A DNA stretch of 64,000 bases, from positions 58,702,749-58,766,748 of the forward strand of contig NC_088717.1 in assembly GCF_963576615.1 (NCBI RefSeq). Reading direction: 5' to 3'. How positions within the stretch are numbered: the stretch's first letter is position 1; each line of letters begins with the position of its first letter. Both the position numbers and the translations under genes were made by a program. Of this stretch, positions 1 through 64,000 are shown piece by piece. Source of the stretch: Watersipora subatra (taxonomy: Eukaryota > Bryozoa > Gymnolaemata > Cheilostomatida > Watersiporidae). Under the pieces are notes generated by a model that had not been told where the DNA came from, searched no databases, and saw nothing but the letters and a program-made list of their open reading frames with translations.

Positions 1-280
1 TGCAGAGTTTATACGCGATTTGTTATATTTCCTGTTGTGATCGTTGCGAAGGTCTATTGAAGCTTGTTGCACGCTAAAGCTATTTTGCTTGATTGTACCA
101 AAACAGCATCTTTTTCAAAATCAGTTAATTTATGCAGAGTTTATACGCGATCAACTGCAGCTCACTGTATTACGAATCTCCTATGCACTTTTTTCACTTG
201 ATTTCTTTCCTAACTCATCAAAAATGGTTGTCCTAGTTATATTAGCTAGGTTAAGCAATGGAATATCTACATGCTATAGT

Positions 281-660
281 TACCGTAAAACCTCTAATTG
301 AACCTCGCCTCTATTTGAACACCACCTCGATTTACTGCTACTATGCGAGAATGGTTAAAAAATAGAGCGCCACCCTCTATTTGAACACCACCTCCATTTG
401 AACGCCACCTCCATTTGAACGCCACTTTGACTGTCTTTGATCTTTATGACCCCATAATATCGAAGGATCAGAAGAAAAGTGTCCACAAAATCGTAGTAAT
501 AATGAATCGTTTACATCAATAACAAAAAATTTCCTTGTTGTCACACCCCAAAGCTTTTAGCTTGTTTTTCGTTAAAACTTTGAAAGCAACACCATAGAAA
601 TAATTACCGTAAAACCTTCAATTTAATGCCACCTCTAATAACTGTCTCAGGCTAATAGTA
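281..660. repeat. Dispersed repeat with gaacgccacctc-type units
   Basis: The motif taccgtaaaacct occurs near 281 and near 604. Between them lie short near-repeats of ctatttgaacaccacctc and catttgaacgccacct (302-425). This looks like a dispersed repeat fragment rather than a gene. A 19-bp direct repeat tgcagagtttatacgcgat also occurs at 1-19 and 133-151. No supported gene lies in 1-830. Confidence 0.4.
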
Positions 661-834
661 GCTCCTTGTTTACCGTGGTCTTGATATTTTCAAGTACATG
701 CATAAGAAACGGTTTACATTCGCGCTGGTTCAAAGGTTACGTTTAGCGAGGAAAAGTTTGCAAAACTTTTGCTAAATGCAACGAGAAAGTTTTGCTATAC
801 AAAAAACTTGTTTGGCTGCTAATATCGACTATTT

Positions 835-1665
835 CAACAGTGCAAAAGAAAAATTGAGGTCAGAAGATATTGTGAAAGGTATTGGACAACCAGAAGATGT
901 CCGTTCCATCAAAAGCAACAATCAGAACGCAGTTGTCCGAGCAAACGATACAAATATTTTTGTTTTAAACATGTTAATTTTTGTTTCTGCATGTAATATA
1001 AGTATGGTTCGTTTGTGTTACTTGCTCATGAACATATATCTGTAGCATTTGATAGATTAGTATTATACAGCTTATAAATTTGCAGATTTATACCATATTA
1101 TTTGATAGCAACCTTGCGGTAATATTAACTCGGCTTACAATGAATCAACGCTCGTAACTCCTCTTCTTTTGCACATAAAAACCAGTTTTGGTTGCAAACA
1201 TATCAATTTCATTTCAATCAATATCGGTTTCTTTTTATTTGCACGAAAAGTGTTTATTCTAAATGGCCTAGTGTAAAAGTTCTAACATGTGCTCAGCTCA
1301 CTTGTACAGAAAAAGAGTTCATGTCAGAAGATGCTATAGGAGGTACTGAACAGCCAGAAGAATATGAAATGGTTTCAAATGAAAGCAACAATCAGATTGC
1401 AGGCCGAGCAAACGGTGCTAATATTTTCATATCAAAGATTTAAATTTTTGTTTCTGAATATGTTATAAATATCATCTGTTAATCCGCTTGTTCTTGATTA
1501 TATATTTATGGCATTTAATGGATTATTATTATACAATTTATAAATTTGCACATTTATGGCATATTATTTGATAGCATCATTGCGGTAATATGAACTCGGC
1601 TTACAATGAATCGACGCTCATAACTCCTCTTCAATTGCGCATAAAAAGCCAGTTTTTGCTGCAAA
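835..1665. repeat. Diverged tandem duplication (two ~360-bp copies)
   Basis: Positions ~835-1200 and ~1303-1665 are two diverged copies of the same segment in the same orientation. Each begins with a coding-like stretch. Copy 1 reads SEDIVKG, QPED, SNNQNA, RANDTNIF; copy 2 reads SEDAIGG, QPEE, SNNQIA, RANGANIF. Each then continues through the same non-coding tail (tttgatagcaaccttgcgg in copy 1 and a near match in copy 2) and ends at a shared ccagtttt.g.tgcaaac. The peptide resemblance could mean a small duplicated exon, but the flanks are conserved equally well, so ordinary segmental duplication of non-coding DNA explains it. No splice sites were confirmed and no family was recognised. Confidence 0.6.
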
Positions 1666-1669
1666 CTGT

Positions 1670-2673
1670 AGTAAACACATCAGTGCAATGAGCTTTTATG
1701 CAACATTTGTAAATATAGGTACAAAATAAAGATATGTCTTCAAATTTAAAATTAAATACAAATTGAAAGCTCGAACAAATTACTAAGCAGGACTATAATA
1801 TCATCGTAAGTTAATTGCAAGCAATAGATACCAACTGGTAGAAATATTTCTTGGTTTCTCAATGCATATTTATTAAGAGATCTCTGACAAGTTGGAGGGA
1901 AGCTAGCAGATTTATTGCATCCAAAAGGTTTAATATCGCTTCTTCGGAGTTGTTAATAAATTTAGGTCAGTCAATATGGCGCCGTCTAGGCGACAACGTA
2001 AACAACTTACGCATTTGTTATTAAACCTATCTCACTTTCACGGATTGTACACTGCCTACACTACAAGGAGACATAAGAAAAACGATTATTGCATTTTTAA
2101 CTGTAATATTCTTCACTATTTTTATACATATTTTATTTTGTAGTGGTTTTTTATATTTAGGCCTAATGTATTAAATATTTACCGTTCTCAAGATGGTCAA
2201 CCTGTGCAACGATTGATTCCAAATGTCGGTTTTCAACTTGGATTTGTTGTAATTTTTGTTTGTTATGGTGCACATGACTGGGAGTGCTATTATTAAATTT
2301 ATGAACAATTCAGTGCTTGTTCTGAAGATGTTTCAATATTAACAAAATAGCAAATTGTCGCTGCTGTACGTTGGTGAACATCGATAAGAAATAATTACCC
2401 GCCATAAAATTGCATTCTGGTGAAATCCAACCAATCGAAATGCATCTCGCTAGCGATAAAGTTGTGCAGAGAAAGTCTAGCGTTATCGCTCTGGATGAGC
2501 ACGCTGGGTGAATTCTAGCGCAGATTAGCGCCACGCAGCGCGATATCGCTCTAAATATCGCCTAGTGTGTTTATACCTTTAGTTGTGTTAGTAGATGTGT
2601 GTACAACTCAGTAGACTTCATTTACTCATTATGAGCTCAGTATACTGTTGCTCACTTGGGTGTTTGTTTTTAT
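1670..2673. other. No gene recognised
   Basis: AT-rich sequence without convincing coding signal. It contains several short gcgat/atcgc motifs around 2440-2570 that may be part of an old mobile element, but I could not define its ends. Confidence 0.4.
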
Positions 2674-5600
2674 CATAGATATATAAACCTAGATTGGCCA
2701 ATAGGGAGAAAGCCTGTCAGACTTAAATAGCACATAACGTCATTGTATTGTACCTCATGCTTGACTGCACTGTTATTAACAATGGAGCGCATCAGAAGAT
2801 GACAAAATCACATTTACTTTCACATTAAAACCTTCTTGGATACAAAATCCAGTAAACTCCAGTAAAATCCAGTAAAGTGATTCTGTGATAATATCTGATA
2901 ACCACCATAGATTAAAAGTATAAAAGCTATGAAATGTTGCACACAAATAGTGAGCCATCAGGGTTTTATTTGCCACCCTCTCCTATCCCCATTCTCTCTT
3001 TTCCCCTTCCCCAAAGAAGAAGTGAGAAGGGGAAAAGAGAGAAAGGGGAAAGGAGAGGGTGGGCAAATAGCCCACCCACCCGAAGCGCCAGACCCTGGCT
3101 AGGTGAATAGACTAATATCATGCTGAACTAATCATGACTGAATATGATGAGCCTGTGAAGTTTTGATCTGATCAGGGAAATGGAATCAATGGCTTTCTTA
3201 GCTAGAGCTGGAACGAGATCAAGGAATGCAGGGTCGGACCAGACTCAGGGTCAGCAATGAGGGCCAAGATCGGGTCGGACCGGGTCAGCACGGCGCGCAA
3301 TTTTTTATTCATTTAAGTTTAAGAGATAGTTATATTACAGCCTAATGTTGTTAAATCAATAAACTAAGATAAAAGAAACCATTATCACACCAATCATTAT
3401 ATTTTGTGGCTTGGTTTATAGATGCAATCTACAATTTACGGCTAGACATTGGTGGATCAATGCTATTCAATAGGTGATAGATTAATGGCATGATTTGGCT
3501 AGTTCTTTTTTACAGATTTTATTTTCAACTGCTATTATAATCAACAAGAGATAAGTTAAGAAATACTTTACAAATATAGAAATAGATAACCCAGCATAGT
3601 GGAAAGCAAAAATCCATCACTTTCCTAAAACTTCTAGTATTAGTGAAAAAATCTAAAAATAAAATAAATTTGCTGGATTGAAGGTTCTTAGACACGCTTT
3701 TAAGTTCCTCAGGATGCCCTCGTTGTAAATGCCTCAATAGTATTGAGGTGGACCCGTTCTTTGTAGCTTAAAAGTTGACTTGCAACAAAATTCACATTAC
3801 AGTTATTTGGTATCAAAAGATTCACAATGTCTCACTCTGTTGTGTTGTAGGTGTCAAATACGTGGAAATGTGATCACAAGCTCTTAAAAGCTCAAAAACG
3901 AAAAGCCGCCGTAGATTGGAACCTGTTTATTTATCTGACGTAGTCATTACAGTTTGGTTATCGTCTTGTCACGTGATGTTCTCACGTGAATTGAAAAGCC
4001 AATAAAAAGCTCAATATAAAACTTATCCGTAGCACTAGTTTATGACAAACATTTCGGGTTTTACCGAATACCCCGTATCAAATATAGATGCTCGCTACTT
4101 TAAGTTTTGTTTCGGCATTATTCAATCATCAAGTCGTAATCTGATCACGTGACCCAATACTTCGAAAATAATTTTTGCAGCACTTTTCGATTATCACAGA
4201 TAACCAACAGGCTCGTCATAATTATTAGACAATGATATGTACTCCTTCGAGCTAAGGCTAAAAAGTTTAACGATTTTTCACGGTAAGTTATAAGATATCA
4301 GTGCTAAAAGTGACAGCATTACAATGACGATAAAACAGACGCGTAAGAACAATAGAGATGGCTTTATTGAATGTGTGAAGTGTATTTGTGAAAATATTTC
4401 GACGAATAAGGTTGCATGAAAGTGTAAACAGAAACCATCCTGTAACAACTACGTCCCATTTGAGCCGTTCTGGAAAGCGAATCCAAACTACGGCGGTCTC
4501 GTGTGGCTGCGATTAACTGTTCATTTTTTAGCTTTTAAGAGCTTGTAATCACATTCCCATATATTTCACACCTGCAACACAACAGAGTAAGACATGGTGA
4601 ATCTTATGATACCAAATATCTGTAATGTGAATTTTGTTGCAAGTCAACCTTTAACTTGCTTTTGCATATTGTACAAATAACTTGGTATTTTCCTTTCGTG
4701 ACTGGCTTCTTCATGAACTCCCAGACCACCGACATGTTGATTATTTCTTGCCAAAAAACTTTGTGAAACCTATAGTCCAAAGACTATTGTCGCAGACGTA
4801 AAAATATAGTCTTGACTCACCTTGTTTTATTTCGCCTGGTCCTTCCGCTCTAGGACTATATGCGACTCAATTTCAATCGCACTTAAAAAGCGATATACAA
4901 CCACTGTTGTTTAGCCATAAACCTACCTGTGTCTTTGTATAGGAAGACCCGAGGGTCAGGTGGCCTGACCCGAGCACTTCTGACCCGGTGGGTCAAGACC
5001 AGACGAGCTACCCGTGCCAGCTCTATTCTTAGCTTCATAATGCGCCCTAATCGAAATATATCTTTTTGCTATCTCGCGAGCGAGGCTACTAGCTTGATGA
5101 TTACACTTAAACAATAGCATGATGTTGAATCTCAGCAACTTCTCCATGGTAGCAATTAGTGCTAGCCTGGTAAAGTTTTTCACCAATCCAGCACTACTAA
5201 GCAGCACTCTCGTCGCTTTCTCACTGGTTGCAAACCTTAATCACCACAGGCGAAGACAAAGTCAAGCCACCACGATTCTTAACTGTGATTAGGGAATTCG
5301 TTGCTTGGTTTACATCATAGTTAGTAACATCCACGATGCTAGTGAAACAATCATTACACTTCAGCTTTGGTGACCTAGCCAGCTACATAGCCAGCTGTAA
5401 AATAATCATTCTGTCTCATTTTTGACTTACTTGCATACTCATCATATTTAGTCATGTTTAGTTCAGCAAGATTTTAGTCTATTTACCTAGCCAGGGTCTG
5501 GCTCTTTGAGTGGGTGGGCTATTTGCCCCGCTTCTCCTTTCCCCCTTCTCTCTTTTCCCCATCTCACTTCTTCTTTGGAGAAGGGGAAAAGAGAGAATGG

Positions 5601-5918
5601 GGATAGGAGAGGGTGGCAAATAAAGCCCTGATGGCTCACGATTTGTGTGCAACAATTCATAGCTTTTTTAGTTTTAATCTATGGTGGTTATCAGATATTA
5701 TCATATAATTGCTTTAGTTTAATGGATTATGTATCCAAGAAGGTTTTTATGTGAAAATAAATGTGATTGTGTCAACTTCTCCTGATGAGCTCCATTGTTA
5801 ATAAGAGTGCAGTCAAGCATGAGGTACAATACAATGACGTTACGTCATGCTATTTAAGTCTGACAAGGCAACCGATGGGAATAGCTATTATTGGCCAATC
5901 TAGGTTTATATATCTATA
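2674..5918. mobile_element. Non-autonomous TIR DNA element (~3.2 kb, 8-bp TSD)
   Basis: The left end (2674 to ~3157) and right end (~5432 to 5918) are long imperfect inverted repeats of about 480 bp, starting with atagatatataaacctagat and running inward through a polypurine/polypyrimidine block. The exact 8-bp direct repeat gtttttat lies at 2666-2673 and 5919-5926 and is best read as the target-site duplication. Each TIR holds its own near-palindrome (2974-3062 and about 5517-5620). No transposase ORF is visible, so the element is non-autonomous. It lies just upstream of gene A's first recognisable exon, probably in an intron. An 8-bp duplication is usual for hAT-type elements, but TIRs this long are not typical, so the superfamily is uncertain. 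A second element is nested at 3772-4650. Confidence 0.8.
3772..4650 (+). mobile_element. TTAA-flanked MITE, copy 1 (nested)
   Basis: An 879-bp element with ~130-bp terminal inverted repeats: left end aagttgacttgcaacaaaat, right end ending in ttgttgcaagtcaacct. TTAA lies on both sides (3768-3771 and 4651-4654). It sits inside the larger TIR element 2674-5918 and so inserted later. A full-length relative lies at 6630-7507 in the opposite orientation. TTAA duplications are characteristic of piggyBac-type transposition, but the termini do not start with the usual CCY, so the assignment is tentative. No protein is encoded. Confidence 0.8.
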
Positions 5919-6120
5919 GTTTTTATACATATGTCATCTACTTCCTACATATGTCATCCACTTCCTACATCTGTCATCTACTTCTTACATCTGTCATCTA
6001 CTTCCTACATCTCTCACTTACTTCCTACATCTGTCATCTACTTCCCACATCCATCACCTTTCTTCCAGCACCTGTCATCTACAAGCCACCGTTAAAACAA
6101 CAGTACTTGTCTATTTACAG

Positions 6121-8620
6121 GGTTTCGTATATTCAACAATGATATTTGGAGTCTTCACCTCAGGGGTAGCGTTTATGTTGTTGGCTCCGTCTCCCCTCCT
6201 CGACACCTTACTCGCTGATGCCGAGTGTGTAATAAGTCTCTTTACATATTTTGTGCATAAAGTCAGCAGGGTTGTGCTCTATTTACATGGAATACTGTTC
6301 AGGAATACTCCTGTTAAGCTAATTATTCTTACTACTTTAAAATGGCTTTCAGTATGTTTTATTGATTCACTTTTTAACTTATTGTGTCATTGAGAAAGTG
6401 ATGAGTATCTGAGTGAGCAATGACTACTACAAGTAGTGCTGCACGATAAAGCGATATAATTCCATGTGATGGTATATTTCAGTGGATGATTTTATATTGG
6501 GTCAGCTTTCAAATCAATATGAATATCAAAGCCGATATTTTATCGAAATATCGGCTCATTTTATTTTGCAAAACTGGAATTGTCCATTCTCCTTATTGTA
6601 TTGTACTCCTGTTTTTCAACCGATATTAAAGGTTGGCTTGCAACAAAATTCACATTATAGTTATTTGATATCAAAATATTCACCATGTCTTACTCTGTTG
6701 TGTTGTAGGTGCAAAATATGTGGGAATGTGACTACAAGCTCTTAAAAGCTCAAAAACGAACAGTTAATCGCAGCCACACCAGACCGCCGTAGTTTGGATT
6801 CTCTTTCCAAAACGGCTCAAATGTGACGTGGTTGTGTTAGATGGTTTCTGTTTACACTTTCATGCAACCTTATTCGTCGAAATATTTTCACAAATATACT
6901 TCACACATTCAATAAAACCATGTATATTGTTCTTACACGTCTGTTTTATCGTCATTGTAATGCTGTCACTTTTAGCAGTGATATCTTATAACTTACCGTA
7001 AAAATTCATTTAATTTTTTAACTTTACCTCGAAGGAGTACATATCATTGTCTGATAATCATGACGAGTCTGTTGGTCACTTGTGATAATCGAAAAGTGCT
7101 GCAGAAATTATTTGTGAAGTATTGTGTCACATGATCAAATTACGACTTGCCGATTAAACCAAACCGAAACCAAACTGTAAAGTAGCGAGCATCTATATTT
7201 GATACGGGGTCTTCAGTAAGGCCCGAAGTGTTTTTCATAAACTAGTGCTACGATAAGTTTTATATTGAGCTTTTTATTGGCCTTTCAATTCACATGAGAA
7301 CATCACGTGACAAGAAAATAACCAAACTGTAATGACTACGTCAGATAAATAGACAAATTCCAATCTACTGCGGCTTTTCGTTTTTGAGCTTTGAAGAGCT
7401 TGTAATCGCATTTCCACATATTCGGCACCTACAACACAACAGTGTAAGACATGGTGAATCTTTTGATACTAAATAACCGTAATGTGAATTTTGTTGCAAG
7501 TCAACCTTTAAACAATATCCTCTCATATTGTTCATGTTAAAGCCTAACACTATATATCAAAAGAGGACAATGTTCGATATTTTTCGATATTCGATATATT
7601 TAGTGACCAAATAATCAAATGTACATGCAAAGATATCGTGCATCACTAACTACAAGCAGGTACTTTTGGGTTATACATGTAAATTTATGTTGTAGAACAA
7701 GTGGGTTGGTTGTACTGGCCTGTGTCCTGGAAGGTTTTTTCACTGGAGCTATGTATATACCTAGTTACCTAGCAACCCTCAACCTTGCAGAGTAAGTTCT
7801 GTTATACGCGTAGATATTCCTTCATATCTTATCTGGTTGAGAGTTATCCTCCCTTAGAGAACACAACTCTCACAGAAAAGTTTTTGCTTTGTTGCAGAGT
7901 GAATGGGTACAAGCTGAATGAGCAGACGTATGGATTGGTATCAGGTATGATGAACTCCGGCAATTCTCTCGGCTCAATTGGTGGACCTTTGCTTTCTGGA
8001 TACTTAACAGATAAATATGGGTTCGCTTGGGCCACCACTATTATGGCCTTCACCTTATTGGCTATGGTAATACCTGCTATTATACACCTCTGCTTTCATT
8101 TAATTGAGCATATGAATTGATGCAGGTAACATAACTTTATGTATATTAATCTATGTTGGTAGCATAACTCTATGCATATGAATAGCTGGTAGCATAAATC
8201 TATGCACATGAATCTATGTTGGTAGCATAACTCTATGCATATGTTCTTATTAGATGGTCACTCTATGCACATAGTTTAGATTAATTGCTATATGATTCTT
8301 CATCATATCTTTTAAGTACATCATACCATGTGACCTGGTGACAGCTTGCTCACTATCAATAAATACATCTTCATATGTTGTTATTGTTATTATTTCTGCA
8401 TGTACTCGCGTATGCATAAAATTTGTTCTGTATGTCCCGGTTTCAATCATTTTGATTTAATTCATATAATAAATTAATAATCATTGTGATAATTCTGATT
8501 TCAATTATCTTACAGGGTGTAATCGAAATCATTTTTGTTGTCACGATGAGACTGACAGGAAGTCCTCTTGTTTTACCTAAAACATCTGAACTGGAGAAGA
8601 AGGAGCCTCTGCTCTCCTAA
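6121..8620 (+). CDS. Gene A: SLC18B1-like MFS transporter, 3' exons only (partial)
   Basis: Four exons join in phase: 6121-6224, 7696-7791, 7898-8066 and 8516-8620 (stop TAA). The first three have exactly the lengths (104, 96, 169 nt) and phases of exons 8-10 of gene B downstream, so the two genes are tandem paralogues; exon 10 peptides agree at about three residues in four. The product covers the last transmembrane helices of a major facilitator transporter resembling SLC18B1, the vesicular polyamine transporter (family knowledge). Visible motifs are TMIFGVFTSGVAFMLLAPSP, SGMMNSGNSLGS and GPLLSGYLTDKYGFAWA. The tail ends EKKEPLLS, reminiscent of but not matching the acidic dileucine sorting consensus. 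Upstream exons equivalent to gene B exons 1-7 were not found in 1-6120: they lie off the window or were lost. The first donor (GA|GTGTGT) is weak. A polyadenylation signal AATAAA lies at 9117-9122. Confidence 0.85.
6434..7648. mobile_element. hAT-like non-autonomous element with 8-bp TSD
   Basis: The termini form a short inverted repeat: left tagtgctgcacgata (6434), right tatcgtgcatcacta (ending 7648). Exact 8-bp direct repeats actacaag flank it at 6426-6433 and 7649-7656. Short TIRs of this kind plus an 8-bp duplication fit the hAT superfamily. It occupies the intron between the first two recognised exons of gene A, encodes nothing recognisable and carries the nested MITE 6630-7507. Confidence 0.85.
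6630..7507 (-). mobile_element. TTAA-flanked MITE, copy 2 (nested, inverted)
   Basis: An 878-bp relative of the element at 3772-4650, in the opposite orientation and similar from end to end. TTAA lies at 6626-6629 and 7508-7511. Termini are aggttggcttgcaacaaaat and the inverted equivalent. It is nested within the hAT-like element 6434-7648. Confidence 0.82.
8120..8245. repeat. Short tandem repeat in gene A intron
   Basis: Three to four imperfect copies of a ~33-bp unit built on gtagcataactctatgcatat, lying in the last intron of gene A. Confidence 0.6.
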
Positions 8621-9398
8621 CATTTGATCTACGTAGCAAAGGCATGGCAATCATCAACGAGTCGGCTTTACTGTTGTCAAGTTGTACACTTTCTTTCATG
8701 GATAGATTATTAGCAACCTCCTGTACTTAGAGTATCATAATTGCCTGGTCCTCCTTAACTGGTCACTTGCTCTGCTGGGCTTGGGGTTTGTTACTTCAAC
8801 TCTTAACCTGCTGTCGGCATCATGTGAAACTAAGGCATCATATTGAAATATTTCATAAAAGAAAGTGTACATGATTTAACTGACATCATTTTTAGTGATA
8901 TTAACATGTTATATATACTCAGAATATGTATACTACTGGTAAATCGCTGCCAACAACTATAACAAAAATGGTGCTTTCTTTATGTTTTATATTCTATTGA
9001 CCAACATCATTAGTCTCTCCTTTGAACAATCCTTCATGTATGAGAAAAATCAAAATATTTTTGATCTAATTGTTATATAATATTTGTAATTTTTTACTTT
9101 TTGTTGTTTTGATTATAATAAATCAATTACCTCAACCATAAAAATTATGGATTGTGTGTAACATGGGCTGTTAAGCTGTTACATTGGCTCTCCTATTTCA
9201 ATGTTGGCGATGTCTGAATGTCATATCCTTATTGACCTATTGACCTCATGTTATTATGTTATATATAAGTGTTCAACAGCACAAATAAGTAAATATAACT
9301 GATATTAAAATATAACTATGCTGTTTGCCTTTACACGTAACGTGGTACTACTGAACCACTATCCATAGTCTACTCTCTGTGTAGTCACCATATGATAG
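8621..9398. other. Gene A 3' flank
   Basis: Probable 3' untranslated region to the AATAAA at 9117-9122, then AT-rich intergenic sequence. No other gene seen. Confidence 0.5.
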
Positions 9399-9433
9399 TG
9401 ACTCAGAGATTCAAGTTGAATCTCTGAGTCACC
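9399..9433. repeat. Perfect 17-bp-arm hairpin
   Basis: gtgactcagagattcaa, one base, then its exact reverse complement. The first arm recurs as a direct repeat at about 9442-9460. Confidence 0.75.
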
Positions 9434-9463
9434 ATATAATAGTGACTCAGAGATTCAAGTTGA

Positions 9464-9676
9464 ATCTTTTAATTTCATTTCCAAGTTTAGCTTCATTTTT
9501 CTCTCGAATAATGAGGTCTTTGGCCTAATTGAATCATGGCAATCTTCTCCCTTTTTTGTAACATCATTAAGTGTTTTAGGTAAGCTCAAGGGAAAGGGAA
9601 AAGTTGGTCGTAATTCAATGAGGCCAAGGACCTCATTATTTGATAGAAAAACGGAGCTAAACACAAAAATTAAATT
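9464..9676. mobile_element. Small fold-back element
   Basis: Arms of about 64 bp (about 9464-9532 and 9613-9676) are imperfect inverted repeats sharing taatgaggtc.ttggcct.at. They enclose about 80 bp. This looks like a small non-autonomous fold-back/MITE. No clear target duplication was identified. Confidence 0.6.
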
Positions 9677-9679
9677 ACA

Positions 9680-10390
9680 GGATTAACAAATTTACAGCCT
9701 GAAAGAAAAGCATTTTAAAAATTGTTTCTGTATTTTAGGTAGCTAAAAGAAATTTTTTAGCCGGTTTTCCTTTCGGGCTGTTGACTGTATGTCTTGATGC
9801 TGATTGTAGTCACGTCTGTTTAGGGTGGCGTGTATTGGAACTGTGTGTGGTCTAAAGTTTAAACAAACAGAAATAAGCAATCACTGCATGGGTGGTAGAT
9901 AGCTTGCACATTTTTTATCTAGGTAATGAGCTCAGAGAGTTTTGGGAAGTGTTAAGTGAAAAAAGAAAAGTATAACATCAAAACCACACGATCTACAACC
10001 ACTTACTTCTTACCAACTGCTTTGGTACAGTCATGGCAATGTATGTTAGATTCTCAGACATCATGAAGACTTGTGCAGACCAGAATACAAGTGGTAAATT
10101 TTTAGTGAGGATAGAATAGCCAATCTACAAATCTAATCTACATGATATGTATAATCTACCAAAGTTTCTGCTATTGTTTCTCGCTGGTCACGTTTTTGCT
10201 TGGCTTAACTAGTTGAGTCTAACAGTAAAAAGCGATTACATCAGCTTGAAAGAGGAATTGTGCTGGGCATTCAGTATCGATCCGTTCTCATGCTATGATC
10301 AGCTGAATAATATAGTTTTGCTTGAGAGCGGAGTCAGTTAATGTGTACATACTTACATGCAGCTGACATTAGGTAACTGACTACTACTAA
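9680..10390. other. Intergenic, nothing recognised
   Basis: No coding or repeat structure that I can support. Confidence 0.35.
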
Positions 10391-10394
10391 CTAC

Positions 10395-12260
10395 TAGCAT
10401 GGAAAGATCAGGCATACAAGCATTGATTAAGTGTGATTTTGTTTCTGGTTTACCATCAGCTGCACTGCAGTTAAAATCAACTGATAATATTGAAAAGTTG
10501 AAGTTGGCTGAAGTCTTTAACAAGGTCAGAGCAATGTTCACTTTTAGGTGAGGTCGAGTGTTCTTGGTTTGCACTGAAATGAAGCGAGGTAATGCGCTGT
10601 CTTGTTATAATTGCTCAGATCAAGGGTACATTTCAAATGAGTTTCATTCTGGTAAGAAAAAATGAGAAGCAGGGAATCAACAAGGTAGGAAGTGTCATTC
10701 TTATACATTGCATGATCAAATAATAAATTTGTGTACTAATCACGCAGGGGAGTATTTACATCATATTATATATTACATCATATATTCGCGCAAGTCACAA
10801 TGATGAATAATATGATCAAATTTACTGAGTATAAATTATTGATGATTACAAGCTCCAAACAGGCTTGTTCAGTAATTGCGTATTAAACATGTTTTGAGGC
10901 TAAAGATGGTGAACATGTTGGATGGGAATGTAACACAGTGCCTTAAAGCACTGGAGCTGATGATACCAGCAAGCAGATGAGCTGTTAAGCTGCGTTGCTT
11001 GGTTTCTTCATAACATAAGTATGGCTGTTCTGCCATAATTAGTATAGAAGCCATTAGTGGCTTAGATGGTCTAAGGATTAGTCTAGCAAGTATCTCAACA
11101 TTTTAGAGATTTTGATTGGTGTACTAAGATGGTCACCACCATAGAGTATCCCCAATCAGCCTCTAGTAGTTGAGGATGCCTTTACTGTTTGTTTTTATCA
11201 TACTTGATGAAATGTTTCTTTAAAATAGAAAGGAGAACCTTTGCTGATGAGTCAGTATGGCGAGTGGGAAATATATCAAAAATGCAAGAGATCTTTTAAA
11301 AAGGGAGTTGAGGCATAGATTGATAGTGATTGGTTGGAAGGCATATTTTGTCAGGGCATTGTAAGATAGGAGTTGTCATATCCACAATGACTGCTTTCAA
11401 ACCAAATAAGGAACAAAATGTTAGAACTGCTGCTGGAACAAGTTACACAGGTGAAGGCAACTTGGCCTAAACCGCTTTCTTATTGGTCTAAAAGAGTAAA
11501 CCCAAAGTTGTATGTTGACACTGAGCTGCAAAAGTTTCTGGCTATGAAATACAATAGAAAATTGTATGTGATGACTTGTATCGGGTTCGGTCTGAATGTG
11601 GCCCCAAATATCGTGTCAAGAGTTCTATCTATGTACTGTCAATGAGTGACAAGTTGATAGCAGCACTGATCTCTATATTGATGGCACTACAGAGAATGAA
11701 AACAATGTATTGGTAGGCTATGTCAGAAGTCACCTAGCTAAGTATAGGTTGGTAACTAACAATTTTGAGAGTGTTCATGATGCTTGATTTGAGGCTGGAA
11801 AATCATGATGACCAACTGTTCTGAACAGAAATATTGGTGTGGATATCAGTGGCAATACCACCAAAGTTACAAAATGGAAGTTGTTTGCTTTGTGTGGTTA
11901 GCTTAGTTGGTGGTTAGTTGGGGTCGGCGCGCGGCTTCATGACAAAGCAAACCAATGATTGTGACTTGGAGAACCCTACGCCTTTCCGTGTTTAGTTGGA
12001 TGATGAGCTCAACTAAGGCCATGCTCGATGAAAAGGATCCCGTTAGTGATATTTTGATGGTTCCAAGTGCTGAAAGACAAGGCAGTTTGTCGTGATGCAG
12101 ACAGCATTGCGACTGGAATGATTGTTAAGACTAGCGTGGTGCCAGTGGAAGATGCCGAAGAAGGATGCTGGCGACCGTATCAATGTTGTGGAATTATAGG
12201 TTTAAGGTTTATTATAGGTAGATTAATTATAGGATTAAGGTTGTGCAATTAGCGGTCTGA
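10395..12260 (+). pseudogene. Decayed LTR retrotransposon (gag-pol remnant)
   Basis: Three fragments of retroelement proteins appear in order on the plus strand, broken by stops and frameshifts. Gag-like: 10398-10680, with FVSGLPSAALQLKS followed by a degenerate zinc knuckle (CYNCSDQGYISNEF, where the His and last Cys are lost). Reverse transcriptase: 11418-11880, with KLYVMTCIGFGLNVAPNIV (the fingers/palm FGL..AP motif), then a degraded catalytic box YIDGTT where Y.DD is expected, then HLAKYRL. RNase H-like: 12070-12170, with DADSIATGMIV and VVPVEDA. The order and the FGLNVAP motif suggest a Ty3-like lineage. LTRs were not delimited. The missing catalytic aspartate and the stops mean it is dead. 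Confidence 0.7.
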
Positions 12261-13185
12261 GCTGCTGTATCAAATGGAAGTTTATACTTGTTATGATTGC
12301 TTCAGCAGCTGTGATTTGTTGGGTGAAATCACTTATTGGGAACAATCATTTGTCTAAGGTTAGTTGATGTTGATAAGAAAGCAAAGCAGTATATCAGAGT
12401 TATTTCAGTTATAGAAGTTGAACATTGAGATCAAGTTGGTAAAATTAGGAACAATTTTGGTTGATGGCTTTTGGTGAGTTTCTAAAAAATGGTTGTAAGG
12501 TTTTATTGTGTAATAAATGTTGGTAACGTAAAGTCATATTCTATTATTCTAGGAATTAGTTTATTAGTCATTGATCATAGAGCTATATCTGAAGTAATGA
12601 AATTGGATTGCAGTATAATGACTGCTATGAAGTATATATAGGTAGTTATTTGTTTTGAAATAAAATTAGTTTAAAGGCTAAACAAAAAAGCAAAGAGAAC
12701 CTGAGCTTGTATTCGTTTTCTCTTATATTGGAGCCCACTCTAACACATGGTCATAGCTGATACTCGCTATCACCTTATACCACAAATAGCTTGAGTTCAG
12801 AGAGTTGTTCAATTGTCTCACAGATGCAAGCATGACTTGCCATTGCTTTTGAAGTGTCTCTCCATTCCAGTACTATTTGTGCAATATCGTTATTGTACGA
12901 AATGTTTGGCATTTATACTATTAAAAGTTATATAATAAAAGATTTAAAACTACAAGGCGTATACGGTATATTTGAGACAAACAGCATTATTCTTTTCATT
13001 CTTTTCAGATGTTTTTTAAACCTGTGAACAACAAAGTACGTAGTAACTGAAGGTTAGCAATCACCTGAGGCCACTTTTTCACCCCTCTTATCAGGTGAAA
13101 ACAGCGCTGAAGATAACATATGTTTGAACAAGTTGGACCCAAACAATTATTGGAGACATCACCTATTTTTACTCTCCTATACACT
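12261..13185. other. Intergenic, nothing recognised
   Basis: AT-rich. It might include the 3' end of the retroelement remnant, but no LTR pair was found. Confidence 0.35.
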
Positions 13186-13189
13186 TGTC

Positions 13190-13925
13190 ATAACATGCAC
13201 TTCTACTCTACTTGCTGCAATATACACTACTTGCAGACATGATGCATTATGCACTACCAGTATACCTGCTGCCCTTTGCACTACCAACATTTCTGTCACA
13301 TTATGTGCTACTGGCATACCTCTTGCACTATGTACTACTACTACTACTACTGTATTTGGTGCACTATGATCTACTATTATATCTGCTGAACAATGCACTA
13401 CTATTCTACCTGCTGCACTATGTACTACTTGCATACTCACTGCACTATGCACTAATTGCATACTTACTGCACTATGCACTACTACTTTATTTGCTGCAAC
13501 GTGCACTACTATCATACACGATGTTATATGCACTACCAGCCTACCTGCTGAAGTATGCACTACTAATATTTCTGTCTGATTATGCGCTACTGGCATACCT
13601 CCTGCACTGTGTACTACTACTGTATTTGGTGCACTATGCACCACTACTCTATTTGCTGCACCATGCACAACTACACTACTTGCAGTATTATACACTCATA
13701 ATATAAATGCTGCACTATGCACTACTGGCATACCTTCTGCACTGTGTACTACTACTGTATTTGGTGCACTATGCAGCAATACTCTATTTGCTGCACTATG
13801 CACAACTACAGTACTTGCAGCATTATGTACTCCTAATATAAATGATGCACTATGCACTACTGGCATACCTACTGCACTATGCACTACTACTTTACCTGCT
13901 ACAGTATTCACTACTAATCAGTTTG
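13190..13925. repeat. Imperfect 15/30-bp satellite, open on both strands
   Basis: A degenerate tandem array with unit close to ctgcactatgcactactac in 30-bp periods. A higher-order arrangement is visible: the blocks around 13560-13680 and 13690-13800 closely repeat. The minus strand reads as 10-residue repeats of the VVHSA.n type through 13177-13695 and, after a stop, 13696-13911. The plus strand reads as LLHYALLAYL-type repeats. Openness on both strands follows from the unit lacking stops in those frames. I see no start context, splice sites or homologue, so I call it a satellite. Confidence 0.7.
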
Positions 13926-13934
13926 CTGCACAGC

Positions 13935-14981
13935 CAGTGTAGTTGTCAGCGTATGCTGCCATTATTTGTAGTGAATAATACACACTTTATCAAACATGTC
14001 ATTCAACAACTTTCTGTGGAGTTTCATCTACCATAGTAGATTCCATTGAACCTTAAAGCAAGAAATAAAGGACTACTCTCTATAGGATGCTGGCGGACTA
14101 AATTCTTTTCAATCCTTCAGTTTATTATTTCATATTCATGCTGGTATAACTTCTATAATTGATTTTTATCACGGATTACAGCAGTAGTTGTACGAGAGAC
14201 AAGCTGAAAGCTCAGCTCAAGGTTTTCAAATGCTTACAGACTGTGTTACTTGCGATTTTCCCTTGAAATTCTAATTACTTCTCATTTTTAAGGTTTTTTT
14301 GAAAAAGTATATAAATATTGTCTATTAAATATTTCACAAATTTTACTGGCTAACTGATGTTATTTTTTGTTTTATATTATGATTCTTGTATAGCATAAAT
14401 TGGAAAACATTTCTGTTTGAAATGAAATTGTTACCAATGAAGCAGTATTTACAATGTATATAAACATCATTTTATGTTTGAATTTACATGTAAGTTAATT
14501 TGTGTATTATGCTATTGGCACTTCAAATGTTGAAGAAAAAATAGCTGTAAAATGCTTTCCACTATGATTGCTGAGTTGCCTGGCAACAATATATACAAAT
14601 AAAAAGCCTGTTTTTGAACTTTTTGATGGTGGGGTCGTCAATTCAGAATCAGTCCTACCTCATGTGAGTTTTTTTTAATTCTTCAACTTGTCCAAACTCT
14701 TTTTAGCAAAGGTTTTAGAAACATACTTTGGTGAAAAACTTGTAAATTTCCCAACCAACTTGTAATGAAACAGCTCAGCTAGAAAGAGCAGAGAAGCTAA
14801 GGAATCATGTGATCTATAGTCTTAGATACTTTCTTCCAGATGGACGCTAACAAGATAAGAAGAGATAAACCAACAATGGCTTTATCAAATATAATGACAA
14901 GTAACCTGATGATTTCTTAGTCCAGAAAGTCACGACTTTCCACACTAAGCTGGAGAATGCTGTAGAATATGTGAGACTGAG
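13935..14981. other. Gene B 5' flank / promoter region
   Basis: Non-coding, AT-rich sequence upstream of gene B. No defined TATA or initiator element that I can support. An in-frame stop (TAA, 14946-14948) precedes the chosen gene B start. Confidence 0.4.
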
Positions 14982-17900
14982 ATGGTTGATGAGCTTCCAA
15001 GACCAGATCTGAAGTTTGGCCAAGCTGCACTTATGGAGAATGAAAAGACAGAAGTTGAAGTTGTTAGTAGTGGTGGGCCATCGGCTCAAACGAGGACCAA
15101 ATCAACACGAGAAAAAGTACTGCAGATTAGCCTCCTGTTGCTAGCAATTTTTGTCATTGTCACGGCGTACTCTGTGATCGCTCCATTCTTTCCTCAGCAG
15201 GCCACGCGTGTCGGCATGACTGAGACAGAAGTCGGCTTAGTCTTTGCTCTATTTCCGACCATCGTTTTCATCATGAGTCCAATCTACGGATATTATGTAA
15301 GTATGCTCAATTTTTAATTACATAAATCTTTACTGTAAAGCCATTCATTTTAAATGTATTCTCTAGAGAGTTGAGGAGGAAAGCATGCTTACAATTAAGA
15401 TATGCTAAATTCTTGCCTTCAGCCTCTGTACACTGTCAACAAAAACCATTTTCACCCAGCTTTAACAGTTCAAAACTAGCTACGAACATCAAAACTTCAT
15501 CTATACAAGTACTTTGGTACTAGCTAACAAGTTAGTTCATAATATTTATTAGATTAGAATATAAACTATGTACATTGTCAAATAACACCTTCTGTAATTC
15601 TTGTGAACAGTTCAACAAATTTAACCATAATCATTATAGAATAATTATGTCTTTGTGTTTATTATGGCCTTTGTCAAAGGAGTGTTTCTCATTGTGAAAA
15701 CCTGGATCTTTTCATACCGAGGGTATATCATGAAAATACAATTCCTGGAGGTTTGTTGAAAGGTTGAATAATGATTTTGTTGTAACCTTAGCTTAAAAAT
15801 TAAACACAAGACATTTTATGCATTTAGCCAAAGCAGTACATTTTGTTAAAATAGCAAACAAAGACACTTAAAAGTTAAACACAAGTCATTTTATGCATTT
15901 AGCCAAAACAGTAAATTTTGGTAAAATAGCAAGCAAAGACACAGGTAAATTCACTAAAATATCATGAAGATATAATGAACTTAACCACATTTATTGTACA
16001 TGTATGAAGAATATTCAGTCTTTGTTATTCTTACTAGTTCTCTCCCTGCTGCTGCTACTAGTGTCGACAGCTATCTATGCTACAGTATCTATTTGTACTT
16101 GCTGTGAATACAACCACTAGTCAACAATGTCAAAAGGTTATGTAATACGCTCTTTCTGCCTGGGTAAGAGCACGCCAACGTCTGTGGATAATTAAGAAAA
16201 GTCTTGTTTTTATAAATTTTAATAACAGGTGCTACTGTCACCACTGCATCGGTACTATACTACATCTTCTGCTAATATTTGTGTATTACTACTACTACTA
16301 CTATATATGTAACATCAGTGCTGACTGGTTGACAGGGAAAAACTAAAAGCGGCTCTGCTAGTATCAATTCTTCAAAGCATTGACTTACGTTGAAATCAAA
16401 ATGCCCGTAGCTTCAGAAGTGAATGTGAAATTATTAACATTGTGAAAAAGAATCATGGAGCTTATATTTTTTCATAGACAATGCAATACCATTGTGTTGA
16501 CTGCAGATTGTCAAGATGGGTCCAAAGTTTCAAGTGGTGTCTGGATGCTTCTTGTGTGGAGGAAGTTGTATACTGTTTGGGTTAGTCTCTAGTAATTTGT
16601 AACTAACTCAAGTCATCATATGTAAGTTAGTTGTTCTTAATTTATTACTAACTCAAGTCATCATATGTAAGTTAGCCGTTCTTAATTTATTACAAACTCA
16701 AATCATCATATGTAAGTTAGCTGTTCTTAATTTATTATTAACTCAAGTCATCATATGTAAGTTAGTTATTCTTAATTTATTACTAACTCAAGTCATCATT
16801 TGTAAGTAAGCTGTTCGTAATAGGTCACTACCATTCTTACTTTGTTAATAACTCAAGTTATCATGTGTAAGTTAGCCGCTCCTAATTTGGGTTAGTCTCT
16901 ACTAATTTATTACTAATTCAAGTCATCCTATGTAAGTTAGCTGTTTTAAGTCATTATCCATTCATGTCACCTTGTTTTAGTTTAATTAGTTTGGTACTAA
17001 CTGAAGTTGACTGATTTCAGTAATCTTGTGAAACTAAACTTTGCAGTCTATCTATAAGATGCATACATTAAGTAAATTATAGTCAAACCTTTTAATAACT
17101 TACATCTAAACTGTCCAAACTGATTTGAAAATCATTTCAGCTAAAGATGCAAAAGTAGATTGTGTTTTCTTTGAAATGCTTCTTTTGCAGACTTTTAGGT
17201 CAAGTCAACAATAGAAATACTCTACTGGGAATGACTCTGTTGTGTCGCGCCGTGGAAGGTAATGGTTCAGCAATGCTTAACGTTGCAGCTGCATCGCTTG
17301 TCATGAAGTCTTTTCCTGGTAAAACCGGGCTGATGTCAGTAAGTATTTATATAGCTAGAGCAAGGTTAAGTCTTAACTCCATACGACCTCCACTCATACA
17401 ATCAAAGAATACCTAGCGCTGTCTCATCTGATTGATTGCGTTGTCTGTTTCCATAATTACAATTTTCTATCAATAGCTGATGAGTTTATTTATACATGCA
17501 AAACTTTGTCAAATTCACATGTCAGATACCTTCCCTGTTCATACATGTTATAGTTCACATGTCAGATACCTTCCCTGTTCATACACGTTATAATTCACAT
17601 GTCAGATACCTTCCCTGTTCATACACGTTATAATTCACATGTCAGATACCTTCCCTGTTCATACACGTTATAATTCATATGTCAGATACCTTCCCTGTTC
17701 ATACATGTTATAATTCACATGTCAGATACCTTCCCTGTTCATACACGTTATAATTCACATGTCAGATACCTTCCCTGTTCATACACGTTATAATTCACAT
17801 CTCAGATACCTTCCCTGTTCATACACGTTATATTTCACGTGTCAGATACCTTCCCTGTTCATACACGTTATAATTCACATGTCAGATACTTTCCCTGTTC

Positions 17901-20900
17901 ATACACGTTATAATTCACATGTCAAATACCTTCCCTGTTCATACACGTTATAATTCACATGTCAGATACCTTCCCTGTTCATACACGTTATAATTCACAT
18001 GTCAGATACCTTCCCTGTTCATACACGTTATAATTCACATCTCAGATACCTTCCCTGTTCATACACGTTATAATTCACGTGTCAGATACCTTCCCTGTTC
18101 ATACACGTTATAATTCACATGTCAGATACTTTCCCTGTTCATACGCGTTATAATTCACATGTCAGATACTTTCCCTGTTCATACGCGTTATAATTCCACA
18201 GAGCCTCATAGAAGCTGCGATTGGACTGGGATTCATTGCTGGTCCAGCCCTCGGTTCTGCCTTCTATGCTGTGAGTATGAACTTTAGCAAATTTGAGAGA
18301 TCTTCCATTACATCCAGCTAACTCAGGCTAGTCACGCACAGCTCTAAAATAAGACTCTTGGTGTCAATATGCATTTATAATATAAGTGAAAGCAATTTTA
18401 GTGTTGGGGTAAGTGCTTCATAGCACTTAGGGTGGTGGTATGCAGTAGGCTACTAGCAGAACTGGAACAGTTGCTCCAAAGTACTAGAGGTGTGGTATGT
18501 AGTATTGGAACAGTTGCTCCAAAGTACTAGGGGTGTGGTATGTAGTATTGGAACAGTTGCTCCAAAGTACTAGGGGGTATGGTATGCAGTACCAGGGCAT
18601 ATGCTCCATAGTGCTAGAGAGTATGCTACACAGTATTAAAGCATGCCCTGCACTCCGATATTTCTTCTACAGTTATAAAAAATTGTAAGTAGATTTTGAG
18701 TAAAACTCAAAACAAGCTATGTCACATGTTACTAAACAATCTCGTACTGGAGGTCAACACAGGTGTAGTCTGTAGTCCACAACAGCGTGTCTACACTTTG
18801 GTAACACATCAAACTTGCCAAAATAGTCCATGAGCAAAGTTTGCTGAAAAAGGAGTTGAGTAGAGAACCTGTGGGCCTCTCTTCTTGAAAAAGGAAAATC
18901 TGGCAGTCAACTTGAGCTAGTAGCATCCAGCTCTCCCTACTAGCTGTTAGATGCTGGTGGTTGACTCTGGTGTTAGTATACAGAGACTAAGAGACTAAAT
19001 ACATGTAGATATGATGACCTGAAGAGGAGACTACTCTATAGCAACTCTCAACTATCATATCAGTTGCAACACCTGCAGTTCAACTTGTACAACTTTTATA
19101 GTTAGGTCAAAGCGACGGGCGAGCCATATTGATGACACAAGTATATCTGTAATGCAGTGAAAAGTAAAGTGGGTGGTTAGATAACTAGGGGATCAAATAG
19201 GTCAGTCAGCTCAAAAATGAAAATGATGGCTGGCGGTATTTGTTGATAAATGGCAACCGACTACAGGTGGTTTGTGGTTGGTTCTGGTGGCTAATAGAAA
19301 GAAATTGAATACCTGAGGTAGAGGTCAACCCTGCAGACGTACATCCAAAAAAAAAGATGAGTGGCATACCAGTGCTAGAACAAAAGGATAAAAACAAACT
19401 CACCGAAGCGATGGTATCCATAAAATATTTGCCAAATCAAAGTATATTAATGTTCCTGATGGACTGAGCATGAGGTATTAAGTGTGAACATAGTTATGCT
19501 AAATACTCCTATATTACATTTGATAGGAAGCTTAAATTTTACATACTTTGTCATTGTATTTTTATAATAAAAATTATTTATCTCAGAGTTTACTCCAGCA
19601 GTTACTGTAAATGAAATTGACTACTCAGTAAAGAAGTCAATCAACTCTACCAAATCTGTTAACCGAAGATGAAAGCTTCACAAGTGACAACCTAATTCAA
19701 CCCCTTTTAGTTACTGTGCCAGTTGTGGAGCAGTATTAAACCTTTGCCTTCCTGAAGCAATACTGTCTTGCAAAGAGCAGAACAGTAACACAATTGTCAA
19801 GTGCCTTATGCTTATATCCATTCAACACCTGACAGGAATAACCAACATTTTAAACATAAAATATCTGTGACAGCAACAATTAATCACTGGTATTTCTCAT
19901 TGTCTATATTATGTTTATCTTACGCAATAAACATTGCTGCTAAATATTTCATTTCATTATTCAAACTTTTTTCATAAAATTTCATGAAAATCTTATGTAA
20001 AATATAGTAATATTAATTTCAGGTAATGTTCAAAGCCCAAGTTTAACTTTATCACTATTCAACTTGATGAGCATATCTATATAGCTCAGTTCAGAGTCAG
20101 AATCCAAGTGGAGACAACATTTAATACTAACTAGAGCCTACCTATATCTTGTTGCGCAGTTAGCATTGTAACCTAGTATGGTATGATTGTTTCTGTAGCA
20201 ATGATATTTTTTAGATTGGGGGATTTATTTTACCCTTTATTGTGATTGGAGGTCTGGCTATGCTAGCTTCCCTACTGCTTCTCATAGTCCTTGACAAATC
20301 AGGTGAGGTCATCTAAACTGCTTCTCCTACGTTCTACATGGCAGCCGACGTAATACATGGCACAAATTTAGCATGGCATCACAAATGACTAATAATTAGT
20401 TGTCAGTCAACCCTAATATAAATGAAATACTCTGTGACGGTAGTTCATTATCTGCTCCTGAGTATAAATAATGCAGACATAATACCATGTTGATACAAGT
20501 CCTCGGGTTCATGATGTATTTAATAACAACACCGCTAGGCGCTATTGATATTTGTTACTTGAATATTTCACAACTGGTTGTAGATGATGTTGATCCCCAA
20601 CCTCAGAACTTTTTGAGAATGTTCCGGATTCCAGGAATATTTGTGATGTTTTTGCAGTTTGTAGTAAGCTCTCTGGTGATGACCTTTTTAGATCCAGTCT
20701 TTGGCACCTGGCTGGAGAATTTGGTAGGTCATTATCAAACTAACAGCACTTCGGTGACACAAATTTTTAAAAGATAATTTAATCAGTTTCACAATATAAT
20801 ATAGAGAAATTGATTACAGTTATCACTAATCTGTATAGTAACGTAACCCATAATCATGGGACAGATAGCATGCTTACAGTTAGATTACAGCATCTGTCAC

Positions 20901-23900
20901 TCTAGATGAGTTAGTTGTGCTATCTCTTGTTGTCATTGTAGAAATTTAATAAAAATATAATTGATTTAAAATTAGCTTAATGAATGTTTGAGTGTAGAGA
21001 TATCTGACCTTCACATGCTGACTTTCACTTGTCAGAAAGATTTACCAATTCCTTTTCATTTCAAATACAGTTTTGAATAATGCATGTTTAGTGCAACAGG
21101 ATAACACGACTCCATACCCTCATATACCTGATTACAGATATGTATATATATATATCTGTCTATAAGTGATATACAGATATACATGTGCGTATGGTTTAAT
21201 CTCACAATGTTGCAGCTCGGAGTTACCCCATCAATAGTTGGTTTAACCTTCTCTTCATGGTCCCTATCCTATGTGATTGTGACTCCATTAATTGGAAAAG
21301 TTGTAGACAAGGTAAGCCTAACCGGACTCTGTTTCATTTCAGCATTATTAGTAATCGTCATCTCCTGGACTACACTAACTTGCAGCCGCAACTTAGCAGA
21401 AGCTTTAAATACCACTTGAATGTTGCTTTGCTACATTTTGAACTCTATGAACTCTATGAACTCTATGAACTCTATGAACTCTATGAACTCTATGAACTCT
21501 ATGAACTCTATGAACTCTATGAACTCTATGAACTCTATGAACTCTATGAACTCTATGAACTCTATGAACTCTATGAACTCTATGAACTCTATGAACTCTA
21601 TGAACTCTATGAACTCTATGAACTCTATGAACTCTATGAACTCTATGAACTCTATGAACTCTATGAACTCTATGAACTCTATGAACTCTATGAACTCTAT
21701 GAACTCTATGAACTCTATGAACTCTATGAACTCTATGAACTCTATGAACTCTATGAACTCTATGAACTCTATGAACTCTATGAACTCTATGAACTCTATG
21801 AACTCTATGAACTCTATGAACTCTATGAACTCTATGAACTCTATGAACTCTATGAACTCTATGAACTCTATGAACTCTATGAACTCTATGAACTCTATGA
21901 ACTCTATGAACTCTATGAACTCTATGAACTCTATGAACTCTATGAACTCTATGAACTCTATGAACTCTATGAACTCTATGAACTCTATGAACTCTATGAA
22001 CTCTATGAACTCTATGAACTCTATGAACTCTATGAACTCTATGAACTCTATGAACTCTATGAACTCTATGAACTCTATGAACTCTATGAACTCTATGAAC
22101 TCTATGAACTCTATGAACTCTATGAACTCTATGAACTCTATGAACTCTATGAACTCTATGAACTCTATGAACTCTATGAACTCTATGAACTCTATGAACT
22201 CTATGAACTCTATGAACTCTATGAACTCTATGAACTCTATGAACTCTATGAACTCTATGAACTCTATGAACTCTATGAACTCTATGAACTCTATGAACTC
22301 TATGAACTCTATGAACTCTATGAACTCTATGAACTCTATGAACTCTATGAACTCTATGAACTCTATGAACTCTATGAACTCTATGAACTCTATGAACTCT
22401 ATGAACTCTATGAACTCTATGAACTCTATGAACTCTATGAACTCTATGAACTCTATGAACTCTATGAACTCTATGAACTCTATGAACTCTATGAACTCTA
22501 TGAACTCTATGAACTCTATGAACTCTATGAACTCTATGAACTCTATGAACTCTATGAACTCTATGAACTCTATGAACTCTATGAACTCTATGAACTCTAT
22601 GAACTCTATGAACTCTATGAACTCTATGAACTCTATGAACTCTATGAACTCTATGAACTCTATGAACTCTATGAACTCTATGAACTCTATGAACTCTATG
22701 AACTCTATGAACTCTATGAACTCTATGAACTCTATGAACTCTATGAACTCTATGAACTCTATGAACTCTATGAACTCTATGAACTCTATGAACTCTATGA
22801 ACTCTATGAACTCTATGAACTCTATGAACTCTATGAACTCTATGAACTCTATGAACTCTATGAACTCTATGAACTCTATGAACTCTATGAACTCTATGAA
22901 CTCTATGAACTCTATGAACTCTATGAACTCTATGAACTCTATGAACTCTATGAACTCTATGAACTCTATGAACTCTATGAACTCTATGAACTCTATGAAC
23001 TCTATGAACTCTATGAACTCTATGAACTCTATGAACTCTATGAACTCTATGAACTCTATGAACTCTATGAACTCTATGAACTCTATGAACTCTATGAACT
23101 CTATGAACTCTATGAACTCTATGAACTCTATGAACTCTATGAACTCTATGAACTCTATGAACTCTATGAACTCTATGAACTCTATGAACTCTATGAACTC
23201 TATGAACTCTATGAACTCTATGAACTCTATGAACTCTATGAACTCTATGAACTCTATGAACTCTATGAACTCTATGAACTCTATGAACTCTATGAACTCT
23301 ATGAACTCTATGAACTCTATGAACTCTATGAACTCTATGAACTCTATGAACTCTATGAACTCTATGAACTCTATGAACTCTATGAACTCTATGAACTCTA
23401 TGAACTCTATGAACTCTATGAACTCTATGAACTCTATGAACTCTATGAACTCTATGAACTCTATGAACTCTATGAACTCTATGAACTCTATGAACTCTAT
23501 GAACTCTATGAACTCTATGAACTCTATGAACTCTATGAACTCTATGAACTCTATGAACTCTATGAACTCTATGAACTCTATGAACTCTATGAACTCTATG
23601 AACTCTATGAACTCTATGAACTCTATGAACTCTATGAACTCTATGAACTCTATGAACTCTATGAACTCTATGAACTCTATGAACTCTATGAACTCTATGA
23701 ACTCTATGAACTCTATGAACTCTATGAACTCTATGAACTCTATGAACTCTATGAACTCTATGAACTCTATGAACTCTATGAACTCTATGAACTCTATGAA
23801 CTCTATGAACTCTATGAACTCTATGAACTCTATGAACTCTATGAACTCTATGAACTCTATGAACTCTATGAACTCTATGAACTCTATGAACTCTATGAAC

Positions 23901-26900
23901 TCTATGAACTCTATGAACTCTATGAACTCTATGAACTCTATGAACTCTATGAACTCTATGAACTCTATGCCTGTCACATTCATAAATCTTGTTTGTTCAT
24001 TTATTGCTAATTTGTTATTTCTTTGTTAATTTGTTTTAATGTAGTTTGAACAAATCCAATAATAGATTTATAGCATAATTGTTTTATAGCATACACAGAA
24101 TGTGTTTGCTATAAAACAATCATTCTTTTATCGTAGGCTAAGAGCCTAAAATATTTATAAAGCTCTCGAGTCATGGCTTTTGGACTATCACGCGTTTCAT
24201 TGGAAACACCAAATACTATATTTATCTTTAAAATATGAGAATTAGACAATTTGATTTTCAATTCATACCTTTGCTTGTATGGAACCCAAAAGGATCCCGA
24301 GTCGTCTGCTAGCCGATTGTATATATGTTATGTATATATAACATGTAAAGTTATACATGTACATATTATGTTATGTTATATGTTATATTATGTCATGTTA
24401 TATATAACATGTTATATATAACATGTTATGTATAACATGTTATGTATACACACATCTAACATAGTTGAATGCCCGGCGTTGCACAAGTAATAAAAAGTCT
24501 TTGCACAGAGAATTACCATTTATCTACCATCTAACTTTTAAATGAAGGTGTTTGTTTATTTCTATGCATGCTCACCTGTCTGGAGATCTGGAGGTTCTGA
24601 GTTCATATCTAGTGTGAAGCAGATTTTTGTTCTTAAAACTGTATTGCTAGAGCTGGATGAATGATGAATGACCAACAAACAAACACTGAAACACGTATAT
24701 ATAAATTAAACATATATCTAATGCAATGAGAAATGTAATTGAATTCATGTGAAATAAATTACAAGAGGATAGAAAAAAGAGTAAAATAAGACAATAGCCT
24801 CAGTACCCATGTTTATATTGATTTTTGCTTTATGTTTTATATGAGCAAACACATAAAGAAAAAGTTTAGAACTGTTTCTTGTATGTGTTAGCTTACGGTC
24901 AGATATACCGTATGTAAATAAGAAGACAACTCAGAAATAGATTTTAAAAAAGAACTCATAGCTCTAAGAAATACTTGTTTATAAGTTACATTAATCCAGT
25001 TTTGTCTCATAAAAATTTCAACTTGAGGAATGTCTTTTTGCTTGGTTTTTATTTTATGTTCTGTAAAAGTTGCAGAGAACCAGAAGAATGCAGCATTTTA
25101 ATTAAATCTAGCTCATCATAGTGAAAAAATCACTATGATGAGCAGATAAACTAGTCCATAGATGAGTTTCAAAACTTTGATCTGAATAAAGTCATTATTC
25201 TCCCTGTTTTTCTAGCCAGTTTTATATATGTATTTTGAAAAACTCAAGTTTGATAAGATAAGCTTTTTTAGCCTGGTGGCCGGTAAAAATAGGAAATTTA
25301 TGAAAGGCTTGGAGTCATTCCTAATAAAAATAGTTTGTATTTTTTGTAATCAAAGTAGACAGAAATAGAATTTGCAAGATGATTTGTGAAAACCGACTCC
25401 TGCTTTTCGCTTGTCAGAGCATATCACTCTCTTTTAGGGTTACGTGTTTTCAACAATGATAATTGGAGTGTTCTCATCTGGAATAGCTTTCATGTTCCTT
25501 GCGCCATCTCCGTTGCTCGACTCCATATTTCCTGGAACAACGTGAGTTTGCAGAAACATTACTTCAAGATTTTCTAGCTGAGCTGGTGAGTCAAGCTTTG
25601 GTTGCAATCATTCATATATCTCATATAGAAAACAATAGACAACGATAAACCGGAAAATCATAAATAAGTTGTTGCAAATAAAAATAATTATTCGGTTAGT
25701 TTATATTTTCTGTAATTACTCTTCATCTCTATACTTTTCGGCGATATACAAAGAGTTGCTGAACAGTTTTTCAAAAACGCAAGCTTCTCACTAACCGTTT
25801 ATTTGAAATAGAAATAATTTACGCTATTGTAATTCCAATGCTATGAATCAATCTCTCAAGTGAACAATATAAAATATATAATTGGAACACACACCAATAA
25901 ACTATAGAACTGCTTTTCATACAAAGAAAAGGCAGCTTTAAGTTTAAATATTTGGCATTGGAAAGTTGAATTTTTATCTCTACGATTGCTGTATATACAT
26001 TTGTAGAAGCTTGTGGATTGTGGTGGTCGTCTGTCTAATACAGGGCATCTGCAACGGGGCTCTCTACGTCCCAGGATACCAGGCTACGCTCAACACCGCT
26101 GAGTATGTTCTAAAATGCCTAATGAGTCATTTACTTCTCGTTGATGAAATTTCATTTAATGAGAATTTAATTGATGGATATTTTGTTGAATTTCTTAAAA
26201 AGTATTATATTTTATTATATTATATTTTAGAGTAAACGGATATGAGCTTAATGTGCAAACGTATGCTTTGACATCAGGCATTATGAACTCAGGCTATTCT
26301 CTTGGTTCAGCAGTAGGACCCCTGCTCTCAGGCTATCTCACTGAAACCTACTCATTTGCTTGGGCAACAACTATAATGACCTTCACTCTGGTATCAATGG
26401 TATGTTTCTAGCAGTGGGTGACACGCTTTATAACTCTAGATGGCTATGTTAGAAAACAGTAGATGGTATGTTATCTTGTAATAAATTGTATGTTCTCAAA
26501 CAGTAAATGATATGTAATCTAACAATAGAAGATTATGCTATAAAGCAGTACATGGTACATTATACCGAGACAGATAGTGAGTTATCTAAATGACATGTTT
26601 TATAGCAGTATCTTGCAGTACGCGGTACCCTATCAACCAAAGATTGTTTTACTATTTAGTGGATTATAGTATGTTGTCTAAGAGTATCTTCTGCTTTTTG
26701 CAAGTATAACAAGATTACTAGAGGTTTGGTCTTAATTAAGTACCTGACCGACCATATCCAATAGCATTGAATAAGGACTAATATTTCATTGTGAAGACAC
26801 CTAATAATCCGTCAAAAGTCAGTGAACAACTATTTCTTAATTAATTTGGTATTAGATTTATAGCCAAAACAATGTCTTCTTTAAGAAAATATTTTTTAAC

Positions 26901-29900
26901 GCGGCGTGTAATATTGTTATACTAGGGGTGTAATACTTCTTCAATAAGAGATGTAATATTGTTATACCAAGGAGTGTAATACTTCCCCAATAAGAGATGC
27001 AATATTGTTGTACCACTGGGTATAATACTTCCTCAATAAGAGATGTAATATTGTTATACTAGGGGGTATAATACTTCCTCAATAAGAGATGCAATATTGT
27101 TATACCAAGGAGTGCAATATTTCCTTAATAAGAGATGTAATATTCTTATAGTAAGGGATGCAATACTTCTTCAATAAGAGATGTAATATTGTTATACCAA
27201 GGAGTGCAATATTTCCTCAATAAGAGATGCAATATTGTTATACTAGGGGTGTAATACTTCCTCAATAAGAGATGTAATATTGTTATACCAAGGGGTGTAA
27301 TACTTCCTCAATAAGAGATGTACTATTGTTATACCAAGGGGTGTAATACTTCCTCAATAAGAGATGTACTATTGTTTTCCCAGAGGGTGTAATACTTCTT
27401 CAATAAGAGATGCAATATTGTTATAGTAAGGGATGTAATACTTCTTCAATAAGAGATGTAATATTGTTATACTAGGGGTGCAATATTTCCTTAATAAGAG
27501 ATGTAATATTGTTATAGTAAGGGATGCAATACTTCTTCAATAAGAGATGTAATATTGTTATACTAGGGGTGCAATATTTCCTTAATAAGAGATGTAATAT
27601 TGTTATAGTAAGGGATGCAATACTTCTTCAATAAGAGATGTAATATTGTTATAGTAAGGGATGCAATACTTCTTCAATAAGAGATGTAATATTGTTATAC
27701 CAAGGAGTGCAATACTTCTTCAATAAGAGATGTAATATTGTAATACCACGGGGTGTAATACTTCCTCAATAAGAGATGTAATATTGTTATACTAGGGGGT
27801 ATAATACTTCCTCAATAAGAGATGCAATATTGTTATACCAAGGAGTGCAATATTTCCTTAATAAGAGATGTAATATTCTTATAGTAAGGGATGCAATACT
27901 TCTTCAATAAGAGATGTAATATTGTTATAGTAAGGGATGCAATACTTCTTCAATAAGAGATGTAATATTGTTATAGTAAGGGATGCAATACTTCTTCAAT
28001 AAGAGATGTAATATTGTTATAGTAAGGGATGCAATACTTCTTCAATAAGAGATGTAATATTGTTATACCAAGGAGTGCAATACTTCCTCAATAAGAGATG
28101 TAATATTGTTATACTAGGGGGTATAATACTTCCTCAATAAGAGATGCAATATTGTTATACCAAGGAGTGCAATATTTCCTTAATAAGAGATGTAATATTG
28201 TTATAGTAAGGGATGCAATACTTCTTCAATAAGAGATGTAATATTGTTATAGTAAGGGATGCAATACTTCTTCAATAAGAGATGTAATATTGTTATACCA
28301 AGGAGTGCAATACTTCCTCAATAAGAGATGTAATATTGTTATACTAGGGGGTATAATACTTCCTCAATAAGAGATGCAATATTGTTATACCAAGGAGTGC
28401 AATATTTCCTTAATAAGAGATGTAATATTGTTATAGTAAGGGATGCAATACTTCTTCAATAAGAGATGTAATATTGTTATAGTAAGGGATGCAATACTTC
28501 CTCAATAAGAGATGTAATATTGTTATACTAGGGGGTATAATACTTCCTCAATAAGAGATGCAATATTGTTATACCAAGGAGTGCAATATTTCCTTAATAA
28601 GAGATGTAATATTGTTATAGTAAGGGATGCAATACTTCTTCAATAAGAGATGTAATATTGTTATAGTAAGGGATGCAATACTTCTTCAATAAGAGATGTA
28701 ATATTGTTATACCAAGGAGTGCAATACTTCTTCAATAAGAGATGTAATATTGTAATACCACGGGGTGTAATACTTCCTCAATAAGAGATGTAATATTGTT
28801 ATACCAAGGGGTGTAATACTTCCTCAATAAGAGATGTAATATTGTAATACCACGGGGTGTAATACTTCCTCAATAAGAGATGTACTATTGTTATACCAAG
28901 GGGTGTAATACTTCCTCAATAAGAGATGTAATATTGTTATACTAGGGGGTATAATACTTCCTCAATAAGAGATGCAATATTGTTATACCAAGGGGTGTAA
29001 TATTTCCTTAATAAGAGATGTAATATTCTTATAGTAAGGGATGCAATACTTCTTCAATAAGAGATGTAATATTGTTATAGTAAGGGATGCAATACTTCTT
29101 CAATAAGAGATGTAATATTGTTATACCAAGGAGTGCAATACTTCTTCAATAAGAGATGTAATATTGTAATACCACGGGGTGTAATACTTCCTCAATAAGA
29201 GATGTAATATTGTTATACCAAGGGGTGTAATACTTCCTCAATAAGAGATGTAATATTGTTATACCAAGGGGTGTAATACTTCCTCAATAAGAGATGTACT
29301 ATTGTTTTCCCAGAGGGTGTAATACTTCTTCAATAAGAGATGCAATATTGTTATAGTAAGGGATGTGATACTTCTTCAATAAGAGATGTAATATTGTTAT
29401 ACCAAGGAGTGCAATACTTCTTCAATAAGAGATGTAATATTGTTATACCAAGGGGTGTAATACTTCCTCAATAAGATATGTAATATTGTTATACCAAGGG
29501 GTGTAATACTTCCTCAATAAGAGATGTAATATTGTTATACTAGGGGGTGCAATATTTCCTTAATAAGAGATGTAATATTGTTATAGTAAGGGATGCAATA
29601 CTTCTTCAATAAGAGATGTAATATTGTTATACCAAGGAGTGCAATACTTCTTCAATAAGAGATGTAATATTGTTATACCAAGGGGTGTAATACTTCCTCA
29701 ATAAGAGATGTAATATTGTTTTCCCAGAGGGTGTAATACTTCCTCAATAAGAGATGTAATATTGTTATAGTAAGGGATGCAATACTTCTTCAATAAGAGA
29801 TGTAATATTGTTATACCAAGGAGTGCAATACTTCTTCAATAAGAGATGTAATATTGTTATACCAAGGGGTGTAATACTTCCTCAATAAGATATGTAATAT

Positions 29901-32900
29901 TGTTATACCAAGGGGTGTAATACTTCCTCAATAAGAGATGTACTATTGTTTTCCCAGAGGGTGTAATACTTCTTCAATAAGAGATGCAATATTGTTATAG
30001 TAAGGGATGTAATACTTCTTCAATAAGAGATGTAATATTGTTATACTAGGGGTGCAATATTTCCTTAATAAGAGATGTAATATTGTTATACCAAGGGGTG
30101 TAATACTTCCTCAATAAGAGATGTAATATTGTTATACCAAGGGGTGTAATACTTCCTCAATAAGAGATGTACTATTGTTTTCCCAGAGGGTGTAATACTT
30201 CCTCAATAAGAGATGTAATATTGTTATAGTAAGGGATGCAATACTTCTTCAATAAGAGATGTAATATTGTTATACCAAGGAGTGCAATACTTCTTCAATA
30301 AGAGATGTAATATTGTTATACCAAGGGGTGTAATACTTCCTCAATAAGATATGTAATATTGTTATACCAAGGGGTGTAATACTTCCTCAATAAGAGATGC
30401 AATATTGTTATAGTAAGGGATGTGATACTTCTTCAATAAGAGATGTAATATTCTTATACCAAGGAGTGCAATACTTCTTCAATAAGAGATGTAATATTGT
30501 TATACTAGGGGTGCAATACTTCCTTAATAAGAGATGTACTATTGTTTTACCAGAGGGTGTAATACTTCTTCAATAAGAAATGTAATATTGTTATACCAAG
30601 GAGTGCAATACTTCCTCAATAAGATATGTAATATTGTTATACCAAGGGGTGTAATACTTCCTCAATAAGAGATGTACTATTGTTTTCCCAGAGGGTGTAA
30701 TACTTCTTCAATAAGAGATGCAATATTGTTATAGTAAGGGATGTAATACTTCTTCAATAAGAGATGTAATATTGTTATACCAAGGAGTGCAATACTTCTT
30801 CAATAAGAGATGTAATATTGTTATACCACGGGGTGTAATACTTCCTCAATAAGAGATGTAATATTGTTATACCAAGGGGTGTAATACTTCCTCAATAAGA
30901 GATGTACTATTGTTTTCCCAGAGGGTGTAATACTTCCTCAATAAGAGATGTAATATTGTTATAGTAAGGGATGCAATACTTCTTCAATAAGAGATGTAAT
31001 ATTGTTATACCAAGGAGTGCAATACTTCTTCAATAAGAGATGTAATATTGTTATACCAAGGGGTGTAATACTTCCTCAATAAGATATGTAATATTGTTAT
31101 ACCAAGGGGTGTAATACTTCCTCAATAAGAGATGCAATATTGTTATAGTAAGGGATGTGATACTTCTTCAATAAGAGATGTAATATTCTTATACCAAGGA
31201 GTGCAATACTTCTTCAATAAGAGATGTAATATTGTTATACTAGGGGTGCAATACTTCCTTAATAAGAGATGTACTATTGTTTTACCAGAGGGTGTAATAC
31301 TTCTTCAATAAGAAATGTAATATTGTTATACCAAGGAGTGCAATACGTCCTCAATAAGAGATGTACTATTGTTTTACCAGAGGGTGTAATACTTCTTCAA
31401 TAAGAAATGTAATATTGTTATAGTAAGGGATGTAATACTTCTTCAATAAGAGATGTAATATTGTTATACCAAGGAGTGCAATACGTCCTCAATAAGAGAT
31501 GTACTATTGTTTTCCCAGAGGGTGTAATACTTCTTCAATAAGAAATGTAATATTGTTATAGTAAGGGATGTAATACTTCTTCAATAAGAGATGTAATATT
31601 GTTATACCAAGGAGTGCAATACGTCCTCAATAAGAGATGTACTATTGTTTTACCAGAGGGTGTAATACTTCTTCAATAAGAAATGTAATATTGTTATAGT
31701 AAGGGATGTAATACTTCTTCAATAAGAGATGTAATATTGTTATACCAAGGAGTGTAATACGTCCTTAATAAGAGATGTACTATTGTTTTACCAGAGGGTG
31801 TAATACTTCTTCAATAAGAGATGCAATATTGTTATACTAGGGGTATAATACTTCCTCAATAAGAGATGTAATATTGTTATACCAAGGGGTGTAATACTTC
31901 CTTAATAAGAGATGTACTATTGTTTTCCCAGAGGGTGTAATACTTCTTCAATAAGAAATGTAATATTGTTATAGTAAGGGATGTAATACTTCTTCAATAA
32001 GAGATGTAATATTGTTATACCAAGGAGTGCAATACGTCCTCAATAAGAGATGTACTATTGTTTTACCAGAGGGTGTAATACTTCTTCAATAAGAAATGTA
32101 ATATTGTTATAGTAAGGGATGTAATACTTCTTCAATAAGAGATGTAATATTGTTATACCAAGGAGTGCAATACGTCCTCAATAAGAGATGTACTATTGTT
32201 TTACCAGAGGGTGTAATACTTCTTCAATAAGAAATGTAATATTGTTATAGTAAGGGATGTAATACTTCTTCAATAAGAGATGTAATATTGTTATACCAAG
32301 GAGTGCAATACTTCTTCAATAAGAGATGTACTATTGTTTTACCAGAGGGTGTAATACGTCCTTAGTAAGAGATGTAATATTGTTATACTAGGGGGTGTCA
32401 TACTTCCTTAATAAGAGATGTAATATTGTTATAGTAAGGGATGCAATACTTCCTTAGTAAGAGATGTAACATTGTTATACCAAGGAGTGCAATACTTCCT
32501 CAATAAGATATGTAATATTGTAATACCAAGGAGTGTAATACGTCCTTAATAAGAGATGTACTATTGTTTTCCCAGAGGGTGTAATACTTCTTCAATAAGA
32601 GATGCAATATTGTTATACTAGGGGGTGTCATACTTCCTTAATAAGAGATGTAATATTGTTATACTAGGGGGTGTCATACTTCCTTAATAAGAGATGTAAT
32701 ATTGTAATACCAAGGAGTGCAATACTTCTTCAATAAGAGATGTAATATTGTTATAACAATCGGCATAAAAGCATCTCAAGAATGATTTAAGTCTCTTTCA
32801 GAGGTTGAGCAGACCTTTTTATTCAGAAATAAATGTAATAATTTTTATGAGTAAATACCAACAGCAAGTTAGAGGAGTTGGTTGTAGATCAATCCAATAT

Positions 32901-33096
32901 AAAAGAGATTCAGGGGAGGCATTGCTAGATTCGTGAATACCTGTACATATATGTACATGTCATATAATTTCAGGGCTTCATCGATGTAATATATGTTTGT
33001 GCAATGAAGTGGGCAGGAAAGCCACTAGCTTTGAATAACAACGAGTCTGAGCACGAAGATTCAGCTGGTACAGAACTACATCCTGTAAACCAATGA
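14982..33096 (+). CDS. Gene B: SLC18B1-like MFS vesicular transporter, complete
   Basis: Eleven coding exons join with continuous phase to 473 codons: 14982-15296, 16507-16580, 17191-17338, 18202-18270, 20215-20302, 20584-20723, 21216-21311, 25438-25541, 26007-26102, 26231-26399, 32974-33096. The size suits a 12-helix major facilitator protein. A hydrophilic N-terminus (~45 residues) leads into helix 1; APFFP (67-71) and SPIYG (99-103) closely resemble SLC18B1, and a motif-C-like GFIAGPALG lies near 189-197. KVVDK (end of exon 7) marks a cytoplasmic loop; exon 10 holds SGIMNSGYSLGS. The C-terminal tail is polar. By family it should exchange protons for polyamines or related amines across vesicle membranes; substrate is inferred only. 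The ATG has purine at -3, G at +4 and an upstream in-frame stop. AATAAA lies at 33308-33313. The introns hold an exceptional load of tandem repeats. Confidence 0.9.
15793..15942. repeat. ~74-bp tandem duplication in intron 1 of gene B
   Basis: Two adjacent copies (~15793-15866 and 15867-15942) sharing cattttatgcatttagccaa and ttaaacacaag, differing at a few bases. Confidence 0.7.
16581..16960. repeat. ~46-bp minisatellite starting at the exon 2 donor of gene B
   Basis: About eight copies of a unit containing ctaactcaagtcatcatatg, taagttag and ttcttaattta. The first unit begins at the splice donor itself: exon end tttgg, then gttagtctctagtaattt. The same tttgggttagtctcta...atttatt block recurs internally near 16887, so donor-proximal sequence has been copied within the array. 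Each unit also contains a consensus-like GTAAGT. Confidence 0.75.
17515..18194. repeat. 40-bp minisatellite, 17 copies, ending at the exon 4 acceptor
   Basis: Nearly identical 40-bp units containing gtcagataccttccctgttc and atacacgttataattcacat fill 680 bp. The last unit runs straight into ttccacag, the 3' splice site of gene B exon 4 (18202), so the acceptor's upstream region is array DNA. Confidence 0.9.
18430..18650. repeat. 43-bp tandem repeat in intron 4 of gene B
   Basis: Four or so imperfect copies of a unit with gtactag.ggtgtggtatg and attggaacagttgctccaaa. Confidence 0.75.
18660..20214. other. Intron 4 of gene B, remainder
   Basis: AT-rich intronic sequence with no further feature that I can support. 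It ends in a standard acceptor (ttttttag) before exon 5. Confidence 0.4.
21439..23967. repeat. Perfect 9-bp satellite (tgaactcta) x 281
   Basis: The unit tgaactcta repeats 281 times over 2529 bp with no visible substitution or phase change. It starts 128 bp after exon 7 of gene B, in intron 7. Because the unit is 9 bp, each frame encodes a repeating tripeptide: two plus frames are open (MNS and YEL), one minus frame is open (IEF), and the third plus frame contains TGA in every unit. These long open frames are by-products of the repeat, not genes. Confidence 0.97.
24076..24120. repeat. Hairpin, ~20-bp arms
   Basis: attgttttatagcatacaca and its near-perfect inverted partner (one mismatch) flank a 3-4-nt loop, in intron 7 of gene B. 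Confidence 0.7.
24318..24450. repeat. Palindromic AT repeat (tataacatgttata)
   Basis: Repeated self-complementary units of the ttatatataacatgttat type. Prone to cruciform formation; no coding content. Confidence 0.7.
25113..25146. repeat. Hairpin with 14-bp perfect arms
   Basis: gctcatcatagtga, a short A-rich loop, then tcactatgatgagc; intron 7 of gene B. Confidence 0.75.
26904..32755. repeat. 46-bp minisatellite, ~127 copies, with higher-order repeats
   Basis: The unit is caataagagatgtaatattg followed by ttatacc(a/t)aggggtg(t/c)aatacttcctt, 45-46 bp. It fills nearly all of intron 10 of gene B (26400-32973). Unit variants (ttataccaagg, ttatagtaaggg, tttcccagaggg, ttttaccagaggg) recur in ordered blocks. 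A 138-bp trimer is repeated at least four times around 31300-31800 (marker acgtcc at 31345, 31483, 31621 and 31759). A ~735-bp block starting near 30173 recurs near 30908. This is recent amplification by unequal exchange. It lies in transcribed DNA and contains no exon. Confidence 0.95.
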
Positions 33097-33425
33097 TCAA
33101 TATAAATCTCTGACTAATTGAACAAGTGCTTGTGTTAAATACTGCATTACTGTTCTAGGATTGAGGCATGCGCTTGCTTTAACTCCTTTTAAACAAACTT
33201 GTTTCATGTTATATTATTTGTTAACATTTCTATAAAGTCTTATAACACTTGTTTGTTTCTATTTATAGTTATGATGAGAACTGCTTTAACTGAATTATAG
33301 TTGATATAATAAAATCTTTTCATACAGAGACTGGTATGGAAAACTTCCATGTGTGAGCTTTAAACGGCTAGACTTGATTGATTGTCTGATCTCTATAGCC
33401 ACTAACCAATTAGTGAATCATAACC
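33097..33425 (+). other. Gene B 3' untranslated region and flank
   Basis: AATAAA at 33308-33313 is the likely polyadenylation signal. No other gene. Confidence 0.5.
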
Positions 33426-33481
33426 TTGATTAACCTCAAGTGTCTGTTTTTAAATATTCATATATATATATATATATATTT

Positions 33482-34000
33482 TCCTGGTAAGGTCAATGAA
33501 AATGACCGCGCTAAGATCCTCTGGGACTTCTACATCCGAACTGACAAGCATGTCCTAGCAAACCAACCAGATATAGTGGTGGTAGACAAGGAAAACAAGA
33601 GGGCTACTATAATAGATATAGCAGTACCCAATGACTACAATATAGCCAGCAAAGAAAAAGAAAATGTAGAGAAATATCTCCCTCTTGGAGAAGAGATTGA
33701 AAAATGCTGGAATGTAAGAACAACTGTAATCCCGGTAGTCATTGGGGCACTGGGCGCAATAACACCGGCGCATAAAATGTGGCTTGCCCAAATACCAACA
33801 ACAATCAACTCAGGTGAATTGCAGAAAAGTGCGCTATTGGGAACAGCTAAGATCTTGAGGCGAGTGCTCAAACTCCCAGGTCTCTGGTAGGAGACCCGAG
33901 TTAGAGCAGAATTTACCACCCATACGGGGTATCCGGGGTGAGGAAACAAATTTTTATATGTATAAGCTAATTTATACTGCTCCACCCTATGTTGAGCAAT
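33482..34000 (+). mobile_element. R2-like non-LTR retrotransposon, 5'-truncated 3' end
   Basis: An open frame up to the TAG near 33890 encodes the C-terminal part of an R2/NeSL-type element protein. Recognisable pieces are ILWDFYIRTDKHV, PDIVVVDKENKRATIIDIAV (the PD...D core of the restriction-like endonuclease region in this class), IEKCWNVR, VIPVVIGALG and ALLGTAKILRRVLKL. The reverse transcriptase is absent, and the left junction abuts an (AT)n run at 33461-33480. That is what 5' truncation during target-primed reverse transcription produces. About 110 bp of 3' untranslated sequence follows. The frame is intact, so the insertion may be fairly young, but it cannot function alone. Confidence 0.75.
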
Positions 34001-34934
34001 CTGATTTTATTTCAAAGTATGATACATTTCAATTATGTGTTGGTTAGTCTATTGTATGGCCAGTTACAGCAATAGAACACTTGCACTTGCCAGTGTTAAA
34101 AACTAAAACACCCTTTGCACTGAAACTTAACTCAAAAACACCAGTTTGCACGCAGGCAAGCTAACCACTACAGCACTCAGGCACCTTGCCATACTATGGA
34201 ATAATCATGCACATACTTATTACACCTGACAATCTCTAATGGTCCATGAGACTGCCAGTGTACTAGAAGAAAAATCCGTGCCCAGACTTCCCCAACTTCA
34301 GCTCTAAATTTATGTACATATAGTATAAACTTAATTAAACTCGGTCTACACAGAAATAAATATATTCATTTAAAAGTTAGAATGATGAACGTTGTATAAT
34401 TATGTTGATTAAAAACAAATTTTTGGCACTAAAAAGTATTCATTATTCATGCAGGGCATTCGCCAACATAGTTCTATATCAAATAGAAAGACAGATAAAA
34501 CTAAAAAAACTTTGTGTCTTAAATTCTATCTAGATAAATTCCTTGTAGAACATGACCTGATGCCCAAACATAAGAAATAATTTGTACCACCCTGTAAATA
34601 TCCTTAATAACAATCTATGTGCCTGAAGTGTATGTGCCTGAAGTACAGCCTGCAGTGTATGTCTTTATGAAGAACCTGCTAGCACTTGCTCAGAGTAGTC
34701 AATAGAGCCAATGAGAAGAACAGTCTCTTGCTCATCTACATTACATACTTGTAACAAGCATTCATACATAATTCTACCTTTTTATTTATGGTAAGTTATG
34801 AGTGATCCAACTCCTCACTAAACAATGCATGATATATATTTAACCTGTATCCACACACTTCCTGTAGGTACAAAATGCATGATTACTTGATCTTAGATGC
34901 AGTAAGTGACTAATGTTCTCCGCTCCTTTACATA
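34001..34934. other. Intergenic / gene C 3' flank
   Basis: Contains the minus-strand AATAAA (TTTATT at 34791-34796) about 140 bp beyond the gene C stop, the likely polyadenylation signal. Sequence at 34130-34195 read on the minus strand (gagtgctgtagtggttagct) resembles a pol III A box, but no B box was found. Confidence 0.4.
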
Positions 34935-37900
34935 CTAATCAGCTGGGTCAGCTGCATCTACCATGCGCATGACAGGGGTCTCATTATAAATGTAGTTGAC
35001 AAACTTCTCTTGAGCAGCCCAGTTATTGGCTCCGTACTTTCGCTCAGCGAGCTCAAACAGCAGAGCAATATCAGTTTCCATTCTAACTTTGTGACCTGAA
35101 AAGAACAAGCTTTACTCCATCATAGCATTGACTTGTTAAGTGAAATAATACATAATTACTCATTCCTAAAAAGCTTGTGGCTCATGGTTAGTAGGCAACT
35201 AGAGACGACCAAATAATTGGTTTAAAAAATTACAGCAGAATATCAAGACATTAGCGTATTTTATGTATTGTACGTATTGCATGTATTGTACGTATTGTAC
35301 GTATTGTACATATTGTATGTATTGTATGTATTGTACATATTGTATGTATTGTATGTATTGTACATATTGTATGTATTGTATGTATTGTATGTATTGTACA
35401 TATTGTATGTATTGTATGTATTGTATGTATTGTACATATTGTATGTATTGTATGTATTGTATGTATTGTATGTATTGTATGTATTGTATGTATTATATGT
35501 ATTGTTATCCTTTTTTCTGTATTCTTATTTTGTTCCTAGAGCCGTGACTTTTTTCCATGTTTTGTCAAATTTAAGAATTTATATAAATACTCTTATCTGC
35601 ATTACGATACAATGAAGAAACATGAAGCTAGTATATAAAATATTCTTATCCGCATTAGGATAAAATGAAGAAACATAAACGCAAGTATGAATATTTGAAG
35701 CGAGGAAGTCTGAGCGGGCAAACTGAAAAGCTCTGATGTTACAGAACTGACGTACACACCATTCTAATGATAGAGGTTTCATATCGATAACTAAACTATT
35801 ATGCTTGTAACTACAAAGCCATATTTATTGCTACAATGACATCTAAGATTATAGTGATACTTCTATGGCTAACAATCCATATCTATAGCAAAACTGCCAT
35901 ATCAATAGTTGATGTTTTATGTCTATGATTAAGATATGGTATTTGCGACTAACATGCCACATCAATACTAAGGCTTAAGTTAGTAACTAAGGTCCTATAT
36001 CAATGAGAAAGATCAAATTTCTAGGTATTTTCAATCCTAGTTAATGTTAATCTTATTATTTAGATTTGATCATTTTGCGCTGTGTCATCTTCCAGTCAAC
36101 TTGTTTGAAGTAGCCCACTCAGTCTTACCATATGGCCTGTCTTTTGTTCGGAGACTTGTCATGCAGGTGCAACACATGGTGAAGAAGAGCACTAGGCCAC
36201 AGGCAGCGGCTAGTGAGATCCCGATAGAGTCACGCGTATTCGCAGGTGTTTGCTCACAGGTCTCACCAAACCATGTTCCAATGCAGTAACATTTAAATCT
36301 AAAATACAATAAAATATGGCAGACTCACATGTAGCTAAATTTAAAGTTATGAAACTGTAATCTATTCATAGATCTATTCATAGAATGCACTGCTGCCGAT
36401 CAACACAAAAGTACAACATCTGAGGGAGATTATTATAAGAACACCCATTGAGAATCAGAACAATGTAATTTAAAATTAGAATTTAAAAATATTAAAAACA
36501 TATAATAATTATAATTAATCATGAATAATAATAATAAATAACATTTTAACATTATAAAATTTAAAGAATGAATTATAAAAAATTTGGACAATTAGTTAAA
36601 CATGAAGAAGCTCAAAAACTAGCTTTAGGAGGAATACAAAAAATGCTTATAGTGGCAGGCATATACATGTATTGCAGGCAAATCAGGTGAAAACGCAAAA
36701 AGTCGGTAAAAAAAGTTGGGATTCTTTAGGCTTTAAATAATGCGTGTTGTATATTTGAGATGCATGATAATACATGTTCATGTTCAACATTGTCGGGATT
36801 TCACAAGCTACACTGTGATTTTAATGTTTCTTGATAAGATATCCCTCTTACCATGTGTCGTTACATAGACTGTGCTGCAGGGCAGCGAGCTATCATTCAG
36901 ATTTACTACCAATATCTCAATTGCTGATATCATTCCACCCTGCTGACCTAAAAGAGCTTAAGTCAGCAGGGTGTCATGGTGCATTAATACCAGTACACCA
37001 GTAATCATGCGAGATCGCAAAGCAAACTTTGTGATTAACACACTCTTAGAATTAGCATCGGTATTCTTGTTAAAAAGCATCCAATATTGTGGAGATGCTG
37101 AAAGCACTTAGCAGCCTGTTTTACTGTAATTACTCGGAAACTGAGCTTTCTCAAAAACTGTGATTTAATAATAGTTTAACTAGAGTTGTCTTCTCTTTCT
37201 TTAATATTCTTGTCGTGACATACCCATTGACAGTGTTGTAGCACTCTCCCTCATTTTTACACGGCTCTCCATGACAGCCCGTTTGTGTCTGACTGCAATC
37301 ACTACCAAAGAATCCGTCTTTACCTAAAACATTTATGGAGACAAATGTTTCCATCATGGGGGTGAGTTTTTAGAGTGGAAACACTACAGAACTAAGAAAT
37401 TTGAGATGGTGAAACAACAAAAATAAATGACTTGAAATGGTGAAGAACATACAGACAAACAAACATACAGACACATTGACTGTGAAGTCGTTGATCAACG
37501 CAAACTCCTTCATTTTGACATTCTGTTCTCTTGCAATCATCTACATCAAACGCGCACTTTGGGCCTGTGAAACATATATGGCCGTTTGTCGTCAGATTAT
37601 GACATTATCAATGTACGCAGTGGTTGTTAATCAGATCTGTACAAGTACTATGGATTTACTAACTTGTTTTCTAAAATTACAAAATAAGGTTGAAGATACT
37701 TATTTTAGGAAGTAAATAACCTACAATATACATACATGTACTTATCGTAGATTGTTAATTACTGTCTATAATTATAATCTATAATTGATGCAGAGATATT
37801 TTGATACCTAATTACACATTCTGTCTGAGTATGAGTAATCTCATGCATGTAAGACCAATAGCTAAAGAATAACGAGTTTTAACAACAGGGCTTTAAATAC

Positions 37901-40900
37901 AAGCTAAGCCACAGAAGATAGCCAAAGACAGATCTCTGCTGACAGCATGTAAAAACAGCGAGTCCTCTCAAAGATTATTTGAAGAAGTTATACACAACAT
38001 CTGAGACAATATCTCTAATCATCAAGTAGTCATCTACATACAAGTTAAAAGTTTTAGCTGTGAATCTATTACTGTGGTCTGTTAAATCATTAGATGACAA
38101 TATCTGCTTCCATCACCTATTTTCACAAACTCTTCTTAGTAAATCCAGTAGACAAGACTGTTGGCAAACCCCAATTCCATTCTATCTGTAATACCTTAGT
38201 ACATATGAATAGAAGAGGAAGGATATTTCATGTATATAAAGAGTGAAGGGTGAGGAATAACCTACATCTAACCAACTCAGCTATCCTATTATCTAAGTCT
38301 GATCGGAAAACCACCTAAATAATCACCGAACCTGCTGAATCCAAACAGTCACACCTGCGCTTGGTCAAACCCGCACAGGTTCCATGTAAGCAGTAGCCTT
38401 TTTTCTTTTGTTGTCTTACATCTGGAGGTACTGACCAAATCTCTCCTACTTTCTCACTATTGTTCAAGCTGCAAGACAGTAGCTCACACCTGCGATAAAG
38501 TTGGTACAAGACAGTAGCTCACACCTGCGATAAAGTTGAAACAAGACAGTAACTCACACCTGCGATAAAGTTGGTACAAGACAGTAGCTCACACCTGCGA
38601 TAAAGTTGGTACAAGACAGTAACTCACACCTGTGATAAAGTTGATACAAAACAGTAACTCACACTTGTGATAAGGTTGATACAAGATAGTAACTCACACT
38701 TGTGATAAAGTTGATACAAGACAGTAACTCACACTTGTAATGAAGTTGAAACAAGACAGTAACTCACACTTGTGATAAAGTTGAAACAAGACAGTAACTT
38801 ACACTTGTGATAAAGCTGATACAAGACAGTAACTCACACCTGTGATAAATTTGATACAAGACAGTAACTCACACCTACGATAAAGCTGATACAAGACAGT
38901 AACTCACACTTGTGATAAAGTTGATACAAGACAGTAACTCACACCTTTGATAAAGTTGATACAAGCTTAAACTTTGTACTGTAGTTATATACATCACAAA
39001 CAATAGAAACAGACACATTTGATCTTGTTTTTTCTTTGTACCTTTTACCGAAGTGAGGAATTTTACATTTGCAGTAATAGTCTTCTAAAGAGTTGGCATT
39101 GTTAGGGTTTTTAAAGGAAATACATTTTCCATCATTCAAGCATGGCTCCATGATGCAGGCTTCATCAGGTACACAGAACCGCATTCTAATCTCATCAGTA
39201 AGAGTCAGGTTGGCATGACAAATGGCTGTTCTAAATAACAAAGTTTGCTGGATGTATATAACACATGAAAACACGTCATCTCATAGAAAAGAAACTATTT
39301 GGCAGTTTATGAGAGTATGATTATGTCATGTATAGGAGCTCGTGTGGCAACTAATGACAGTTGGATTGAGGCATAGTAAGGAGACGATGTCATAACAGAG
39401 TACACACTTGCTAGATGTTTGCCATGAGTTGTTGCTGTAAATGCCTGTGATGACATGGAAGTGAGTGCTACAGTCAAATTTGATGAGATCAAATGGGTAA
39501 ACTGTCATCCGCTCTATATGATCTTCTGTAACAAACAAGTATTTAGTGTAGATAGAACTAGGCTAGAAAGTCTATAAAGTTTGCATAAAGTACAATACGA
39601 GGTTGAGCAGACAATATTTCATACAATTAATTTCGTTCATTTCGATAGATATGATGAGGTATTGAAATATTTATTCGCTCACATGTATCATATATTTATT
39701 CGCTCATATGTATCATATATTTATTCGTTCATATGTATCATATATTTATTCGCTCATATGTATCATATATTTATTCGCTCATATGTATTCAAACTTTTCA
39801 AACTTTGAGCAATCATTATGATTTTTATGTTGTGCTTACTAAAGAGAGTTTTACGTTTATGAGTTGTGTTATAACTGAACTCTCACCAAAAAGGGTTCCT
39901 CGGGGATGAGTTGTATTATATTTGAACAGGCTATAGACTGCAACCTTCTTCTGCGGAAACAGGAAGTCACTTATCTTTATATCTCTCAGATAGTATACAG
40001 TGGCAGCTGGCTTTAAACCTTTTGTGGTGCCCAGATATCTGTTATACTGCAATAGGTGTCAAATAGTTAGCTCGGAGCAATGTCACTCACGACTCACTAA
40101 GGAGATCATCAAGCTGTGCTACACACGAAATTGTAGAGGATGTGTATTCTCTTTATGCTTACCCAGAATGGAGAATAAAGTTGTTTTTTTGGACAGCCGA
40201 CTGATTCGTTCAAAGTCTTTATACAGAAGACCTGAACGCTTGAGCCCTATAATGACATAGAGTAAAATGAAAGCACACTAAAATATATAAGGAAACCTGC
40301 AGCACCAGCTAATCCCAAGTCAGCACCAGCTAATCCCAAGTCAGCACCAGCTAATCCCAAGTCAGCGCCAGCTAATCTCAAGTCAGCACTGATTTAAAGT
40401 CAGCTTTGGCCAAATGAAAGGACATGGTTCAATTTCTTTTCATTACATATTTCTCAGACAATCTTGAAAATCTGATTTTTGTTTTGAAATGTGTTCGCTT
40501 GTATTTAAAAATGTTTTTGGTCATGTTACTCTCTCCTTCCCATCAATTTCACCTCATTTTTGCACACTTCTTATTGCCATGCAAAACTATTTTAGCCCCT
40601 TTTGTTGTAAATGTTTTACAAAGATATTATAAGTATAGCATTCTGTTTAATGACATAAATGATAAACTAGTAATTTAGCTCTACTAGGCATTTCAATTGA
40701 TCATCACAAATGTCTTCTTTTGCACGACTCAACCCAACCCAACTCAGGCTCAACCCAACCCAACCCATTGCCTACACTCTGCAGAACAATCTATTTACAT
40801 GTTTAATTCTTTAGCGTGATGCATGCAGTTCTGGTGCTATCGTGAGTAAGTTATGTTGATTAACTTTTTCCAACATAATGCTCTTTGATTGTGAAATAGA

Positions 40901-43792
40901 AAACAAAGCAAACCCTTTTGCGTGCAAGCGTGTTTCAGCGCGTGCCAGCGTGTACAAGCGTGTGCAAGGGTGTGCCAGCGTGTGCAAGCGTACTCGCACA
41001 AGCTAACATGCCTGACCCACCCTTTTGCTCACACTCAAGGAAATAGAAACCAGCGCAGTCACAAAACTACATAAGGTTGAACTCACGTTACTTATATCAG
41101 CCGGACCTACAAAAAAGGAGAAAAACTACAAGTGTATGTATTTGTCAAACTCCTTACTTGTCATGCATATGATGTTGTGACTGCAGAACATTATGGCCGG
41201 GGCCGGCCGGATTGAGTGTAGGACTGAACCCATCACGCTGTAGCCGAGCCTCCATACCAGGAAAGGAGACTCGCCTGCCGGTGTTTCCAGATAGGACAAA
41301 TAGAGATGGAAGGAAGCAATAAGCAGGAAGTGGCGCCAATTGCACGGGCATGTAAATAGAAGGTGCAAGTGGAGCTAGCGCAATCCCTCTGCACTATTTT
41401 TATTGCTGTGTGTACATTACATTCATGTACTTTTATATATAGTCATAAGATAATATATATATTCTGGAGATTAAACACTCAGTGTTTATTTGCTTTGCTT
41501 GTCTTGTGGAAAGCAAAAGGACGGGCCGAGTCTTTTACAATTAAATGATTAAAAAATGGCTGTTATACGTAGATGAGCAGTATGATGACAAAATTTTTAC
41601 AATTTCTCAAAATTTATTTTCTGACAATTATGATAATTTTTTAGAAATTCAAACTTTTAATTTGCTCCGAGTACAAAGCTGAACTTGCAATAGAAAACAA
41701 AATTAATTGAAATCAATGCCTACACTGTAAAAATTTACAGTGGAATATACAAAGCTGTGTAGTTGCGTAAGCCAATGGAATATCAAGAAACATACCTTGG
41801 TCTGAAGGGAAAGCATTAATTGAGGGTTTGTAAGTGGGGTCAGTAGCCTTAGCTATGTTTATCAGCAGAAATCCTCTAAGGTCCTTAATCACATCAACGC
41901 AGCTCTGGTTGCAGTTTTGTTTATTCTTCTCCAGGCTACTATAACAGAAACAGTTTCTTGCATCAGTTCTTCAGAGCCTCTTGAATGAAAATTGAGAGCT
42001 TCATAAAAATGTTCCAAGTTTTGGAGTCATTTCTTATATTAAAGAAATCTATTGTTTCTTTCCTTAATAAACGAAAGCCATAAAAAGCATAGACAGGCGT
42101 GAACTACGTGTATTTAAGAGATTTAGACAAAATATTAGTTTTCAAAGGTTGCTACCACATGTCAAAGGGGGTTGCAACGTAACTAACATGTAACATGTAA
42201 CGAGGGTTGCAACAGACAGTTTAGGAAACCTGAAAAACTAGAAGGAGTGTTTATGTGTTGCAGTTAAAACAAGTGGCTAGCAAATGAGTGTTTGAGTGAT
42301 ACCACCATAATTTTTCATTGAGCAGATAAATGCAGGAAATACAATTTTGATGTTAGTATACGCTAGTAATGAGATGAACAATCGCTGAGACCAGAGCCGG
42401 ATGCCAAAGAGGAGCCAACACCTAAGCGACCGATGAAAGGAGCTGAGCTCGATGCTGAGCCCCCTTGAATTGACAGATGACACAGCCACCAGTAATACTT
42501 CCGGTCGGCTGACGGTAGACTCCCGAGTTGATCATGCTACTGATGGGCGAAACCAAGCAGAGATGAAAGATATAAAAGAAGCCACAGAAGCAAGCAAGAT
42601 CAGAGCATCAGAAAGTTTTCTGCTATGCGGTTGATTGTATGAGAATTGTTACCTTTATTCTTAAAAATTTGAAAAATACATATTTGTTGCCTCGCACTCA
42701 AGCCGTTTGTTTCCTTTTGGAGCAAATCGAAAAACTCGGTTGGTTCCTTTACAGTATCAGAACTGAGTTTTTCTGTTTCTGATACATTTGACATGTTATG
42801 AAAGTAGAGAAGTATTGCAACTGATGAGAGTACTTATAGAAGTGAAGAAGTATTGTAACTGATGATAGTGCTTATAAAAATACTATTAACTGACAGCAGG
42901 ATTTACTTACTCTCCTTCTATGTACCGATTACCCATTTGAAAGGCACTAGCCGCCTGAATCCACTGATAGTACCATTCACCGTTGTTTGATACCACTACA
43001 TGCAGGTTCAGTGGTATGTAAAACTTTTTAGCTTTAGCTTTTTTCAATCCTTTAAGCAGCTCATCACCGGCTTCTAGCGTATTTGGTATGAATGATGCTA
43101 CAGGAAATCAAACAAGTTATATTTGTGTTGCACGGTGGAGCTAGAGCAATGTATGTTATTTCAATTTATATTGCACCGACCTAGTGAAGGGCGAGGGCAG
43201 ACAGCAGATCGAACTACTCAACTACATACTAAACTGCCAGTAAAAAAATAATTTAATGACAACAATAAACAATTAAATTGTCAAATCAAACTAAATAAGT
43301 TCATATTTAGATAAAGACATATGAAGCTTTTATATAAATCAATAAGATCCTTATTATTACAGTACTATTACTAGTATTAATTTTGAGCTTACTCAATTAC
43401 TTACTCATTAGTATTATTTACAAACTAAGTACCCGCACTCACCTACAATATCTTGATGAAAATATTCTGGCAACCTAGCCTCAGCTTCGCCATCGCGTAC
43501 AGGCAGATTCCCACAATATGCTCTAGCTCCTTTCCAACTTATTAAAGGAGACACGTGGTAGCAAACAGAAACTCTCTCATCATTGAATGTGCCTGAGGGC
43601 AATATGTTGCTTTAATGAACTTAAAGGACTACAGAAGTCGCTCGACCTATAAGACTTAATAAAGAGTAAAGGACAAAACTAATCCATTGATCAAATAACC
43701 CTAAGATTTGAGTAAGAGCTCATCAGGACTGACTATTAATGCATTCAGACATGTTCCTTGCCAGTTTCATTAAATTGAACACGTATATATTA

Positions 43793-43874
<82 letters not shown>

Positions 43875-44064
43875 TAGATGCAGTATGAACAGTCTCTTGC
43901 ATGAAAGTGCTCAATATTAAAATAGAGCGATGTAAAATTGGGTAAAAATGAAAGTTAAAGTTAAGTTTAAAACAACTTCCACCAGTAATACTTCCGGTCG
44001 GCTGACGGTAGACTTATTAGTAATAAAGTTGTTTTAAACTTAACTTTAACTTTCATTTTTACCC

Positions 44065-44096
<32 letters not shown>

Positions 44097-44598
44097 TATA
44101 TATTAGTGGACTACATCTGGCTATTCTTGTCCATGCACGGTTAGACACCAAGAGATGTATCAGCTTCCTTGTTAGTTAGCTACAACTGAGCATTACTGTA
44201 ACTTGGTGGAAAACCGTTATGAGTGGCTTGCAACAAATACGGTGCAAACAAAGCGCTTCCCTGAAATGAGGACATACTTGCAAGAGTTATCTACTCTCGC
44301 TACAATATTTTGGGTAGTGAAGGCAACTCTTACTATATGTTTAAAACCTTAGAGTTGAAGGCTTCATGGTGAGAACAGCAGCTCTGTGAGTCAAGGCAGC
44401 TGCAGCCATTCCTTCTGTTAACACAAGATTACAGGGCTTGAGCAATGATTCTCACCTGATAACCCATAAGGTGACATAGCCTGCAACATGAGAGAATGAA
44501 GCTCTATTGTAGGAACTTACCCACCGGGACCCACCCACCAGTACTTCTCACTTCTTCACAATCTAAGGAGTAGGAAGAAAAGAAATCCTGCTCGGCTT
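34935..44598 (-). CDS. Gene C: C-type-lectin-like/EGF single-pass membrane protein (5' end not found)
   Basis: Fourteen minus-strand exons join in phase, in transcript order: 44521-44598, 43443-43592, 42911-43097, 41796-41938, 41158-41274, 41087-41106, 39887-40046, 39408-39525, 39042-39230, 38332-38468, 37469-37564, 37224-37323, 36129-36298, 34935-35095 (stop TAG); about 600 residues. The N-terminal part resembles a C-type lectin fold (VCYHVSPLISWKGARAYCGN, ARLPEYFH, later FCSHNIICM) but lacks a clear calcium-binding EPN/QPD triplet. EGF repeats follow: DDCKRTECQNEGVCVD, CVCKDGFFGSDC, CHGEPCKNEGEC and CYCIGTWFGETC. Then comes one hydrophobic helix (SLAAACGLVLFFTMCC) and a ~60-residue cytoplasmic tail ending DAADPAD. 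Likely a type I surface adhesion or recognition receptor (inferred). The first exon with a signal peptide was not identified. The exon 9/10 junction is ambiguous: 39042|38468 or 39049|38422 both keep phase. Confidence 0.82.
35263..35504. repeat. 9-bp tandem repeat (tattgtatg/tattgtaca)
   Basis: About 26 copies of a 9-bp unit with two main variants, in the last intron of gene C. The peptide repeats in its open frames (MYC/TYC) are by-products. Confidence 0.9.
38470..38955. repeat. 35-bp minisatellite abutting the exon 10 acceptor of gene C
   Basis: About 14 imperfect copies of a 35-bp unit containing acaagacagtaactcacacc and tgtgataaagttgat. The first unit overlaps the minus-strand acceptor of exon 38332-38468 (tactgtcttgcag). 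On the coding strand every unit reads tttatc.cag|gtgtgag, an acceptor-like AG placed directly against a donor-like GT. Confidence 0.88.
39659..39790. repeat. ~26-bp tandem repeat
   Basis: Five copies of a unit with atatttattcgctcatatgt, in an intron of gene C. Confidence 0.85.
40299..40400. repeat. ~22-bp tandem repeat
   Basis: Four to five copies of a unit with agcaccagctaatcccaagt. Confidence 0.85.
40918..40995. repeat. 10-bp imperfect repeat (caagcgtgtg type)
   Basis: Seven or so degenerate units alternating gccagcgtgt and gcaagcgtgt. Confidence 0.7.
41087..41106 (-). other. 20-nt microexon of gene C
   Basis: Flanked by a pyrimidine-rich acceptor (ccttttttgtag) and a strong donor (GTGAGT). 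It supplies exactly the phase needed between exon 41158-41274 (ends phase 1) and exon 39887-40046 (starts phase 0), encoding S-P-A-D-I-S-N across the joint. Without it the neighbours are out of frame. Confidence 0.7.
42486..42521. repeat. 36-bp sequence exactly duplicated at 43979-44014
   Basis: It begins ccaccagtaatacttccggt and ends gacggtagact. It sits in a GC-richer stretch (42390-42610) of a gene C intron that may be an old retroelement piece. The second copy is in the hairpin loop 1.5 kb away, same orientation. Confidence 0.9.
43798..43871. repeat. (AT)n microsatellite
   Basis: Uninterrupted at/ta dinucleotides of about 74 bp in a gene C intron. Confidence 0.95.
43933..44071. repeat. 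Perfect 46-bp-arm inverted repeat with captured loop
   Basis: Arms 43933-43978 and 44026-44071 are exact reverse complements (left arm starts taaaattgggtaaaaatgaa). The 47-nt loop starts at its first base with the exact 36-bp copy of 42486-42521. An (AT)n run follows the right arm (44070-44095). Confidence 0.92.
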
Positions 44599-44599
44599 C

Positions 44600-46500
44600 T
44601 GTAAACAGGAATATAAACGGTAAGAGAATTCATCTACTGTGCAATAACCGTATAATGACTGTATGATCACTGCATAACGATTGCATGACGACTGTACAAC
44701 GTCTGTGTGATACCTAATAAGTAATAACGGTCTAATACACAACATAACACATGCTAGACAGACTCCTGCCTTAGTTAAACAAGTTAAATAACAAATCATT
44801 TGCAGATACATCCATACTAATGAACTAGACCAGAAATTAGTGGTTTACATGCTTTTACGATATTTTAATAATTAGGTTGAACAGTAGCATAAAACAGAAA
44901 ATATTGTGAGAATTTTCATTCTTTTTATGACGACTAAATTTTTAAAAAGCTAACTGAATGTATGTGAGTATAAGAGGTTTGCCTGCAATTCTATATAATC
45001 TAGCCATGCCTGCTTCATTTTACATACCTTTTACGCTTTCGAGTGATTGAAGACATATCAGGAAGGAGAAGAGCTTGTGAATGCCTCTTTCTAGCATTAT
45101 GCTCTACTGTATGTAATGCACTACGCATGGACGCAATGACTTGTTTTGTACTTGTGTATATAATAGAGTTACTCCATCATCTCTATATCACTGTCTTACG
45201 TTATAGTATATGTAGTATAAATTAGTATAAGATGTACATATATATATACATATATTATATATATGTATACATATATATACATATATATATATATATTATG
45301 CATATTTTATAGAGACAGTATATTCACTGTATATTTATTATAGCTAGACACACTGGTTTTGTAAAGAATAATAAGGAAAAAGCACTTGATACACTATGTG
45401 CAGGGTGAATTATAGTACAATGTATCGTACAAAGTATAATATGGAGAGTACTTAGCTGTTAGTTTATCACTACTAACAGATCTGTTTCAAGCAGATACAG
45501 GTTTGCTCTCATCAGGTGATAGTTTTAGAGAGCAGACCTGTCTCCTCTCTAGTAGGCACACACACATGCACGCAGGCACACACACCACACTCTACACCAC
45601 ACGGCACGCACCACACCCACCACACACCACACACAGCACACACGCGTGCACACACATCACCTTCAGTATGACAAAAAAATTCTGTGACTCAGTCGTTTAG
45701 TCATGGCTCACATAATGACCTCTAAAACTCAACCATCAGCTCCCTCTCACACTCCCTGACAAGGGTCACATGTTTAGTTATCACATATGCAATTCAATCA
45801 CTAAATATAGCCCTTCTTTTGCTAGCAATGGCTCAAGGAAGGCAACGAAAAGGCCATTATGAAGGATTCACATTTTATTTTTACGTCAGGCATAAAAGTC
45901 TGCATTTGTGACGATCTCAACTATAGCCGCCCTTGTAGCAAAAATAATTAATGCTGTTGTTATACTTTTCATTGGAATTATTGAAATTAAAAGATTAAAT
46001 TTTCTTTTAAAAAATCTAAAAAAAAATCACATGAGAGTATGACTATAAATAATGTTTGTGTAATAAAAAAATAAATTGATTGATATTAAATACAAGAGAT
46101 CATGTCTGAAAAATAGATTCTCTATGAGTATTGATTGTGGCAAAATCGATTGAAAATTGGATGACAATAATATGGTCTGTATCATCTGTCTGGGTAAGTA
46201 TCATCGATGTTCACCTTTATGGTTTATCTGCAGTGGGGTAAATATGTTTTTCATTGAATCGACTGCTTTTTTGTATAAATTCAAGCAGATGTTGATAGTT
46301 GTAAGGGTCAGGAAATATTTCTCTCAGATTGGTGTAATTGCAGCATCTGTATGCGGTCTACTGTTTCGTCTTCATCCAAGCATGTGCATGTTGGTGTAAA
46401 TGTTAAATTGAGTTTGTGCAGGCGATAGTGTGAGGTTGTGTGGCCTGTGAAGAGCCCGGTTACATTAAGTAATATAGGTAATATAGTTAAAACAGATAAT
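44600..46500. other. Gene C upstream region; no gene assigned
   Basis: The missing first exon(s) of gene C may lie here or further up. A candidate ATG reading SSITRKRKR with a donor near 45030 does not fit the phase. Simple repeats: palindromic AT at 45232-45300 and CA-rich sequence at 45556-45660. Confidence 0.35.
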
Positions 46501-46509
46501 ATAATTAGA

Positions 46510-47755
46510 ATAGAGTTTTTCTCCTGAAGTTATGCTTCTAGGTTCCTTAAAAAACCAGTGGAGCAGTGTCCTGTTATCAGATGAGTTCTCCACTGGTGTT
46601 GCCGATCATTCTTTAGTTGTTTCTGTATGGTGAACTTTTTAAAATGACTTGCTAACATATCTGTTATAGTTGTGTTTCTACCATTTAGGTTTACAGTGTG
46701 AGAATGTATCTTTTTTAAGTTTGCCTTTGTAAATAACAATTTTTTTGCGAAATAGCTCTGTCCTATTGCCATTCTACAGTATGTGTATATGTCTCTGGAG
46801 AGTAAAGACTCAGCTGTAGGTATGTTTGTGATATAGTAGGGTGCTTCTGTTGAGAGATTAGTCTTTGCTCTTAGTATGTCTTTCAAACAGCTATGGAAAG
46901 ATGTTAGCTTTTTGATCCCATATAAAACTACGTGTATTTTAAAAGCTGTTGGCAGTATGGTTGGTTCTGGTATATTTTTAGAATAGTATGGCTTTAACCC
47001 TGCATTGATGAAAAGGAGAAGTAGTCTCTATTTCTTAGCCAATATTGCTATTGCTTCTTCTCTTTGTTTGTTGAATGTTAACTTAGAGTCTAGGGTTAAA
47101 CCTAAAACTCTAGTAGAATAGGTAATATTTATGTTTTCTCCGCTGACTTAAAGTTGTTTTGGGTTACAGTTGAACCAAGTTGTATTTGACTTGGAACAGT
47201 TTGCTTTCATGTGCCATTGTTTCAGCCAGTGTGTGAACTTCATGCAGTTACTTTCCATTGTTTCCTATAGTAGGTCTTCATTTGGTCTTGAGCAGATAAC
47301 TGAACAATCGTCTGCATATTGGAGCGTAGTTCCATTCATGACCTCAGCATGTCTCTGGTGTAGAGTACAAAAAGTATAGGGGATAGGATGCTTCATTGTG
47401 GCAGTCCTATTTCACATTGTTTTGGCTGTGATAGACGATTGTTAACTTTAATTCTGATTGTTCGTCATGTGAGAAAATCAAATATTAATTGAAGGAAGGT
47501 CCATTTATTCCTAATTCGGCGAGTCTGAGCAACATCCTTTGGCACCATACACTGTCAAATGCTTTTTGCAGGTCGATATAGAGGCCTGCGACCTTTAGTT
47601 TAGGTGATTGTGTTGAATTACTATCATCATAAGTAGAGGTAAGTAGGTAAGCAGAGGTAGATCTGTTTTTACGGAATTCATGTTGGTATTCTGGTATTAG
47701 CCTTCTGACTCTGTTGGAATTCTAAGTCTGTGCTCAATTATTCTCTCTAGAATTT
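46510..47755 (-). pseudogene. Broken LINE reverse transcriptase
   Basis: Read on the minus strand from 47755 downward, several frames give ordered landmarks of an APE-type LINE reverse transcriptase: LIPEYQHEFRKNRSTSA (47640-47720), YIDLQKAFDSVW (47540-47590), YADDCSVICSRPNEDLL (catalytic YADD, ~47270-47330), WLKQWHMKANCSKSNT (47180-47240), then a C-terminal region open at 46530-46886. Stops and frameshifts separate these pieces, so it is inactive. The clade (CR1, Jockey or related) cannot be settled by eye. It separates genes C and D, which diverge from this region. Confidence 0.78.
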
Positions 47756-47759
47756 ACTA

Positions 47760-48722
47760 CAATGTACTATTCTAGAATGTACACTACAATTACTATTCAA
47801 AAAACAAGAAAATGTTGGTCATCAAGTAAAGTGGAATACATCTATTATTTAATCAGTTAGCCGAGTTGGTTGACGTCTGCGTAGCCATATCTATAGCAAT
47901 ACGTATACATGTATATACCCGTTTACACTACATACACTACTCAAGTCCGTATACATTTACATATACACATGGCGATTATTCGCGTTTTCATTACAGTCCG
48001 TGTTTTCGTGAAACTACACTACAACGACGGCGCGCTTACATGTAGAAGCCAGAACCGCCGCATCTACGCATGTGAGGAAAACAATTAATTGTAGAACAGA
48101 CAACTCCAACAATAGCCAAAATACATCTCTAGAATAGGTAGACAAAAATTGGAAGCCTCGCAAGCCCGAAATACCTGCATTAGAGAGATTTTATAACTAT
48201 TCGGCGCCATTACCGATAATGCGTGATCGCAGTCACGATTGCTGAGCGGTTAAATTTTATCGCCTGGAGTTTCACATATTGAGTTACTTGTAGTACAATG
48301 TTTGTATGTGATATTTTTGTATGAATTCATTTTAAACATTTTTGTATAGCAGTTTGTTGTAAACAACGTCACTAGCGTTTTTTTTCACTAGCCATGCTCT
48401 CCACTAGCATGGAACGCCATAATAAGGTTTTCAAGTTTAGGATCATAGCATCTTTATGATTTCAAAAGGGTTGTAAAACTACTTTACTGTGTTTGAACTG
48501 ATTGGAAATGTAGCTAGAGTTCTATGCTCGATATGTCTGCATTAATTTCCTAGAAATGCAGTACATCTGTTGCAAGTCTTAAAATCACCACCGATTTTTG
48601 TCACAAAATCATCTCTCAGTGCTACATTATCTATAGTTGAAATGTATGGAGTTTGTTTTCTAGCATATCAATTGTTTTCTGTATGACTGTTACGAACAAA
48701 TTGTAGACAAGCTCATAGCAGC
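47760..48722. other. Gene D 5' flank
   Basis: Locally richer in CG dinucleotides near 47980-48070 (gacggcgcgc, gaaccgccgc), possibly the gene D promoter. No specific element was recognised. Confidence 0.4.
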
Positions 48723-51700
48723 ATGGCAAACTTGAATCGGCAGAGCTTTGGTGATAGGGGTAGTGGAGCTGAATACATTGGCCCCATTCATATACCCAGA
48801 TCACAAGAGCGTGGTCAGGGTGAAAACAATACAAAACCAATGATTCTTACAGGTATGAAGTATACTGCCCTTTTGAAGACCACAGTTGAAAGTGTATTTT
48901 TTTGTTTCTTTTGCTCATTAAAAGTGCTTGCATTAGATTACGTACAACCATTCATACTTTCTTTCAGTTTTGTGGCAATGTTTTATGATCTATTCGTGTT
49001 TTGTTTGCTTTCATTGATTATGAAAGTATAAAATTGCATTTGTTTGCTTTCATATTGACACAGTTTTACACTGTGTTGTTGGTTTTTCTGTTCTTATGAC
49101 CAATGTCTGCCAGATAAGTATTGAAAGTTTGTCCATTTTTTTCTTAGCAAATACAGGATTTGAAGTTGCAGCTCAAGTTTCACAAACCAACAATACTCAG
49201 CAAAAATTACCACCTGGAGTGGAGAAGCCAGGGCCTCGCCCTGCGGTGCCTATAGAGTCGGCAGAATACCGACAGTGGTATGAGAAGTGGTATGCATACA
49301 GTCAGGCCACCGGTGATATGAGTTATGAAGAAGTGCAAACTATGGATGTCAGCTCTCAGTCTTCACATGATACAGCTGAGTCACTAAGTGCAAGTGCCAG
49401 TTGGAGCCAGGAAAGTCAGCAATATTACTCCAGCAATGATAAGCCGTATCCTTTGGATTCTGGGCAACAATTGAATCAATCATCAAACTTGTTGTTGCAA
49501 GGTAATCACAGCTCATCCGGTGAAACCACTCATCACGGCCATCAAATGACTTTTGTGACTTCGTCTCATGTGAGGCAAGGTGACTGGAATAATGCTAGAG
49601 CAAACGTAGTCGGCAACCCAGCTCAGTCGCCATATAATGAGAAGCAAACTGAGTGGCAAAAAAATATGGATACTCAATATCAAACTGCTGAGTCTGCTAG
49701 TCATAATCATGTCAGTCTGCATAATCAGTTTTCTGCGCAATCTGCACAAAAATATTCTAGTGCTGACCCAACATTTCCACCTAATGAACATACAAGTGGG
49801 AGAATGCCAAGGCATCAGTTTCAAGCGGGTCACAAATTAGGTGCGGTAGAACATTTTAGCAATACTTCAAACTGGCCCATTGACCACGAACTAGGTACTA
49901 ATCTATCAAATCAGTCTTTTGAAAGTGGATTAAATGCAGCTAAAGAGAGTGAAACTTTTCATTCAAGAAATGATGGAATCCAGAGTAAAAGTTTAAATCA
50001 AGGTGTGTACAATAGGCACAGTGCTGTGAAGATGGGAATTGATTCTGATAGGGGCCCAACTGTTCCAGAAAACATTGCTAGCAACTTGCGTACCAGCGAT
50101 ATGCCTCGTGGGTTTGAAACAGGCAGAGCTGAGTTTTTAGGCAGGCCACCTTTTCTTCCCAGCCAGAGCCACATAGGAAGGTCGCATGCTAATGATGCAA
50201 GCAATAGTTACACAAATGTAGGTTCAAATATGGGAAATAATCCTCAAAATCCAAGGCTGAATCGCTTTGTTTCCCAACCTGGAATGGAGAGGCCTTCATT
50301 GAGTAGTGCTAACATACGCACATCTTTAACCAGTAGCGAACACACAAATCAAAATTTTGCTTTCCAAGCACAGGTTCGAGGTCTTGCTCCAAGAGTAGCC
50401 AGCAATACAAATGCAATACACAGCAATAGTGTGTTGAAACATGAAAGTGTGACTCAAGCTCTTGTTACAAATCAAAATAATTCTGATGGTAAAGGAGAAA
50501 ATGCAATGGTTGATGCGTTGAATCGAATGAAAAACACTCCAAATTCTCTTATGGCAAGCATGATGGGGAAGGAAGGTAATATTGACCAGTCAGCAATGAA
50601 CCGTATGATTGCTTCAGCCATGAAGAATGACCCTGTAGTTGTTCAAGGGCTGATTGGTAAAATGGCATCCGGTACAATGGATCCTAAGGATATGACAAAT
50701 GCTGTCACTCAAATAATGCAAGCTGCAATTGGTAATCGGTCAATGACTATGCCAACAAACCCTACAGTACACCAGCAGCTTGATAATTCGATGATGGGTT
50801 CTTCTCGGCTTGCTTCACCCAGAAATGTTCGACCAATGATGAAGCCATCAATTCCTCCTAATATGCCCTTTAATCGTCCACCCATTCGCCAAGCAATGTT
50901 GGGGGAAAAATTTATGAACCGAGCGCCGATTGCGAGTAACCAGTTCACAAGAGGGCCTGTGAATAGCCATATTCGTGCCCATAAAGTTCCCATTAACACT
51001 GGCGTGCCACACAAATCCCCTTGGGTTGGTGATGAAAGTGATGCTTGGCAGACGCAGGGTCCTCCTAGCAAAAAGATAAAGACGGACAACCCAATCGCAG
51101 AATCAACTTTAGTATCGCCTGTAGGAAGGTAAGGCCCTAGTTGTAGTTGTACTGCCAAAGATTTCAGCGGCTTTGTTCTTACAGCCTTCCCTCTATTCTT
51201 TCCATCTGCTCATTTGGTGGGCGGTTCTATTATTTAAATGGGTGTTACTTTTCAAGATACTAGGATTTCATAGTTATGACATCATTTTGGAATGGTATTT
51301 CAAATAAATTATCTTGGAAGAATAATATCATGTATGTCTGTACATGAAGCTAGTTACTTGTTGCCAGGTAAGTTATTGCTAAAGGCACTTCTAAAATCTT
51401 TTGAAATGAATAACTTGACGTTTTACTTTATAGCAAAGTTCTATCTTTGCTTGCTGTCTGGTTTTACTTTTAGTTGAGTTGGATTGTTCCTTTGATGTGT
51501 AGTTATTTAGATTACCTGCTATTTCTTAATGACATCTTTTAACAAAACATAGCGTAGGTCACCTTTTTTTTTCGTTGTAAAACACCTCACACATACATAC
51601 ATGTATTATAACCCCAAGTTTTGTGAGAAGTTTCTAAGAGTTGCAAATAACACTCAATCGAATTAAAAGATTAATCATAGACATGTGACCTGAAGATGGC

Positions 51701-54700
51701 TCCGAACTTTTGAGCTAACTTGAGATCATTCAACTTCTATGTATGTGTCAAGGATGAATTGCTTAATATATGCGGCCAGTTGTTTTTCCAGAAGTATTAA
51801 GCAAATTAGTTGTATGCCATAGATGCCTATGGCTGTAACTTGCAATTATTTATTCTTTTTGTCCACTTACGGTGTCATTTTCTACCAACTTTCATCATCA
51901 TATTGTATGTCAGCTATTTCATATTCGGAGTTTTATATGTCACATTTATAGCATAAATCTCTAAAAAAATTAGGTTTTCAATTCAATATCTACAGCTTCA
52001 AAATATATGGCATGATACCATTGGGGCAACTAAGTGTCCCAACCTTATCACATAAGATTTCCGATACATGTATCTCAAAAAGGTAGGATCATAAAACTTT
52101 GAATCATCTTCTGGACGCAAAAATATGCAGTACACCTGAAACAAAAATTGCTGCAAGTTCTAAAACAAGGCTCGTTCAAGGTCTTATAAAATAGTGCTGA
52201 GTTGCATTAGGTCACATTGGTTAGGTGTCGTAATCAGTGATCAGTGCCTTTGACAAGGCAGATATATAGTAGACACTCCAGATTCTTATGTATAAGATAT
52301 GCCCTCCTTTATTTATCACCGATATATTACATAATCAAATCCAAGTCCAGACCTAGCATTTGTTGCATCATCTGGATATACTTTTGTCATACAATAGGTT
52401 TTAAATCTGTTGATTAACTTGATTTTTTTAAAAATTTTTGTTTATTAGGCTGCACGTTGTAAGCAGTTAAAAATCTCCACTTAACCCGAGCTGCCAAAAA
52501 TGCTACAATGAATAATGAGTTGCAATCCTTCCCGAGAAACTGACTAATGCTCGTTTAACATGTACTGATGTATTTGACACTGCCGAAATTTGACACTCGT
52601 AAACTAGATGCCATAGTTTAGTGATTACTTGCACCATTTAATTGAGTCTTTCCAATTTGGTTCAAGGATTTCATGCAATCAGTTAGTCTCCGTTATGTTA
52701 TACAGTATATTTGATGGTAAGATTCAATGGTCATACCTCGACATAAAAGTGTTTCAACGTACGAGAAATTTGAAATGCAAGCAAACTCTCGAGCAAATTT
52801 TTCCGTTGAGGTGCGAGACAAATTTGAGATACGGGCGTATGAGACGAATCACGACGCAAGGTGGATGAGTATGTGAGAGGCTACTTCAAAAACAGAATAG
52901 CTCGATCTTGTCGGATCAAATTGAAAAAGTTTATTAAAGGCTGATTAAAAGTGAAGGTGTAGGCGAGGCAAAAGGAGCCAAGCCCGAAGAAGATAATAAA
53001 GAAAAATTAAGACGAAGACAAAATTAATTTTAGTGTAAGACTAGATGAATGCCTGACGTTGCAGGGCAATAAATTAGTAATCTGGTTAGTAATCTTTACC
53101 AAAACAAGTGTCGTGTTTATAGATACTTACTAATCATTCCGTTACGTGTAGTGATTTACAGTGCTAGTTAATAACCCCAAGCGCCGTAAGCGTGAGTATT
53201 TTAACTGATGTATTGAATGTCTCTACTTTTAATAATTGCCAATCTCAGTTGGACACCTAGTCTAACGATTAAGCTAGCTGCCTCTAGATGTTCCAAGAAC
53301 AAATATAGTGCGTTACAGATTTTTCATTGTAAGATTTGATCGCTATAACTGGGTTCGGGGATAAAAATGAAAATACAAACGAACACCGAGATTTATATAT
53401 ACAGATTCGAACTTATTTTGTAAGCTAAATTTATCTGGGTTAGATTTGAAAATTGTCTGTTGTTTAGTGTCACAAAAGTAGCGGTACTGAACTTGTTGTT
53501 GTCAAGTTGGTCTCACACAGCCGTTAGCCGCTGCCATCAGTCTCGACGGTAAAAACTTCATATAGTACTGTACATAATGATGTTACATTTTATTGCTGAT
53601 CATGACTAGATAGGTATTTGTTATTTCGTGAGCGTAGGTGGTGAATTAGGACAATTGAAAACACATTTTTCCATCATAATATCCAGTTTTGAGGTAGTTT
53701 TTTTCAGAAGGTGAGAACGGATTCACTTATGTTTAACAATTTTATATAAGCAAATTTGATTTGAGATAGGGGAGACTTGACAGGCGAACTCGGTCCCGGA
53801 ATGCATTAAGTTTGTATGTCGAGGTATGACCGAACTGTTAATTTGCTAAATCATTCAAGCCTGGTTTTCAGCTTGATATTTTTTAGTTTCCTCGGTATGT
53901 TAGTTCAGGTAAACAAAACACATCCACGTGTTATAGTGACACATCTTATGGTTTACCATTTAAAGCTCCAGATGTTCTGCTCTTCAGCAAGTACAAAAAC
54001 AGCTTTGTTAGGCCATTTTATTTCTACAAAGGCCTGTATACTATAGTCACTAACTTTCTGTTTGAGACATTTGTATGAGCTGTTAGTAACTTGATTTATA
54101 AAAGTGTGGATAATTTTGGTTTTTGTCTTGAGGTAGTTCAAGCAAATTATTCGGATATCACAACCCATAATTCACACAAGTGTTGGTGCATTCATACATC
54201 TAGATTGTGCAGAAGTAGCCAGTGGTTCAATGAATTTTCTATAGATGCAATTACAAAATGATGGTAGTTGTTGACATTTATATCATTACATTGCACTACC
54301 TTTAGCTTGTTTTCCTGAAAACCATTTGAATCGATGTACGGAAAGGGGTTCATTATTAGTACTATCATGTCACTTTTTGTGCCTTTTGAGGTCATACTGG
54401 TCGAGTTGGTGGCACTGCGCCTCGACAAAGTTAACTTGATCTAGTCTACACACGGCAAATGTTTAGATTAACTACATTACACAGATTGATGAAACAAACA
54501 TCCAGATTCAAGTACAAAAGAAGTCTACTTAAAGAAAATATGGCAGCACACTACAAAGAGTTTTGGTGCAGTATCATCAAATTGACATTAAATTACTAGC
54601 CTGCTATATGAGAGGTTTTTTATTTTCGTTTTTAATATTTTTGTAGTACATGAACCAATTATCATAGTTTCAGATTGATATTTTTCCTTTCAATGTTATT

Positions 54701-57700
54701 CAGCCAATATTCATTTCAAGTTAACAAGCATGTAGCTTTCTTTACAAAGTCAATTTGGCCTTCCTATGCTATAATTATGATATGTTAGTCTGCACTATAC
54801 GAGTTGTTATTGAGTATATGAGTTATTTGTATTAAGTTATGTTTTTGAGTTATATGAGTTATTGCCCTTCCAAGTACAAGTACACCTCACTCCGAAAGGA
54901 GATAACTGTAAATAATTACTGCAATGCATTTTTACATCAAATTTTATTATCCATTCTTATCACATAGTACTGTTTTGATGTTTTGTTAGTAAGTGACACT
55001 GAAGGTCACATTTTTTAATCATAACCCAGTGTTATGCTACATGTTCCTAGTGTGAACCCTTTTAAAAAGGAAACATTTATGTGAGTTGTTTGCTGTTGAG
55101 CATTGACACTGAAAATCCATGGGCAGAGATTACTGTCCGAGTTGAGCTACCTGTGGTAAATGTAGTTACCAGCCCTTCTAATGTTGTTCAAAAAACAAGT
55201 GGTGTCCAATTGGGTACTTTCAATATCTTTTGTTCTCATGATTTACTAAAACAACTGTGAGACTTATTAATCACACTATCAATTATTTACAATTTTCAAG
55301 ATTTATGTAAGATATGTTAACCTGGGTGCTGTAGCCATGTTTGAGGACACATTTTTGGGAAACTGCATACCCTTCAAATGAAGTCATATGCCGACATTTT
55401 TTATTTTTGAGCTCGTATTAGCAATGCCTATACCAATTATAGGGCATTCCATGTTTTGAAAGGTGTTTAATAATGAAAAATATAAATTAAGATCAGTTTT
55501 ATGTTTAGTTGCATTGATTTTCAGTTTCCATAAAACCATCACAAAATTATTTTACACTGCAGTGTATCTTTCTTTAAATATTTCTAACATGTAATCATCT
55601 TGACCTGTAGCTTTTCATATCACACCGTTTTGTAGGCTTGAGCGTGTGTTATCATATAATTTTATACCTTACAGGATGAATTTATTCGCGGAGTTATATT
55701 TCGCGAAAATTGTCTTTTCACGCATATTCGCGGATGAATTTATTCGCGGCTGACAACTGCCACTCTCTAGGAAAAGTTAACTCTATTGCGGCTAATAATA
55801 GATATTCCTACGCATGCGCACACCACGTGTTCCGGTTTATATTTAGCTTACAACTGCGAGGTGATCATGATATTCTACGGTAAACATTTTTGCTGCGTCC
55901 AGAGGTTTTCACGATTATTCATCGCTTTGGAGGCCTTTGATAAGCCAACAACTTGTGGTAAGTAATGAGTTTTTTACATTTACTAAATTAGTTAAATTTT
56001 ACTTTGGTTCTTCGGTAAAACGCAATACTAATTTTTTCCATCCTTACCGCTTCATTATTTGTTTTAGTGTGAGAGAGATTTTTCATCATACACCGAAGAA
56101 CAATGATTGCAAGGGTGGTAGATGCCATTCTTAGAAGATCACCAATCATTCAGGGAGGTCTGGAAATTGAGGTTGAAGTGACCGCAGCTACTTACGAGAA
56201 GAATATATCTGTTTTTAAAAAAGGAATGAAAACGCCTTTACGAGCACAAATCTTTGGCCAACCGGTAGAACTTTGCAATAGTAAGCCACGAGGAGAGTTC
56301 TGATGATAACTTCCTTACCAGCCATGTAGTAGCGAGAGAATCGCCTTCAACACATACCCAAGACAGTGACAGCGACAGAGCTGCTATTACCAAAATAACT
56401 AGTCAGAAAGCACCATTACACGCTAGTATTCACATATCAAGAGTACCAGTTTAATTTTATAGCTAGACAAACGCCATATGGACTAAACTGTTTATATTTA
56501 CTCCATGCATCGTTTGTAAAATTTTATTTGTATTTGAAATATTTTATTTGTACACTCAAGTTTGTAATAAATTATAATACATCTATACATGAAATAAAAT
56601 ATATAATTTAATCATGTTTGCTACAGCGATATCAAGGAGTTGTCGATGAAGGGGTCTAGGTTGACTGGTTGCCTCTCTGCCAATATTCCTGCCTTGAATA
56701 TTATTACTACTTGTCTCTAGTTTTCGTAGTCAATCTGCAGTAAACACAAATAAGAAAAAATATTAACGAGTGTTGAGGAAGTACATGAACAATACCTGAA
56801 GTATTTGATGAAAGTGATCAGTTTTTAAACAAAAGAATTAACTAATGCAGATGATAATAGAAAAACGTATCTGCACTGCAAATCAAATACATACCATAAT
56901 GTCCAGATCAGAATCATGATCGTCCTTGACTTCGGTATTAGAGATTGATGGAGTTGATTCTAATGTAAAACGACGAGGAGAGCTTTTTTGCTATGCTGAA
57001 GCCATGCCGAATAACTTGTGAAAACCTTGAATAATTTTGTAAAGTTTGACGCAATGGCAATAAAGCTCGAAGCCTGGCGATGATTTTAAAGAAGTTTTGG
57101 AACTCGGCTACGTTTAGTACTTTTGCCTCGCGGCTATTTTCGCGTTGACGCCATTCTGCATATCTTGTGACAACTCGAATAATTTTGTAAATAAATGTGA
57201 TGCATTGCCAATGGTGTTAGCTCAAAGCTCAGGCAATGATTTTAAAAATGTTTTGGAACTCAATTATGTTTAGTATTTACATTAAAAACAAGGCTAGCGA
57301 CTAGTTTTAAATTTGATGCAGTAGTTATTCTCTCTTGTGATTAAAAATAGAACTAATTATTCACTGAATTTAATAATTCGCGGGATTGACTGTTCGCGAA
57401 ATCGCGAATTTTTATGACCAACGAATATTTTCATCCTGTAGGGTAGGTAGTAATCAATCGATACATTTAGATAATGACTAAAATTAACGCAGCAAAGCCC
57501 AACCTTTTTTTAAAGAAATTCACTTCCTCACTCGTTAACATGATCTTTTCATATCTATGGGTGTCATTGCATATTCAAAAACTCACTCCACTCTTGCCTT
57601 CACACTAGCTTGGGTCTAATACAAATCATTAGAGGGATAAGTACCGGAACCTTGTAATGATGGCTGCTATTATTTTTTACAGATTTTCATTAAATGCAAA

Positions 57701-60700
57701 TATGCTTGACTCGTACAAATTGAAGTCGAAATGTAGGTTTCAAGACACTGCAGTATTTGTTGATAATCGATCAAAGTGTGACCTATAATTGTTATAAGTT
57801 ATCATTCTTTAGCTTTCAATATCTGAGTCTACTCTGAAAATGGTGGGTCAGGTTTACAATTAAGAATCCATCATGTGTCTGCAATAAAACCAAATCCTCA
57901 TATTACTTACCCCTTACTAGCCAGCGATATATCCAAGTGTATCAAAATTATCATAAGCTGCAAATCTGTCTTGATTGTAATGTCTTGCCGTACCTAATAA
58001 ATGTTAGTAAGCATTTACTAGCTAACATGGCCAACATTGTCAAGAAACTTGTGGAAACTCTAGTGGACAGTGTGACAGCGAAGCAGGTGTCACCACGTGA
58101 TAGCTTGAGCTGTAGCAAGCCTTACTACCCTTTAGAACTAAACATATCTGTGCATTGTATTATAGCAGCTGTGAAACAGGAAATGATTATAATGTGATTC
58201 TACTTATGTAAGTTTTTTTGCAGCTCTAAACCAGCATCTCAGGTGCCAGCAGCTCACCATGTCACACCGGTAAGTGGTTCTCATCTTCGTTTCTTGCTAA
58301 ATGAGTTATGCGAGTGTTTATGGTATGGACATGCTTGCTCTTATTATAAAGAGTTTGTATAAAAGACCTATATATAAATAATTACATAATAATAGATATA
58401 TAATACTTGCACGGTTACATACCCGAGGCATCTTTCTTGATTTTTAGTTTATTCAAAATGGTAGGAGCTTTAAAAAATGTATAGGTAATGCAGAATTGGC
58501 TACCAAATATGAGTAGACGCTCCTATAACGTATGCGTCCTATAGCTTAAATTCTACATAACATAAATAATTTATGTGAAGTTTTTGCTTCGTACTATGTA
58601 AAGAATTCCATATAACGTAAAGTGTCAAGTTGGTGCAAATTTTCAAACATGATTTGATTAACGTAAATCTTTTAGCCCTAAAAATATCTTCATCTCTTCT
58701 ATCTAATCTCTTCTAATCTCTTCTATTTATCTTTATCTAATAAAAAAACTTTCTCTCTTGCTGCATTTAAGAGAGATTACATTGTATGAGGCTTTATTAT
58801 ATATACAGTAGGCGCTCCTACAACATTAATAATTCGTTCCAGGAATGTTTACGTTATACGGATTTTATATTATAAGAGCGGTAAAATACATGTAAAGCGC
58901 TTAATTTGTTCTAAGATCTTTCTAAACTCGCCCATTTCTGCATACAAAAAGGAAAAACTTGATTTAGCTTTTGTAATTTGTGGTCTGTACCATAACTGCA
59001 GCAATATTAGTTTGCATCGACAATTTCTATGATCAATTTCACTGGTTGTATAGACCATGATTGAGGTAATTTTACAATAAGTTGATGGAGAGCGCACACC
59101 TTCGACATTCATTTACAGCGATTTGATTATTTCATTTAAACAGCAACGTAAAAATAATAACAAATATTTTATACGTCTACAAGAAAGCAAAACAAAATCA
59201 CAAAAAATGGTACTACCTGTTCGTCGTCTATTTGTATCCAAGGGTCAAGTTAGGATAAAAAAGAACATTCAACTATACTCCAACGCGTGACATTCAGATT
59301 GGTGGACCGACGATGTAACACCTGCACCAATCAATCGCCTTTTGTATTTGTGAACAACTGCGCAGCTATCCTATTCTCTGTTTTGTCGGCACATCTGACG
59401 ATTTTTATTTCGAGAATTTTTTATGTGGGTAGCAAGCAAAACTTTGCATCATTTTTTTATGTCATCTGGAATTTATGTTATAATAGGTATACGTTATAGG
59501 AGCATCTACTGTACAAGTACCCTGGCAATATAGTTCGCCTTCACAGACCGTCAGATGTGTCGGCAAAGAACTGAAAGTGGGTGGGTGCGCAATAGTTCTG
59601 AAGTACTTCAACAAGCTGAGCTATTAGTGAAGGTGTTGGAGTGTCGATATACCAAGCTTAATGTCTCGAGTCTTAATCTAGTCGAAACTGTTCTTTTATC
59701 TATAACTTCGAACTCTGACGGCGGATGGATGGACAGTCAGGCAGACACCGCTCCTAATGTGTCTAGTAAAGCTACAGTATATTTTTGTTTTGCTTTAGAC
59801 CTGTAAAATATTTTGCTAAATTTTTTCTTTGCAAAATAAACATTACTGTTTAGAAAAAATGAAAGTACCGATGTAAATTGACATTGATGCTGTGCGCTCC
59901 CCTTAACTTAGCGTAAAATTATCATATTCATCAATGATAAACCAAGTAAAATTGGTAAAAAGTAAAAAAAAAACTTGTTTATACCAACCATTAATACTGC
60001 AGTTGCTGTACAGTCCTCAAATTAAAAAGGTGAAGTCCAGTTTTTTCCTTTTGGAAAAGCTAAATGAGTAAGTTTGGGAAGATCTTAGAAAGGATTAGGC
60101 AATTTATATGTGTTTTATTTTTGTATAACGTAAAATCACTATAACATAAACGTTTGTTTACGTTGTAAGATCGTCTACTGTATTTAGTAAACATTACTAT
60201 TATTGTTATTTTTGTCAAATAAAGTCCTCATGTGTTACAGGAACGGAACAATCTGCTTTTTATGGATCAGCTCAGGAAAGCAAAAAGAGGAGGCATGGAT
60301 GTTCGGAACATGCTCATTTTTTGTGAGGTAATGCATGACTTATCTCCGGTCAATCAGCAATCCCATCAATTCAGTTGTTAGTATATCATCTCAAATTGAA
60401 GATGAAATGCCATTTATGATATGCTACCATGTCAATAAATGGTGAGATCTACCATGGTTTATCTAAGAGCTTTCCTGTTTCTGAGGGCATTGACAGGTGC
60501 ATTAGCTAAATAGGACTAGTATGATGGTAGTCTCGTGAGCTGTTTGAGATGGGCACGTGTAATAACTATGGGCACAGTTATCCTTAGATGTTGAGTTAGG
60601 GGCAGGTGGCTGAGTGGATTAGATGGTGGTACACTTGGCCAGGAATCTGAACATCTAGGTTTGATTCCCGTGTCGTGCGATCTTTTTCCATGCAATCGTT

Positions 60701-63700
60701 TTTGCGTGGCTTCGAATGGAAACTCGAAGTCACCCAAAAAGTATGGCGCTTAGTATAGCAAAGAGCCAGTAGAGATTATTAAGCCTATCTCACTGCGAAG
60801 TGTTCAAATGTTTGCAAAGCCAGATTGTGATAATTGTTGCTTCTTTGATAATTTGTTCATTTTGTAATTTCCAGTTTTTAGTTATTTAACAAGTTGACAG
60901 TGTAAAAAGAACTGACTAGTGTTGTTAACATACATGGTAGATTAGGATATTCTGAACATTTATTTTTAATTCTCTTGTTTTTATCTGAGTGTGTTTTTTG
61001 TAGACATTTTTTATGCCGAGTGAAAAAGTGCTATGCAATTACATTACCAAGCCAAGAAAGTCAGAATGTTTTCTTCTGTTATTGTTGCATGAAAAATTTA
61101 GTGTCGTAGACAGCAACCTGATTCGCGTGAAATCACTGTTTAACGGAATTTACTAAAAAAATCTTGTAATTTTCCACACAAGATTGAGATCAGTTTTGGC
61201 TGAAGTGGGTTTTTTTTATATCAGCTGCTTCTGTTGTGACAGGCTCCACTGCAGTTAATTCTAAACTACAGTCTCTGTTTCAATTCATCTTTTAACACAA
61301 CTTAATACTTGTCTGGTTTTATTATTGTAAACAAATGTAAGCAATAGGCTACTAGGGAACCTACGTGGTGTCGAGTACCGCTGATACTTGCCGGCGCTGA
61401 TACTTGCCGGCGGGCAATTTTAGAGTTTAGTGCTGTTCAACATTTGTTAAGTGCCGCAAGCAAAACCTTCCCGAAATGTACTGTACAGTTGAAGGTCGGC
61501 ACTTTCGAAACGGCATGGCGAGCAGCCATTTTTATGTGATAATTAGCGATGCAGTTTTATGTGAACAAAAGCTGCCGAGCCTAGCGCCATAAGTGTTTTG
61601 CTGCGCGAGATTGCTGCCAGGGTCTCGCAGCCGATATGACGTATATTAAATATGCCTACTAAACAATTTTTGAACAGCATGCAGTTTAACTGTCATTGCC
61701 TTCAGCTATTTTACCACTGCATATATATGTGTTTTTATGATGATGGTTTTACGTGGCAAGATTTCGCTATTCAGATGTCTATGTGTGGCTTCAGCTATTG
61801 TTTTTAAGCTTATTTAGTAAATTAGCATTAAACTATCTCAGGCTTCATATTGGTTTTTTGGATGCATCTTACCTCTCAATGTCTGTTCTCTTGTGTGTCG
61901 TGTAGCACCATTACTATATACATATATTTTACTATAGTGGTGTGCGCCGCTCCTTTTTGCTGACTTCTCTTTGGTTTTGTAGTAAAACGTATTCCCAACC
62001 TGCGATGACCCATTGCAAACATTTGATAATGTATGTTACAGGCATATTGCGGCACCCATTGCAAACATTTGATAATGTATGCAACAGGCATACTGCGGCG
62101 CCTATTGCATAGTTGTGAATCCGATGTCTGTTTCATTTAGGCTATGCTTTACAGGTTTGTGATGATGTTTGGGGAGAGAAAGCGCATCCAGTCAATGACT
62201 ATGTGACGCATCATGTGTCATCTCCCGACCATTGCAAGGTAGGTGATTCTCTCCTTTAAATCTCATTTACTTCTTCTGTGGCGAAACATATGTATGTAAC
62301 CTCGATGCTTTTTACTTTCTTATACAGGGACTCATTGGCTGGCTGGATGTTCATCCCAACAAGAGATACCAGGTATGTCTTCTACCCAGTCTTCCTCTCA
62401 TTCATTCATTCTACCCAGTCGTCCTCTCATTCATTCATTCTACCCAGTATCTTACATATAATAGCAGATATCCAAGCAGCTTGATCACAAGCAGTCATCT
62501 GCCATGAGTTGGTCTTGGTCTGCCTTTATTTTAAACTCCTTTTAGCTTAATCTTTATAGCGGAGTCTAGGCCTTCTTTGATTTCACTTACCATCACCTAG
62601 TTGTGAATATAATAGTTGACATGAAAGCCAGTCTTGTTCCATTCTGTCTACATGGCCCAACCGTCTTAGAATCTTTTCAATAAGGATGTCAGCCATGATG
62701 ATATACCTGACCGTTTTACGATTTCTGTTAAGCAAACATTACTTTTTAGGAGATGCTGACTGTCCCTCCACACAAACCACGGTGTGATGCCAAAAAGTCA
62801 GCTCCTCTCAAGGAGAAACTGAAATACGCTTATTTCTGTGAGGTAACATTGTACATGCTCATTTCTGTGAGGTAACATAGTACTCGCTTATTTCTGTGAG
62901 GTAACATAGTACACGCTTATTTCTGTGAGGTAACATAGTACACGCTTATTTCTGTGAGGTAACATAGTACATGCTTATTTCTGTGCTACTTGTATGGTTC
63001 TGATAATTTCTGAATGCTCATCATCCTAAAGCTTGCTCACCTTCAGTAAAGTATCTTAGCCCTATAATTGGTCAATGTTTGCTATGTACATGTAAGTGTG
63101 TAAAACTGCTACAAGTCTGAATGTCCAGGTCTCGTGAGAGGTAGCAATTATCGGGGCTGTTAAAATGATGAGCTGGTTAGCTAGGAGGATGCTGTTAGAC
63201 CTAGCTTTATCTGTAGAGCTAATGGAGCTTTATCTGCGCAACAATTGAGGTTCTCATCCTGTTCTGGTTTAAAATGCACCCAAATAATTTTTTGATTTAA
63301 TAAACGTCAGTGATCTCATAAGCTGCATAGCTATTTACCTCACAAGCCTATTCGTTATATGCTTTCAATATATATTCTCTTATTAGAATTCATAATTGTC
63401 TTTAAGAAAGCTACCACAAAATTCGTAACAGATTTCTTTGGGATTTCACAGTTTCTATTTATTGACCTCAGCTCTAACCAATATACAAGGGTGTTTTTGC
63501 TATCATTGCAAATATTTACTCAAGTCTCCTGAGCTCAAAGAAAATGAATGGGTAACATGTGTTGCGATAATATTGCAGTTTCGTGTAAATCAGGCTGACT
63601 GTCTGGGTTTAAGCATAAATAGTCCAAAAAGACATCTATAAGCTCATTGCGCTTATAATGGTCTATTGATGGTTTGTAATGAACACTTGATTCATGAGCA

Positions 63701-64000
63701 TCTAGAATCTAGGCACTTTGCAAAGGCCTGTGTGAATATCTCAGCAAGCCTTTAATTCTCTAGAAGCACCACTGTTCAGCTGCATATTGAACGGTTTTTG
63801 TACACCTCGATTTGAGGTTTTTACGTATGACGGAATGTTGTCACAAGATTTCCATAAAACATTTCGAGATTTCATATACAAGATCATTTATACATCTCGT
63901 GTACATTGAATCTTCATTCAAGGTATGTGAAGTCCCTGCTGGCTACTGCAAGAAGGTGTATTTCCAGCACATGAAGTTAAAATCACACTTAGATAAGATG
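48723..64000 (+). CDS. Gene D: U1/matrin-type zinc-finger nuclear protein (3' end beyond window)
   Basis: Exons: 48723-48852, 49148-51128, 58008-58086, 58243-58269 (or 58224-58269), 60241-60327, 62155-62238, 62328-62372, 62750-62842, and 63923 to the window end. The ATG has A at -3 and G at +4. The 660-codon second exon is rich in Ser, Asn, Gln and Met, opens with PPGVEKPGPRPAVPIESAEY, and ends near a basic stretch PPSKKIKTDN resembling a nuclear localisation signal. Later exons carry paired C2H2 fingers of the long-spaced matrin/U1 type: FCEVCDDVW...DYVTHHVSSPDH and FCEVCEVPAGYC...FQHMKLKSHLD. Such fingers usually bind RNA or structured nucleic acid in the nucleus (family knowledge). Joins are in phase, except that exon 4's start is uncertain: 58243 keeps phase, while 58224 needs a different exon 3 donor. 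I could not name an orthologue. Confidence 0.83.
51129..52700. other. Start of 6.9-kb intron 2 of gene D
   Basis: AT-rich intron sequence following a good donor (AG|GTAAGG). No feature supported. Confidence 0.4.
52703..53838. mobile_element. Mariner-like MITE (cctcgacata termini)
   Basis: The ends carry the inverted motif ggtcatacctcgacata (about 52729-52745 and its inverse at 53815-53832). The right end is followed by TA (53839). The left boundary is placed at the TA of tacagtatat (52701) but could be closer to the motif, because extra bases separate them. About 1.1 kb with no ORF. The termini and TA context suggest a Tc1/mariner-related MITE. Confidence 0.65.
53840..55670. other. Intron 2 of gene D, middle
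   Basis: No coding or repeat feature that I can support. Confidence 0.35.
55672..57438. mobile_element. TA-flanked TIR element with internal coding-like fragments
   Basis: Left end caggatgaatttattcgcgg; right end inverse caggatgaaaatattcg; TA on both sides (55670-55671 and 57439-57440). The subterminal regions on both sides are full of ttcgcgaa-type motifs. Inside, 56103-56303 encodes a small coding-like peptide (LEIEVEVTAATYEK, GMKTPLRAQIFGQPVE), continuing in a shifted frame with an acidic/Ser-rich stretch (SHEESSDDNFLTS). On the minus strand around 56890-56990 lies SSPRRFTLESTPSIS, followed by a donor-like GTATGT. No transposase motif was recognised, so cargo, a captured gene fragment or a degraded element protein are all possible. 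Confidence 0.65.
58511..60180. mobile_element. Interleaved TA-flanked TIR elements
   Basis: Four related ends of the type cagtagacgctcctataacg occur: left-facing at ~58511 (degenerate) and 58806, right-facing ending 59511 and 60180. TA flanks 58806, 59511 and 60180. By subterminal similarity 58806 pairs with 60180 (shared ttctaagatctt, aaact.cccattt) and 58511 pairs with 59511. The two elements therefore overlap rather than nest. No transposase is seen. They lie in intron 4 of gene D. Confidence 0.65.
60600..60745 (+). mobile_element. tRNA-derived SINE head
   Basis: Pol III A box TGGCTGAGTGG (60607-60617) and B box GGTTTGATTCC (60658-60668) at tRNA-like spacing. The sequence looks like a Leu/Ser-type tRNA, but the 5' and 3' arms (ggcaggt / tcgtgc) do not pair as an acceptor stem, so it is not a functional tRNA. 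The body continues with a gene-D-independent sequence containing a short inverted repeat (cgaatggaaactcg). Confidence 0.7.
61381..61412. repeat. 16-bp direct repeat
   Basis: ctgatacttgccggcg occurs twice in tandem in a locally GC-richer patch of a gene D intron. Confidence 0.8.
62005..62105. repeat. ~46-bp tandem duplication
   Basis: cccattgcaaacatttgata, then ttacaggcatattgcggc, appears twice head to tail with few differences, shortly before exon 6 of gene D. Confidence 0.85.
62826..62995. repeat. 29-bp minisatellite duplicating an exon end and splice donor of gene D
   Basis: The unit acgcttatttctgtgaggta plus acatagtac includes the last bases of exon 8 (...TTCTGTGAG) and its donor GTAAC. 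It is repeated so that identical G|GTAAC donors occur at 62843, 62872, 62901, 62930 and 62959, each 29 bp apart, with a decayed sixth copy. Reading through the first donor meets a stop codon within 11 codons, so only the first junction preserves the protein. Confidence 0.9.
62999..63922. other. Intron 8 of gene D, remainder
   Basis: No further feature supported. It ends with acceptor attcaag before exon 9. Confidence 0.4.

Follow-up and report, generated by a model that had tools for sequence, protein, structure and literature searches.

Palindromes are unstable, and the studies of their fate considered here mostly concern yeast, bacteria and human disease loci. In the centre-break revision of Cunningham et al. 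(2003), asymmetry near the centre of a palindrome is said to stabilise it. Mobile elements can be palindromic as well: MITEs of this form with a TA target duplication, of the Tc1/mariner type, include for example the PAL families of Repbase. A further class of events is templated insertion, or filler DNA, at double-strand breaks, to which the Pol theta literature belongs.

Palindromes become unstable once they exceed 50 bp, according to PMC7680136. Filler DNA was found at 58 of 94 rice excisions, with lengths of 1–123 bp and a mean of 13 bp, according to PMC4423477. Yeast also shows fillers at breaks, and a large share of the events described earlier reportedly lacked microhomology (PMC11724301).

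Here we describe a locus of which each part is a known kind of event; its value lies in the completeness with which the steps remain readable. Because the receiver, the insert and the probable donor are all still recognisable, the order and the direction of events can be read from one sequence.

Results

Structure of an interrupted palindrome

The locus lies in a 64-kb stretch of DNA, analysed as a whole and called the window below. Its features are:

43933..43978, plus strand: left arm of 46 bp, counting the terminal TA; exact reverse complement of 44026-44071
43979..44014, plus strand: 36-bp insert, putative templated filler; identical to 42486-42521, with a GC content of 0.56 against 0.20 in the arms
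44015..44025, plus strand: probable remainder of the palindrome centre, TATTA-G-TAATA; self-pairing, extends the arms to 51 bp around G
44026..44071, plus strand: right arm of 46 bp, counting the terminal TA; exact reverse complement of the left arm
42486..42521, plus strand: probable donor of the 36-mer, an exact copy; another genomic copy may have served as donor
44072..44095, plus strand: (TA)n tract bordering the right arm and a possible TA target, judged from the sequence, the TRF row at 44070-44103 and the empty-site reading
43798..43871, plus strand: longer (TA)37 tract to the left of the palindrome, from a TRF row

Consistent with the initial annotation, the arms were computed to be exact reverse complements (46/46), and the loop between them (47 nt, 43979-44025) opens at the boundary of the left arm with an exact copy (36/36) of 42486-42521 in the same orientation. 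The two copies of this 36-mer are separated by 1493 bp from start to start. With up to three mismatches allowed, the 36-mer occurs at two places only in the window, a number reached in none of 100 shuffles. Seven perfect inverted repeats were counted in the window (arms of at least 14 bp, spacer of at most 150 bp, low-complexity arms excluded), and the second-longest arm measures 17 bp compared with 46 bp here; in 20 mononucleotide shuffles of the window, the longest arms were 10–14 bp. As a single DNA strand, 43920-44085 is predicted to fold at -49.4 kcal/mol, against a mean of -12.0 kcal/mol for 200 shuffles (z = -13.0). The structure at 43933-44071 is real and non-random, far beyond chance.

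A 103-bp palindrome beneath the probable insert

The last 11 bases of the loop (44015-44025, TATTAGTAATA), which the initial annotation had missed, are themselves palindromic and read TATTA-G-TAATA. Without the 36-mer, 43933-44071 is a palindrome of 103 bp in which 51 of 51 pairs form around a single central G. Once the two large satellites and three stretches of (TA)n had been masked, 5+1+5 symmetry was detected in 102 of the 55,314 11-mers of the window (0.18%, 44015-44025 included), and the estimate from composition is 0.13%. In view of this symmetry and its rarity, the 11 bases very probably once formed the centre of a palindrome whose arms were 51 bp long.

When the 36-mer is skipped, TAATA and the right arm form the mirror image of the left arm and TATTA, which indicates that the inverted copy was templated by sequence lacking the 36-mer; the palindrome would thus be older than the insert, or copied from an insert-free strand. 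In the most likely reading, the palindrome already existed when the 36-mer was inserted 5 bp from its centre. The change is confined to the palindrome centre, with the insertion 5 bp from it and the 46 outer pairs perfect. An insertion at this position displaces the five innermost pairs, so that the insert touches one arm and the 11-nt remainder lies on the other side. The exact abutment of arm and copy had been taken to point to a special capture event; such an abutment results whenever an insertion falls no more than 5 bp from the centre. We therefore hold, with moderate confidence, that the palindrome came first and the templated 36-bp insert second. Taken together, the order and direction of events are strongly suggested.

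Possible origins of the palindrome

At each end the perfect pairing stops with TA; one base further out stand G on the left and, at the start of (TA)n, T on the right, which are not complementary. Imperfect complementarity continues beyond the perfect arms (65-nt arms at 88%), and the predicted fold runs three pairs further, one of them G-T; because of this outward complementarity, which is expected beside (TA)n, the TA boundary is less sharp than it would be in unique sequence. The palindrome possesses terminal inverted repeats. A TA target duplication would leave TA at both ends, as seen; this dinucleotide, however, equals its own reverse complement, and (TA)n follows on the right. Under a TA-type insertion, the empty site would read ...GCGATG-TA-TATATA.... 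We put the odds that the palindrome is a TA-inserted palindromic MITE at about even; the TA ends are the one feature from which this reading derives, and beside (TA)n they argue for it weakly.

An in-place fold-back template switch is nearly as likely as a MITE insertion. Here the palindrome would not be a transposon: replication would have switched template, by fold-back or between strands, copied 51 bp of local sequence backwards around the G and rejoined at (TA)n, and the 36-mer would have come later, so that this explanation differs from the best one in the first step only and has the second in common with it. A single template switch is reported to suffice for a perfect hairpin (PMC8794818). 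The right arm rejoins at TA, possibly through microhomology with (TA)n, and a second copy of the palindrome is absent from the 64-kb window. However, the perfect arms stop at TA on both sides, as a TA-type insertion would, and the arm GC of 0.20 is well under the local 0.35–0.36. As a complete account of the locus, we regard the template switch as a serious contender that falls somewhat short of an even chance.

Neither part of the arm nor part of the 36-mer had an exact match in viral contigs or genome contigs, collections that are viral and prokaryotic and have little bearing on an animal genome. A blastn search against phages matched 36 records, but none of them covered 80% of the element in one place; among the 20 of 36 rows listed, the top coverage was 28% and E-values were at least 0.4. 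Rfam at gathering scores and a search for tRNAs gave no matches.

Probable donor and copying direction of the insert, and its junctions

The GC content of the insert is 0.56, compared with 0.20 for the palindrome and its arms, and the donor area is similarly GC-rich: the 60-bp segment from 42480 has 0.53, and 60-bp segments starting at 42360-42520 have 0.43–0.55. This contrast between insert, arms and donor neighbourhood suggests that copying ran from 42486 to the palindrome, the insert fitting the surroundings of the donor and being foreign to the palindrome. Features of a templated filler are the 36/36 identity, the presence of both donor and copy, and the restoration of 51/51 pairing when the insert is removed. 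Filler insertions often, though not invariably, show microhomology at their junctions; here it amounts to 0 bp on the left and about 1 bp, a shared T, on the right. Transposition of a tiny element, one of the mechanisms offered in the initial annotation, is possible for the palindrome with its TA at both ends, but less plausible for the 36-mer: inspected by eye, its ends show no inverted repeats and, apart from the one shared T, no target duplication.

The heptamer AGTAATA is common to the insert (43984-43990) and the palindrome centre (44019-44025) and lies at no junction. With satellites and (TA)n masked, at least 7 nt were shared with the 11-nt centre by 176 of 5000 random and 13 of 1601 GC-matched 36-mers of the window; for the 21-nt centre, the counts were 432 of 5000 and 31 of 1601, respectively. 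AGTAATA may have helped to select the donor. A microhomology-guided donor choice through this motif is suggestive at best, the position being unfit for simple priming, and was not used. Among the frames listed (at least 55 codons, complexity filter passed), at least three stop-to-stop frames, of 61, 65 and 84 codons, overlap the donor stretch. The 65-codon frame, the only one of the three submitted, matched no Pfam family, and a coding role for the donor stretch was dropped on this ground.

The initial annotation had proposed that one templated event made the hairpin and captured the 36-mer. Its templated copy is upheld by the exact 36 bp with a GC content of 0.56 inside a palindrome of 0.20; the single event is not favoured, as the loop residue completes the palindrome. 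In such a multi-switch replication event, the inverted copy and the captured 36-mer would arise together, which would be in keeping with templated insertions that can be complex and microhomology-mediated (PMC11724301) and with the perfection of arms and insert, all of which may be young. Yet the inverted copy passes through TATTA into the arm without the 36-mer, and the insert would have to sit on the nascent strand while the parental strand templated the inversion. We consider this course of events unlikely.

Slightly less probable still is a mobile Pack-type MITE that brought the 36-mer here after an earlier capture from 42486 or another copy. TA ends, perfect inverted repeats and foreign internal sequence would all suit such an element, but the only known donor is 1.5 kb away, which favours capture in place, and the window contains no further copy of either part. 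A sequencing or assembly artefact is very improbable: long hairpins and (TA)n pose difficulties for sequencing, and the analysis covered the assembled sequence, but this is unbroken on both sides, and a chimera would hardly place an error-free 36-bp copy of sequence 1.5 kb distant within a symmetrical palindrome.

Genomic surroundings

The window has the character of animal DNA, and a Pfam search covering 10 of its frames provided the following features:

14949-15314, plus strand: MFS_1-like exon (Pfam, score below the cut-off)
38942-39280, minus strand: EGF exon (Pfam)
47488-47721, minus strand: reverse transcriptase fragment (Pfam, score below the cut-off)

Two minus-strand frames between the copies of the 36-mer, 42910-43107 and 43417-43611, appear exon-like by eye and matched no Pfam family; the placement of both copies in one gene, given in the initial annotation, is thus putative. 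The 13-mer GTATATATTAGTG occurs at 43783-43795 and 44096-44108 and flanks the whole (TA)n-palindrome-(TA)n block; the pair is possibly a 13-bp target duplication of a 300-bp insertion and possibly due to chance, being AT-rich and adjoining (TA)n.

Other repeats are found elsewhere in the window. Two related elements of about 887 bp (3768-4654 and 6626-7511) lie in opposite orientation and share 90.5% identity. They are bounded by TTAA and have terminal inverted repeats, about 135 bp long and matching each other at about 90%, and they resemble non-autonomous DNA transposons of the TTAA type. A second inverted pair (2675-3151 and 5438-5917) is related at 88% identity over 447 aligned columns, and a 29-bp exact piece adjoins it. 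A remarkably perfect tandem array with a 9-bp unit (TGAACTCTA) occupies 21439-23969 in about 281 copies with 100% matches and has long open frames in three of the six frames, and a 46-bp satellite fills 26907-32759 in about 127 copies with 87% matches.

Discussion

Based on these data, we propose a plausible course of events in which the palindrome precedes its insert. First, a 103-bp near-perfect palindrome would arise, most likely through a palindromic MITE-like insertion at a TA beside (TA)n; its symmetry is directly observed. By analogy with known systems, the hairpin tip at the palindrome centre might then break or stall the polymerase. Repair would subsequently fill in a 36-bp copy of sequence 1.5 kb distant, its orientation kept, at a point 5 bp from the centre; the copy is present in the sequence, and the repair and the enzymes performing it are suggested by comparison. 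This step would be followed by rejoining with about 1 bp of microhomology. Finally, the spacer would grow from 1 to 47 nt, and the hairpin, judged from work in yeast, would move out of reach of the tip nuclease and probably gain stability. No function is needed for the insert beyond stabilisation of the palindrome.

The Mre11 complex of yeast, acting with Sae2, targets inverted Alu repeats when the hairpin loop is shorter than 9 nt; breaks were 80% fewer at a 9-bp spacer, and no fork pausing was detected at 9 or 10 bp (PMC8053094). By analogy, the old palindrome, with 1 nt between its arms, would have been open to Mre11/Sae2 attack, and the present one, with 47 nt, would not. A spacer that now lies beyond the tip nuclease would explain the survival of perfect arms. 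Several points count against the proposed explanation. The window contains no other copy of the palindrome, and no empty allele was observed. The yeast data concern Alu repeats, not 51-bp arms. In Escherichia coli, an 85-bp interrupted palindrome was no target of SbcCD cleavage during replication (PMC3315005), so that cutting may also be infrequent at a length of about 100 bp. In addition, junction microhomology is low (at most 1 bp).

A more specific version of events, that a mobile palindromic mini-transposon gained a 36-bp host fragment at its tip and was stabilised thereby, is a doubtful one in our estimate. If it were true, tip repair would be a general route for palindromic MITEs to gain internal sequence and survive, and this could be the smallest example of a Pack-type element found alongside its donor. 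Should the element be a repeat family, its copies would test tip repair as a source of asymmetric centres in palindromic MITEs. The locus seems to preserve a small but clear example, from nature, of the way in which an unstable palindrome may be calmed by the cell. Among the titles and abstract openings listed, our literature search found no natural palindrome patched by a templated insertion with a known donor, a weak result in that subscription papers lay mostly outside the search.

The likeness to centre-break revision (Cunningham et al. 2003) reportedly lies in the asymmetry introduced near the palindrome centre; the change here is instead a 36-bp templated copy with an identifiable donor, at a natural locus. 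With palindromic MITEs of the TA type (Tc1/mariner), the locus shares a near-complete palindrome, TA at both ends and the lack of coding capacity, whereas such elements form families of multiple copies and the 64-kb window contains a single copy of the present one. Perfect arms from one copying event would be shared with hairpins born of template switching; the cases published in PMC8794818 are stems of RNA genes, whereas the present structure is read from one present-day sequence. As in filler DNA at double-strand breaks (PMC11724301 and PMC4423477), a short nearby copy, little microhomology and a retained donor are seen here; the presumed break, however, would be a hairpin tip and not the nuclease cut or transposon excision of those accounts.
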